Shown piece by piece: positions 1 to 64,000 of a DNA stretch of 64,000 bases. Below the pieces are notes generated by a model. The model was not told the DNA's origin. It worked only from the letters and a program-made list of their open reading frames with translations, and searched no databases. The stretch is from Cymodocea nodosa (taxonomy: Eukaryota; Streptophyta; Magnoliopsida; Alismatales; Cymodoceaceae): positions 9,444,001 through 9,508,000 of the forward strand of contig CM072343.1 in NCBI GenBank assembly GCA_036874045.1, given 5' to 3'. The number at the start of each line of letters is the position of its first letter. Position 1 is the stretch's first letter. Position numbers and translations under genes: made by a program.

Positions 1-289
1 TTATGATCTTAATTGCATATATATATTATAAAAGGAGATGCTATTTAAATGGTTATTGTAATCTGACAGATGATAATTAGAAAACTGATACTTATATAAT
101 TATTAACATTTGAGAATTTTAGTTTTGAGAGGTAAAATTTACACAAACAATAGAAATAAGCTTAAGTGAACTTAAGTCAACAAACAAGTTTGTTGAATTA
201 AAAGTTAACCCAACGAAGGTGCTTTGTTGAGTTATACATATTTCATAATTGATTTAATATGGTTTTGTCATCATCAAAAAGGGGGAGAT
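1..289 (+). mobile_element. 3' internal tail of Sirevirus-like copia element A
   Basis: AT-rich noncoding sequence directly upstream of a polypurine tract and an LTR. No ORF is supported here. It must be the last internal stretch of a plus-strand element whose body lies left of the window. Its final bases, a TCATCATCAAAAA run followed by GGGGGAGATTG, match the same position in the full-length element ending at 56199, which is why it is assigned to the same Sirevirus-like group. Confidence 0.7.
276..289 (+). promoter_or_regulatory. Polypurine tract of element A
   Basis: AAAAAGGGGGAGATT stands immediately before the LTR start TGTTGAG. A purine run touching the 3' LTR primes plus-strand DNA synthesis in LTR retrotransposons. 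The same run occurs at 54457-54470 before the 3' LTR of the Sirevirus-like element C5. Confidence 0.85.
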
Positions 290-1868
290 TGTTGAGTATT
301 TTTGTTTTGATGATGTGTGCTGAATGAAAATAATCATATTTGCTCAATTACTATTGCTTGTGAAAAGAAATTAAAATCATCAATTAATACAGAAAAAGCT
401 TACTGATATAAATACTTGTCTGTATTGGATCTGAAGTTAATAACTAGTCATTTCGTTGCATTAATTTCTCATTTAGCTAAACGTTAAGTTAACGTGTGTT
501 TTTATTGAAAAGCATGAACAGTGCATGTTTAGACAACTCGTTAAGTTAGAGTTTTGTTTGTATAGAGGTCACGTGAGAACTCGTTAAGTTAGAGGCTTAA
601 AGGTTAAAATAGGTCACGTGATAACTCGTTAAGTTAGTGAGTAAAAGAAGAGACGAACTCGTTAAGTTAGTGTTATACACGTGGTGAAATTATAAATTAC
701 GAATGTTGTATTGTATCATGTGAGGTGCACATGTTTAACTCGTTAAGTTAACATAACTAAACGCGTTGAGTTGCTATATTGAACACTAAGGCAATGTGTT
801 AGGTTAGCGTTATAAACTTAAGTTGTTATTTTTGCACGTGGTAAAATTCTTATTATAAAAACATTTGTTTATTACTGGTTCGTTGAGTTATCATAACACA
901 ACGGAGATGGTTCGTTGAGTTGTCATAACAGAACGGAGATGGTTCGTTGAGATAGCATAACACCACAGACATAGTTCGTTGAGTTAGCTACAGTACTTGT
1001 CACGTGAAATGGCACATGAGGAACTCGTTAAGTTAGAAACGTTAAGTTATATATACTTGTATTACTCATTTAGTTAACATTAAAGTAACGACTTCTTATT
1101 ACATTGATGAAAAACTTTTGGACGAGAAAGTTTATTTTGCAGGAAATTTTTCAGAGATCCAAGACTGATGATTAAAGAAAATTCGAAATATAAATGTGAG
1201 TTAGAACGTGTGTGTTTCGATGAAGGATAAAGAAAAGACGTGGAGAAGTGGAAAACTGGTGGTGGTTAAACGTGAAGGATATGCATGAAATGAAGATACA
1301 ATATAAAAGGCATAGAATTCTCGTTGATCAATTTATCCTTGCACACAAAACGAAAAATCTTTTCAAGGATCAAACCATCCCTACACACCAAAAGAAAAAT
1401 CTTTTTCAGGGATCAAAAACACCTTCTCGGGGAAAATCTCGCAAGTGGAAGAAAGTTCAGTGAAGCATAAAAAGGTAAGATTTTCATCACTGAAGATTTG
1501 AAGTATCAGAAGAAAGCAAATTCAGTGAAGCATGAAAAGACAAGATATTCGTCACTAAAGAATTGCTGAAGAAGAAAAAGAAGAAGAAGAAAGATCTCAA
1601 ATAGGGAGAAAAGTTTTAAATTCCGCAAATTAGTTTTCTTTATTTGTAGTTATGAAATTGTTTAGATGATACATGATATCGAAATATAATTGCATCTACA
1701 ATTTCTGAGGAGAATTGAATTGTATATTGTAATTGAAACCTTGAATAAAAATGATTTTATGAAAACAATGTCACGACTTGTTTTTGAGTTTTAAAGTTTC
1801 AAATATATTTCAGAAAATATTAAGGATACACAATTCACCCCCCTCTTGTGTAGCCATACGATCCTACA
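290..1868 (+). repeat. 3' LTR of Sirevirus-like element A
   Basis: The LTR starts TGTTGAGTATTTTTG after the polypurine tract and ends CGATCCTACA at 1868, with TG...CA termini and length 1579 bp. Near its end is an AATTCACCCCCC run seen at the same place in the other Sirevirus-like LTRs (45650, 56163, 37477). Immediately to the right the minus-strand RT/RNase H frame of C1 resumes in mid-codon, so A inserted into C1. The 5 bp duplication cannot be checked because the left end is outside the window. Small ORFs inside (for example 1248-1463) look like chance. Confidence 0.8.
520..1050 (+). repeat. Array of CGTTAAGTTA / CGTTGAGTTA motifs and G-boxes in LTR A
   Basis: About ten copies of AACTCGTTAAGTTAG or GGTTCGTTGAGTT(A/G) are spaced irregularly and interleaved with several CACGTG palindromes (for example near 571, 614, 678, 836, 1001). 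CACGTG is the classic plant G-box/ABRE core, and the GTTAAGTTA-type core resembles MYB sites; both regulatory readings are inference. The stretch 715-842 aligns closely with 30649-30773 of the Athila-like LTR. Confidence 0.75.
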
Positions 1869-4800
1869 ATGTTTAACACCATAAATCAGTCGTACATTAG
1901 ACGTGCCCTTCAAGTACCTAAAGATCCTTTTCACAGCCTGCCAATGACTCTTCCCTGGATTTGACATAAACCTGCTTACAACACTAAAAGGGTAAGCAAG
2001 ATCCGGACGAGTACAAACCATGGCATACATAAGACTACCAACTACTTGTGAATATGGAACTTTCTTCATGTACTCTTTTTCAGATTGCGTCTGAGGTTCC
2101 ATAGCAACTGATAATCGTAGGTTCCTATCATAGAGCGTTCTGATGGCCTTGCTTGAAGTCATGCCAAACCTGTTCAAAATCTTCAGAAGATAACTGTGAT
2201 GATGGAGAAATAATCTTCCAATGTTCCTATCACGATAAATCTCCATCCCAAGGATTTTACTTACCGGTCCTAAATCCTTCATTGCAAATTCAGATTTCAA
2301 TATGTCTTTCAAAACCTATATTTCATTGACATCTTTGGTTGCAATAAAAATGTCATCCACATACAAGAGCAAGTAAACAAATTCTTCTTTAATTTGTTTA
2401 ATATAGACACATGAATCAAAACTACTTCTAACAAAACCAATCATCAGTGATAAAAGAATCAAATCTTTTATACCACTGCCTGGGAGACTGTTTCAGCCCA
2501 TACAAAGATTTTTGCAACTTACAAACAAGGTCTGATCTACCTCTTTCTGCAAAACCTGTTGGCTGTTACATCTAGATGTCCTCATATAAATCACCATGTA
2601 AGAAAGTTGTTTTCACATCCATCTGTTCAAGTTCTAAATCCTTTACTGCAACAATTGCCAAAAGGACTCGAATGGAGGTGTGTCTAACTACTGGAGCAAA
2701 GACTTCATTGAAGTCCACACCCTCTTTCTGTGAAAACCCTTTTGCTACCAATCTTGCCTTATATTGTATTCCAAGGTTGCCCTGTGTTCTTGATTTCCTT
2801 TTGAACACCCATTTGCAACTAATAATATTCCTGTCCTTGGGACGTTTTACCAACTCCCAAGTCCTATTCTTATGCAAAGATTGTAGTTCTTCTTGCATAG
2901 CTCCCAACCAATGTACGGCTTCTGGTCCACTAACGGTAGCATCAAAACTAGGTGGGTCAGCATCCTCCACCTCACCAGCTACTTGTAGGGCAAAAGTGAC
3001 CATATTATTGTAGCCATACCTCTATGGAGGGTGAACATCCCTCCTAGGACGATCTCTAGCAACACACCTTGAACGTGTGTCCTCAACAAATTCATCTCCT
3101 CGATCTTCTTCTAAAATCAAACGTTGATCTGTATCAACAGGAATAGACTGATCAGATGTCAACGGTTGATTCAAATCAAGCTCCACCTACTCAAGAGTAC
3201 TAGGTGGATTCAAAATAGCTGGGTTTTATTTCTTGTGCATCAAAGAAACCTCATCAAAGGTAACATCCCTGCTATGAATGACCTTTCTTGTTTCTTTATC
3301 ATATATCCTATATCCTTTTACTCCCATTCCATATGCCACAAAAATGCCTTCCTTGGCACACGACTCCAATTTACCATGATTAACATGGTAATACGCAGGA
3401 CATCCAAATACTTTCAATTTGGAATAGTTAGCCGCTTTATCCATCCATACTTCATAAGGGATCTTGTCGCCAATTGCATTGGATGGCGACCTGTACACCA
3501 AATAGGAGGCTGTGTTAACAGCTTCAGCCCAAAAACATTTTTCCAGCCGAGCATGAGAGAGTATACACCTAGCTCTCTCCAACAACGTCTTATTAAGACA
3601 TTCTGCAACTCCATTCTGTTGTGGAGTTCCCCTGACAATATAATGCCTAGTTATGTCTGCATCTACGCAAAAAATGTCAAATTCATTTGAGCAAAATTCT
3701 AAACCATTATCTATTCTCAAGTATTTTACTTTCCTCCCTACTTGGTTTTCAACAATAGTCTTCCATTGTTTAAAGTTTTTGAAGGCTTCACTCTTATGTT
3801 TCATAACGAAAACCCAAGTCATATGACTAAAGTCATCAACAATGGAGAGAAAATACTTAGAACCTGCTAAAGAGGGTTGTTGAGATGGTCCCCAACAATC
3901 TGCATGGACATAATCCAACTTTCCCTTGGTAGAATGTTCTACTCTTCCAAAGGAAACACGTTTCTGTTTCTCATAGATACATTGCCTGCATAAATCAATA
4001 TCTATAAAGATATGACCATCTAACCTACCAAGTGTACTGAGTTTCTGCATTCCCTTTAGGCCCAAATGTCCTAACCTGGAATGCCAAATAGCAGACATAG
4101 ACTGTTGATCACTTATTGTCGCAGCTACCGATCCAATAATAGGTTTGCCTTGAAGAATGTATAAAGGTCCATCCTTGATTCCCTTCATTACTACTAGGGA
4201 ACCTTTCAAAATGTGAAGTTTACATCCTCCACCTGAAAAACTAAAACCTTTCTGATCAAGAGCCATTAGTGAAATAAGGCTCTTGCCCAACCTTGGCACA
4301 AGCCAAACATTCTCCAAGACTTTAATCATCCCATCATGCATCCTGAATCTGATAGATCCAACACCTGTTCTGTCACAAACATCATTATTTACTAAAGTGA
4401 CCTGTCCACCATCTACCTCCTCATATGTATGGAAATATTCTCTATTGGGAGACATATGATGTGATGCACCAGAATCCATAATCCAACTCTGATCAGAGTA
4501 GACACTACAGCATACAGTAAGGGAGAAATCACAGTCAGACCTTGAGTCTCCATTTTCGGCAACTGTTGCATTTCCCTTAATCTTCAATTTAGGGCAGTTT
4601 ACCTTCCAATGCCTCTTTTCCTTGTAATAATTGCAAGTGTCCTTGGAAATTCTACCTTTGGACTTACTTCTGCCTTTATCGTCCTCTAGACTCTGAATGA
4701 TGCACTGTCAAACCTGATCTGCTAACATCATTGCTACCATGTGAAGCCAAATGTCTCAATTCTCGAGAATGAAGACTCGATCTTACCTCCTCCAAAGTAA

Positions 4801-5302
4801 TAGAATCTTTACCAACCAAAAAAGATTGCACAAAATTCTCAAAGGAGAGAGGGAGAGATACCAATAAGATGAGAGCAGCATCCTCATCTTCCACAGTAAC
4901 ACCAATGTTCCTCAATTCCATGAGAATGGTGTTGAACTGATCCAAATGTTGCTTCAATGGTGTACCTTCCTTCATTCTTAGAGAGAACAGTCTTTGCTTC
5001 AACAACAGCTTATTCGTAAGAGACTTAGTCATATACAGAGATTCTAACTTATTCCAAAGACCCAAAGCTGTATTTTCATCTGCTACTTCAATGATTATCT
5101 CATCTGATAAACATAGCAAAATAGTCGAATGTGCCTTCTCCTCTTGCTGTTCAAATTCAGAAGACTTCTTATCTAGGGTTGTCTCCACATTTAAGGGAGT
5201 CCAAATACCCTACTGTTTCAAAAGTGCTTTCATCTTAATCTGCCACAAACTAAAGTTGTTCTTGCCGTTGAACTTTTCAACTTTCAAGGCTGAAGATGCC
5301 AT
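1869..5302 (-). pseudogene. Copia gag-pol polyprotein of C1 (decayed)
   Basis: Start ATG at 5302 opens MASSALKVEKFNGKNNFSLW, the Tnt1-type gag start. Gag covers about 5302-4680. The zinc knuckle near 4640-4575 reads CNYYKEKRHWKVNC: its second Cys is Tyr and the usual Gly is Arg, both G-to-A type changes. Protease DSGASHHM lies near 4480, the integrase HHCC and DDE regions about 4120-3600 (DNGLEF; TPQQNGVAE), and RT about 3000-2330, with a QMDVKTTFLHGDL block. The frame stops inside RNase H at IYGVKH, where LTR A begins. In-frame stops, for example after MKALLKQ at about 5217, and shifts make it non-coding now. No gene function remains unless suppressed. Confidence 0.88.
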
Positions 5303-5507
5303 GACAGTAGAACAACACAAACACAGCAAGCAAATACCAAATAATTCGGACAACAAATAAGCACAAAATTTCCCAAAACTATGAATGAATCTTTCATTCA
5401 AAATATCCCAACTAACAAATGCAGCTACCAAATTCAAAAGATCACTCGCAAAGAATCCCAAACTAACAAAGATGAGCCAAGATCACACGTATTGTCTCAA
5501 AATTCTC

Positions 5508-5602
5508 AAAGAACTTCAAAGAATTCCAAAGAACTGCTAAAGAATTCCAAAGAACTACTAAAGAATTCCAAAGAACTACTAAAGAATTCCAAAGAACTGG
5601 CC
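5508..5602. repeat. Short tandem repeat AAAGAATTCCAAAGAACT(A/G)CT
   Basis: Four near-perfect copies of a roughly 21 bp unit built from AAGAATTCCAAAGAACT lie in the C1 leader. The homologous C2 leader (about 32430-32490) has related but diverged GGAATTCCTTGG-type copies in the opposite orientation, so the array predates the two insertions. Confidence 0.85.
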
Positions 5603-5799
5603 ACACTTGATCTACCCAAAAAAGGCTGAAAAAGAATTCCGCAAAATCACAACAACAAACTTCAAAAGTTATGATAGGAATTCTTACTACTCGTTTCACT
5701 AACGTGGAAACGACAGATGACCAAGTGCACGTTGTCAGATTCAAGATCGCAGGCATCGAACAAGAATTCCAACCATGGATGCTTTGTCACAAACACAAA

Positions 5800-6405
5800 T
5801 CGCGAGCAAAGATCGCGTGAGCAAATCGCAAGCGCTGACGTCGAACAAAGAATGCAAGCGTTGATACGTGAATGCTGGCGTCAAGCAGAACACGAGCGAT
5901 CATGCATAGGCACTAGCACAGGCAACGACGCAGACGAATGCACGTAGGCGCTAGCGTTGGGCGAGGACGCAAGCGGTTGCGTGCGGGCGCTAGCGCGAAC
6001 GAAGACGCAGGCGAATACACGCGGGTGCTGGCGAGGGCGGAGACGCGGACGATCACGCGAGCAAGAACGCAGGCGAATGCGCGCTGATGCTGGCGAGGGC
6101 AGAGACACGGACGATCGCGTGGGGCAAGAACGTGAGCTAATGCGCGTGGACGATCATGGGCAGAGACGCGGACGATCACGGGGGCAAGAATGCGGGCGAA
6201 TGCGCGCGTTGGGTGCAGGCGTCTAGCGTCGGGCGCGGGCATCAGGCGTGAGCGTTGGGCATCGAGCGTCGGGCTTGGTTGTCGGGCACAGGCATCGAGC
6301 GTCGGGCTTGGTCGTCGGGCACAGGCATCGAGCGTCAGGCGCGGGCGTTGGGCGAGGGCATGGGCGTCGGCTCGTGCGTTGGCCAAGATCTTTCTTTTCT
6401 TCTTT
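5800..6405. repeat. GC-rich minisatellite in the C1 leader
   Basis: A CpG-rich block in a very AT-rich window. One part (about 5950-6215) repeats a unit with GACGCGGACGATCACG, GCAAGAACGCAGGCGAATG and CTGGCGAGGG. A second (about 6225-6360) repeats a unit of about 33 bp, with GCATCGAGCGTCGGGCTTGG and TCGTCGGGCACAG. The C2 leader begins inside a remnant of the same block (32222-32320). Confidence 0.85.
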
Positions 6406-6438
6406 CAAGCCTAATCCATGGCCAACTCCTCAAGCTTC

Positions 6439-6450
6439 ACTCTGATACCA
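6439..6450 (-). promoter_or_regulatory. Primer binding site of C1 (initiator tRNA-Met)
   Basis: On the minus strand the sequence reads TGGTATCAGAGT, eleven of twelve bases matching the complement of the plant initiator tRNA-Met 3' end (TGGTATCAGAGC). It lies two bases inside the LTR edge, the standard place for copia PBS. Confidence 0.9.
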
Positions 6451-6452
6451 CT

Positions 6453-6758
6453 TGTTATGCGAAGAGAAGTGCGGAAAAGGGAGAAGCTTGGACTCGTGGA
6501 GAAGAAAGAAGAAAACAAAAGAGAAAAACGTGTGAAGCAAATGCAAAAACACCAAGGTTTAACGTGGTTCCCCAATTGGGTACGTCCATGGATAGAGCTC
6601 AACTGAATGATTCTCTAGGTGATCACAAAGGGATACAAGATTCAATCACTCCACTAAGCACATGTTGGGGGTCTATTTATATCATTTGTGTACCCCCAAG
6701 TGGCTAAGGACAAAACTACCCCTATGTGTAACAAAGTAATTCAAGACACATAATAACA
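6453..6758 (-). repeat. 5' LTR of C1
   Basis: It begins, in plus coordinates, TGTTATGCG next to the PBS and ends around AATAACA, giving about 306 bp. A core shared with the C4 LTR (39182-39554) includes ACGTGGTTCCCCAA and GGTACGTCCA. On the minus strand a TATAAATAG-like box lies at 6681-6673, a plausible LTR promoter. The outer edge overlaps or abuts the edge of the G1 LTR at 6757, so the exact last base is uncertain. Confidence 0.75.
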
Positions 6759-8553
6759 TTAGTAAACACTGGATTTATCATTAGGTAATACTAACATTCA
6801 GATAATTCAAACAATAACCATTAAAATCTTTAAGTCTTTTGAACGAACCAATTTTAGTAAACTGTAAAACTAAAACAAACATAAAACAATCACTACATTG
6901 ACAAAGATAACATTAATCACGATACAAAACAAATAATACAACACTCCAATACAAAATATAAACATAGATAAGTTGTTTTTGGTATTTTTGTTTTGATATA
7001 AGCATGGAAATGGGCGAAAGGTGAAATGTAAAGTAATCTCAGTCGATAGTAAATACTTCTATCACTACATGCGACGCGATTACACCACTTACAATTCTAT
7101 CTCCTCTCCCAATAGAATCGAGAGTCCAGAATTGCAAGATGATCTCCTCTTTAGCATACAGGCATCAACCCAAAGCCAAGGTTAGAAGCTTTACGATCTC
7201 CTAAGATATGAGTCAGCACTTAGTGAAAATGGCTTCCCTTCCCGTGACGCGATCACTCCTCATAGTGGTTGTCAAGCACTATGTTTGGCTCAGAATCGAC
7301 CCAACATCAGGAAAGTATCCTCACAGACCTCCGATGGTTGGTGATTATGGTGGTGGTGGAGATGGTTGGTGTGGTACTTTAGAAAATTGCCAATGCTACC
7401 TGCAGAAAGCTCGGTGATCCTCCTCTACACACACTGGCCACACCCATCGATCACTCACACTTTACTTCTTTTTCTTCTTTTCTTTTATATTTCTTTAGTG
7501 GTAACTGCTTTTGCTTGAATGGTCGGTTGGATTTCCTTCATTCATATCAACGACGATGATTTCTTCTCCCTTCAACGAGTGAATTCCTACATGATACGTG
7601 AGATCGTGGTTTTTTTCTTCCAACTATTTTATTCCTACAACCACTATAGTGGCATATTAGAAAATAAATGGTCCATTGAGTTACATATAACTCAACAGAC
7701 TTGCTTCGTTGATTTAACTATAAAACACGTGTATAAATTTAACTATCTGATGCTCAAGTGCATTTCGGATACTTACAAACTTAACTATTCAATGTCAAGA
7801 TGCATTTCAGATAGTTACAGACTTAACTATCTGATGCTCAGATGCCTTTCGGATAGTTACAGAGTTAACTATCCGATGCTTCGATGCATTTTGGATAGTT
7901 ACAGATAACTCACCGATATATAACTTAAGTCAATCTTCCAGATCACGACACGTGTCATCAGCAGTTTTATAATAAAGAAATATTTCAGAGAGTTACAAGT
8001 CTAAATATCCGATGCCCAGATGCATTTCAGATAGTTAGAGATAATTCACCGAAAATCCACTTAAGTCATTCTTCCAGAACATGACATGTGTCATCAGTAG
8101 TTTTATAATAAAAGGAGATTTCGAAGAGTTACACATATAACTGTCCGATGCCCAGTTGCAATTTCGGATACTTAGAGATAACTCACCAAAAGTCCACTTA
8201 AGTCATGCATTATGGTTTCGACACGTGTACTTCAGGAAATAATAAAATATTCTTTTAAAACATAACTGTTTGGAATTTAAACATAACTGTCTGGTACATG
8301 TTCGGTACGTTAAACATAATTGTCCGAAATAACAGAAAATTCAGATACTTAAGAATTTCACAGCCTGTAATTTACCGACAGTTCAGAAATGCACTAAATT
8401 AACATTAATTCCCCGAAATTAAGTAGATTCTTTCATTAAAGCATATAACAGTGCAATTATAACATGATGCCTTAATTCTCATATGATAAGCTAAATATTA
8501 TGCAATTAACCATCATTTAACCATTAATATTATGCACTTTTTCATTCTAAACA
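6757..8553 (-). repeat. 3' LTR of G1
   Basis: Length 1797 bp. On the minus strand it begins TGTTTAGAATG after a GGGGGGAG purine run. Its other end, CATTAGTAAACAC, corresponds to TGTTAGTAAACAC in the 21970-23503 copy, with the terminal TG changed to CA on the plus strand. It is about 260 bp longer than the other LTR mainly because of extra tandem units at 7735-8050. The open frame at 7519-7908 translates those repeats and is not a gene. Confidence 0.88.
7735..8225 (-). repeat. Tandem LTR units with TAACTATCCGA palindromes, ACTTAAGT and ACGTGT
   Basis: Two levels are visible. A unit of about 48 bp (TTAACTATC(T/C)GATGC ... TTTCGGATAGTTACAGA) is repeated about four times at 7735-7905. Around it a unit of about 130 bp is repeated three times (about 7860, 7990, 8125), each holding the inverted repeat, TAACTCACCGA, CACTTAAGTCAT and, in most copies, an ACGTGT core. 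The right LTR has only the last two long units (22968-23195). The layout looks like a multiplied enhancer block. Confidence 0.85.
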
Positions 8554-8561
8554 CTCCCCCC
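8554..8561 (-). promoter_or_regulatory. Terminal polypurine tract of G1
   Basis: Plus-strand CTCCCCCC is GGGGGGAG on the minus strand, directly before the LTR start TGTTTAG. G2 has the same arrangement at 30342-30352. Confidence 0.85.
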
Positions 8562-10355
8562 ATACCTAAATTTTTACTAGTCCCTTAGCAAACTAAGATC
8601 TAATTAATTTGTCTTTCTAAAAGTGCTAGAATTAATTCTTCCTTTTTTCTTCTATTCAGCATAAGAACTTGTATTATTATATAGATATTCTGTATGTTTC
8701 AGTAATCTATTTTAACATTGTTTTCTCCTCTTCAACCTGCAAATATTTAGAATATATGCAAATTACATACAAATTATATCATCATCACATAGGTGTTAAT
8801 TATATTATCGTTTGTTCTTCTTTTCATCATCTATCATCCTGAATTTTCCAATAAGATTTATAGAAGAAATTTCAACAACATACGAATCAAAGTACAATCC
8901 AATTCAATCTTATTAAGACAAGTAGAATAAAGAATTGTATCTCCATAAAACAACTTTAAAAGTCAATTCTAAATTCATATTTCAGCAATTCTAGATAACA
9001 TAAAATATACTCGATTCATAAGATATCTGTATTTCACAAACACTTGTATCTTTTCAAAATAGTATATGTATTTTTGTACTTTAAAAGTTAATTTAACAAG
9101 CTTGAATCATACAAGAGCTTTCTAATGTATCTATGTAACGAGCTTTCAGTCAACAATCCCAGATCTGATTAGGATCTTAGGTTGCCAGATTTCAAAAGTC
9201 CTTTTTCAGGTCAACAATCCTTACATACCTATCTGCTCATGTACAAAAGGCTCGTGATCAAACAAGTCAATAAACTCTCAAAGTTTCTTCTTTTTTTTCT
9301 TTTCTCTTTTTTCTTTTTTTTTTTCAAAACAAAAAACATTAATCACATACTGTATATGTACGTATTTCATTAATACAGATGCAATAAAACACCAATCTCA
9401 TATAGTCCTGCTTCTATCATTTACTGAAAATATGAATCCATAACAATAAGCTCATACTTTTTCTATAGTTTAATAAGATCTACACATAAATCATTCTACA
9501 AGTTTAATCAGTCAAATTAAATGTATCTTTAATCATATGTGTTTCATTTAATCTAGATTTCACATCTCAACTCTTTCAGGACTTTAGATAATTTACTGAT
9601 TTTTCATTAAGCATTCTGATTTTATTTTAAAATCGTGAAATTGTTAAACTCATGAAATTCAGAAAAAACATAAGATATTATATCGAGATTTGCATAAATA
9701 ATAAATTCTATAGCATCTTATATAGCCTTCTAAATATAACATTCAAGTAGTTACAGTTTATAAAAATTTTACAATCTCAATTATCAGATAGTTACAGCAA
9801 GTTCTTAAAAAAATTTCAATTTCCACAAAACTTTTCAATACCATTTTAATTCCTTTAATTAACAAACTTACATGGCTGTTACTTTAATTACCTCCCCCCC
9901 ATACCTACATTTTGCATTGTCCTCAATGTAAAAGATTTGACAATAAATACGGTAATTGTAGCAGGCATGAATACAGTTTCGTTGATTTAGCACCTAACTC
10001 AACGAATGGGTTTAAATCTAAATTCAGGATAAGTAATCAGTTACATACCTTGTTTCGTTTATATTTCCTTCTACATATTTCGATTTTTGATTCTAAAAAA
10101 CTTTTCATTCACAGATAAAAGTAGAATATTTAACAAAATAACATTTAATAGATATTTATAAATCATTGTCTTGTGTGGAACCCAGGCTCCTACGCCTTTG
10201 GTGACTCACAAGCAAGCCAGTTGGTTTCCCAGAACAGATACCAACAAACTGGATTGATATTTTATTTTTTGTTTTTTTATAAAATAAACTAAAACTAAAA
10301 TTTTTCTAAAAGTAAATGCAAAAAACATACAACATTAAAAGCACAAAATCACAGC
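8562..10355 (-). other. G1 3' untranslated region between F-box gene and LTR
   Basis: About 1.8 kb of AT-rich sequence with no supported gene, homologous to 28583-30341 in G2 over its length. It holds a long pyrimidine run at 9285-9326, a second polypurine-like run (9891-9900), and one CGTTGATTTAG / CTAACTCAACGAA inverted-repeat site at about 9978-10006. The short open frames at 9182 and 9912 are unconvincing. Confidence 0.7.
9891..9900 (-). promoter_or_regulatory. Second, internal polypurine tract of G1
   Basis: On the minus strand the context is TGTAGGTATGGGGGGGAGG, almost the same as the terminal tract context TTTAGGTATGGGGGGAG, but 1.33 kb upstream of the LTR. G2 keeps the same duplicate at 29031-29045. 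A GAGGACAAT-type sequence precedes it in both copies, as is usual near Athila/Tat polypurine tracts. Confidence 0.7.
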
Positions 10356-11485
10356 TTAAGAACATGATTGAAAAGTAGAAACAAATGGAATAAATGTGTT
10401 AGTCCAAGCAAACTTTTTAGGCATAATTCTTCTTGCTATTAATTCTATTTTCATGCAATTCGTGTTCCTTCTTAATTTGTAAACTTGTAGTATATTATCA
10501 ATGCTAAATACAAGTATATTACCATTAATGAAATGAAATGCAAAAAGGGATCCTTTTCGGTTCCAGGATAATGTAGCAGTTTCTATTTCTACATCTATTT
10601 CAATATATTCCTCTTCCATTCATTTATGTCTTTCATAATCCATATTTGAAATTTTATCAATTCATCCCACCATCTTATTAGACATAAAGTAGGATCATCA
10701 TATTCATTATACCACATCCCTATTTGAATTTTATCAAATTCTACAGAAAGTGGTTTAGCTATTTTTCTCGGTATAGGCAAAATTTCTATATATTCATCAT
10801 AACCATCTATGCTTACTATGTATAAATCATACCTAAATGCAATTGATATATCTGTGACTAGATATATATATCCATCAAGTATGACATGCATGCTGTTAAT
10901 TAATGATTTCTATCCTAGATATAACATAGTGTTTTCAATCTAAGATCTATTCAGAAAATTATACACACTTAAGCATAAATCTTCAACCCAATTTCCTATA
11001 GGTGTCCAATAATATAATTTTTCAAGAATGGTCAAATTTTTATCAGAAAATATTAAAGCCGACCCACAATTTTCAATTGGTACTTCATATCTATTAGGTC
11101 TTCTTATATTCCATTCTTCTCTTGTGATAGGATTTTTTATCAAAATATCAGGTAATAGAATTGCATACCTTGGTTTGGTCCTGTATATAATTAATCCTTC
11201 ATCCATCCCCATAATATGATCTATTCCTTCTAATGTATTGGGTGGAATTCCAGTAGTTTCTTCCATATTCAAATATTCATGGCTAATTGAACTACGATTA
11301 AATGACTTCCATATGAATCCATCTTTAATCTTAGTCATTTTTGCAGTTTGTAGTCCCTGAAAATATTTTTCTCCAACATAGTCTTTAATTTCCTTTAATA
11401 CACAACACAACCTGCACAGATCTTTAACTGATAAGTTACTTAGTACTTCCCTTAGTGCATCCAATGGTAATTGCATCAATTCCAT
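10356..11485 (-). pseudogene. Captured F-box protein gene, G1 copy
   Basis: ATG at 11485 begins MELMQLPLDALREVLSNL, followed by SVKDLCRLCCVLKEIKDYV: an F-box, the motif that binds SKP1 in SCF ubiquitin ligases. Downstream, NPITREEWN fits the NPxTRE signature of plant F-box-associated domains, and the C-terminus repeats WNRKGSL...FHFINGN...VF blocks. This copy is broken by a TAG after NFLNRS near 10942, by a TAG at 10910-10912 also present in G2, and by a deletion near 10612 after NEWK that shifts frame. It lies 169 bp after gag on the same strand, with a splice-acceptor-like site just upstream. Confidence 0.8.
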
Positions 11486-11494
11486 TTGTTGATT

Positions 11495-11515
11495 CTGTAT
11501 AACACAAACAAAAAT
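11495..11515 (-). promoter_or_regulatory. 3' splice-site-like sequence before the G1 F-box gene
   Basis: On the minus strand a TTTTTGTTTGTGTTATACAG stretch ends in AG ten bases before the F-box ATG. A pyrimidine/T-rich tract plus CAG is the plant acceptor pattern. G2 has the same sequence at the same place (ending at 27431). Splicing itself is inferred. Confidence 0.55.
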
Positions 11516-11529
11516 TAACATAACTACTG

Positions 11530-11600
11530 CACTCCATTGTGGAGTTAGGGCATAACTCAACGGACTAAGTTCGTTGAGTTAAGGACTAACTCTACGATAC
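11530..11600 (-). repeat. Inverted-repeat array between gag and F-box gene (G1)
   Basis: Contains ACTCAACGGACTAAGTTCGTTGAGTTAAGG and nearby variants: the CAACGGA/TCGTTGAGTTA motif family found in every spacer of this element. The G2 counterpart is 27318-27380. Confidence 0.75.
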
Positions 11601-11653
11601 TATTAACTATAAACAAACTTATATATATATATAGTTACTTCAATTATACTGCT

Positions 11654-12994
11654 TCATTCAGCTATCCTCCCAAAAGACGTATCAATTTCATTAACAGTTC
11701 TATTGACAGGGTTAGGTATTGCTTGTATTGGCAATCCTCCAGTGGGTCTAACTTCCATTGATTCCTTCTGTTTAAGTGATATGTTTCTATTTTGATTTTG
11801 AATTGCAGCATTTCCAAATACAAAATCTAGATGATTGTTTAATTGTTGGATTATCTTTTCTAATTTCTCTATTCTAGATCCTTGTTCAAGTAATGCTTCA
11901 TAACTTATATTCTTCTCATTTATATTTTCTCCTCCCTGGAAATTGTTGTTTCTCCAAGATAAATTCAGGTGATTTCTCCAATTAGGATTATAAGAATTTC
12001 CAAAGTTATCTTTCAGTTTTCTAGCATAAATAATATCTAGATTATTAATGTTTGCAATCTTTTCTGCTAGCTTTTGAATTAATGGTAATTCTTCTATTTT
12101 CTTTATTAATTCAATTAATTTCACTTCAAGCATAGTACTTGAATCTATTTCATGCATTCCTATTGGCAATATTCTTCTATGTGCAATAACTTCAGCCGAG
12201 TTTTCCCACTATGCAGTTCTTTTTGCAAAGTTTTCTAAATATGCCCATTCTTCTTCACTACATAGTTTCAGAAATCCATTTTGACAAGTAGATTCTAATA
12301 AAGATTTCGTTGAAACATTTATGCCTACATAAATTATACCTATTAATTGTGCTTTACTCATTACATGATGTGGACATTGAGTCAGTAAATCTTTAAATCT
12401 TTCAAAATATTTCCAAAATGATTCACCCTATTTTTGGCTACACATTAATTTTTCTTTTTTCTTTTTAATCATTTCCTATGTTGGATAATATTTTTCCAGA
12501 AAAACAGAGTATAATTCAGTCTATGCAGAAATTGAATCAGGTGACAGAGTATATAACCATCTCTTAGCTGTCTTTTAAAGCAAAAGCGATATATCTAAGT
12601 TTAATGGCATCTATACTCATGTTCGGCATTTTCATCATTTGACAAACTTCGTTAAATTCTCTAAGGAAATAATAGGCATCCTCTCTTTCTAATCCATGAA
12701 AATATGGCAATTGACTAATATAATTAGATTTCAGTTCAAACCTATCTCCCTCAAAGTTTGTCAATCGAATACATGGAGGTTCATCAACTAATTCAGGATA
12801 TAGAATTTTTCCTAATGGTTTTTCTACTAGAGTAGTCATCTCACGTTCTCTTTTAAAGAAAGGTTAGCTACACCCCAAAGAATTTTGTTAAAGTCCAGTT
12901 CAAAAAATGTTTCAGTACGCCTCTATGTTGAATATTCTTGGGTAGGTGTTCTTACTAATTGTTTAGTGCTAGGAGAACGAGTCCATGTGCTCAT
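11654..12994 (-). pseudogene. Gag capsid ORF of G1, located downstream of pol
   Basis: ATG at 12994 opens MSTWTRSPS. The core FEGDRFELKSNYISQLPHF...HGLEREDAYYFLREFNEVC, then MPNMSIDAIKLRYIAFALKD, is the Athila/Tat retrotransposon gag domain that builds the capsid. The ORF ends at 11654 after a linker rich in Asn and Gln (NNFQGG, RIEKLEKIIQQLNNHL, a short coiled coil) and has no zinc knuckle. Frames 12839-12564 and 12169-11654 are separated by stops and a shift. Its position 3' to INT and the aORF, rather than 5' to protease, is unusual; G2 has the same order. Confidence 0.82.
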
Positions 12995-13908
12995 AAATAA
13001 AATAGCAGATGATTAATTACATACCAATCTGAAGCTTTCCATTCAGTAAATATTTGTTGACGGATGAAGTCGAATCAGCTGCTTCTCCTTCTAGTTCCCC
13101 CAACGCATTCTCCTTTCTTTTAAAAGTACTGGTAACTTATAAATAACATTGCAAGAACGTGTCTTGCAACATGTAGTGTGGTTCCTGTTTTTATGGGTAC
13201 GTGTACCGCTACTAATTTCAAATTTTGGTAACCGCTAAGCCGACGAAGTTTCATTCGTGGTTAAAAGAATAACCATTCTACTTAATCCACGAACTAACCT
13301 CGTTGAGTTACAGATAACTCAACGGAACAATGTTGGTTAATGTTGCTAACTCTACGGACTAACTTCATTGAGTTACAAATAACTCAACGGAGTGACTTTA
13401 TATTATATTACTGACCTCGTGGAGTTAAGTTTAACTCAACGAACTTCGTTGAGTTAACACTTAGCAACCTCTAAGTTTACTCCTCGTAAGTACCTCTATG
13501 TTTTTTTTCTTCTCCTACACTCTACTAACTAAAATAAAGTTTAATACATGTCATTAATGCAGCATTCTAATCAAAATTCGTTTAAATCTGAACCTTATAT
13601 AAATATTTAACTTGTAGTTCATTTCATGTTATGCATAATTTACATTTTACCTTGCAACATGCAGATATTTTCAAACATCTATTATTTAATCTTGTCATTC
13701 AGCAAACTATAAATCTTTTTAAACATTTATGCATAATGTTCCACAAATTATATAACATTCAATATAGTTCATCTATTTCATCATTCTAAACACACATGAA
13801 AAATATATCTGAAAAACATATATTCATTCATATGAATCAATTACAGTACAATCAAATCAGATATTTTTCATACAAATATATACAAGTGCAAGTAGACAAA
13901 CTATACAA
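12995..13908 (-). other. Spacer between aORF and gag in G1 with inverted-repeat array
   Basis: About 0.9 kb with no gene. The array at 13288-13456 has five or more CGTTGAGTTA / TAACTCAACG sites. At 13301-13324 the two halves form a perfect 10 bp inverted repeat with the 4-base loop CAGA. The part nearest gag holds a possible 5' untranslated region (13000-13260). The G2 counterpart 24926-25911 has the same order, so it is a conserved part of the element. Confidence 0.72.
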
Positions 13909-16109
13909 TTAGCCTCTATTCCTAAGTTCATCTACTTCCTTCTGGAGTTTTTCTAATTGCTGCTCTAATTGGTTTATCCTTTCTACAGCTCCAATAATGC
14001 CTCCAGAAGGTACAAATACTTCAACTGCAGCAACATAATTTCTATATTCTTTCACTGCAATGGTTCTTGATCTTATCCTTTTGGATGTCCATTTCGTGAA
14101 ATCAATACAGTCTACCATCAATATAGGTATCAAATCTCCATAAAATAATTTCTTCTTTGCAGACTTCATTTTGGCTAGGAAGATGTGACACCAATTAACT
14201 TGAATTCTATTCACAACTACATAAGTGGCCCACTTGACAAATTGACTCAGTTCAATGTCATGGCCTTGTCATTGGTAGACATTTTTAATCAAAATGTTAG
14301 CTATCATGTGTGCTTTACCATTTAAATGCTTCAGTCTATTTAATAATGGCACACCAGGATTGATAGCCAAACTATCCTTGATTTTCTGCTCTGTCCATTC
14401 AACGATAGTTGTGCTTTCCAAAATTTCTTTTCCTTCATTTTTCAATCCAAAAATGTTGTAGAGAAGCTTTGGTGTTATCTGTACATCAGCTTCCTCCACG
14501 TTGGAAATTAATTTTCCTTCTTCTTCTCTTAAATTAGCATAGAACCAGGGCACTAGATTTTCATATATTGCATGCCATTTATGTTGAGAAATAAATTGTA
14601 GTAGACCCTGAAACTCAAATAATTCCGTAATTTCTTGCATTCCATCCCAATTTACTGGTCTACTGTATATGATATCATAACCCCTAATCTCTTGATATTT
14701 ATTATAACCTTCCTAACTCCAAAAGTGTACTTCATTCAGAACTATTGCTTCAATCGAGTCAAGAATGTGACTTTGTTGTTCCAAAGGGGTTTGTTCTTGA
14801 TCTTCCTCTTCCATAGGCTGAACTTGAACTTGCTGAAAATGTTCTGCAAATTCCTAAACATTTGCTTCTGCTTTTGTTTGTGGTGGTGAGCCACTAGAAC
14901 TCTCCACTCTGTCTTGAATTCTTTCTATAAATTGCCGAAGAGTTTCTTACTCTTCAGTGGAATCTGCAAAGTCATTTCTTTCCATAAGGCTTTGTTCAAC
15001 TTCTTGTTCATTATCTATTCTTTCTTCTTCCTCTTGACTACCAAAATGCATTGTCACCGTTCTTTCTGATTCTTTGGCAGATTGGGATGGAGTCATGGGC
15101 AAATCAGCTTCTACCCTAATTTCTATTTCTTCTTCTTGTACAGGCTGCAGACTAGTTTCAACCTGTTTTTCTTCTTCTCTTTGCTCTTACTACTGCTGCT
15201 CCTGCTCCTCCTCAAAATCAGATAGCAGGTTCACCAAAATTGGCTCTACAAGCCTTGTTATTGTTGGTACTTCAGATTTAATCTACTTTTGACATTCAGG
15301 CACTATCTCTTTTCCTTTCCTTCATCTAATTAATTGTGCCTGGTCTTCCTCTTCTACTTCTGAGATTAAATTCATAAGCAAAGGCTCTTCACGCCTTTGA
15401 GCCACAGGTATTGGCTTTTCTTGTTTAATTTTTTCAATATTTGCTGGTCTCGAAGGACCAACTTCATCTTCTCCTCTTGCAGCAAATCTGATAGTGGTTC
15501 TTTGATGTTGTTCAATTTTAATTTTGTATTGGACTTTCAATTTTTCTGCAGCCCTCTTCTTGCAAAGTGTATCAAATACCAGGTGTGTTTTAGCTATTGC
15601 CACATCTTCTGGTTCTCCTTGGTTTTTCCCAACTTAAACCAGTCCTTGGAATTCTCTTAATTCCTCTTCAATTGAAGGCCCCAACATTGCTGCTCGTGCC
15701 AACGGCCTGAATGGTGGAACTGAACAAGTCTTTCAGCTGTCGGCTCCTCTTGTTCTTCTTCTACTTGTTGCTGCTACCTTATTGCACCCCTTGCACGACC
15801 AGCAATGCACTTTTTGAAGCATAATCTGGCCTTGCACTAGATTAGCTCTAGGGCTACTTCGTTGTTTGACCTGATTTTTCTCTCTTTACTTACAGCAATT
15901 TTTGTTGCTACTCTGATTCTTGTTTCCACTATCTGGGGTATTTGTATACCCAAATCTACTAAAAATCTTTTCAAGTTTAAAAGTTCGGATTCTACCTTTT
16001 GTAGCTCTTTTTCTCTTGTTGTATTCCTGATTTTCTGTCGCATGTGCCATTCCTCTGACTCTTTCAAAAATTCTGATGTGTCAACAGCATCTTCCCAGAA
16101 CTCGGCCAT
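13909..16109 (-). pseudogene. Accessory ORF (aORF) of G1, plant-transposon-protein-like
   Basis: ATG at 16109 begins MAEFWEDAVDTSEFLKESE; the end is a coiled coil, INQLEQQLEKLQKEVDELR. About 730 codons. The middle is acidic and Glu/Gln-rich. The conserved core lies at about 14650-13980: FQGLLQFIS, YENLVPWFYANL, LNRLKHLNGKAHMIANIL, WATYVVVNRIQVNW, KLFYGDLIPILM, SKRIRSR. This resembles the domain annotated as putative plant transposon protein; the biochemical role is unknown. The frame is broken by TAG codons and shifts (open pieces 16142-15837, 15603-15322, 14640-14269, 14214-13909). The start was chosen because G3 has ATG at the matching place (58061). A related ORF is in the copia element C5. 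Confidence 0.75.
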
Positions 16110-16743
16110 CATCTTCCTCATCGTGGAATTACATAATAGCACGGAATCGCTCTGATCTTTCTGTTCTAAGTTCTAACTGATCTACCGGATAATGCCCCCA
16201 AAACCCTAAGTTTTAGTCTAAATAAGCCCTAAGTTTAGGCGGGTAATCGGGTCATTTCCCAAACAAAACTCTCGCTCTCTCATCCATGGAATCACGGATA
16301 ACTCCATGGACTAAGTCCATAGACTTAACTACAGTACTCCGTTGAGTTATAGTTAACACAACGGAATAAGCTCGTTGACTAACTTAAGACTCAACGGAGT
16401 AAGTTCGTTGAGTTAAGCGTAACTCAATGGACCTCTCGTACAAATAGATATATATATAAAAAAATACTTAAGATAATAGTTCTTTTTTTCAATTTTTACC
16501 GGTTCAACCGATACTATGTTTCGGTCAGACCGACTTTTTTTTTCGGTTGAACCGATACTATGTTTCGGTAAAACCAAAAGTTTTTTTTTTTTTTACTAAA
16601 AATTAATATAGATTTTTTATGTTCCGGTCATACCGATGGATCTAGTCGGTTGAACCGTAACAATTTTTTATATTTTATAATTTTTTAAAATTACAACGAT
16701 TTTTTTTTATTTTTATGAAAATAAAATAAAAACTGATTTCTTA
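16110..16743 (-). promoter_or_regulatory. Promoter-like spacer between INT and aORF (G1)
   Basis: Read toward the aORF on the minus strand: an array of CGGTTGAACCGATACTATG repeats (16497-16668), then an array of CCGTTGAGTTA / TAACTCAACGGA inverted repeats (16284-16432), a GA-rich run (16265-16283), and repeated CTTAGGG telo-box-like sequences at 16203-16240, about 100 bp before the ATG. G3 keeps the same order (58062-58788). Telo-boxes and GA runs are common near plant promoters; that this drives an aORF transcript is inference. Confidence 0.6.
16497..16668. repeat. CGGTTNAACCG palindrome array
   Basis: Four to five copies of a unit containing TTCGGTTGAACCGATACTA and TGTTTCGGT(C/A)A(G/A)ACCGA. 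The core CGGTT-GAACCG is a near-perfect palindrome. Related, more decayed copies lie in G3 at 58480-58740. This family is distinct from the CGTTGAGTTA arrays next to it. Confidence 0.8.
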
Positions 16744-19700
16744 CTAAGTAAAGCTCAAGTAGTCCTCTACTCTGACTTCTTCTATAATACCAAAGGAGCT
16801 TTTTGGTATTTTCAGAATAGGTCTAAGTCTTTGTCCATTTACTTTAAAGATATTTTGATTTTTAAGATTTTCAATCTCAAAGGATAAATATTTCGAACTA
16901 TGTAAGGTCCTGCCTATCTAAATCTTAATTTTCCTGAATGGTTATAGAGTCTAGCCATGTAAAGATATACTTCTTGTCCTATTTCAAAGCATTTTGGAAT
17001 AATTTTCCTATCATGCCAGAATTTCATTTTCTCTTTTTCTCTTACAGTCTTCGAATAAGCTTCATTTCTAAATTCTTCTAATTCAATTAATTGCATTTTC
17101 CTATTTTCAGCAACTTGATTTAAATTAGTGTTCAGAGTTTTTAATGCCCAATAAGCTTTATGTTCTATTTCAACTGGTAAATGACAACTTTTTCCATATA
17201 CTAGCCTAAAAGGTGACATACCTAAGCTTGCCTTATAAGTAGTTCTATAAGCCCAAAGTGCATCTATCAATCTATTAGCCCAATCTGTTCTAGTAGGATT
17301 TACTACTTTTTCTAAGATTAACTTAATTTGTTTGTTTGCACTTTCTACTTGTCCACTTGTTTGCTGATGATATGATGTTGCAATTTTGTGGTTTACACCA
17401 TATTTCTTCATTAAGGCTTCAAAACTTCTATTACAGAAATGAGTTTCTCTATCACCGATAATAGCTTTAGGTATTCCAAATCTGGCAAATATATTGGTTC
17501 TTATAAATTGTATTACCACTTTGTTGTCATTAGTTTTTGTAGGAATAGCTTCTATCCATTTAGATACATAATCCACCCCCAACAATATGTAATTAAATTG
17601 ATTAGACATAGGAAATGGACCCATAAAATCTATTCCCCACACATCAAAGATTTCAACCTCAACAATATGATTAAGAGGCATCATATTCCTCTTTGATATT
17701 CTTCCTATTTGTTGACATCTTAAACAACTTAAGCAATATTTATGAGCATCTTTGAATAGTGTTGGCCAATAAAATCCACATTGTAGAATTTTTGCAGCAG
17801 TTTTCCCTGAGCCAAAATGCCCTCCATAAGGTTGGTCATGATAAAAAGACAATATGCTATGATATTCAGTTTCTAGAACACAACTCCTTAAAACCAGATC
17901 AGGACATTTCTTAAATAAGTATGGGTCTTCCCAATAGTAATATTTTACTCTTGAGAAAAATAATTTCTTATCCTGTCTATTCCAATACTTAGGAGTTTAA
18001 CCAGTAACTAAGTAATTAACTATGTCTGCATACCAAGGTATTGTGTTGATGGTCATTAATTGTTCATTAGGAAAATTATCCTTAATTTCAATATTTGATT
18101 TTTCTATTTGTAATCTTGATAAATGATCTGCTACTACATTCTAACAACCTTTTTTATCTTTAATTTCTAGATCAAATTCTAGCAATAATAATATCCATCG
18201 GATCAATCTAGGTTTAGTTTCTTTTTTCTTTATTAGATGTTTTAGAGCTGAATGATCCGTGTATACTATTACTTTAGCTCCAATCAAATATGATCTAAAC
18301 TTTTCTAAAGCAAACACAATAGCTAGTAATTCTTTTTCAATAGTTGTGTAATTAACTTGAGCATCATTTAAGGTTTTGCTTGCATAATGAATCACTCGAG
18401 GAGATTTTTCTATCTTCTGTCCCAACACTGCTCCTACAACAAAATCAGATGCATCACACATTAATTCAAATGGATGGCTCCAATCAGGTGCTTGAATTAT
18501 AGGAGTTGAAATTAAGCTAGTTTTAAGTCTGAAAAATGCTTCCTTGCAATTTTTATCAAAGTTGAATAGGACATCTTTTAATAGATTAGTTAAAGGTCTA
18601 GCAATTTTGCTAAAGTCTTTAATAAATCTTCTATAAAAACCAGCATGTCCTAGAAATGATCTAATATCTTTTACTGATTTAGGTTCTGGTAGATTAGAAA
18701 TTACTTCTATTTTAGCTTTATCTACTTTCAACCCTTTCTTAGAAACAACATGCCCTAAGACTATTCCTTGTTTAACCATGAAGTGACATTTTTCCCAATT
18801 TAGAACCAGATTTTTTTCCACACAGCGTTTTAATATTTGGTCTAAATTTTTTAAACAAACTTCATATGAGTTGCCATATACAGTAAAATCATCCATAAAT
18901 ATTTCTAAAAAATCTTCAGTCACTCCAGTAAATATGCCCTATATACACCTTTGAAAGGTAGCTGGTGCATTGCATAATCCGAATGGCATTCTCTTAAAAG
19001 CATAAGTTCCATTAGGAAAGGTGAAAGTTGTTTTCTCTTGATCCTTTAATGCTACTGGAATTTGATTATAACCTGAATACCCGTCTAGGAAACAAAAATA
19101 TTCTTGCCCTACTAATCTTTCCAGCATTTGATCTATAAAAGGTAAGGGAAAATGATCTTTCCTAGTCACAGCATTCAGCTTTCTATAGTCTATACATACT
19201 CTCCAGCCTGATTGAATTCTAGTAGGTATTAAGTCTTGACTTTCATTCCTAATAACTGTTAATCCTGATTTCTTGGGAACTACATGGATTGGGCTAACCC
19301 ACGAGCTATCAGAAATCGGATAAATTATATCATTATCTAACCATTTCACTATTTCCTTCTTAACTACTTCTTTAAGGATTGGATTTAATCTCCTCTCATG
19401 AATTCTAATAGGTTTAGCATTCTCTTCTAAATATATGTGGTGACAGCATAAAGTTGAACTTAACCCTTTTATATCAATCATAGTCCATCCTATTGCTTCT
19501 TTATAACTTTTTACTACATCTTTTAATTTAGCTATTTGATCCTCTTTTAAATCTGAAGCAATAATGATTAGATAGGTTTGTTTCTCTTCCAGAAATATAT
19601 AGGTTAATTCAAGAGGTAAAGGTTTTAATTCTAAATGTTGCCCATCAGAAACTAGAGCTCCTAATTGAACATCATCACTTTCTAAATTAATTTCTTCCAG

Positions 19701-21401
19701 ATCCCCTTCTATATTTATGCTTTCACTTTCGTCTAAAGTTTCAGAATTGATTTGCCTATTTAATTTTTCTTGAATCACATCCTCTACATATCTCCTTCAT
19801 CCTCTAAAAAGTCTACGGTATGTAAGGACATTTCTAACTCCTAAAACCTTTCTAGTTTGAAAATATTTAATTGAGTATCCTCATTATCATATGCTAACTT
19901 CATTACTCTCATTTTACAATTTATAATAGCCCCTGATGTTGCTAAAAATGGTCTTCCCAAAATTAAAGATGTATCACTATTTTTATGCTTAATTTGTTAG
20001 GACTCCAATATTACAATATCAATAGGATATATAAAGTTTTTGATTTTAATTAAGACATCCTCTATTTTTACTCTAGGGTATCTTATACTTCTATCAGCTA
20101 ATTGAATAACCGTACTAGTAGGAGTTAAGCCTTCTAATCTTAAGGATGCAAATATATCACTTGGCATAACATTTATACTTGCACCTAAGTCTATTAAGGT
20201 TCTTTCTAGAATGGTATTTCCTATGGTGCATGATATAACAGGGATTCCAAGATCAGATAACTTTTTAGGAATTTGTGGCAAAAATAGGAAACTACTTTGC
20301 TCAGCTAAAAAGACCTTTCTAAGAACCTTTCGCTCTCTTCTCTTAATACACCAATCCTTCAAAAATTTAGCATAATGTGGCATTTTCTGCAATAGATCTA
20401 ACAAAGGAATGTTAACTTGTACTTTTTCAAAAATTTCTCTGATTTTTTCTTATTTTTCAGGTATTGTTTGTTGTAATCTTTCAGGATAAGGTGCTAAAGA
20501 TTGTGATTTAAAAGATTCTTTTTCTTTTAGTTGATTTGTTTGATCATTTTTAGCCTCATTAGCAGACTCAGATTGTTCTTCATTGATTTCTAGATTTTCA
20601 GCTATTACATTTTCATTATCATTTTGATTTTTACTCTTATCCACCTTCATATTATTTTCATTTTGAGTTCTTGATGGTATATCAGTTCCAAATCTTAATG
20701 TTACACATACATCTTCCAGATTTTCATTACTCATGATATTTTTGTATATCAATTTCGTGATTATGATCTTCAATTGCTTTTAATTTTAAAGTGCATTCTT
20801 TAAATTCTCTTGCATTAGTATTTTCTTTTGGCTGTGTATTTTGCAAATTATGTAGATTTAAAACATTATAATTTCCATTGTCTTGTTGCATAACTTGTAT
20901 TTTCATTGTATATTCGTCCAATGCTTTTAGTTTTCTTTCTAGATCATCTAATCTCATTGCATTCAATTTTTGATCAATTTTCATTATGGTTTTTTCAGTT
21001 TCGTAAATTATATCCAATTTAGGTTCTAAATATGCTTCCTTATAGTTTAATTGGTTAATTTCTTGTTGCCGACACATAAAGTATTCTAGTTTGTCTAAGT
21101 TTTGCTCTATACTACGCTCTAGTCTATCATACCTATCCCAAACTTCCGTGTCTCTCAATATATTACACATTCTATACTAACCATCAATTGGGTAAACTAT
21201 AGGATTCTCATACTCGACTCTATTATATTGAGGATAATTCATTTGTTGTTCAAGGGATCTAGCCATCTGCAAACGTCTCTGTTTCAAATAGTCAGAAATG
21301 TCGTGTCCTTTAGAATTGTAGAATTCACATATGCTAACTACAGGTTTCAGAAATCTTTGAGCATAAGCATATGCCATATTCTCAATTACAAAAGAAAACA
21401 C
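16744..21401 (-). pseudogene. Athila-like pol of G1 (PR, RT, RNase H, INT)
   Basis: Starts at 21401 with a short module whose CEFYNSKGHDISDYLKQ resembles a degenerate zinc knuckle; the capsid part of gag is absent here. A Lys/Glu/Asn-rich linker follows (about 21170-20450). Protease: LGASINVMPSDIF and IQLADRSIRYPR at about 20225-20080. RT: CIDYRKLNAVTRKDHFPLPF, FLDGYSGYNQI, MPFGLCNAPATF, then FMDDFTVYG at about 18890. RNase [32 protein letters not shown] finger (HDQPYGGHF...CLSCLRCQQ), catalytic [15 protein letters not shown] and [12 protein letters not shown]; it ends near YLSFT at 16744. In-frame stops are few and mostly TAG. Confidence 0.9.
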
Positions 21402-21969
21402 ACAACACTCTGGCTATTAAAACAAAATAGCTCTAACAATTGCTTATATGAATTCCCCGGCAACAGCGCTAGAAAACTTGTTTGGATCTCCAGCACGGCA
21501 CCAGAAAAACTTGATTAGTTACCTAGCAACGTGCTAGAAAAGCTTGGATTTGTTAACTTCTATTTTTACTTAGTTAATTTATCTTTATGCCTATTCCTTT
21601 TTAGAAGTAAACAAACGACCTTTCACACAAATTAGATATTAATTCCAATTTGTATTTTAACTGCAAGTGCATAGTGTTTATTGTATTAGTGTGCAAGTAC
21701 AAGTCGATCCCATAGGGAATTGCTTAAGAATTGCAAACTGTTCCATTTTTAACAATCAAATTTATATATTAAATAAGCTCTCCATTGAATTACAGTTAAC
21801 TCAACAGACTAAGTTCGTTGAGTAATGACTAACTTAACGGACTAACCTCGTGGACTTAAGTTAACTCCACGAGCCTGCCTTTCCTATTTAACACTACTAT
21901 TTACAAAGGAATTCGGCCAACCATTGGGCAATTCCTCAGATTGAAAATAACATCAATTAAGCTCTTTAA
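21402..21969 (-). other. 5' leader of G1
   Basis: Between the 5' LTR and pol. Near its gene-proximal end on the minus strand it has TTTTCTGGTGCCGTGCTGG and GCGCTGTTGCCGGGGAATTC, the sequence type that typically precedes gag in Athila/Tat elements. A CAAGTCGATCCCATAG... and GTGCAAGTACAAG stretch is also typical. An inverted-repeat array lies at 21781-21880. The same leader is found after the G2 LTR (31726-32207). I see no clear PBS. Confidence 0.75.
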
Positions 21970-23503
21970 TGTTAGTAAACACTAGATTTATCATTAGGCA
22001 ATACTAACATTCAGATAATTCAAACAATAACCATTAAAATCTTTAAGTCTTTTGAACGAACCAATTTTAGTAAACTGTAAAACTAAAACAAACATAAAAC
22101 AATCACAACACTAACAAAGATAACATTAATCACGATACAAAACAAACAATACAACACTCAAATACAAAATATAAATATAGATAAGTTGTTTTTGGTATTT
22201 TTGTTTTGATATAAGCATGTAAATGGGCAAAAGGTGAAATGTAAAGTAATCTCAGTCGACAATAAATACTTCCTTCACTACATGTGACGCGATTACACCA
22301 CTGAAAATTAAACCACTTACGATTCTGTCTCCTCTCCCTATAGAATCGCAAGTCTAGAATTGTAAGATGATCTCCTCTTCAGCATACAAGCATCAACTCG
22401 AAGCCAAGGCTAGAAGCTTTACAATCTCCTGAGATATAAGTCTGCGCTTGGTGAAAATGGCTTCCCTTCCTGCAACGCGATCACTCCTCACAGTGGTTGT
22501 CAGGCACTGTGTTTGGCTCAGAATCTACCCGACATCAGGAAAGTATCCTTACAGACCTCCGATGGTTGGTGATTATGGTGGTGTGGAGATGGTTGGTGTG
22601 GTACTTTAGAGAATTGCTAACGCTGCCTGCAGAAATCTTGGTGATCCTCCTCTGCACACACTAGCCACACCCATCGATCACACACACTTTACTTCTTTTT
22701 CTTCTTTTCTTTTATATTTCTTCAGTGGTAACTACTTCTGCTTGAATGGTCGGTTGGATTTCCTTCATTCATATTAACGACGATGATTTCTTCTCCCTTC
22801 GACGAGTGAATTCCTATGTGATACGTGCGATCGTGGTTTTTTTCTTCCAACTGTTTTATTCCTGCAACCGCTACAATGGCATATTAGAAAATAAATAGTC
22901 CGTGGAGTTATAGATAACTCAACGGACTTGCTTCATTGATTTAACTATAAAACACGTGTATAAATTTAACTATCCGATACCCAGATGCATTTCAGATAGT
23001 TAGAGATAACTCACCGAAAATCCACTTAAGTCATTCTTCTAGAACTGACACGTGTCATTAGTAGTTTTATAATAAAAGGAGATTTCAGAGAGTTACACAT
23101 ATAACTATCCGATGCCCAACTACAATTTCGGATATTTAGAGATAACTCACGAAAGTCCACTTAAGTCATGCATTATGGTTTCGACACGTGTACTTCAAGA
23201 AATAATAAAATATTCTTTTAAAACATAATTGTTCGACAATTTAAACATAACTGTTTGGTACATGTTCGGTACGTTAAACATAACTGTTTGAAATAACAAA
23301 AAATTTGGATACTTAAGAATTTCACAGCCTACAATTTACCGACAGTTCAGAAATACACTAAATTAACATTAATTCCCCAAAATTAAGTAAATTCTTTCAT
23401 TAAAGTATATAACATAATGGTTTAATTCTCATATGATAAGCTAAATATTATGCCATTAACCATCATTTAACCGTTAATATTATGCACTTTTTCATTCTAA
23501 ACA
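21970..23503 (-). repeat. 5' LTR of G1
   Basis: 1534 bp, direct repeat of 6757-8553. Plus-strand edges are TGTTAGTAAACAC and TTCATTCTAAACA. It abuts, at 23504, the middle of the G2 aORF in the opposite orientation. Motif units lie at 22968-23195. Confidence 0.88.
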
Positions 23504-24925
23504 CTAGGCACAATTAATCAGAAGAAGGAAAGGAAAAGAGACAATGCCTGAATATCAAGAGGAGATTAAATCTGAAGTACCAATATCAGTAGGGCCTATA
23601 GAGCCAATTTTTGTAAACCTGCTATCTGATTCTGAGGAGGAGCAGGAGTAGTAGCAAAAGCAAAGAGAAGAAGAAAAATAGGCTGAAACTAGTCTGCAGC
23701 CTGTACAAGAAGAAGAAACAGAAATTAGGGTTGAAGTTGATTTGCCCGTAACTCCATCCCAATCTGCCATAGAATTAGAAAGAACAATGACAATGCAGAT
23801 TGGTAGTCAGGAGGAAGAAGAAGAAGAAAAAAATGAACAAGAAGCTGAATAAGTATATATGGAAAGAGATGACTTTGCAGATTCTACTAAAGAGCAAAGA
23901 ACTCTTCAGCAAATTTTGGATAGTATTCAAGACAGAGTGGAGAGTTTTGCCGACTCACCACTATAGACAAAAGTAGAAGCAAAAATGCCAGAATCTGTGG
24001 AGCATTTTCAACAAGTACAAGTTCAGAATATGAAAGAGGATGTTCAAGAACAAACCCCTCTAGAGCAACAAATGCATATTCTTGATCGTTATGAAGTAAC
24101 AGTTTTAAATAAAGTACACTTTTGGAGTCAAGAAGCTTATGATAAATACCAAGAGATTAGGGGTTATGATATCATATACAGTAGACCAGTAAATTGGGAT
24201 GGGATGCAAGAAATTAAGGATTTATTTGAGTTCCAAGGTCTACTGCAATTTATTTCTCAAGAAAGAGGACATGCAGTATATGAGAATCTAGTGCCCTGTT
24301 TTTATGCAAACTTAAGAGAAGGAGAAAGAAGATTAATTTCCAACATGGAGCAAGTTGATGTACAGATAACACTAGAGCTTCTTCACAACATTTTAGGATT
24401 GAAGAATGAAGGACTAGAAATTCTGAAAAGCACAACTACAGTCGAGTGGACAAAGCAAGCAATAAAGGATTGTTTAGATCCTAGTGTGCCGTTATTAAAT
24501 AGACTAAAGCAACTAAATGGTACAGCACACATGATAGCAAACATTCTAATTAAGAATGTCTACCAATGACAAGGCCATGATATAGAACTGAGTCAATTTG
24601 TCAAGAGGGCCACATATGCAGTAGTGAACAAAATTCAGATAAACTGGTCTATAGTTTTCATCTCCAAGCTGAAAGTAGTAAAGAAGAATTATTTTATGAA
24701 AATCTGATTCCACTGCTGATGATGCACTGTATTGATTTCACGAAATAGGCATCTAAAAAGATCAGATCAAGAACTATTTCAGTGAAAGAATACAGAAATT
24801 ATGTAGTTGTAGAGATTGCTGAACCTTCTAGAGGAATTACAAGAGCTGTAGAAAGGATTAACCACTTAGAGCAACAATTAGAAAAACTCTAAAAGGAAGT
24901 ATATGAACTTAGGAGAAAAGATTAA
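23504..24925 (+). pseudogene. Accessory ORF (aORF) of G2, 5'-truncated
   Basis: Equivalent to about codon 255 onward of the G1 aORF. The acidic middle (23504-23980) has several TAG codons. The core at 23985-24569 is open for 194 codons and contains FQGLLQFIS, YENLVPCFYANL and LNRLKQLNGTAHMIANIL. Beyond 24569 a stop, a shift and further stops break the ATYAVVNKIQ and coiled-coil end. The final stop is TAA at 24923. The 5' part was lost at the junction with the G1 LTR. Confidence 0.78.
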
Positions 24926-25911
24926 ATTGTATTGTTCGTCTACTTGTACTTGTATATATTTGTATGAAAAATATCTGATTAATTGTAATATAAATTATTC
25001 ATATTAATGAATATATGTTTTTTAGATATATTTTTTCATTCGTGTTTGAGAATGATGAAATGGATGAACTATATTGAATATTATATAATTTATGGAACAT
25101 TATACAAGATGGTTTAAAAGATTTACAAATTGCTGAATCAGAGGATTAAATGAAAGATAATTGATTGCTTGAGAATATCTGCATGTTGCAAAATAAAATA
25201 TAAATTCTTCATAACATTAAATGAACTGCAAGTTAAATATTTATATAAAGTTTAGATTTAAATGAGTTTTAATTAGAATGCTGCATTAATAACATATATT
25301 TAACTTTATTTAAGTTAACATAATGCAAGAGAGAAAAAAAATAGAAGTTAGTACAAGGAGTGAGTTTTAAAAATTTGTCAAGTGTTAACTCAACGAAGTA
25401 AGTTCATTGAGTTAAACTTAACTCCACGAGGTCAATAATAGAATATAAGGTCACTCTGTTGAGTTATATGTAACACAACGAAGTTAGTCCGTGGAGTTAG
25501 CAACTATAACCGAAGTCACTCCATTGAGTTAACTATAACTCAACAAGGTTAGTTCGTGGATTAAGCTAAACAGTTATTCTTTTAGCTACGAACAAAACTT
25601 TGTGGGTTTAGCGGTTACTAAAATTTGAAATTAGAAGTGGCACATGTACCCATAAAAATAGGAACCATACTACACGTTACAAGACACGTTCTTGCAACGA
25701 TATTTATTTGCTTTATGGATGTGCATTATAAATATAGAACAGAATGTTGTTTACAAGTTACCAGTACTTTTGAAAGAAAAGAGAATTTGTTGGGGAACTG
25801 GAAGGAGAAGCAGTTGATTCAACTTCATCCATCAACCACTATTTACTAAATAGAAAGCTTTAGACTGGTATGTAATTAATCTTCTGCTATTTTACTATAT
25901 GTTAAGAGTTT
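24926..25911 (+). other. Spacer between aORF and gag in G2
   Basis: AT-rich, no gene. Matches 12995-13908 of G1 in reverse. Holds the inverted-repeat array at 25380-25565 (GTTAACTCAACGAAG, CATTGAGTTAAAC, TAACTCCACGAGG, GTTGAGTTATATGTAACAC and others). The frame at 25625-25849 falls in the possible 5' untranslated part of gag and is not supported by the G1 copy. Confidence 0.7.
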
Positions 25912-27239
25912 ATGAGCACATGGACTAAACGATTAGTAAGAACACCTACCTAGGAGTATTCAACACAAAGGCGTACTGAAACATTTTCTGAATTGGACTT
26001 TAACGAAATCCTTAGGGGTGTAGCTAACCTTTCTTTAAAAGAGAACGAAGATATGGCTGTTCTAGTAGAAAAGCCATTAGGGGAAATTCTATATCTTGAA
26101 TTAGTTGATGAACCTTCATGTATTCGATTGCCAAACTTTGAGGGAGATAGGTTTGAACTGAAATCTAATTATATTAGTCAATTGCCACATTTTCATGGAT
26201 TAGAAAGAGAGGATGCCTATTATTTCCTTAGAGAATTTAAGGAAGTTTGTCGAATGATGAAAATGCCGAACATGAGTATAGATGCTATTAAACTTAGATA
26301 TATCTATTTTGCTTTAAAAGACACAGCTAAGAGATGGTTATATACTCTATTGCCTGATTCAATTTCTACATGGATTGAATTTTGCTTTGTTTTTGTAGAA
26401 AAATATTATCCAACACATCAAACGATTAAAAAGAAAAAAGAAATATTAATGTGTAGCCAAAACAGGGAGAATCATTTTGAAAATATTTTGAAAGATTTAA
26501 AGATTTACTGACTCAATGTCCACATCATGTAATGAGTAAAGCACAATTAATAGGTATAATTTATGAAGGCATAGATGTTTCAACGAAATCTTTATTAGAA
26601 TCTACTTGTTAGAATGGATTTTTAAAACTGTGTAGCGAAGAAGCATGGGCATATTTAGAAAACTTTACAAAAAGAACTGCATAGTGGGAAAACTCAGCTG
26701 AAGCCATTACAGATAAAAGAATATTGCCAAGGGGAATGCATGAAATAGATTCAAGCACTATGCTTGAAGTGAAATTAACTGAATTAACAAAGAAAATAGA
26801 AGAGTTATCATTAAATCAAAAACTAGCAGAAAAGAATGCAAACATTAATGATCTAGATATTATTTATGCTAGAAACCAAAAAGATAACTTTGGGAATTCT
26901 TATAACCCTAATTGGAGAAATCACCCGAATTTATCTTGGAGAAACAACAATTTCCAAGGAGGAGAAAATATAAATGACAAGAATATAAGTTATGAAGCAT
27001 TAATTGAACAATGATCTAGAATAGAGAAATTAGAAAAGATAATCCAACAATTAAACAATCACTTGGATCTTGTATTCGAAAATGCTACAATTCAAAATCA
27101 AAATAGAAACATATCACTTAGACAGAAGGAATCAATGGAAGTTAGACCTACTAGAGGATTGCCAATACAAGCAATACCTAACCCTGTGAATAGAACTGTT
27201 AATGAAATTGATACCTCCTCTAGGTGGGTAGCTGAATGA
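25912..27239 (+). pseudogene. Gag capsid ORF of G2
   Basis: ATG at 25912 (MSTWTKRLVRTPT, then a TAG). In the same frame: LDFNEILRGVANLSL, FEGDRFELKSNYISQLPHFH, LREFKEVCRMMKMPN, FALKDTAKRWLYTLLPDSIS and WIEFCFVFVEKYYPT, the classic Athila/Tat gag capsid block. A stop after KDLKIY (26510) and one frame change separate the second half (26724-27239: NPNWRNHPNLSWRNNNFQGG, a TGA at 27012, RIEKLEKIIQQLNNH). The ORF ends at TGA 27237. No zinc knuckle. About 442 codons. It sits 203 bp before the F-box ATG. Confidence 0.85.
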
Positions 27240-27299
27240 AACAGTATAACTAAAGTAACTATGTATAATAAAAATAAAAATAAAATGTAAGTTTACTTA

Positions 27300-27380
27300 T
27301 AGTTAATAGTATCGTAGAGTTATTACTTAACTCAACGAACTTAATCCATTGAGTTATGACCTAACTCCATGAGGGTCTGA
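27300..27380 (+). repeat. Inverted-repeat array between gag and F-box gene (G2)
   Basis: Contains TTAACTCAACGAAC and CCATTGAGTTATGACC in the short spacer, at the same place as 11530-11600 in G1. Confidence 0.75.
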
Positions 27381-27410
27381 AGTAGTTATGTTAATTTTTG
27401 TCTCTGTTAA

Positions 27411-27431
27411 ATTTTTGTTTATGTTATACAG
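27411..27431 (+). promoter_or_regulatory. 3' splice-site-like sequence before the G2 F-box gene
   Basis: TTTTTGTTTATGTTATACAG ends 11 bases before the ATG at 27443. Same T-rich tract plus CAG as in G1, with only small differences, although neighbouring spacer bases differ more. Confidence 0.55.
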
Positions 27432-27442
27432 AATCACAACAG

Positions 27443-28582
27443 ATGGAACTGATGAAATTACCGCTAGACGCACTAAGGGAAGTACTGAGTAACTTGTCCA
27501 CTAAAGATTTGTGTAGATTGTGTTGTGTATCAAAGGATATTAAAGACTGTATTAGAGAAAAATATTTTCATGGACTACAAGCTGCAAAAATGACTAAGAT
27601 TAGAGATGGATTTTTATGGAAGTCATTTAATCGTAGTTCAATTAGCTATGAATATCTGAATATGGAAGAAACTGCTAGAATTCCACCCAATACATTAGAA
27701 GGAATATATCATATTATGGGGATGGATGAAGGATTAATTATATACAGAACCAAACCAAGGTATGCAATTCTGTTACCTGATATTTTGATTAGAAATCCTC
27801 TCACAAGAGAAGAATGGAATATAGGAAGGCCTAATAGATATGAAGTACCAACTGAAAATTGTGGGTCGGCTTTAATATTTTCTGATAAAAATTCGACCAT
27901 TCCTGAAAAATTATATTATTGGAGACCTATTGGAAATTGGGATGAAGATTTATGCCTAAGTGTGTATAATTTTCTGAATAGATCTTTGACTGAAAACACT
28001 ATGATATATCTAGGATAGAAATCATTAATTAACAACATACATGTCATACTTGATGGATATATATATCTAGTCTTAGATATATCAGTTGCATTTAGATATG
28101 ATTTATACATAGTAAGCATAGATAGTTATGATAATGACTATATAGAAATTTTGCCTATACCAAGAGAAATAGCTAAACCACCATCTACAAAATATGATAA
28201 AATTCAAATAGGGATGTGGTATAATGAATATGATGATCCTACTTTATCTTTAATAAGATGGTGGGATGAATTGATGAAATTTCAAATATGGATTATGAAA
28301 GACATAAATGAATGGAAGTGGGAAGAAGAATATATTGAAATAGATGTAGAAATAATAATAGCTACATTATCTTGGAACCGAAAAGGATCCCTTTCTGCAT
28401 TTCATTTCATTAATGGTAATACACTTGTGTTTAGTATTGATAACATACTACAAGTTTACAAATTAAGAAGGAACACGAACTGCATTAAAACAGAATTAAT
28501 AGAAAGAAGAATTATGCCTAAAAAGTTTGCTTGGACTGACACATTTATTCCATTTGTTACTACTTTTCAATCATGTTCTTAA
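27443..28582 (+). pseudogene. Captured F-box protein gene, G2 copy (one TAG from intact)
   Basis: From ATG 27443 to TAA 28580 there is one 379-codon frame with a single internal TAG at 28016-28018 (codon 192). Residues 1-45 form the F-box (LPLDALREVLSNLSTKDLC, RLCCVSKDIKDCI), the SKP1-binding part of an SCF ubiquitin ligase. NPLTREEWN at about residue 120 fits an F-box-associated domain. The C-terminal half (MWYNEYDDPT, WNRKGSLSAFHFINGN, FAWTDTFIPF) could be a beta-propeller-like substrate-binding region; I do not recognise a named subfamily. About 380 residues is the usual size for plant F-box proteins. The same TAG occurs in G1, so it predates their split or is tolerated. Confidence 0.82.
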
Positions 28583-30352
28583 ATTATAATTCTGTGCTTT
28601 TAATGTTGTGTGTATTTTGTATTGTTTGTTTTGAAAAAATATATATATATATCAATCCAGTTTGTTGGTATCTGTTCTACGAAACCAACTGGCTTACTTG
28701 TGAGCCACCAAAGGCATAGGAGCCTGGGTTCCACACAAGACACTAATTTATCAATATTTGTTAATTTGTTATATATTCTGCTTTTATCTGTGAATGAAAA
28801 GTTTTACAGAATCAAAAATCAGAATATATAGAAGGAGATACAAACGAAACAAGGTATGCAATTGATTACTTATCCTGAATTTAGATTTAAACTTAATTCA
28901 TGGAGTTATTCATTAACTCAACGAATTAAGTTCATTGAGTAGATGCTAAGTCAACGAAACAATATTCATGTCTGCTACAATTACTGTATTTATTGTCAAA
29001 TCTTTACATTGAGGACAATGAAAAAAAATAGGTATGGGGGGGAGGTAATTAAAGTAACAGCCATGTAAGTTTGTTAATTAAAGGAATTAGAATGGTAATG
29101 CAAAGTTTTGTGGAAATTGAAAATTTTTATGAATTTGCTGTAACTATCTGATAATTGAAATTGCAAAATTTTTAAAGAACTGTAACTGCTGAAATGTTAT
29201 ATTTATAATCTTATATTGGATGCTACAAATTTTACTACTCATACAAATCTAGATATAGTATCTTATGTTATTGCTGAATTTTATGAGTTTAACAATTTCA
29301 CGATTTTAAAATGAAATCAAATGCTTAACTGAAACTTAGTAAATTATCTGGAGTCCTAAAAGAGCTGAAATGTTGATTTTTAGATTAAATGAAACACATA
29401 TCATCAAAGATACATTTAATTTGACTAATTAAACTTGTAGAATGATTTATGTGTAGATCTTATTAAACTACATAAAAAGTATGAGCTTATTGATATGGAT
29501 TCATATTTTCAGTAAATAATAGAAGCAGGACTATATGAGATTGGTGTTTTATTGCATTTGTATTAATGAAATACGTACATATACTATGTTGAAAAAAAAA
29601 AAAAAAAAGAAAGAGAAAAATTTTGAGAGTTTATTGACTTGATTGATCACGAGCATTTTGTACTTGATCAGATAAGTATGTAAGGATTGTTGACCTGAAA
29701 AAGGACTCCTTAAATCTGGCAACCTAAGATCCTGATCAGATCTAGGATTGTTGACTGAAATCTCGATACATGGGTACACTAGAAAGCTCTTGTATGATTC
29801 AAGTTTGTCAAATTAACTTTTAAACTACAAATATGCATATACTGTTCTGAAAAGATACAAGTGTTTTGTGAAATATAGATATCTTTTGAATCGAGTATAT
29901 TTTCTGTTATCTAAAATTGCTGAAATATGAATCTAAAATAGACTTTTGAAGTTGTTTATCTAAGATACAATTCTTTATTCTACTTGTCTTAATCATATTG
30001 AATTGGATTGTGTTTTGATTCGTATGTTGTTGAAATTTATTTTGGAAATCTTATTGGAAAATTCAGGATGATAGATGATGAAAAGAAAAACAAATGATAA
30101 TATAATTAACACCTATGTGATGCTGATATATTTTGTATGTAATTTACATATATTCTAAGTATATTTGCAGGTTAAAGAGGAGAAAACAATGTTAAAACAG
30201 ATTACTGAAACATACAGAATATCTATATAATAATATAAGTTCTTATGCTAAAAAGAAGAACAAAAGGAAGAATTAATTCTAGCACTTTAGAAAAACCAAT
30301 TAATTAGATCTTAGTTTGCTAAGGGACTAGCAAAATTTAAGTATGGGGGAAG
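28583..30352 (+). other. 3' untranslated region of G2 with two polypurine tracts
   Basis: Homologous to 8562-10355. Contains an inverted-repeat array (28898-28962), the internal purine run GGTATGGGGGGGAGG (29031-29045), a long A-run (29588-29607), and the terminal run TATGGGGGAAG (30342-30352) next to the LTR. The frame at 28610-28831 and minus-strand frame at 29549 are not supported. Confidence 0.7.
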
Positions 30353-31725
30353 TGTTTAGAATGAAAAAGTACATAATATTAACGGTTAAATGATGGTTAA
30401 ATACATAATTTTTAGCTTATCATATGAAAATTAAGCCATTATGTTATAATTGCACTATTATATGCTTTAATGAAAGAATTTGCATAATTCCAGGAAATTA
30501 GCATTAATTTAGTGAAATTCTTAAGTATCTGAATTTTCTGTTATTTTGGAGAGTTATGTTTAATGTACCAGACAGTTATGTTTTAAATGCTTAAAGAATA
30601 CTTTATTATTTATTGGATTGCACGTGTTGAATTTAAATACTTTAGTATATCACATGAGATGCACATGTTTAACTCGTTAAGTTAGCATAACTATATGCGT
30701 TGAGTTACATGAATACACACTAAGGTAACGCGTTATGTTAGCGGCTTATTTCTTTATTGCACGTGTTTTATAGTTAAATCAACGAAGTAAGTCCGTTGAG
30801 TTATCCGTAACTCCACAAACCATTTATTTTCTAATATGCCACCGTAGCGGTTATAGAAACAGGGCATTCAAAGGAAGACCACGATTGCACGTATCATGTA
30901 GGATATCGTTCGTGGAAGGAAGAAGAAATCACCATCATTGATATGAATGAAGGAAATCCAACCGATCATCTAAGGAGAAGCAGTTACCATTAAAGAAATA
31001 TAAAAGAAAAGGTGAAAGACGAAGAGGGGGTGGCCAGTGTGTGTGCATAGGAGGACAAACCGAGCTATCTGCAGGCAGCATCAGAAGTTCCCTAAAGTTC
31101 CACACCAACCATCGGAGGTCTATGAGGATACTTTCCTGATGTCAGGTCGATTCCGAGCTAAACATAATGCCTGACAACCACTATAAGGAGTGATCACATC
31201 GCAGGAAGAGAAGCCATTTTCACCAAGCACCAACTCATATCTCAAGAGATTGTAAAGCTTCTAGCCTTGGTTTCGAGTTGATGCTAGTATGCTGAAGAGG
31301 AGATTATTTTGCAATTCTGGACTCACAATTCTATAAGAAGAGGAGGCAGAATTGTAAGTGATTAAGTTTTCAATGGTGTAATCGCGTAGCATGTACTTAC
31401 GAAAGTATTTACTATTGATAGAGAATTTTTACATTTCACCTTTCGCCCATTTTCATGAACATCTCAAAACAAAAATACCAAAAATAACAACTTATCTATG
31501 TTTGTATTTCATATTTAAGTGTTGTATTGTTTGTTTTGTATCGTGATTAAAGTTATCATTGTCAGTATTGTGAATGTCCTATGTTTGTTTGATTCCAAAA
31601 ATAGATAATAGTTTTACAATTTATTGAAATTGAATTTGTTCAAAGTACTTAAAGATTTTAATGGTTACTGTTTGAAATATCTGGATGTTAGTATGGCTTA
31701 ATGATAAATCTAATGTTCACTAACA
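30353..31725 (+). repeat. LTR of G2
   Basis: Begins TGTTTAGAATGAAAAAGT and ends GTTCACTAACA; 1373 bp. Compared with the G1 LTRs it lacks the 130 bp TAACTATCCGA units and instead has an AACTCGTTAAGTTAG / GCGTTGAGTTA block (30649-30773), nearly the same as part of the Sirevirus-like LTR A. A CGTTGAGTTA inverted repeat lies at 30777-30826. Confidence 0.85.
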
Positions 31726-32207
31726 TTAAAGAGCTTAATTGATGTTATTTACAATCTGTGGAATCGCCCAATGGTTGGCCGAATTCCTCTGTAAATAGCA
31801 GTATTAAATTGGAACGATATGCTCGTGGAGTTAACTTAAATCCACGAGATTAGTCCATTGAGTTAGTCATAACTCCATGAACTTAGTCCATTGTGTTAAC
31901 TATAACTCAATGGAGTGATTACTAAACACATTAAGTATAATAAAAAATAGAATAGTACACAATTCTCAATCAATTCTCTATGTGATCAACCTGTACTTGT
32001 ACACAAATACAATATACACTATGCACTTGTAGTTAAAATACAAATTGGAATTAATATCTAATTTTTGTGAAAGGTTGTTTGTTTACTTTTAAAAAGAAAT
32101 TATCGATATAAGCACAAGGATAAATTAACCTAGTAGAAACAGAAGTTAACAAATGTAAGTTTTCTAGTGATGCTACCTGTGAACTAAACAAGTTCTCTAG
32201 TGCTGCC
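31726..32207 (+). other. 5' leader of an Athila-like element following the G2 LTR
   Basis: Matches the reverse of 21480-21969 (G1 leader): TTAAAGAGCTTAATTGATG just after the LTR, an inverted-repeat array (31830-31920), ACTATGCACTTG, and TCTAGTGCTGCC before the break. It shows that the LTR at 30353-31725 served, or was recombined into, a 5' position. Cut by C2 at about 32207. Confidence 0.72.
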
Positions 32208-35200
32208 TAAAGCTAAACCAAACACTTGCGGTCTGCACTCACGACCTTTGCTTGCGACAAGCGTCCGTGATTGGAGTTCTTTTGTCCGACGCTTGCGATC
32301 TTGAATCTTGTCAACGTGCACTTGTCATCTATCGTTTCCACATTGGTGAAATGAGTAGTAAGAATTCCTATCATAACTTTTGAAGTTTGTTGTTGTGATT
32401 CTGTGAAATTCTTTTTCAGCTTTTTCAAATAGACCAAGGGTGGCCAGTTCTTTGGAATTCCTTGGTATCTTTTGGGAATTCCTTTTGTTTCTTGAGGCAA
32501 TACATGTGATCTTGGCTCATCTTTGTTTTCTTGGGATTCTTTGCGAGTGATCTTTTTAATTCGGTAGCTGCATTTGTTGGTTAGGATATTTTGAATGAAA
32601 GATTCATCTGTAGCTTTGGGATAGCAAATTTGGTGCTTGTTTGTTGTCTAAATTCTTTGTTATTTGCTTGCTGTATTTGTGTTGTTCTATTATCATGGAA
32701 TCTTCAACCTTGAAAGTTGAGAAGTTCAATGGTAAGAACAACTTTAGCTTGTGGCAGATTAAGATGAAAGCACTTTTGAAACAGCAAGGTATTTGGGCTC
32801 CCTTAAATGTGGAGACAACCCTAGATAAGAAGTCTATCGAATTTGAACAGCAAGAGGAGAAGGCACATTCGACTATTCTGCTAAGTTTATCAAATGAGAT
32901 AATCATTAAGGTAGTAGATGAAAATACAGCTTTGGGTCTTCTGTATATGACTAAGTCTCTCACGAATAAGCTGTTGTTGAAGCAAAGGCTGTTCTCTCTC
33001 AGAATGAAGGAAGGTACACCATTGGAGCAACATTTGGATCAGCTCAACACCATTCTCATGGAGCTGAGGAACATTGGTGTTACTGTGGAAGATGAGGATG
33101 CTGCTCTCATCTTACTGGTATCTCTCCCTCTCTCCTTTGAGAATTTTATGCAATCTTTTGTGGTTGGCAAAGATACTATTACCTTGGAGGAGGTAAGATC
33201 GAGTATTCATTCTAGAGAATTGAGACATTTGGCTACTCATGGTAGCAATGATGCTAGCAAATCAGGTTGGACAGTGCATCATTTAGAGTCTAGAGGATGG
33301 CAGAGTAGAAGAGACAACAGACGTAGAGGCAGAAGTAAGTCTAGAGGTAGAATTTCCAAGGACACTTGCAATTATTGCAAGGAAAATGGGCATTGGAAGG
33401 TGAATTGCCCTAAATTGAAGACTAAGGGAAATGCAACAGTCGCTGAAAATGGAGACTCAAGATCTGACTGTGATTTCTCCCTTACTGTTTGTTGTAGTGC
33501 CTACTCCGATCAGAGTTGGATTATGGATTCTAGTGCATCACATCATATGACTCCTAATAGAGAATATTTCCATACATATGAGGAGGTAGATGGTGGATAG
33601 GTCACTTTAGCAGATAATGATGTTTGTGACAGAGTAGGTATTGAATCTGTCAGATTCAGGATGCATGATGGGACAGTCAAAGTCTTGGAGGATGTTTGGC
33701 ATGTGCCAAGATTGGGCAAGAGCCTTATTTCATTGATGGCTCTTGATCAGAAAGGTTTCAGTTTTTCAAGTGGAGGAGGTAAACTCCTAGTTTTGAAAGG
33801 TTCCCTAGTAGTGATGAAGGGAATCAAGGATGGACCTTTATACATTCTTTAGGGAAAACCTATCATTGGATCAATAGCTACGACAATAAGTGATCAGCAG
33901 TCTATGTCAGCTATTTGGCATTCCAAGTTAGGACATTTGGGTCTAAAGGGAATGCAGAAGCTCAGCACACTTGGTAGGTTAGATGGTCATATCTTTACAG
34001 ATATTGATTTATGCAAGCATTGCATCTATGGGAAACAGAAACGTGTTTCTTTTGGAAGAGCAGAACATTCTACAAAGGGGAAGTTGGATTATGTCCATGC
34101 AGATTGTTGGGGACCATCTCAACAACCCTCCTTAACAAGTTCTAAGTATTTTCTTTCCATTGTTGATGACTTTAGTCATATGACTTGGGTTTTCGTTATG
34201 AAGCACAAGAGTGAGGCCTTCAAGAACTTTAAATTGTGGAAAGCTATTGTTGAAAACCAAGTAGGGAGGAAAGCAAAATACTTAAGAATAGTTAATGGAT
34301 TAGAATTTTGCTCAAATGAATTTGATATTTTTTGTAGAGATGTAGGCATAACTAGGCATTATACTGTCAAGGGAACTCCACAACAGAATGGAGTTGCAGA
34401 ACGTCTTAATAGGACGTTGTTGGAGAGAGCTAGATGTATGCTCTCACATGTTGGGTTGGAAAAATATTTTTGGGCTAAAGCTGTTAACACAGTCTCCTAT
34501 TTGGTGAACAAATCGCCATCTAATGCAATTGGCGACAAGATCCCTTATGAAGTATGGATGGATAAAGCGGCGAACTACTCCAAATTGAAAGTATTTGGAT
34601 ATCCTACTTATTACTATGTGAATCATGGTGAATTGGAGTCGCATGCCAAGGAAGGCATCTTTGTGGGATATGGAATGGGAGTAAAAGGGTATAGAATATA
34701 TGATAAAGAAATAAGAAAGGTCATTCATAGCAGAGATGTTACCTTTGATGAGATTTCTTTGATGCATGAGAAAGAAAAGCCAACAGTTTTGGATCCACCT
34801 AGTACTCTTGAGTAGGTGGAGCTTGATTTGAATCAACCATTGATTTCTGATTAGTCTGTTCCTGTTGATACCGATCAACGTTTGATTTTAGAAGATGGTC
34901 GTGGAGATGAGTTTGTTGAGGACACGCGTCCAAAGTTTGTTGCCAGAGATCGTCCAAGGAGGGATGTTCACCCTCCACAAAGGTATGGCTACAACAATAT
35001 GGTCACTTTTGCCCTACAGGTAGCTAGTGAGGTGGAGGATGCTGATCCACCTAGTTTTGATGCTGCCATTAGCGGATCAAAAGTCGTACATTGGATGGGA
35101 GCTATGCAAGAAGAACTACAATCTTTGTATAAGAATAGGACTTGGGAGTTGGTAAAACATTCCAATGACAGGAATGTTGTTGGTTGCACATGGGTGTTCA

Positions 35201-36208
35201 AAAGGAAATCAGGAACATAGGGCAATCATGGAATTCAATACAAGGCAAGATTGGTAGCAAAAGGTTTTTCACAAAAGGAGGGTGTGGACTTCAATGAAGT
35301 TTTTGCACTAGTACTTAGACACACCTCCATTCGAATCCTTTTGGCAATTGTTGCAGTAAAGGATTTAGAACTTGAACAATTAGATGTGAAAATAGCTTTC
35401 TTGCATGGTGATTTAGATGAGGACATCTGGATGGAACAACCAATAGGTTTTGCAAAAAGAGGTAGATCAGACCTCGTTTGTAAGTTGTAGAAATCTTTGT
35501 ATGGGTTGAAATAGTCTCCCAAGCAGTGGTATAAAAGATTTGATTCTTTTATCATAGATATTGGTTTTGTTAGAAGTAGTTTTGATTCATGTGTCTATAT
35601 TAAACAAATTAAAGATGAATTTGTTTACTTGCTCTTGTATGTGGATGACATCTTGATTGCAACCAAAGATCTCAATGAAATACAGGTTTTGAAAGACACA
35701 TTGAAATCTGAATTTGCAATGAAGGATTTAGGACCAGCAGGTAAAATCCTTGGGATGGAGATTTATCGTGATAGGAACATTGGAAGATTATTTCTCCATC
35801 AACACAGTTATGTTCTGAAGATTCTAAGCAGGTTTGGCATGGCTTCAAGCAAGGCTATCGAAACGCCCTATGATAGGAACCTACGATTATCAATTGCTAT
35901 GGCACCTCAGACGTAATTAGAGAAGGAGTACATGAAGAAAATTTCATATTCACAGGCAGTTGGCAATCTCATGTATGTCATGGTTTGTACTCGCCTAGAT
36001 CTTGTTTACCCTCTTAGTGTTGTAAGCAGGTTTATGTCGAATCCAGGGAAGAGTCATTGGCAGGCCGTGAAGATGATCTTTAGGTACTTGAAGGGCACGT
36101 CTGATGTAGGACTGATTTATGGAGTTAAGCATAACTATAGTATGATTGGATATTCTGATTCAGATTTTGCAAGTGATGTTGATCAATGTAGATCCTTAAT
36201 AGGATATT
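32208..36208 (+). mobile_element. Tork-like Ty1/copia element C2, truncated at both ends
   Basis: Contains a partial leader (32208-32694) starting inside the GC-rich repeat block of this family, then the polyprotein. No LTR or PBS remains. The right end is cut inside RNase H by the LTR of C3. Close relative of C1. Confidence 0.82.
32695..36208 (+). pseudogene. Copia gag-pol polyprotein of C2 (decayed)
   Basis: ATG 32695: MESSTLKVEKFNGKNNFSLW. Gag to about 33330, with an intact zinc knuckle CNYCKENGHWKVNC at 33365-33408. Protease motif DSSASHHMT (Gly to Ser) near 33526. Integrase HSKLGHLG...CKHCIYGKQ and DFSHMTWVF, with the second catalytic region reading IVNGLEF instead of IDNG, then TPQQNGVAERLNR. 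RT has [13 protein letters not shown] and LLYVDDILIA at 35629. RNase H has DSDFASDVDQ. Internal stops are nearly all TAG (for example 33598, 33850, 34813, 34852, 35218, 35488, 35509) with one TAA at 35914; most replace Gln in the C1 or C4 homologue. Long stretches stay in frame. Confidence 0.9.
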
Positions 36209-37511
36209 TGATAATGCAAAAATCAATGTGAGGAATCAAATTGTATTCCTCAGGCTTAGCAATCAGCAAGAGAGCAGAAGTTGATATAGACAATTCAAAG
36301 TGTGCTGCAAGTGATAAAAAGGATTTCGGAAGGTTACCAGGCTTAACTATTTGGAAGAGAAATATTTTTGGTGAGTTAATTGTCTAAGTATCCGAAAGGT
36401 AGTATAAAGCAGTAGCAACACTATCGAATAGTTAGAAGATTAAGTATTCGAAAGTAGAAGGCTTTCGGAGAGTTAGAAAGATGGACGTAAGAATAATCAG
36501 AAAGTTACTGTAGCTAACTATCTGAAATTTAAGTCATTAAATTTCCCACGTGCAGAAATCCAAACAGAAGCTTAAAAGAAGAATCGAAAAGTTACTGAAG
36601 CTAACTATCCAAAATTTGAAGAGTTTCAGTGAGTTACAGGTATAACCATCCGAAACTTAAGTTAGTCTATTATGCACATGTTGAATTAAATAAAGCAGTC
36701 ATAAACTTAACGAAGGATTTCGGAGGGTTACTGTAGCTAACTATCCGATAGTTAAATAACAGTTCGGTAACTTATAGCTACAAGTATCTGATTGAATGAT
36801 AGCTCTTTTGTACAATTTGAAATCCTACATGGCAGAAAGACTTAAGTGACTTTTGGGTAAGTTACAAGTATTTTTCAGAAAGTTACATGGCTAAGCCTTC
36901 GAAAAACCTAGAAAATCGGAAGGGTATCTTGAAATACCTCCCTGAACGGTAACTTACCATATTTGGGACTGAAATCTTACCAAGTATAGTAGAATACATC
37001 CGTTGGAAGAAAAATACGATTGTTACACATGTTTAGTATATATACAAGCAACAAACAACAGAATTAGATAGCTTTTTGCTCATACAAATATTTACACCAA
37101 GCTCAACAAAAAAAAGCCTTAGAGATCAAATCATTTTCAACATATACAGACTCAATTTTAGAAGCTCATCACGCACTCAACTTTGATACTTTCAAGCAAG
37201 TGTTTTACTGAAGTACACGGATCAAAAACTTTAGAGAAAGATTGGTTGGAGCTACGACTTGAAAGCTCAATCAGTTTAGTTGGTTCTTGCTTTAACCTTA
37301 AAGTAAGTGATTGTAAGTTTGTGAAAGTTTAGTGAAGCCCAAGTATCCCTTGGGGGTGGACTAGCCCCGTTAGTGGTGAACCACCTAAAAATCTTGTGTG
37401 TATTATCTTTATCGTGTGCTTGCTAATTCTCTATATCAATCAGCCATTAAATAGTTAAGAAACAAATTATTACCATTCACCCCCCATCTGGTAAGTCATA
37501 AGGTCCTAACA
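36209..37511 (+). repeat. 5' LTR of C3
   Basis: Ends ATAAGGTCCTAACA at 37511, three bases before the PBS; the start TG at about 36209 is inferred from where the C2 RNase H frame stops. About 1.3 kb. Region 36330-36900 is dense in TTTCGG(A/G)(G/A)(A/G)GTTA and TAACTATCCGAA motifs. An ATTCACCCCCCATCTGG stretch near the end matches the other Sirevirus-like LTR ends. Confidence 0.72.
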
Positions 37512-37513
37512 AT

Positions 37514-37525
37514 TGGTATCAGAGC
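37514..37525 (+). promoter_or_regulatory. Primer binding site of C3 (initiator tRNA-Met)
   Basis: TGGTATCAGAGC, a perfect 12-base complement to the 3' end of plant initiator tRNA-Met, just after the LTR. Confidence 0.95.
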
Positions 37526-37563
37526 AAGGTTGATCTCGTTAATAGATTTAACCATCTGAGATC

Positions 37564-39181
37564 ATGGCTTTTCACACTGTAGAGGATCAGAATATCCATC
37601 GACCTCCCCTATTTGATGGTAGCAATTATAGCTATTGGAAAAATAGGATGGAGTGTTTTCTCAAGAGTACTGATGTAAAACTCTAGAGAATGGTTGTACA
37701 TGGTACACCACTTCAATCAGTCATGAAAGTGACTGGCTAAGGAGGATGAAAGAATCATCCAAATGGATGCTCGTGGGCTAAACTCAATCTTCTATGCACT
37801 AACTGGTGAATAGTATAACAAAATATCTGCCTGTAAATCTTCTCATGAGGCTTGGAAAACTCTTCAAATCACATATGAAGAAACTAGCAAGTAAAAGATA
37901 CAAAGATCAACATTTTGTTAAGAAAATAAGAACTATTCAAAATGCTTGATAAAGAAAGTATTACTGAAATATTTTCTAGATTCACAGAAATTATAAATGA
38001 ACTGAGAGGTCTTGGAAGGGACTTTTCTAATTATGAACAGGTACAAAAGATCATTAGAAGCCTAACAGTTGAATGGAAGAAGAAATCTACTTCCATACAA
38101 GACTCAAAAGATTTAAACAACTATTCAGTTAAAGACTTGTTGGGAAATCTTCTTACTCATGAAGTCCAAATGAAGGAATGGAAAGAAGGAGTCACTGAAA
38201 GAAAGGCTAAGAAAAAGAAAGAACTAGCATTTCCTTCAATAGAAGACCAACCAAGCTCGGATGAGGATGAAGTTTTACTGCTGGCTAGAAATTTCAAAAA
38301 AATGATGAGATATGGAGGCAAAGCCAGCTCCTTAAGACTGAAGTCCCTACATGCTACAAGTGCAAAAAACTAGGACACATTCAACTTTACTGTCCTTTCA
38401 ACAAGAGGAGGACAAACAAAAATGGAAGAGGAAGAATAAGAAGAAAATGGCCTTGAAAGCCACATGGGATGAAAGTAGTTCATCTAGTAGTTCATCAAAC
38501 TTAGAGGAAGAGGCATCTGCAAACGTGTGCTTTACTGTACAAGAGGTATGTCCCACATTTCCTAATTGCTTAGAAAAGGAAAATGATGATTTAGATGTAG
38601 ATAGTCTTCTTTGTACAGTAGATAAGTTATATGTAAAATGTAAAAATTATAAGAAAGAATTAAAGAGCTTAAAATTTTATCTAGAAGATGTCTTTGCTGA
38701 ATTAGAAAAAGCCCTAGTGGATAATAGGGAATTAAAAACTAAAATGAATAGCTACAGTTGTAAAAATTTTGATCTGAAAGAAGAAAATAAAAATTTATTA
38801 TCTGAAATTACTAATTTGAAGAATATTATATATAAATCTACCAAAGGTGAAAACCGTTTAAATAAAATCATAGGATCCCAAAGAACAGGAACAAATAAAT
38901 TTGGCCTAGGGTATGCTATACCATAGAAAATTTCTTACTATGGTGGAAAGATTAGATCTTATAGAGAGGGGACAACTATGTTTGTCATTAAGAGGAGATC
39001 TACTTCTATATGGCTACTAAAAGGCAACAGGTTCAATATAAAAAAGACTAACATTGATGTACCCAAGAAAATATGGGTACCAAAAGTCTTAATTTCAACA
39101 TGATTTGCAGGACTACATGAATAAGGAAGCTAAAACGTCTAAGTGGATTATTGACAGTGGATGCTCAAAGCATATGACAAG
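37564..39181 (+). pseudogene. Gag and start of protease, C3
   Basis: ATG 37564 (MAFHTVEDQNIHRPPLFDGS, YSYWKNRMECFLKS) is the Sirevirus/Ale-type gag start. An intact zinc knuckle CYKCKKLGHIQLYC is encoded at about 38351-38392, in a +1 frame relative to 37942-38373. A long Lys/Glu-rich coiled-coil region follows (38450-38920), ending in the conserved KKIWVPK. The protease begins SKWIIDSGCSKHMT in a frame offset by +1 from KKIWVPK, and is cut at 39181 by the C4 LTR. Several TAG codons occur near the start (37684, 37738). Confidence 0.82.
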
Positions 39182-39554
39182 TGTTGTGCGGAAAGATCAA
39201 ACAAACATGGAGCATCTAGGGGTGTCGTGGAGAAGAGATCAACGTGGAAGAGAGGATTACGAGTGGAGAATTCGAAGAAAAACAAATTTACGTGGTTCCC
39301 CAACATAGGTACGTCCACGGGTGATCAATCTATCGTGCTTCCTTGCTGTATGGTTGCTGGTACAAAGAAGGAGGAGAACGAAATCAAGGGATGGTTTGGC
39401 ATGGCATCCCTTGGATGTGGATGACCCCTTACATATATAGGGGCAACAGTTGGTGATACCCAAAAGACAAGTTTGCCCATATACAAATTATCAAAGAAAT
39501 ACAACCATATACAATGACACATACATATATTTGATGGAAGACACACGCATCACA
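39182..39554 (-). repeat. 3' LTR of C4
   Basis: Plus-strand edges TGTTGTGCGG and ACGCATCACA, 373 bp. On the minus strand a CTATATATG box lies at about 39441-39433. The internal ACGTGGTTCCCCAAC and GGTACGTCCA match the C1 LTR. Confidence 0.85.
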
Positions 39555-39568
39555 AATCTCCACCTTGT
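39555..39568 (-). promoter_or_regulatory. Polypurine tract of C4
   Basis: On the minus strand ACAAGGTGGAGATT precedes the LTR start TGTGATGCG; AAGGTGGAGATT is the usual Tork-type form. Confidence 0.85.
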
Positions 39569-39622
39569 CTTTCATCAATCTTCACCACGAACAAATGATA
39601 GATCACCAAGACCTAGCATAGG

Positions 39623-42600
39623 TCAGCAGCAGCAATAGACATTGAGTAAGTCCAAGCAATGCTTGAACTTGCTTTCAACAACGCCCTTTGTAAACATATT
39701 AGCCGAATTGTCCTTTGTGTTGACCTTCATAATCTTTATCCTGTCTTCATTCCTGAGGAAGTGATACTTAACATCAATATGTTTAGTTCTATCATGAAAG
39801 ACATTATCTTTGGAGAGACAAATAGCACTAAGACTATCACAGAAGATATCAGCTTTATCAATTCGCCAACCAAAGCCTCCAAGTAAGCCTTTCAGCCAAA
39901 TCCCTTCCTTTGCAGCTTCTGTCATAGCCACATATTCAGCCTCAGTTGTGGACAGAGATACCGTAGGCTGAAGAGTTGATTTCCAACTCACAATAGAACC
40001 TGCAAATGTAAAGACAACCGGATAATGATCTTCTTTTGTCAACATCACTTGCATAGTCTGAGTTTGTATAACCAACCATAGTACAACCCTGATCTACTGC
40101 ATGCATCAAGCCAACGCCTGGAGTTCCTTTCAAATATCTAAATATCCTTTTAACTGCTTTCCAATGTTCCCTGCCTAGATTGGACATGAACCTGCTAACA
40201 ACACTCAAAGGATATGCCAAATCAGGCCTAGTGCATACCATAGCATACATAAGACTTCCAACTACCTAAGCATAAGGAACTCGTTGCATATCAAGCTTTT
40301 CAGAATCAGTTTGTGGATACATCGCAGATGACAATTTGGCATTTCTGTCATAAGGCGTGCTAATGGCTTTGCATGAAGCCATACCAAATCTACTAAGGAT
40401 CTTTTCAATATACTTCTGTTGATTCAAAAACAGCTTACCAGAATTTCTTTCACGCCTAATCTCCATTCCAAGAATTCTGCCAGTTGGACCAAGATCCTTC
40501 ATATCAAATTTTGATTTTAATGTGTCCTTCAACTCTTGTATCACTTCAATATTCTTCGCAGCTATAAGAATATCATCAACATACAATAACAAATAAACAT
40601 GTGTATTCTTATCAAGAGTTTTAACATATACACATGAATCATAGTTGTTGCGTCTAAAACCAACTTTAACTATAAAGGTATCAAACCTCTTGTACTATTG
40701 GCATGGTGACTATTTAAGTCCATACAAGGACTTCTTTAATTTGCACACCCAATCAGATTTGCCTTTCACCACAAACCCTGTTGGTTGTTCCATCCAAATA
40801 TCTTCTTCTAACTCACCATGCAAGAAGTCGTCTTTACATTTAGTTGTTCCAATTCTAAATTCTGTGCTGCAGCAATGGATAACAAAATTCTAATAGATGT
40901 ATGATGCACAACAGGAGCAAATACTTCATTGAAGTCAACTCCTTCTCGCTGTGAATAACCTTTGGTGACTAATCTTGCCTTATGCTGCACACCTACGTTG
41001 CCTTGAGTCCCAATCTTCTTCTTATAGACCCATTTGCAACCAACAATATTTGTGTTCTTTGAACGTTTTACCAGTTCCCAAGTCTTGTTCTTATGGAGAG
41101 ATTGGAGTTCCTCCTCCATAGTAGACATCCAAAGACCAGCTTCTGAATCTTTCATTGCAGCTTCATATGTAGGTGGATCAACAGAATCCTCCACCTCAAC
41201 TGCTACCTGTAAGGCAAAAGCAACCAAATTGTCATAGCCATATGTAATAGGAGGTCTAACGTCTCTTCTAGGACGATCTTTGCCAATGGTTCTTGGTGGT
41301 GGTTGCTCCACCTCTTCCTCCTCAATTTCATTTTCTCGAGTTTCAGGTGAAGTTTCTCAACTTTCAACTTGATTAGTGATAGGCGGTTGCTGTGCGTCAT
41401 CTATCTCCATCTGTTCAGGAAGGGTGTGCTCAACTTCTAGTGTTTCACCTGCTAGTCTATCTGTTGCCTGCAAAAGAGAATTCTCATCAAAAGTAACATC
41501 ATGACTATATATTACTTTGTGAGACTCAATATCATATATCCTGTATCCCTTTACACCAATACCATAGCCCACAAATATGACTTTCTTAGCACGTGGTTCC
41601 ATCTTGCCATTATTCACATGATAATAAGCTGGACACCCAAAAACTCTGAGCTTTGAATAACTAGCAGATCTTTTCAGCCATACCTCAAGAGGTATCTTCC
41701 CATCTAAGGCACTAGAAGGGGACCTGTTCACCAAATAGGAAGTTGTGTTAACAGCCTCTGCCCAAAACTTCTTGCTCAAACTTGCATGAGACAGCATACA
41801 ACGTGCCTTTTCTAGGAGTGTTCTGTTCAATCTTTTAGCCACTCCATTTTACTGAGGGGTATACCTGGCAGTGTTATGCCGTGTAATGCCTTCATCTTAC
41901 AAAAGTTATCAAATTCTTGAGAACAAAACTCAAGACCATTATCAGTTCTAAGATATTTTACCTTTCTATCTGTTTGGTTTTCTACCTGCTTCTTCCAATG
42001 CTTGAAGCAAGAAAAAGCTTCACTTTTGTGTGTCAAAAAGAAAACCTAGTTCATCCTTGAATGACAGTCAATGATAGAAAGAAAATATTTGGAACCTGCA
42101 ATAGAAGGCTGATGTGAAGGCCCCCAATAATTAGCATGAATATAATCAAGAACTCCCTTGGAGCTGTGCTGACTGCGTGCAAATGACACTCTTTTCTGTT
42201 TGCCAAAGACACAATGCTTGCACATGTTAATACAAGCAACCTTGTGCCCATCAAACTTGCCCAGACTACTCAGTTTCTGCATTTCTTTCTGCCCCAAATT
42301 ACCCATCCTTGAGTGCCACATGACAGAAAAATCCTGCTGACCAGATATAGTTGATGTAGCTACGCCAACAATTGGAGTGCCCTGCAGAATGTATAAGGGA
42401 CCAGATTTGGTTCCCTTCATAACAACTAACAAGCCTTTTAGTATGCTGATCTTCCCCTCACCACCTGTATATCTATAACCCTTAGCATCAAGGGCCATCA
42501 GTGAGATCAAACTTTTGCCAAGCTTTGGGACGTGCCAAACATCCTCTAGAATTCTAACTATGCCATCATGTAGTTTAAATTTTATAGTGCCCACACCAAC

Positions 42601-43558
42601 TCTAGAACACACATCATCATTGGCCAAGGTCACTTGACCACCCTCTACTTGCTCGTAGGTGTCAAAATACTCCCTAGTAGGAGTCATATAATGTGAAGCT
42701 CCTGAGTCCATAATCCACTGATCATCAAAATAGGCACTACAACAAACTGTAAGAGAAAAGTCATCACCTAACGTAGAATTGGTTTCTGCCACAGCAGCCT
42801 TTCCTTTGTTTATAAGTTTGGGACAATGTGATTTCCAATGTCCTTTCTCCTTACAGTAATGGCAAGTATCCCTAGAGTACTTGCCCTTCGACTTGCTTCT
42901 ACTTCTATTCTTCCCTCCACCTTGTCTCTAGCTTCTTCCTCTGTTCTCTTGCTGTTGAGCTGAGAGGCCAACACCACTTGCCTCGTTTCTACCATGCACC
43001 ATGTGCCTAAGCTCCCTGGAATGAAGGTTGGACCTCACTTCCTCCAGTGTAATTGAATCTCTTCCAACTACACAGGACTGAACAAAGTTTTCATAACTCA
43101 ATGGGAGTGAACAAAGCAAGATAAGAGTTGCATCTTCATCTTCTATGATCACTCCAATATTCTTGAGTTCCATCAGAATAGCATTTAGCTGATCTAAATG
43201 CTGCTTAAGAGGTACACCTTATATCATCTTTAAAGAGAACAGTCTCTACTTTAACAACAATTTGTTTGTTAAAGACTTAGTCATATACAATGACTCAAGT
43301 TTCTGCCAAAGACCTAACGAGGTAGATTCATCAGCAACTTCTATTATAACTTCATTAGACAAACACAACAAGATGGTGGAGTGAGCTTTCTCCTCCTACA
43401 ATTCAAACTTTGGCGAATTTCTGTTCAGAGTAGTCTCCTTATTTAAAGGAGCCCAAATACCTTGTTGCTTTAGAAGTGCTTTCATCTTAATTTGCCATAA
43501 GCTGAAGCTATTCTTACCATCAAACTTTTCTATCTTCAACCCTGAAGTATTAATGTTT
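39623..43558 (-). pseudogene. Copia gag-pol polyprotein of C4 (decayed)
   Basis: Begins near 43558 with TSGLKIEKFDGKNSFSLWQI; the expected ATG is not found in the remaining bases. Intact zinc knuckle CHYCKEKGHWKSHC at about 42868-42828. Protease DSGASHYMT, integrase HSRMGNLGQ (His to Asn in the finger), CKHCVFGKQ and NGLEF. RT has QLNVKT, LLYVDDILIAAK (40592) and the MKDLGPTGRILGMEI block. RNase H has TTEAEYVAM, and the C-terminus DNSANMFTKGV ends at TGA 39623. Frames change several times (41842/41827, 42995/42928). It keeps the full order gag-PR-INT-RT-RH. Confidence 0.9.
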
Positions 43559-43624
43559 TCAATAGTTACATTTACATACAGTCAAATATTTTTCAATACA
43601 AATATAAGTAGACAAACAATACAT

Positions 43625-43963
43625 TTAGTCATTTTTCCTAAGTTCATCTACTTCCTTCTGAAGCTTTTCTAGTTGTTGCTCTAATTGATTTATTTGTTCA
43701 ATAGCTCCTATTATGTCTCTAGAATGTCTAGATACCTCAACAGCTACAACATTATAATTTCTGTACTCCTTCACTAAAATGGATCTAGATCTTATCCTTT
43801 TAGAAGTCCATCTCGTGAAGTCAATACTGTCCACCATCAGTAGTGGAATCAGATCTCCATAAAATAGTTTCTTCTTTAATGCTCTCAACTTGGAGATAAA
43901 AACTTTGTACTAATTAATTTGAATTCTGTTCACAACTGCATATGTGGCCCATTTAACAAACTA
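43625..43963 (-). pseudogene. C-terminal part of the G3 aORF
   Basis: Encodes KKLFYGDLIPLLMVDSIDF, SKRIRSRSI and a coiled coil INQLEQQLEKLQKEVDEL, matching the end of the G1 aORF (13909-14214). It continues at 56200 on the other side of C5. Confidence 0.82.
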
Positions 43964-45688
43964 TTAGTTCATTATTTTATCAATTAATTTTGATGATGAA
44001 AAATGTGTGGTTTAATTATTTCTGCCATATTTTAGCTGTCCTTTTATTCAAATGAATCTTGGCTAATTGCTTTGTACTCAAAGTCTTTTAAATTAGAATT
44101 CAGTAGGTTATTTTGTCTACAATGTATTGATTAGAGAGTTAATTTATAAGTCACCGAACAAAACAGGACAAATCAGATAGTTGAGCTTCTCTCCTAGCTT
44201 TTTAGACAGTTATATCAGTAACTATCCGAAAGGTATTTATCTTCGGTGAGTTAAGTTTTTTTTTCTGATATGACTTTTATGGTAAGTATCCGAAATCCCT
44301 TCTATTTCAGATAGTTAAGGTTTTTCTTTCCGGATAGTTAGGTGTTTCTCTCATTTAATGTATTTTCGGTTACTTTCTTTTGAAAGACACATGTTAGTCT
44401 CTCATCGCTTGACTTAAGTGACTTTTTGGAAGGTTACGATGTAACTATCTGAAAACTCTTAAGAATCGGAGAGTTACCTTCAGTAAGTATTCAAAAATAG
44501 TTTTAAGCTTCGGATGGTTAAGTTTTCCATTATTTCTGACTTAAGTGACTTTTCGGAAGGTTACCTGTGCAACTATTCGAAATGACTTAAGGATCAGAGA
44601 GTTATCTTTTATAAGTATCCGAAACGTGGCTTCTCTATCAGATAGTTTATTTTTAATATTTTATGATGCTATTTCAAAAGGACATGTGTTTCAATTTTAA
44701 TGCATGACTTAAGTGGTCTTTCGGTATTAGTTCTATCTATCCGAAATGATTTTGAAGTTTCGGTAGGTTATCTGTTTAAGTCTCCGATTTTCTAAAAGCC
44801 TCCGAAGATTTTATTTTACAGAAATTGCAACTATTATTAATTGACTAATCTTTGTGGCAAGATATCTTTTGATTGCAGATCTCAACTTTATTATGATTGA
44901 AGGTTGCTAGAAATGAATTACTACTTAAGGCATTTGACCTTTTCAGAATTCTTTCCACCTATGCAAATCTCGAAGGAAAAATAATAAAAAAGGATTTGTA
45001 GAAGACTAAAATAGACACATTTTTTTTAACACTCGAGAGGAGAAATTGTCTGCTTAGCATTTCTACAAACATTCTGAAGATTCGTCTGCAACAAAGCCTA
45101 GAAGATCAACAGTTGCAAATCAATCAAGAATTCTCCTCAAAGCTTCTTTGTCAACTCTTCATTAAAGTTGATCTAGTCTTGTGTGTCATTTTTATTTTGA
45201 GTTTGTGACTCCTAGTTTTAAACCATTTTCTCATTTGCTTTAAAACCTTAACTCACAAGGGTGTTGTGAGTATACCTTCATAAGGTCAGGACCTTTGTGA
45301 AGAGAGTGAAGTGTGATACTTCACTTGCTCAAGATTGGGGTCTTGAGTACACGAAGTTGGTGCTTTGTGTGAGGTTTTTGTTTAGCCTTTAAAAAAATAT
45401 CTGTAAGGTTGTTGCTTAGCTTGGAAAAGCAACTTGTTTAAGGTTTGTGCTTAGCCTTAAAAGCACTTAGTGGAATTCTCGAGGTTGTGACCTTGAGGAG
45501 TGGACTACCTAGTTTGGGGAACCACTATAAATCTCTTTGTGTTCTTTACTTTCTGCACTACAAGTTTTAATTCTAAAATCAATTAATCAGGGTTCATTAG
45601 TGTCAACAGCTTCCAAAGTTTTAAAAGCAAAATAAATTTTATTAGGACACTATTCACCCCCCCTCTAGTGTGCCATTCAATCCTTTCA
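43964..45688 (+). repeat. 5' LTR of C5
   Basis: 1725 bp. Starts TTAGTTCATTATTTT, the leading TG being lost, and ends CATTCAATCCTTTCA. Motif array at 44140-44790: TAACTATCCGAAA, TTCGG(T/A)NAGTTA, GACTTAAGTGACTTT and ACATGTGT. The U5 side has repeated GGTTGTTGCTTAGC / GGTTTGTGCTTAGC units (45390-45470). Confidence 0.88.
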
Positions 45689-45690
45689 AG

Positions 45691-45702
45691 TGGTATTAGA
45701 GC
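45691..45702 (+). promoter_or_regulatory. Primer binding site of C5 (one mismatch)
   Basis: TGGTATTAGAGC differs from the initiator tRNA-Met complement by a C-to-T change at base 7. Same place as the perfect PBS in C3. Confidence 0.9.
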
Positions 45703-45741
45703 AAGGTTATCTCTGTAATAGATTTAATCAATCTAAGACCA

Positions 45742-47599
45742 ATGGCAGAGGGTTAGCATGTACACCGATCTCCACTCTTTGATGGAAATAATTATGGCTT
45801 TTGGAAAAATAAAATGACTAATTTTTTAAATTCTATGGATGTGAAGGTATGGAGAGCAGTGGTTCGTGGAATACAACTTACAGATGTTCCTGAAGACATG
45901 TGGAATGATGAAGATGAGAAGAAAATTCAAATGCATGCAAGAGGAATGAATGCACTAACTTGTGCAATCACTACTGATATATACAACAAGATTTCTGCTT
46001 GTTCTACTGCACATGAAGCTTGGCGTACTTTAGAAATTACATATGAAGGGACAAATGAGGTGAAGGATACAAAAATAAGTATCCTACTGAGGAAATATGA
46101 AATGTTTAAAATGAAAGAGAATGAGAGTATCATTGATCTCATTTCTCATTTCATTGAGATTATAAATGGTTTGAAAAATCTCAAGAAAGAATTTCCCATG
46201 AAAGAACAGGTTATCAAAGTCTTGAGAAGCCTAAACAAAGATTGAAAAGCTAAGGCTACCTCCCTGCAAGATTCAAAGGATATGAGGACTTTCACTTTGG
46301 AAGATCTCACTGGCAATCTGTTAGCCTATGAGACTCAATTGAAAGATTGGAAAGAAGAGGAAGGAGAAACCTCAAGGAAGGTTGAAAAGAAAAAGGAGCT
46401 TGCACTAAAGGCTCAACAACCATCTGATGAGTCTGTTAATGAGTTTCTAGAAGAATTGGCATGTATTATCAAAAAATATAGAAAATTCTGAAAGAAAGGA
46501 AAAAGTCATGATAAAGGGAAGCAATCTGCTACAAAATGCTTCAACTACAACAGATATGGGCATTTTTAGAGCCAATGCACATATCAAAAGAAGGATGAAA
46601 GAAAGAACTTTGACAAGAAGAAATGTCATGGAAAACAGAAGTTTCATTAGAGAAGATTTAATCAAGGAAAGAAGAAAGCATTCCAAGTTACTTGGGATGA
46701 TTCTACAAAATTTGAAGTATCTGAAGGTACTAGTACTGATGGTACACAAACTGAGTCCGAGTCTGAAGAGCTAGCCAATGCTTGTTTTATGGCTAACACC
46801 AATGAGGTACATTCTGATTCAAATATAACTGATGAAATGATTTCTGATAATGATTCTGATGTATCAGATATAAATCAAGATGATTATAATGAATTATTGG
46901 AAGAACTGAAAATTGTTAGTTTGGAAAATTCTATGTTAAAAAGGAAATTATCAAATAGTAATAAAACTGCTGTTAAGTTAGAAAAGGAAATTACTACATT
47001 AAAAACTGAAAATTCTACATTAAAGAAGAATAAATTTGTTGTTGATAGTTCTGATATGCATGATAAAATTTTTGAACTTGAAAAATATAATTCAAAACTT
47101 ATTAAAGATCTAAAGGATAAATTCTTAGAAAACAAAAGGCTACAAGATGAATCTAAAAAATTGAATGAAAAATTTAAAAATCAATGTGTAGAAAAATCTA
47201 GTTCTAATTCTGATATAGAGAAATTAGAACAAGAAATTGGTAGACTGAAATTTAAACTAGGAGATTTTACCAAAGGAGATAAGAAACTGACCAATATTAT
47301 TAATAGTTATAAAGTCTTTCATGATAGAACTTGTATAGGTTTTAACTATGAACCACCAAAAACATATGCTTCTGTTAATTTTTCAAACAGCTATAAAATG
47401 GATTATGGAAATTGCTATTTGAAAACAATTAATAAAGAGAAAGTTATCTATGTGTTAAAAAGAAATATTGTTAATCAAAATAACACATGGATTTCAAAAC
47501 AAAATAGATTTCAAATATTCTCCACTAATAAAAATGGACCCAAGAAAATATGGGTACCAAAGGATGTGATTATGACTATTCTTGCAAGTCAAAAATAAA
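45742..47599 (+). pseudogene. Gag of C5
   Basis: ATG 45742 opens a 618-codon frame to TAA 47596. Start MAEG-stop-HVHRSPLFDGNNYG (TAG at 45754), then FWKNKMTNFLNS, SILLRKYEMFKMKENESI (UBN2-like gag core), and a zinc knuckle at about 46540-46580 reading CFNYNRYGHF-stop-SQC: second Cys lost, TAG where Gln is expected. A long coiled coil follows (46900-47290), ending GPKKIWVPK. Internal stops are TAG at 45754, 46567 and 46651 and TGA at 46243 and 46489; no frameshift is seen. Gag forms the particle that packages the RNA. Confidence 0.85.
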
Positions 47600-50500
47600 A
47601 GATCACGATGGGTGATGGACAGTGGTGCTTCAAAGCATATGACTAGAGATAAATCTGTCTTAAAAGACCTGAAGATGATTGATGGAGGAAATGTCAGATT
47701 TGGTAATGATCAGAAAGGTAAGATTATTGGTATCGGATCTGTTTATGTAAATGATAAAATGGTTATAGATAATGTCTTACTAGTTGAAAATTTAGAGTAT
47801 AATTTAATTAGTATTACTCAGTTAGAAGATAAAGGTTATATGGTTTTGTTTAAATCTAAAAAGTGTCTTGTTATTGATGAAAATTCTAATGAAGTTAAAT
47901 TTACTACTCATAGAAGAAATGATGTATGTTTTATAAATTTACTTGATGATGTTTCTACCACTAATTCCTGTTTAATTGCAAATAATTTAGATAATGCATG
48001 GTTATGGCATCATAGACTAGGTCATATTCATATGAAGCAACTAGATAAGTTAGCTAAGAAGAACCTAGTAGATGGTTTACCCAATTTGAAATTTAAAAAG
48101 GATAAAATCTGTGATGCATGTGAATTGGGAAAACAGAAGAAGAGTTCTTTTAAATCAGGAAAGCAAATTATATCTAGAAGAATTTTGGAATTAATTCACA
48201 TAGATTTATTTGGTCCTACTAGAATAGAAAGTTTAGGTGGAAAGAAATATGTATTTGTTCTAGTTGATGATTTTTCAAGATATACTTGGGTAATATTTCT
48301 TAGACATAAGTGTGAAGTATTTGAGGAGTTTAAAATTTTTCTGAATATGGTTCAAAATGAAAATCAATTGAAAGTTCAGAAAATTAAGAGTGATCATGGA
48401 GGGGAATTTGAAAATGAAAATATGGAAAAACTTTGCCAAGATCTAGGAATAGAACATAGATTTGCCATTCCTAGAGCCCCTTCTCAGAATAGAATCGTAG
48501 AGAGAAAGAATAGATCTCTTCAAGAAATGGCTAGAACTTTACTAAATGAAAACAAGGTTGCTTATTATTTTTGGGCTGAGGTAGTTAGTACTGCATGTTA
48601 TATTTTAAATAGAGTAACCCTAAGAAGAGATTTGAATAAGACTCCTTTTGAACTATGGATGGGAAGAATTCCTAAAGTTCATCATTTTAAAGCTTTTGGA
48701 TCTAAATGTTTTATTCTGAATACAAAGGAGAATAAGGATAAATTTGAAGCAAAATCTGATGATGGTATATTTTTGAGATATTCTTCAAGAAGTAAAGCAT
48801 ATAGAATTTATAACAAAAATTGTTTGGTTGTTGAAGAATCTATGCATGTAAATTTTGATGAAGAGCCAAGTAATATTTCAAAAGAAAGTATTGATACTTC
48901 AGATTATGAATGTGATGAATCAAATATTGGAGAATCTAGTTCCATGGGTCAAGAAAGAAATGACAACCCTTTGACTCATAAATTTTTGCCTCAACATCTT
49001 AAGGAGTTTATTATTGGTGATATTTCTAAAGGTGTGCAAACAAGATCTAGGATTAATGTATTCGAGTGCTATGCTTTTCTATCTGAAATAGAACCTAAAA
49101 ACATTAATGAGGCATTAAATGATGAATTTTGGATTAGTGCCATGCAGGAAGAACTTAATCAATTTAGAAGAAATGAAGTTTGGGACTTAGTTCCTAAACC
49201 TCTAGATCATTCAATTATTCACACTAAATGGATATTTAAGAATAAATCTGTTGAATCAAGGCATGTAATTAGAAATAAGGCTAGACTGGTAGCCCAAGGG
49301 TATAACCAATAGGAGGGAATAGATTTTGAAGAAACCTTTGCACCTATAGCTAGATTAGAATCTATTAGATTTTTTCTAGCTTTTGCTGCTCATATGAATT
49401 TTAAACTTTATCAAATGGATGTTAAAAGTGCATTTTTAAATGATTTTATTAAAGAAGTATTTGTTAGACAACCACCTGGTTTTGCTGATGCTGATTTTCC
49501 TGAGCATGTTTTCAAACTGAAGAAGGCCTTGTATGGTTTGAAACAAGCTCTGAGAGCTTGGTATGAGAGGCTGAAATCCTTTCTGTTAGATAATGGTTTT
49601 TCTATTGGTAAGGTTGACAATACCTTATTTTTTAAGAAAAATCATCTAGGTTTGTTAGTTGTTTAGATTTATGTAGATGATATCATTTTTGGAGCAACTA
49701 ATGAGGATTTAAGTAATAAGTTTGCAGATCAGATGAAGAATCAGTTTGAGATGAGTCTAATGGGTGAGTTGACATTCTTTCTAGGATAGCAAATTAAACA
49801 AGTTGAAAAAGGAATTTTTGTATATCAAGAAAAATATACAAAGCAACTTTTAGAAAAATTTGGAATGAGTAACTGCAAGTCCTTAGGCACTCCTATGAGT
49901 TCATCAATTAAATTGGAAAAAGATGAATCTGGACTAGCTGTTGATATTACCAAATATAGAGGATTGATAGGTTCTCTTCTTTATTTAACAACTTCTAGAC
50001 CTGATATCATGTTCAGTGTTTGTGCTTGTGCTCGTTTTCAAGCTCAACCAAAAGAATTTCACCTATCTATAGTTAAAAGGATAATGAAATACCTGCAAGG
50101 AGCCTCAAATTTTGGTTTAATGTATTTTAAAGATAGCAGTTTGGATCTAATTGGATATAATGATGTTGATTATGCTGGATGCAAATCTAATAGAAAGAGT
50201 ACTAGTGGAACTTGCCAACTATTTGGCAGTTCATTAATTTCATGGTTCAGTAAGAAGTAGAATTGTGTTGCCTTATCTACTACTGAAGCTGAATATGTTG
50301 CTACTGCCTTATGCTGTGCACAAATTCTTTGGATGAAACAAACTATGAAAGATTATGAAATTATATATGGAAAAACTCCTATTAATTGTGACAGTAATAA
50401 TGCGATAAGTCTGTCAAAGAACCCTATGTTGCACTCTCGGGCAAAACATATTGAGATAAAACACCATTTTTTGAGAGATAATGTTATGAAGGAGAACATT

Positions 50501-50620
50501 GAGCTGAATTTTGTCTCTACTCATGAGTAGTTGGTAGATATTTTCACTAAGCCTCTTGAAGAAAAATAGTTTATCAAATTGAGAAGAGATTTAGGAATAT
50601 GCTACCTAAATGATTTTTAA
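47582..50620 (+). pseudogene. Pol of C5 (PR, INT, RT, RNase H), one frame with TAG stops
   Basis: Frame +1 relative to gag, overlapping its end. Protease SRWVMDSGASKHMT (47610). INT: HHRLGHIHMKQ...CDACELGKQ, LIHIDLFGP, KSDHGGEF and RIVERKNRS (canonical NG is NR here). [27 protein letters not shown] and IYVDDIIFG (49670). RNase H: TEAEYVATALC, then DSNNAISLSKNP and HSRAKHIEIKHHF; end CYLNDF, TAA 50618. About 1012 codons with six internal stops, all TAG (49310, 49664, 49787, 50258, 50528, 50567), most where the family has Gln, and no frameshift. Not translatable as it stands without suppression. Confidence 0.92.
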
Positions 50621-52139
50621 CCTTACCTACTATCTTTTATATTTTACTTTTTCAATATTTACTTCACCATCTCTTTTTCTATTATTTGTTTATACTACGT
50701 TATTTTGATGATCTACTTCAGTGTAATTCTAATATTGAGTTATTTCTTGAGAATATTTACAAATTTTTTTTCAAACCTTAAAACAACAACAAAACAGACA
50801 ACTATCTTCATGGGATTTTCTACTAAGTTTATAAGTTACAATGACTTCTGACATCTATATTAAAATCAACTCAGATTAATTAATCAAAATTACTGAAGGC
50901 TTCTACTCCACAAATAGAATAATGCCCACATGACACTTAGAATGGGGATCTAAATCCAAAAAATAGCCAAGCTGCCTTATTATTTCAGTAATTGTATTCC
51001 TCTTTTCTAGGCTGAATGTTACATGATTAGATAATTTAGAGGTATTTAATATGTGAGGGTGAAAAACAAGGAAAAGTGGCTAGAAGGAATAAGACTCAAG
51101 ATATTTAACCTAACCTTGTCCAAATGTTTTTAACTTTCTACACTTTCCCATTTTCAGTACTATCAAAGTGATTGCAATTAAAAATAAAAAAAAATAAAAA
51201 AAATTGGAATGTTTGTTACAAAGAGCAACCAACACCAATATTGTCAACAAAAAAAAACCTCTGATTATGGTTATGTAGTACTGATAGTTTCATAATTCTC
51301 AAAGATCTTCTTTTCCTCTTAGTTAATTACATAACAGACATGGTTAAGGGAAAATATACCTTGGGGTTGCTTCATGGAAATTTCAAACTAGTCGGAGAGA
51401 ACATATTAAATGTGTCTAAATTTTTCTATTCTAAAAACATTAAGTTCTAGCACTGAAGTTTATAAAAACTGATTTCTTTAAGGTTAATAAGGTGAACCAT
51501 AGGATCAAATCTTTATGCTAAGTGAAATGTGTTATTTATCTTAATGTGGAGCCTTGAATTTTTTCAGTAATCCCCACGCAAACAATAATTTAAATATATA
51601 TATATATATATATATATCTCTATATATATAATCATAAATACAAAAATACCAATAACAATACAAATATATATATATATATACAAATACCACAACAAAACCT
51701 TTTCTTATTTATTTATTTTATTCAAAATTCAGGGGGAGTTTATTTTTTGGATGTTTGATTTTCTCAATTTTAAGCTCTATTCCTTTCTTAGTCAGCATAT
51801 TTTTAGGGGGAGTTATTTTCTTTACCTAGTTAGGTGATGGCAGTCATCAGAGAGTTAGCTTTTTGTCTTAAGGGCTTTTCAGATAGTTATGTTGTAACTA
51901 TTCGAAAAATTCTTAGTTTTCAGCAAGTTCCTATCTTGTGACCTTATTTCTTTTTTGGATAGTTATTCTGTAACTATCCGAAACTCTCATTCCTTTCGGT
52001 AAGTTCGACCTCTAACTCACCGATCTCTAGAACTTTCCGATACTTATATGCTTTCGGAGGGTTATCTTCTCACTCTGTCTCAACTTTCTGATTCTCAAAT
52101 CCTTCGTCTACTTCATCTCTTTTTCGTGCCTTCTACTTC
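50621..52139 (+). other. C5 spacer between pol and third ORF
   Basis: 1.5 kb, AT-rich, no gene. It holds TA microsatellites (51593-51630, 51663-51680), two additional purine runs (CAGGGGGAGTTT at about 51730 and TTAGGGGGAGTTA at about 51805) like the terminal tract, and a motif array at 51865-52065 (TAACTATTCGAAA, GGATAGTTATTC, TAACTATCCGAAAC, TAACTCACCGA) just before the third ORF. Multiplied polypurine tracts are known for Sireviruses. Confidence 0.72.
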
Positions 52140-54275
52140 ATGGCTTCATCTGGACGTTTTTCTAGTCTTTCTCTACAAGAGCAAGAATAGAGGATTCTTG
52201 TACTAGAACAAGAACTCTAATCAGGTATGGCAGACCTATCTCCTGACAAAATTCAACAAATTATTTCTGTCGGAGAAGAAGTTGTCGATATTGAGTCAGT
52301 TTATGGAACTTCAGAAATAGTTACTCGTTTCCTATGTTTGGAAAAACAACTTTCTCTTCTTCGAAAATTTTGTCCTGTCAGTACTCCTTTTCAGCATCAA
52401 AAGCATTTAAAATCCACCAAAACCTCTACTAGACATAAGAAATAGAAGACTAGTCAGTCATCTTCTGCTCCTTCCAAGGGTTCTAAGGATTCTTCCTCCG
52501 ATGATGAGGATATTTTTACTACTAAAGTTAACTCCTTAGAACCTTAGTTTAAATCAGTTTATGAGGCTTATGTTAGCCAATTTTTGAGTTCTTCTAAGGA
52601 TACTAGGGCTTCTAAGAAACATGCATTGCATATGGCCCTACAGTTACAAACTACCTTACTCAAGAGTAGAAATCAAGTGTTACTCAATCGACTCTGTAAT
52701 CAACCAGGAATAAAAATTCAAGAGCCTTCTAAACCTGCTTGTTATCATGCTACTTTTGTTATGGCCGATAAGCAGAAATTTATTGCTGAACCAGAATTCT
52801 ATTTGCCTAAGCAAGGAATTGATTTCAGGCATGTTGCTAGGAGAACTCATTCTAATTCTCCTGAGCTAACTATTGGCTCTTTATATCAAACTGCTCTTGG
52901 TTCTCCTAAATTGATTTCTCCATCTCCACATGATTTACTGCCTGCTTCTCCTATTCCTTCCTTTGAGGCTGCCAAAACTCAATTCACATACTCTAGGAGA
53001 AGAAAGAAAACTCTCTCCTCTCATCCGAGTTTTGCCAAACCTCCTTTTGTAAATAAAGAAGACTTCACTCCTCCTCCTCCTTCATTTGATGTAGAATCTC
53101 ATCCAATCCCTTCTCACACTCAAATGGTGATACAAGGATTGTATGCAGATTCGGGTTCTATTTCTGTTCCTCAATCTCCTCCACCTTCTGAAACCCCTCT
53201 AGTAGATGAAGATCCAGAGGTTGCACTCAATTACTCTTCAGACATCCCTACAAATTTATATTATTTCAGATCTTCTACAGCTTGGGATCTCTTTTTCAAT
53301 AAATATCAAGGAATGAAGATCATTTACAACAAACTAGTAAAATTTCAAGGAATGGATTCAATTCACAGTCTGCTCACTCATTAAGGGCTTTTAGGTCTTA
53401 TTTCTTCTCCATCAGGGTTATCCATTTTTGAAAACCTAATTCCCCTTTTCTACTCCAATCTTGAGATTTTTCCACATTTTTGTCTCCTACACCTACAAAA
53501 TCAAACAATAAGGGTTGATGGAGAATTCTTGGAGACTCTTTTTGGAATACCATCTACTGGTATAAATATTGCTCTTTCTCCATCATAACTAGGGTGGCAG
53601 GAATCAAAAATGAATAAATTGATTGGAAAAACTCCTAATAAAAAGTTTAAGTTAGTTAAGACTACAGATCTTAATGGTTTGGCCCGGATGATTGCCACTA
53701 TCCTATCTTCCTTTGTATTTCAGAAAATAGGTCATGTAGATGAATTGGAGAGGAAAGTTTACCAAGCCACTTATGCGGTGATGGCTGGTATAAAGGTTAA
53801 CTAGGCAAAAGTAATTATTGCTTAGATTACTCATCTGCAAAGTTTTCTATTTTATGGAGATTTCATTTATCATCTGATGGCTAGATATATTAATTTATTA
53901 GGCAAACCTCTGAAATCCATTAAAAGAAGAGTACTACAGCTTAAGGATCTTCAAAGAATGTCCTCCTCTGATCCGATTGTGTTGCCCCCTCCTTTTCAAC
54001 CATCTGCAACTCAGAATTCAGTACCTCAGTCTGTAGTAGCTTCACCTCATGCAGTACCTCCTTTTGTAGAAACTCCACCTCCTACAACACCTAATTCAGC
54101 TCCAACAGCTCCATTTACAGCAGTTGACAGTTTTGATACCCTCCTAAAATAGAATGAGCTTCTACTTCAACATAATCAGATGCTTTTGGATGAAGTGGCT
54201 CATTTAGAACAACTTTTGAGGGAGAAGGATACCTTAATTCAAGTTTTGTTACAGAAAAAGTCAACTAAATCTTAG
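52140..54275 (+). pseudogene. Third ORF of C5, related to the Athila-like aORF
   Basis: One 712-codon frame from ATG 52140 to TAG 54273, no frameshift, nine internal stops: TAG at 52188, 52443, 52545, 53802, 53823, 54150; TAA at 52218, 53382, 53586. Sireviruses often have an extra ORF here, sometimes called env-like. Its core, about residues 405-600, matches the gypsy aORF: GLLGLISS, FENLIPLFYSNL, LNGLARMIATIL, ATYAVMAGIKVN, FLFYGDFIYHLM. The N-terminal half is Ser/Pro-rich; the end is a coiled coil (LLLQHNQMLLDEVAHLEQLL). I see no signal peptide or membrane segment to support an envelope role. Confidence 0.78.
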
Positions 54276-54470
54276 ACTTTTTGTTTTCCTTTGATGTAAT
54301 TTTCTTTGTTTGTCTTACTCTGTATCCATATTGGTTATTACTCTTCATCAATGAATTTACATTTCCTTTATCTCCGTGTATTCTTCAATAAATTGTCTCC
54401 ACTTTTTAATCCTGACAAAGGGGGAGGATATACCTATTTACCATTTTGTCATCATCAAAAAGGGGGAGAT
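54276..54470 (+). promoter_or_regulatory. C5 3' noncoding region and polypurine tract
   Basis: Contains a first purine run ACAAAGGGGGAGGA (about 54416-54429) and the terminal AAAAAGGGGGAGAT (54457-54470) touching the LTR start TGTTAGTTC. The terminal run and preceding TCATCATC match element A. Confidence 0.85.
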
Positions 54471-56199
54471 TGTTAGTTCATTATTTTATCAATTAATTTT
54501 GATGATGAAAAACGTGTGGTTTAATTATTTCTGCCATATTTTAGCTGTCCTTTTATTCAAATGAATATTGACTAACTACTTTGTACTCAAAGTCTTTTAA
54601 ATTAGAATTCGATAGATTATTTTATCTACAATGTATTGATTGGAGAATTAATTTATAAGTTACCGAACAAAACAAGACAAATCGGATAGTTTAGCTTCTC
54701 TCCTAGCTTTTCAGACAGTTATATCAGTAACTATCCAAAAGGTATTTATCTTTGGTGAGTTAAGTTTTTTTTTTGGATATGACTTTTATGGTAAGTATCT
54801 GAAATCCCTTCTGTTTCAGATAGTTAAGGTTTTTCTTTCCAGATAGTTAGGTGTTTCTCTGATTTAATGTATTTCGGTTACTTTCTTTTGAAGGACACAT
54901 GTCAGTCTCTCATCGCTTGACTTAAGTGACTTTTTGGAAGGTTACGATGTAACTATCTGAAAACTCTTAAGAATCGGAGAGTTACCTTTAGTAAGTTTTC
55001 GAAAATAGTTTTAAGCTTCGGATGGTTGAGTTTTCTATTATTTTTGACTTGAGTGACTTTTCGGAAGGTTACCTATGTAACTATTCGAAATGACTTAAGG
55101 ATCGAAGAGTTATCTTTTATAAGTATCCGAAACGTGCCTTCTCTATCAGATAGTTTATTTTTAATATTTTATGATGCTGTTTCAGAAGGACACGTGTTTC
55201 AATTTTAATACATGACTTAAGTGGTCTTTCAGTATGTTAGTTCTATCTATCTGAAATGATTTTGAAGTTTCGGTAGGTTATCTATTTAAGTCTCCAATTT
55301 TCTAAAAGCCTCCGAAGATTTTATTTTACAGAAATTGCAACTATTATTAATTGACTAATCTTTGTGGCAAGATATCTTTTGATTGCAGATCTCAACTTTA
55401 TTATGATTGAAGGTTGCCAGAAATGAATTACTACTTAAGGTATTTGACCTTTTCAGAATTCTTTCCACCTATGCAAATCTCGAAGGAAAAATAAAAAAAA
55501 GGATTTGTAGAAGACTAAAATAGACACACTCATTTTTTTTAACACTTGAGAGGAGAAATTGTCTACTTAGCATTTCTGCAAACATTCTGAAGATTCGTCT
55601 ACAACAAAGCCTAGAAGATCAACAGCTGTAGATCAATCAAGAATTCTCCTCAAAGCTTCTTTGTCAACTCTTCATTGGAGTTGATCTGGTCTTGTGTGTC
55701 ATTTTCATTTTAAGTCTGTGACTCCTAGTTTTAAACCGTTTTCTCATTTGCTTTAAAACCTTAACTCACAAGGGTGTTGTGAGTATACCTTCATAAGGTC
55801 GGGGCCTTTGTGAAGAGAGTGAAGTGTGATACTTCACTTGCTCAAGATTGAGGTCTTGAGTACACAAAGTTGGTGCTTTGTGTGAGGTTTTTGTTTAGCC
55901 TTTAAAAAAACATCTGTAAGGTTGTTGCTTAGCCTGGAAAAGCAACTTGTTTAAGGTTTGTGCTTAGCCTTAAAAGCACTTAGTGGAATTCTCAAGGTTG
56001 TGGCCTTGAGGAGTGGACTACCTAATTTGGGGAACCACTATAAATCTCTGTGTTCTTTACTTTCTACACTGCAAGTTTTAATTCCAAAATCAATTAATCA
56101 GGGTTCATTAGTGTCAACAACTTCCAAAGTTTTAAAAGCAAAATAAATTTTATTAGGACACTATTCACCCCCCCTCTAGTGTGCCATTCAATCCTTTCA
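54471..56199 (+). repeat. 3' LTR of C5
   Basis: 1729 bp, TGTTAGTTC...CAATCCTTTCA, direct repeat of 43964-45688 with scattered, mainly C/T and G/A differences. The same motif array lies at 54655-55325. The small frame at 55958-56146 is not supported. Confidence 0.9.
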
Positions 56200-58061
56200 C
56201 TAACTTAGTTCAATATCATGGCCTTTCGTTGGTAAACATTTTTAATCAAAATGTTAGCTACCATGTGTACTTTACCATTTAAGTGCTTCAATCTGTTTAA
56301 TAATGGCACACCAAGATTGATAGCTAAATAATCCTTTATTTCCTATTCTGTCCACTCGACTATAGTTGTGTTCTCTAGAATTTCAATCCCTTCATTTTTC
56401 AATTCAAAAATGTTGTGAAGAAGCTCTAGTGTTATCTGTACATCAGCTTGCTCCACGTTAGAAATTAACTTTCCTTCTTCCTCTCTCAAGTTTGCATAAA
56501 AGCAGGGCACTAGATTTTCGTATACTACATGTCCTTTCTATTGAGAAATAAATTATAGTAGACCTTAGAACTTGAATAATTCTTTAATTTCCTACATACC
56601 ATCCCAGTTTACTGGTCTACTGTATATAATATCATAACCTCTAATCTCTTGATATTTATTGTATGCTTCCTGACTTCAAAAGTGTACTTCATTCAGAACT
56701 ATTGCTTCAGACGGGTCAAGAATTTGAATTTATTGCTTTAGAGGGGTTTATTCTTGAATTTCTTCTTCAATATGCTAAACTTGAATTTGCTGGAAATGAT
56801 CTTGAGATTCTTGCATTCTTGTTTCTACTTCTATCTATGGTGGAGAGCCGGTAGAACTCTCCACTCTTCTTTCTTGAATCCTCTCAAAAATTTGCTGAAC
56901 AGTCTCTCCCTCTTTAGTGGAATCTATCGAGATATTTCCTTCTTGTTCCATATACTTTTATTTAGTTTCTTCTCTTCCTTCTTCCTCCTAACTACCAATC
57001 TGCATTGTCACTATTCTTTCTAATTCTATGGCAGATTGGGATGGAGTCACGAGCAAATCAGCTTCTACCCTAATTTCAGTTTCTTCTGTTTGTTCACGAT
57101 GCAAACTAATTTCAGCTTGTTTTTCTTCTTCTCTTTGCTCTTGCTATTGCTGCTCCTGCTCCTCAGATTTGGATAGCAGATTAACAAAAATGGGCTCTAC
57201 AGGCCCTACTGATATTATAGGCTCAAATTTAATCTCTATAGGAGCTTCAAGCACTATCTCTTTTCCTTTCCTTCTTCTAAATAGTTGTGTCTAGTCTTCC
57301 TCTTCCTCCTTTGAGATTAAATCTACAACAATAGGCTCTACAGGCCCTCGAGCCACAAGTATTGGCTCTTCTTGTTTTACTTTTTCTACAATTACTGGTC
57401 TCGAAGGATTAGCTTCAGTTTCTCTTACAGTAGGTATGGCAGTGGCTTCTTGATGCTATTCAACTTTAACTTTGTATTGGGCCTTCAACTTTTCTATAGC
57501 CCTCCTTTTGTGAAGTGCATCAAACACCAGATGTGCGTTAGCTACTACCAAATCTTCTAGTTCTCCTTGGTTTTTCCCAACTCTAACCAGTTCTTCAAAT
57601 TCTCTTAATTCTTCTTCAGTAGAAGGCCCCATAACTACTACCCTTTCTAGTGGTTTAGGTGGTGGAATTGAAGGTCCTGCTTGTTCTGCAACTGTAGTTG
57701 GCATTTCTGCTACTTTCCTCTGTTACCCCGTAATTGCCCACCAAGTATGTCCACCAATATGTTGTACGAACCATAATCTGGACTTGCGCCAGATCAATTT
57801 TAGGGCAACCTCGTTGTTTGGCCTGATTTTTCTTTCTCTATTCACAACAACTTATGCTGCTACTTTAATCCTTGTTTCCACAATCTGAGGTATGGTAATA
57901 TCTAAATCTATTAAGACTTTCCTCTAGTAGAAAATGTCAATTTCTACCTTTTCGAGTTCTTTTTCCCATGTTGTGTTCCTAATCTTTTGTCTCGTTTGTC
58001 ATTCTTCTGATTTTCTAAGAAATTTCGTGGTGTCAATTTCCTCCTAGAACTCAGGCGCCAT
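56200..58061 (-). pseudogene. N-terminal and middle part of the G3 aORF
   Basis: ATG at 58061 starts MAPEF, then a TAG where G1 has Trp (MAEFWED). IRNTTWEKELEKVE and IPQIVETRIKV match the G1 aORF. An 82-codon open piece (57704-57456) has EELREFEELVRVGKNQGE. The core toward 56200 keeps YSRPVNWDGM and LNRLKHLNGKVHMVANIL-type sequence. Multiple TAG/TAA stops. The plus-strand frames here (56663, 56754, 57028, 57372) are antisense shadows. The gene is split by C5 and ends at 43625. Confidence 0.78.
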
Positions 58062-58788
58062 CTTGACTTCGTGGTGTGACGGAACGGAACGGAATCGCTT
58101 TGATCTCTACTGTTCTAAGTTCTAAATGAATCTGCGAATAATGCCCCCAAATCCTAAATTTTAGTATAAATAAACCCTAAGTTTTAGGCGAGTAATTGGG
58201 TCATTTTCCCGCGCAAACTCTCACTCTCTAACTTACCTCTCTATGGAGTTACAATTAACTCCATGGACTATGTTCATGGACTTAACTATAGTACTCCATT
58301 GAGTTATAGTTAACTCAACGGGGTAAGTTCATTAACTTATCCTAGACTCAACGGAGTAAGTTCGTTAAGTTAAGCGTAACTCAACAGACTTCTCGTAAAG
58401 TTATAACTAATAAAAATACTTATAATAATAATTTTTACTTCAATCAAGACCGAAGAATTTCCTATCTAACCGACTCTTAATCTTTCAACATTTTAGAATT
58501 TCGATCAAACCGTTATATTCCTCGATCGAACCGAAATTAAATACTCTCTCTTTTTTCTTCTACCGGTTGAACTGATACTATGTTTCGGGAAAATCAACAT
58601 TTTTACTTAATATAATATATAGATTTTTTTGTTTTTATGTTTCGGTCAGAATGATGGATCCTATCGGTTGAACCGCAACAAAATTTTTTTCTTTTAATAT
58701 TGTTTCGATAAAATCGATAATTTCTTTCAGTTGAACCGTGACTATTTTTAAATAAAGTTTTTTTTTTACTAACTTAGATAATTTCTTA
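58062..58788 (-). promoter_or_regulatory. Promoter-like spacer between INT and aORF (G3)
   Basis: Same order as 16110-16743: decayed CGGTTGAACCG repeats (58480-58740), a CGTTGAGTTA-type array (58246-58392), and on the minus strand CTAAAACTTAGGGTTTATTT (telo-box-like) before the ATG. Conservation across two copies supports a fixed spacer of the element. Confidence 0.62.
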
Positions 58789-61270
58789 CTAAGTAAAGCT
58801 CGAGTAGTCCTCTACTATTACTTCTTCTATAATTCCAAAGGAACTTTTTGGAATCTTCAGAATAGGTTTAAGTATATGTCCATTTACTTTAAATATATTC
58901 TGATTTTTAGTATTTTTAATTTCAATAGCCCCATAGGAATAAATATTTCAAATTATATAAGGTCCTGCCCATTTAGATCTTAATTTTCCTAGATGGTTAT
59001 GGAGTCTAGTCATGTGAAGATATACTTCTTGTCCTATTTCAAAAGTTTTTGGAATAATTTTCTTATCATGCTAGAACTTCATTTTCTCTTTTTCTCTTAC
59101 AGTTTTCGAATAAGCTTCATCCCTAAATTCTTCTAATTCAATCAATTGTATTTTCTTGTTTTTAGCAACTTGATTTAAATTAGTGTTCAAAGTTTTTAAT
59201 GCTCAATAAGCTTTATGTTCAATTTCAGCTGGTAAATGACAACTTTTTCCATATACTAGCCTAAAAGGTGACATACCTAAGCTTGTCTTATAAGCAGTTC
59301 TATAAGCCCAAAGTGTATTTATTAATCTATTAGCCCAATCTTTTCTAATAGGATTTACTACTTTTTCTAAGATTAACTTAATTTGTTTGTTTGCACTTTC
59401 TACTTGTCCACTTGTTTGCGTATAATATGATGTTGCAATTTTGTGATTTACTCCATATTTCTTCATTAAGGCTTCAAAACTTCTATGACAGAAATGAGTT
59501 CCTCTATTACTGATAATAGCTTTAGGTATTCCAAATCTAGCAATTATATTAGTTCTTATAAACTATATTACCACTTTGTTGTCATTAGTTTTTGTAGGAA
59601 TATCTTCTATCTATTTAGATACATAATCCACCCCCAATTATATATAATTAAATTGATTAGACATAGGAAATGGACCCATAAAATCTATTCCCCACATATC
59701 AAATATTTCAACCTCAACAATAGGATTCAGAGGCATCATATTCCTCTTTGAGATTCTTCCTATTTATTGACATCTTAAACAACTTAAGCAATATTTATAT
59801 CTTTGAATAGTGTTGGCCAATAAAATCCACATTGCAGAATTTTGGCAGCAGTTTTCCCTGAACCAAAATGCCCTCCACATGCTTGGTCATGGCAGAAAGA
59901 CAATATGCTCTGATATTTAGTTTCTAGAACGCACCTCCTTAAAACCAAATCAGGACATTTCTTAAATAAGTATGGGTCTTCCCAATAGTAATATTTTACT
60001 CTTGAAAAGCACAATTTCTTATCTTGTCTATTACAATCCTTAAGTGTTAAACCAGTAACTAAGTAATTAACTATATCTGCATACCAATGCATTGTGTTGA
60101 TGGTCATTAATTGTTCATCAAGAAAATTATCTTTAATTTCAATATTTCATTTTTCTATTTGTAATCTTGATAAATGATTTGCTACTATATTCTCACAACC
60201 TTTTTTATCTTCAATTTCTAGATCAAATTCTTGTAATAATAATATCCATCAAATCAATCTAGGTTTAGTCTCTTTCTTTGCTATTAGGTGTTTTAAAGCT
60301 GAATGATCTATGTATACTATCACTTTAGCTCTAATTAGATATGATCTAAACTTTTCTAAGGCAAACACAACAGCTAACATCTCTTTTTCAGTAGTTGTAT
60401 GATTAACTTGAGCATCATTTAAAGTTTTGCTTGCATAATAAATCACTCTAGGAGATTTTTCTATCTTCTGTCCCAACACTACTCCTATAGCAAAATCAAA
60501 TGCATCGCACATTAATTCAAATGGATGGCTCCAATCAGGTGCTTGTATTATAGGAGGTGAAATTTAGCTAGTCTTAAGCTTGAAAAATGCTTCTTTGCAA
60601 TTTTTATCAAAGTTACATGGGACATCTTTTAATAGATTACTTAAAGGTCTAGCTATTTTACTAAAATCTTTAATAAATCTTCTATAAAATCCAGCATATC
60701 TTAGAAATGATTTAATATCTTTTACTGATTTAGGTTCTAGTAGATTAGAAATTACTTATATTTTAGCTTTATTTACTTCCAACCTTTTCTTTGAAACAAC
60801 ATGTCCCAAGACTATTCCTTATTTAACTATGAAGTGACATTTTTCCCAATTTAGAACCAAACTTATTTTCACACAGCATTTTAATACTTAGTCTAAATTG
60901 TTTAAACATACTTCATATGAAGTTCCATAAACTGTAAAATCATCCATAAATATTTCTACATACACCTTTGAAAGGTGGCTAGCACACCGCATAATCCGAA
61001 TGACATTCTCTTAAAAGCATAAGTTCCATTAAGATAGGTGAAAATTGTTCTCTTGATCCTCTAATGCTATGGGAACTTGGTTATATCCTGAATACCTATC
61101 TAGGAAACAAAAATATTCTTGCCCTGCTAATTTCTCTAGCATTTGATCTATGAAAGGTAAGGGAAAATGATCTTTCCTAGTCACAACATTCAACTTTCTA
61201 TAGTCTATACACACTCTCCAGCCTGATTGAATTCTAGTAGGTATCAAGTCCTGACTTTCATTCTTAAACA
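58789..61270 (-). pseudogene. RT, RNase H and INT of G3
   Basis: RT: CIDYRKLNVVTRKDHFPLPF and FLDRYSGYNQVPI (usual DGYSG is DRYSG). RNase [15 protein letters not shown] (Ser of the CDAS motif is Phe) and [45 protein letters not shown]; ends at the LSFT equivalent, 58789. More stops and small deletions than G1. The RT frame is cut at about 61270 by an LTR fragment, with about 130 bp of RT missing between there and 63447. Confidence 0.86.
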
Positions 61271-63446
61271 CGTGCAAACACTAACACAACGCGTTACCTT
61301 AGTGTATTTTCAAGTAACTTGTTCAAGCTTTAATTTTGCCCATTTTTAATGAATTTTATAAGTAATTTTGCATGATATTATCTATCTATGGTGGATAAAT
61401 GATATTAATTATAGGTAATATAAGTCTTGAAATATAGTGCAATATAGAAATTTAATTAACAAGTGCATCCCCATTAGATATAATTTTACATATAACTCAT
61501 TGATTTTATTTTAAATGTCCTATCCTATGTTGGCTAACATCTCTTGGAGTTCAATTTCCATTAATTATAGGTAACACACATGTGGAAGGAGCTTATTGCA
61601 AAAGACAAAAAGAAGATGTAAATAATCAAAGTTGGTGGACTAAACTTTAAAGAAGTGGACATGCCAACACCTCATTGGCTCCCTTAGATCTATGGATTCT
61701 CATTGGAGGGTGATACACTCGATGTTGGAAGTTGGTGGGATCGCGCGAGAGAAGCATGCACGAGAGACGTACGTGCGGAAGACGTACGCGCGACCGAGAA
61801 TCCGTTCGCTCAGTGATATCTACCCAATGGAGATAATTATTTAAAGCTGGAAGAAATAATTGCGGGGAGGAGATATACGAGACCGAGAGTTCGGCGTCCG
61901 GAAGAACAACGTGTGCGAGAGGTGGAGACGCGGCTGAGCATCCGAGCATCCTTGTGGGAGTGAAAGCTCTTCCCAAGCTCCCTAGTAAAGCTCCATTGTG
62001 CAAGTTCCTCTACTACAGATTTTCAAAGCTCACCAAGGTAGTGACAGCCCTTGGAAAGTTTGTTTTCTAGTAGTAGAGGAAAGCTAGAAGAGTTTGGTTG
62101 AGATACACTTCTTGTTTATGATGTCTTAGTAGGATTAAATGTGTGTTCAAGTTTAATTACTGCATTGTTCTCTTAATTTCAGTTTACATTCACTTGATTT
62201 GTTGGGACCATACATAGGGCTTTCACAAGAGTGGTCGACACCTATTTATGGTATACTTGGCACATATGAATGTGAAGTGTTGATTCAAGGAGAAGAAGAG
62301 GAGTATAAGAACTTGGAAGTATATTGTGTTGAATTTCTTCTTAATGAAGAACCTCTCATTTACCTTAGTTGTTAATTTTAATTTCAGTAGTTAGCTGAAT
62401 TTGTTATATCTTATATTGATCACATTTTGTCCAAATCAATCTCCAAAAAGAATTTCTAATGCAAGTAGTATAGTATAGTTTAGCTAGATTAGCAAATAGC
62501 ATAGTTGCATGCATTTAGTATAAATTAGAATAGAGTAGCATAGCCTATTGAATCTTCGTATTTTATTTTTCTTTCCTCAATTTTTATGCATTGATATAAC
62601 TTCTGAAATCACATGGAACTTGTGTGCATGTTATAATTGAATGGGTTGATAGATTTACAAGTAAAGAAATTTATTCACACCACCATTTTCCACTACACAT
62701 TGCCTTGAAACTGCATGATTTGTGAGCTTGTGTTAATTTTGATTATTATACATTCACATGTCATTAATTTACCAAAGTATAGCTAAGAGCTTGAAGAACA
62801 AGTTGAGTAATAATTGATTAAGTCATAAACACAATCCTTGTGGAAGAATGACCTGTATTTGTCATGTACACCAAAAGAATTGTGCACTTGTAGTAAAGCT
62901 TGAGCTAAAAATATAGCTCAACATAACTCAATGCATATAGTTATGCTAACCTAATAAGTTAAACATGTGCAGCTCATGTGACATAATAAAACATTTAATT
63001 TCAACACGTGCATAAATCTAACTTAATGAGTTTAGATATTTTGGATACTTACAAACCTAACTATCCAATGCTTAGACACATTTCAGATAATTAACAAATA
63101 ACTTACCGAACATTCACTTAATCATGCATTAAGGTTTTAACACGTGTACTCTAGGAAATAATAAAATATTCTTTAAGTGTTTAAAACATAACTATCCGGT
63201 ACATGAACTATAACTCTCTGAAATAACATACAATTCAAATACTTAAGAATTTCAAAGCCTATAATTCACCGACAATTTAGAAATGTACTTAATTAACATT
63301 AATTCCTTGAAATTATGTAGATTCTTTCATTTAAGCATATAACAGTGCAATTATGACATAATGGCTTAATTCTCATAGGATAAGCTAAATATTATGCAAT
63401 TAACTATCATTTAACCGTTAATATTATGCACTTTTTCATTCTGAAC
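61271..63446 (-). repeat. Athila-like LTR fragment inserted in the G3 RT
   Basis: Two pieces, 62929-63446 and 61271-61319, are continuous with each other in the G1/G2 LTR once the solo LTR between them is removed. The right edge TTCATTCTGAACA is the LTR terminus (TGTTCAGAATG on the minus strand). The left edge is internal to the LTR, so the rest of the LTR and about 130 bp of RT were deleted. Motif content is of both types: CCTAATAAGTTAAACATGTG and the TAACTATCCGG/ACTTAAT units. Confidence 0.8.
61320..62923 (+). repeat. Solo LTR of another retrotransposon with 5 bp target duplication
   Basis: 1604 bp beginning TGTTCAAGCTT and ending TAGCTCAACA, flanked on both sides by TAACT (61315-61319 and 62924-62928). 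No internal domain is present, so it is a solo LTR from LTR-LTR recombination. A TATTTAAAG box lies at about 61841-61850 and a GC-rich stretch around 61735-61960. The end has CCTTGTGGAAGAATGACC and GTGCACTTGTAGTA, which resemble Tat/Ogre-type gypsy sequences. The strand is suggested by the TATA position. The minus-strand frame 61647-62003 has no recognisable domain. Confidence 0.85.
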
Positions 63447-64000
63447 AAATTCTAACTAGTTTTGATTTCTCTTCTAAATATATATGGTGACAACATATAG
63501 TTGCACTTAACCCTTTTATATCAGCCATAGCCCATCCTATTGCCTTTTATTAAGTTTTTACTACATCTTTTAATTTAGAAATTTGATCCTCTTTTAAATC
63601 TGAAGTAATAATGATTAGACATGTTCACTTTTCTTCCAGAAATATATAAGTTAATTCAGGAGGTAAATGTTTTAAATCTAAATGTTGACCATCAAAAGCT
63701 AGAGCTCCTAATTTAACATTTTCATCTTCAATATTAACTTCTTCTTGATCTCCTTCTACATCTATGCTTTCACTTACTTCTAAAGTTTTAGAATCTAATT
63801 GCCTATTTAATTCTTCTTGAATCACATCATCTAGCATATCTCCTTCATCCTCTAAAAAGTCTATAATATGTAAGGACATTTCTAATTCCTCAAACTTTTC
63901 TGATTTAAAAATGTTTAATTGAGTATCCTCATTACCATATGCTAACTTCATCACTCCAATTTTACAATTTATAACACTCGTTGATGTTGCTAGAAATGGC
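63447..64000 (-). pseudogene. Protease-RT linker of G3
   Basis: Encodes MMKLAYGNEDTQLNIFKSEK and an acidic linker ending LPPELTYIFLEEK, matching 19960-19600 of G1. The first RT residues follow and are interrupted at 63447 by the LTR fragment. The protease itself lies beyond the window. Confidence 0.85.

Follow-up and report, generated by a model that had tools for sequence, protein, structure and literature searches.

The window analysed here is a 64,000-nt stretch of the Cymodocea nodosa genome (GCA_036874045.1, contig CM072343.1, forward-strand positions 9,444,001–9,508,000). Its minus strand carries an LTR retrotransposon, G1 (23503–6758), in which an LTR and a PBS-like site are followed by pol (PR-RT-RH-INT), aORF, a gag capsid ORF, an F-box gene, a polypurine tract (PPT), and a second LTR (Table 1). 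This order had been claimed from the sequence in an earlier note, and both Pfam matches and self-comparison of the window confirmed it. PR, RT, RH, INT, and the F-box of G1 were matched by Pfam, with the protease matches below the cut-off, and the G1 gag pieces gave no Pfam match. The pol of the G1 copy contains several stops and frame changes. Beyond 6758, where the 3' LTR stops, lies other sequence that we read as a copia element. Self-comparison detected the LTR pair, G1–G2 identity across aORF-gag-F-box-LTR, and a third element, G3, which repeats RT-INT-aORF as the note had described. For G2, the claimed repeat of aORF-gag-F-box-LTR held, while its "leader" did not: in both G1 and G2 the "leader" is the U5 end of the LTR, and the G1 LTR ends at 21479 (...AAACA), not at 21969. 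Nested insertions are present in the window; the interruption of G3 holds an LTR fragment at 62924–63447, and the end of G3 resumes at 43582–43960, past an inserted copia element.

Table 1. Positions of G1, G2, and G3 features in the window (PF numbers are Pfam matches)
Feature	Position	Strand	Remarks
G1 5' LTR	21479–23503	-	2,025 bp, TGTTT...AAACA; ends fixed via target duplications of other copies
G1 PBS-like sequence	21454–21471	-	aligned with other copies; best motif match at 21453–21469
G1 pol (N-terminal knuckle region, PR, RT, RH, INT)	16746–21377	-	ends by eye
G1 aORF	13909–16122	-	weak PF20167 similarity; start by eye
G1 aORF-gag spacer	12871–13908	-	palindromic repeats; donor-like GGTATGT near 13024
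G1 gag capsid ORF	11655–12840	-	without zinc knuckle; stops and frame changes; homology to G2 gag
G1 F-box gene	10356–11485	-	acceptor-like ATACAG immediately before ATG
G1 polypurine tract	8554–8564	-	from sequence
G1 3' LTR	6758–8553	-	truncated at 6758
G2 aORF	23504–24925	+	5' part absent where G1 lies
G2 gag	26053–27239	+	PF03732
G2 F-box gene	27443–28582	+	PF00646; one in-frame stop; associated domain also found
G2 LTR including U5	30353–32191	+	right end by eye
G3 RT-RH-INT-aORF	56203–63999	-	interrupted between 61267 and 63448

The gene order was followed in the 20 best matches to the G1 gag outside the window in the same genome; these copies were selected by that match and describe the sample rather than the genome-wide share of gag-first elements. 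aORF lay directly upstream of gag in 19/20, INT upstream in 16/20, and the F-box downstream in 18/20, whereas protease or the start of pol lay downstream of gag in none of the 20 fetched gag stretches. Six of eight matching 5' stretches showed LTR-pol without gag, and other elements occupied the remaining two. In the six readable G-family 5' stretches no gag was detected (best tblastn match only E 0.22), while two outside gag proteins matched 20/20 gag stretches. Gag upstream of protease in most copies, which the earlier note had named as evidence against its reading, was therefore not what these samples contained (0/20 gag stretches, 0/6 5' stretches). Among 40 protease places and 40 gag places, three pairs, G1 itself being one, lay within 9 kb, and in each gag followed protease on the same strand at a distance of 8.0–8.3 kb. 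Two further pairs were separated by 18 kb; in one of these both genes share a strand, with gag upstream, and in the other they lie on opposite strands.

The ends of the units were examined in four G copies with LTR pairs. In all three in which both ends were readable, 5-bp target duplications (CCAAC, ATCAA, and ACTAT) enclosed the whole unit. One base is changed at one LTR end of copy L018. LTRs or target duplications that separately flank the gag/F-box block, the other finding named in advance as contrary, were not seen in these copies. Nested insertions in the window and the other elements in two of the eight 5' stretches might suggest that an assembly error, a nested insertion, or a tandem array had been misread as one element. 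However, the same order with similar spacing recurred in 20 copies spread over 13 contigs, and the duplications around the unit refute such a misreading for the three copies that have them; we give it almost no weight for the family as a whole.

The highest-scoring PBS-like site of the window, at 21453–21469, reached 30; the runner-up place scored 20, and six one-strand shuffles gave no more than 18. The site resembles a tRNA-Asp-type PBS, a type typical of Athila; the same motif found a good match in L044 and a best score of only 14 in L045. A candidate PBS remnant near 13100, on the upstream side of gag, scored 18, no better than shuffles, and was rejected. LTR-like sequence between the genes consisted of a palindromic repeat of about 29 bp. 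When it was masked, 3/26 comparisons scored above all 60 shuffles, with margins of 1, 2, and 5 points, one being a weak aORF-gag/LTR match and two being A- or AT-rich. Apart from this repeat and these marginal matches, the search yielded no candidate LTR remnants between the genes.

The earlier note had considered a fusion as its main alternative, in which a gag-less element and a gag/F-box element recombined by template switching to give a chimera that later spread. Published work (PMC1950507) describes template switching for plant LTR elements, and the aORF does stand apart: its dS between G1 and G2 was 0.44 and 0.62 versus 0.10–0.20 for gag and F-box, and mean identity across copies was 87% for aORF and 91% for the aORF-gag spacer versus 94–95% for INT, gag, and F-box. 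On the other hand, INT and gag, which flank the aORF, were equally uniform (0.953 each, the gag value owing partly to copy selection), so that the odd piece is the aORF, and with the palindromes masked nothing clearly LTR-like was left between the genes. Furthermore, a single copy from each of two divergent families (L042 and L043), with integrase 60–63% identical, had pol first and then gag, without aORF. In both, an open RH-INT frame closely precedes gag, which begins about 260–310 bp past the pol stop as a stop-free frame of 454 and 469 aa (PF03732, E 8.2e-20 and 2.3e-19). These two families were selected by open gag frames at 2/150 scored places, a count that reflects this selection and not a genome-wide share. 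Since copies of two families without aORF share the pol-first order, the fusion is not the main account of it, and we regard it as improbable.

Neither of two 5' stretches from the other families contained gag (0/2); in L044 the whole of the pol stretch read was open, and in L045 pol had frame breaks. An INT tree of 121 sequences joined G1, L016, L042, L043, and a metagenome protein, P0007, with support 0.95, in a set made of the best matches to G1's own INT and hence biased towards G1. Copies from three divergent families within a single genome thus show the pol-then-gag order, and in three G copies the whole unit integrated as one element. Pol before gag looks like a lineage trait, with aORF and F-box as additions. 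The new element architecture proposed in the earlier note is supported by these data, with the amendment that two divergent families lacking aORF have this order as well.

Within this lineage the G family has a high copy number, with aORF between INT and gag, a gag without its own knuckle, and an F-box after gag. Those G copies that were read are old, and a fully open gag was found in 0/20. Values as low as those between G1 and G2 arose in 10/500 neutral runs for gag, a weak signal of selection, and in 6/500 for F-box, but equally in 4/500 for a shifted frame; selection on the F-box was therefore discarded as a candidate from this comparison. For aORF (G1/G2) and for INT and RT-RH (G1/G3) the counts were 0/500. 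G1 and G2 share an in-frame gag stop and, by eye, an F-box stop. These features could indicate that the G family is non-autonomous, with gag and F-box as passengers and capsid supplied in trans from another element. Yet the shared gag stop is missing in 9/22 copies, gag shows no frame-changing indel relative to the rest in 10/22, open F-box frames exist at 21/110 places (the query's own place included), and gag is open in copies of the two other families. We consider this reading unlikely, if the least so of the alternatives. A frameshift and stop common to the G1 and G2 gag had also been a candidate and was rejected, as the two copies do not share their frame breaks and 9/22 copies lack the stop.

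The F-box domain was recognized above the cut-off in copy L020 (PF00646, E 1.2e-10), together with the F-box-associated TIGR01640 below the cut-off (E 1e-7). Plant elements are known to capture host genes, frequently in a single copy or a small number of copies (PMC7264820), and the ORF might likewise be a chance passenger in few copies. This is very improbable: the F-box was present in 18/20 fetched copies, and nearly full-length matches occurred at 110 places scored of 6862 first-look candidates, with the surroundings read for a minority of these places. A word-based search of 1747 protein-database candidates, in which misses are possible, yielded no F-box relatives at E 0.001. No relatives of INT or gag were found among viral contigs, a plasmid search gave three remote integrase matches, and a PDB search returned no useful match for gag or F-box.

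A knuckle-like remnant at the start of pol had also been noted. In 4/6 G copies it is an intact CX2CX4HX4C, G1 and L035 being the two in which the motif is not intact. The knuckle is also present in L044, L045, and an L044-like piece of L034, and the L043 gag retains a knuckle of its own. Because the pol knuckle occurs in all three families and the L043 gag keeps one, a remnant left behind by a displaced gag is only one possible history. In aORF, PF20167 stayed below the cut-off (best E 3.9e-7, copy L023), and PF03078, the Athila ORF-1 domain, was not among the Pfam matches of the aORF pieces scanned. Variants shared among copies showed a third-codon excess for aORF (p 0.00086) and none for gag, F-box, or INT, with little power in these sets (16 INT, 17 aORF, 19 gag, and 15 F-box sequences).

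Pfam matches in pieces of G1, L030, L042, L043, and L044 gave the Ty3/gypsy order PR-RT-RH-INT with gypsy-type RT, RNase H, and integrase. An LTR pair, a 5-bp target duplication, a PBS-like site, and a PPT read from sequence, all features of LTR retrotransposons, were present. No additional RNase H domain (Tat/Ogre/Retand) was found in RH and INT pieces of G1, L042, and L043, nor a chromodomain in the pieces scanned. The INT grouped among plant gypsy integrases, in a set holding no named Athila reference. The Ty3/gypsy hallmark of GAG before PROT was absent from the readable 5' stretches of the G family (0/6) and of the other families (0/2). According to Neumann et al. 2019 (PMC6317226), 8453 Ty3/gypsy elements have GAG-PROT-RT-RH-INT, elements with unexpected domain order were removed in every case, and PF03078 occurs in 16% of Athila elements. 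Compared with Athila as described there, our elements share PR-RT-RH-INT, the lack of additional RNase H or chromodomain matches, an ORF past INT, and the 5-bp target duplication, and differ in that GAG lies behind INT instead of before PROT, pol opens with a zinc knuckle, and an F-box follows gag. Plant elements with additional ORFs (PMC7264820) likewise have a sense ORF between pol and the 3' LTR, and maize Bs1 transduced a host gene; in those elements gag and pol keep their places, whereas here gag itself is downstream. Grande, RIRE2, and Retand also have an extra gene between pol and the 3' LTR, with its own promoter in Grande, but their extra ORFs are antisense and not gag (same source).

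Taken together, these elements very probably (roughly 0.86), as judged from sequence, represent a plant Ty3/gypsy lineage, probably related to Athila, in which pol comes first and gag follows as a separate downstream ORF. No description of the pol-before-gag order was found in the open-access literature searched. Retroelements are regarded as having gag before pol as a rule, and this is how they make more capsid than enzyme. A lineage that breaks this rule, with gag open in two families and pol open in one, would imply that the gag:pol ratio can be set otherwise, and surveys that drop elements of unexpected domain order may have removed it. The layout of this lineage consists of an LTR, a PBS, a pol polyprotein opening with a zinc knuckle (PR-RT-RH-INT), a separate downstream gag ORF, and the 3' end. 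The downstream ORFs would each have an RNA of their own, spliced or initiated internally, so that the gag:pol ratio would be set at the RNA level and not by the usual front position of gag. In retroviruses, downstream env is expressed from a spliced subgenomic RNA, which is the model proposed here; in retroviruses the unspliced RNA yields gag, whereas in these elements it would yield pol. We somewhat favour a history in which a partly intact lineage abandoned the gag-pol layout, making knuckle-opened pol from the full-length RNA and gag from a separate downstream RNA, and one member left the knuckle to pol alone and added an F-box whose expression would require gag to be spliced out. The F-box protein may influence the turnover of host proteins or of capsid, and the presence of an F-box gene in a high-copy element makes a connection between a retrotransposon and protein turnover in the host open to testing. 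An intron running in G-family copies from the donor-like site ahead of gag to the acceptor-like site ahead of the F-box would splice gag out and allow the F-box to be expressed. The donor-like GT was kept in 19/20 copies and lost in one, and the acceptor-like AG was kept in 15/19 copies and lost in four.

In G1, one of three related Ty3/gypsy-type LTR retrotransposon copies in the window (G1–G3), the parts follow one another in the element's own direction as LTR, PBS-like site, pol (PR, RT, RH and INT), an additional ORF (aORF), gag, an F-box gene, polypurine tract and LTR. The order of pol, aORF, gag and F-box proposed in the earlier note was thus borne out; G2 repeats aORF-gag-F-box-LTR and contains the clearest gag match (PF03732, E 1.3e-7) and the clearest F-box match (E 9.3e-11) of the window, and RT-INT-aORF is present again in G3. 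Copia elements make up most of the other stretches that were scanned, and the window contains nested insertions. Three related copia elements lie beside the G elements (1869-5806, 32238-36132 and 40123-43547), two of them mutually inverted with 89% identity, and the aORF of G3 is interrupted by a copia element whose LTRs (43961-45688 and 54473-56200) are ~95% identical.

Positions of the G elements and of the palindromic repeat in the window
Feature	Position	Strand	Parts
G1	LTR starts 23503 and 8553	minus	
G2	23504-32191	plus	aORF-gag-F-box-LTR as in G1
~29-bp palindromic repeat	173-986, 7688-7716, 11553-11581, 13283-13456, 16323-16415, 21797-22943, 25386-25563, 27328-27356, 28914-28940, 30775-31898, 58280-58403		

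The genome containing the window (374.6 Mb, 28 contigs) was searched with gag, PR and F-box protein probes, and 40 of 3785, 40 of 3107 and 110 of 6862 first-look candidates, respectively, were scored. The 20 best of the 39 gag places outside the window were taken as 10-kb stretches (L009-L028). The aORF lay directly upstream of gag in 19 of the 20 (exception L012), INT upstream of gag in 16 (exceptions L012, L013, L023 and L026), and an F-box, partly broken, downstream of gag in 18 (exceptions L010 and L027), and none of the 20 stretches contained PR or a pol start. When the 5' sides of eight of these copies were taken, six (L030-L033, L035 and L036) displayed LTR, partial in some, followed by pol start, PR and RT; other elements, in opposite orientation, take up L029 and L034. 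No gag was found in the eight 5' stretches (tblastn best E 0.22), whereas two outside gag proteins matched all 20 gag stretches. Gag upstream of protease was therefore not seen in the 20 gag stretches or in the six readable 5' stretches. Pairing of the place lists alone (40 PR, 40 gag and 34 of the 110 F-box places) gave three PR-gag pairs, G1 among them, in which gag follows PR on the same strand at 8.0-8.3 kb, and two more 18 kb apart, one on the same strand with gag upstream and one on opposite strands. In one PR-F-box pair the F-box follows PR on the same strand at 9.5 kb; a second pair, 17.8 kb apart, is on opposite strands.

Because the 3' LTR of G1 ends at 6758, the two LTRs of G1 match only to 21972; the likeness of its 5' LTR to the G2 LTR extends past this position, nearly to the PBS-like site. 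This likeness, together with target duplications in other copies that fix the end of the LTR at ...AAACA or close to it, indicates that what had been called a leader in G1 is the U5 of the LTR. Element ends were sought in four G copies, three of which have perfect 5-bp target duplications (L018, CCAAC, with one base changed at the LTR end; L020, ATCAA; L022, ACTAT), and in L016 the 3' LTR continues into other sequence. In these three copies the whole G unit was inserted as a single element. LTR pair identities were 0.936, 0.944 and 0.926 for L018, L020 and L022. The value for L016, in which the limits of the LTRs are uncertain, was 0.883, and the LTR pieces of G1 are 90-91% alike; the copies compared are old. 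By eye, LTR 3' ends (window 21480-21560, L018, L020 and L030-L035) carry PBS-like tandem units in copy-variable number, as might result from copying of primer-site sequence into the LTR.

An intact zinc knuckle, CX2CX4HX4C, lies 16 residues from the start of the pol ORF in L030-L033, and L035 and G1 lack an intact one at the pol start; in gag the motif was found in none of 19 G copies in any frame. The earlier note had placed a knuckle-like remnant at the opening of pol and none in gag; both positions held, but in L030-L033 the knuckle is intact rather than a remnant. Six-frame translation of L009-L045 (541,852 codons) contained the motif nine times, seven at pol starts (L030-L034, L044 and L045); the other two fall in the L043 gag and, beyond the G modules, in L026. 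The knuckle, PR and RT of L030 are in a single frame that contains stops.

The G2 gag has two relatives in the protein database. With one of them, P0121, as query, 150 places in the genome were scored, and two with open gag, from two divergent families, were fetched (L042 and L043, with 5' stretches L044 and L045). In L042 an RH-INT frame is open for 596 aa from the first base and is followed, after ~310 bp, by 454 aa of gag reading frame free of stops, in whose knuckle the last C is replaced by Y; in L043 RH-INT spans 574 aa, the first ATG lies ~260 bp further on, and the 469-aa gag frame has a complete knuckle. No F-box was seen by blastn in the 1.5-1.6 kb behind either gag. In L044 and L045, pol opens with a knuckle and no gag was found (best E 0.23); a PBS-like site was present in L044 (score 32) and not in L045 (best score 14). 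The L044 pol is open to the stretch end (895 aa), and L042 begins at the next base; the L045 pol has frame breaks. The reverse-oriented element in L034, whose pol is 68-73% alike to that of L044 with a nearly identical pol-start knuckle, probably belongs to the L044 family as well. L042-L045 show the gene order, the knuckle on pol and open gag in one copy of each of two other families. INT identity between G1, L042 and L043 is 60-63%, and in a tree of 121 INT sequences (3 of 124 unplaced), the others being best matches to G1's own INT, G1, L016, L042 and L043 group with the metagenome protein P0007 (support 0.95; L042 and L043 alone, 0.25). Since both families have the order and group by INT, pol before gag appears to predate the G family, which has aORF and F-box besides.

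In the proposed mechanism, gag would be expressed from a separate RNA. Acceptor-like sequences were noted by eye upstream of gag in L043 and L042. In searches of the G copies with patterns allowing up to 4 substitutions, the GT of a donor-like site before gag was conserved in 19 of 20 copies. The AG of an acceptor-like site before the F-box was conserved in 15 of the 19 sites found.

As far as the available text of each source goes, a plant survey gives GAG-PROT-RT-RH-INT for 8453 Ty3/gypsy elements, with elements of unexpected order removed in every case (PMC6317226), and a review of additional ORFs gives gag and pol in the usual order (PMC7264820). Among the open-access search results viewed, no title or abstract beginning reports gag behind pol in plants or an Athila-like F-box carrier.

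In neutral simulations (500 runs), aORF (G1/G2), INT and RT-RH (G1/G3) were constrained, no run being as low, and gag was weakly constrained (10/500). Selection on the F-box (6/500) is unclear because a shifted frame scores as well (4/500). None of 20 G copies has a fully open gag; of the 22 gag copies compared, 10 are free of frame-changing indels when set against the rest, and the stop common to G1 and G2 is missing from 9. The aORF (window 13909-16122, L009-L028) varies far more between copies than do pol, gag or F-box, and the excess of shared transversions within it (107, against INT 2, gag 2, F-box 6, aORF-gag spacer 28 and 3' region 20) suggests that aORF types were exchanged within the G family.

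The ~29-bp palindromic repeat has 31 matches in the window at a score of at least 26, and ten shuffles gave 0 or 1 match each. LTRs and spacers of G1-G3 account for 26 of the matches; the other five, at 173-986, are outside assigned parts. In the 20 fetched gag copies, at a score of at least 28, none lay in INT, RT, RH, aORF or gag; best scores in L042-L045 were below the cut-off, at 19-22. The aORF-gag spacer held 63 (in 20/20 copies), the INT-aORF spacer 47 (18 copies), the gag/F-box interval 16 (16 copies), the 3' region 5, LTR parts 7, other places 3, and the F-box span 3, all in one copy; inserts interrupt the F-box in L012 and in L023. The repeats form short arrays with a ~32-bp period at nearly every G-element gene boundary and in the LTRs.
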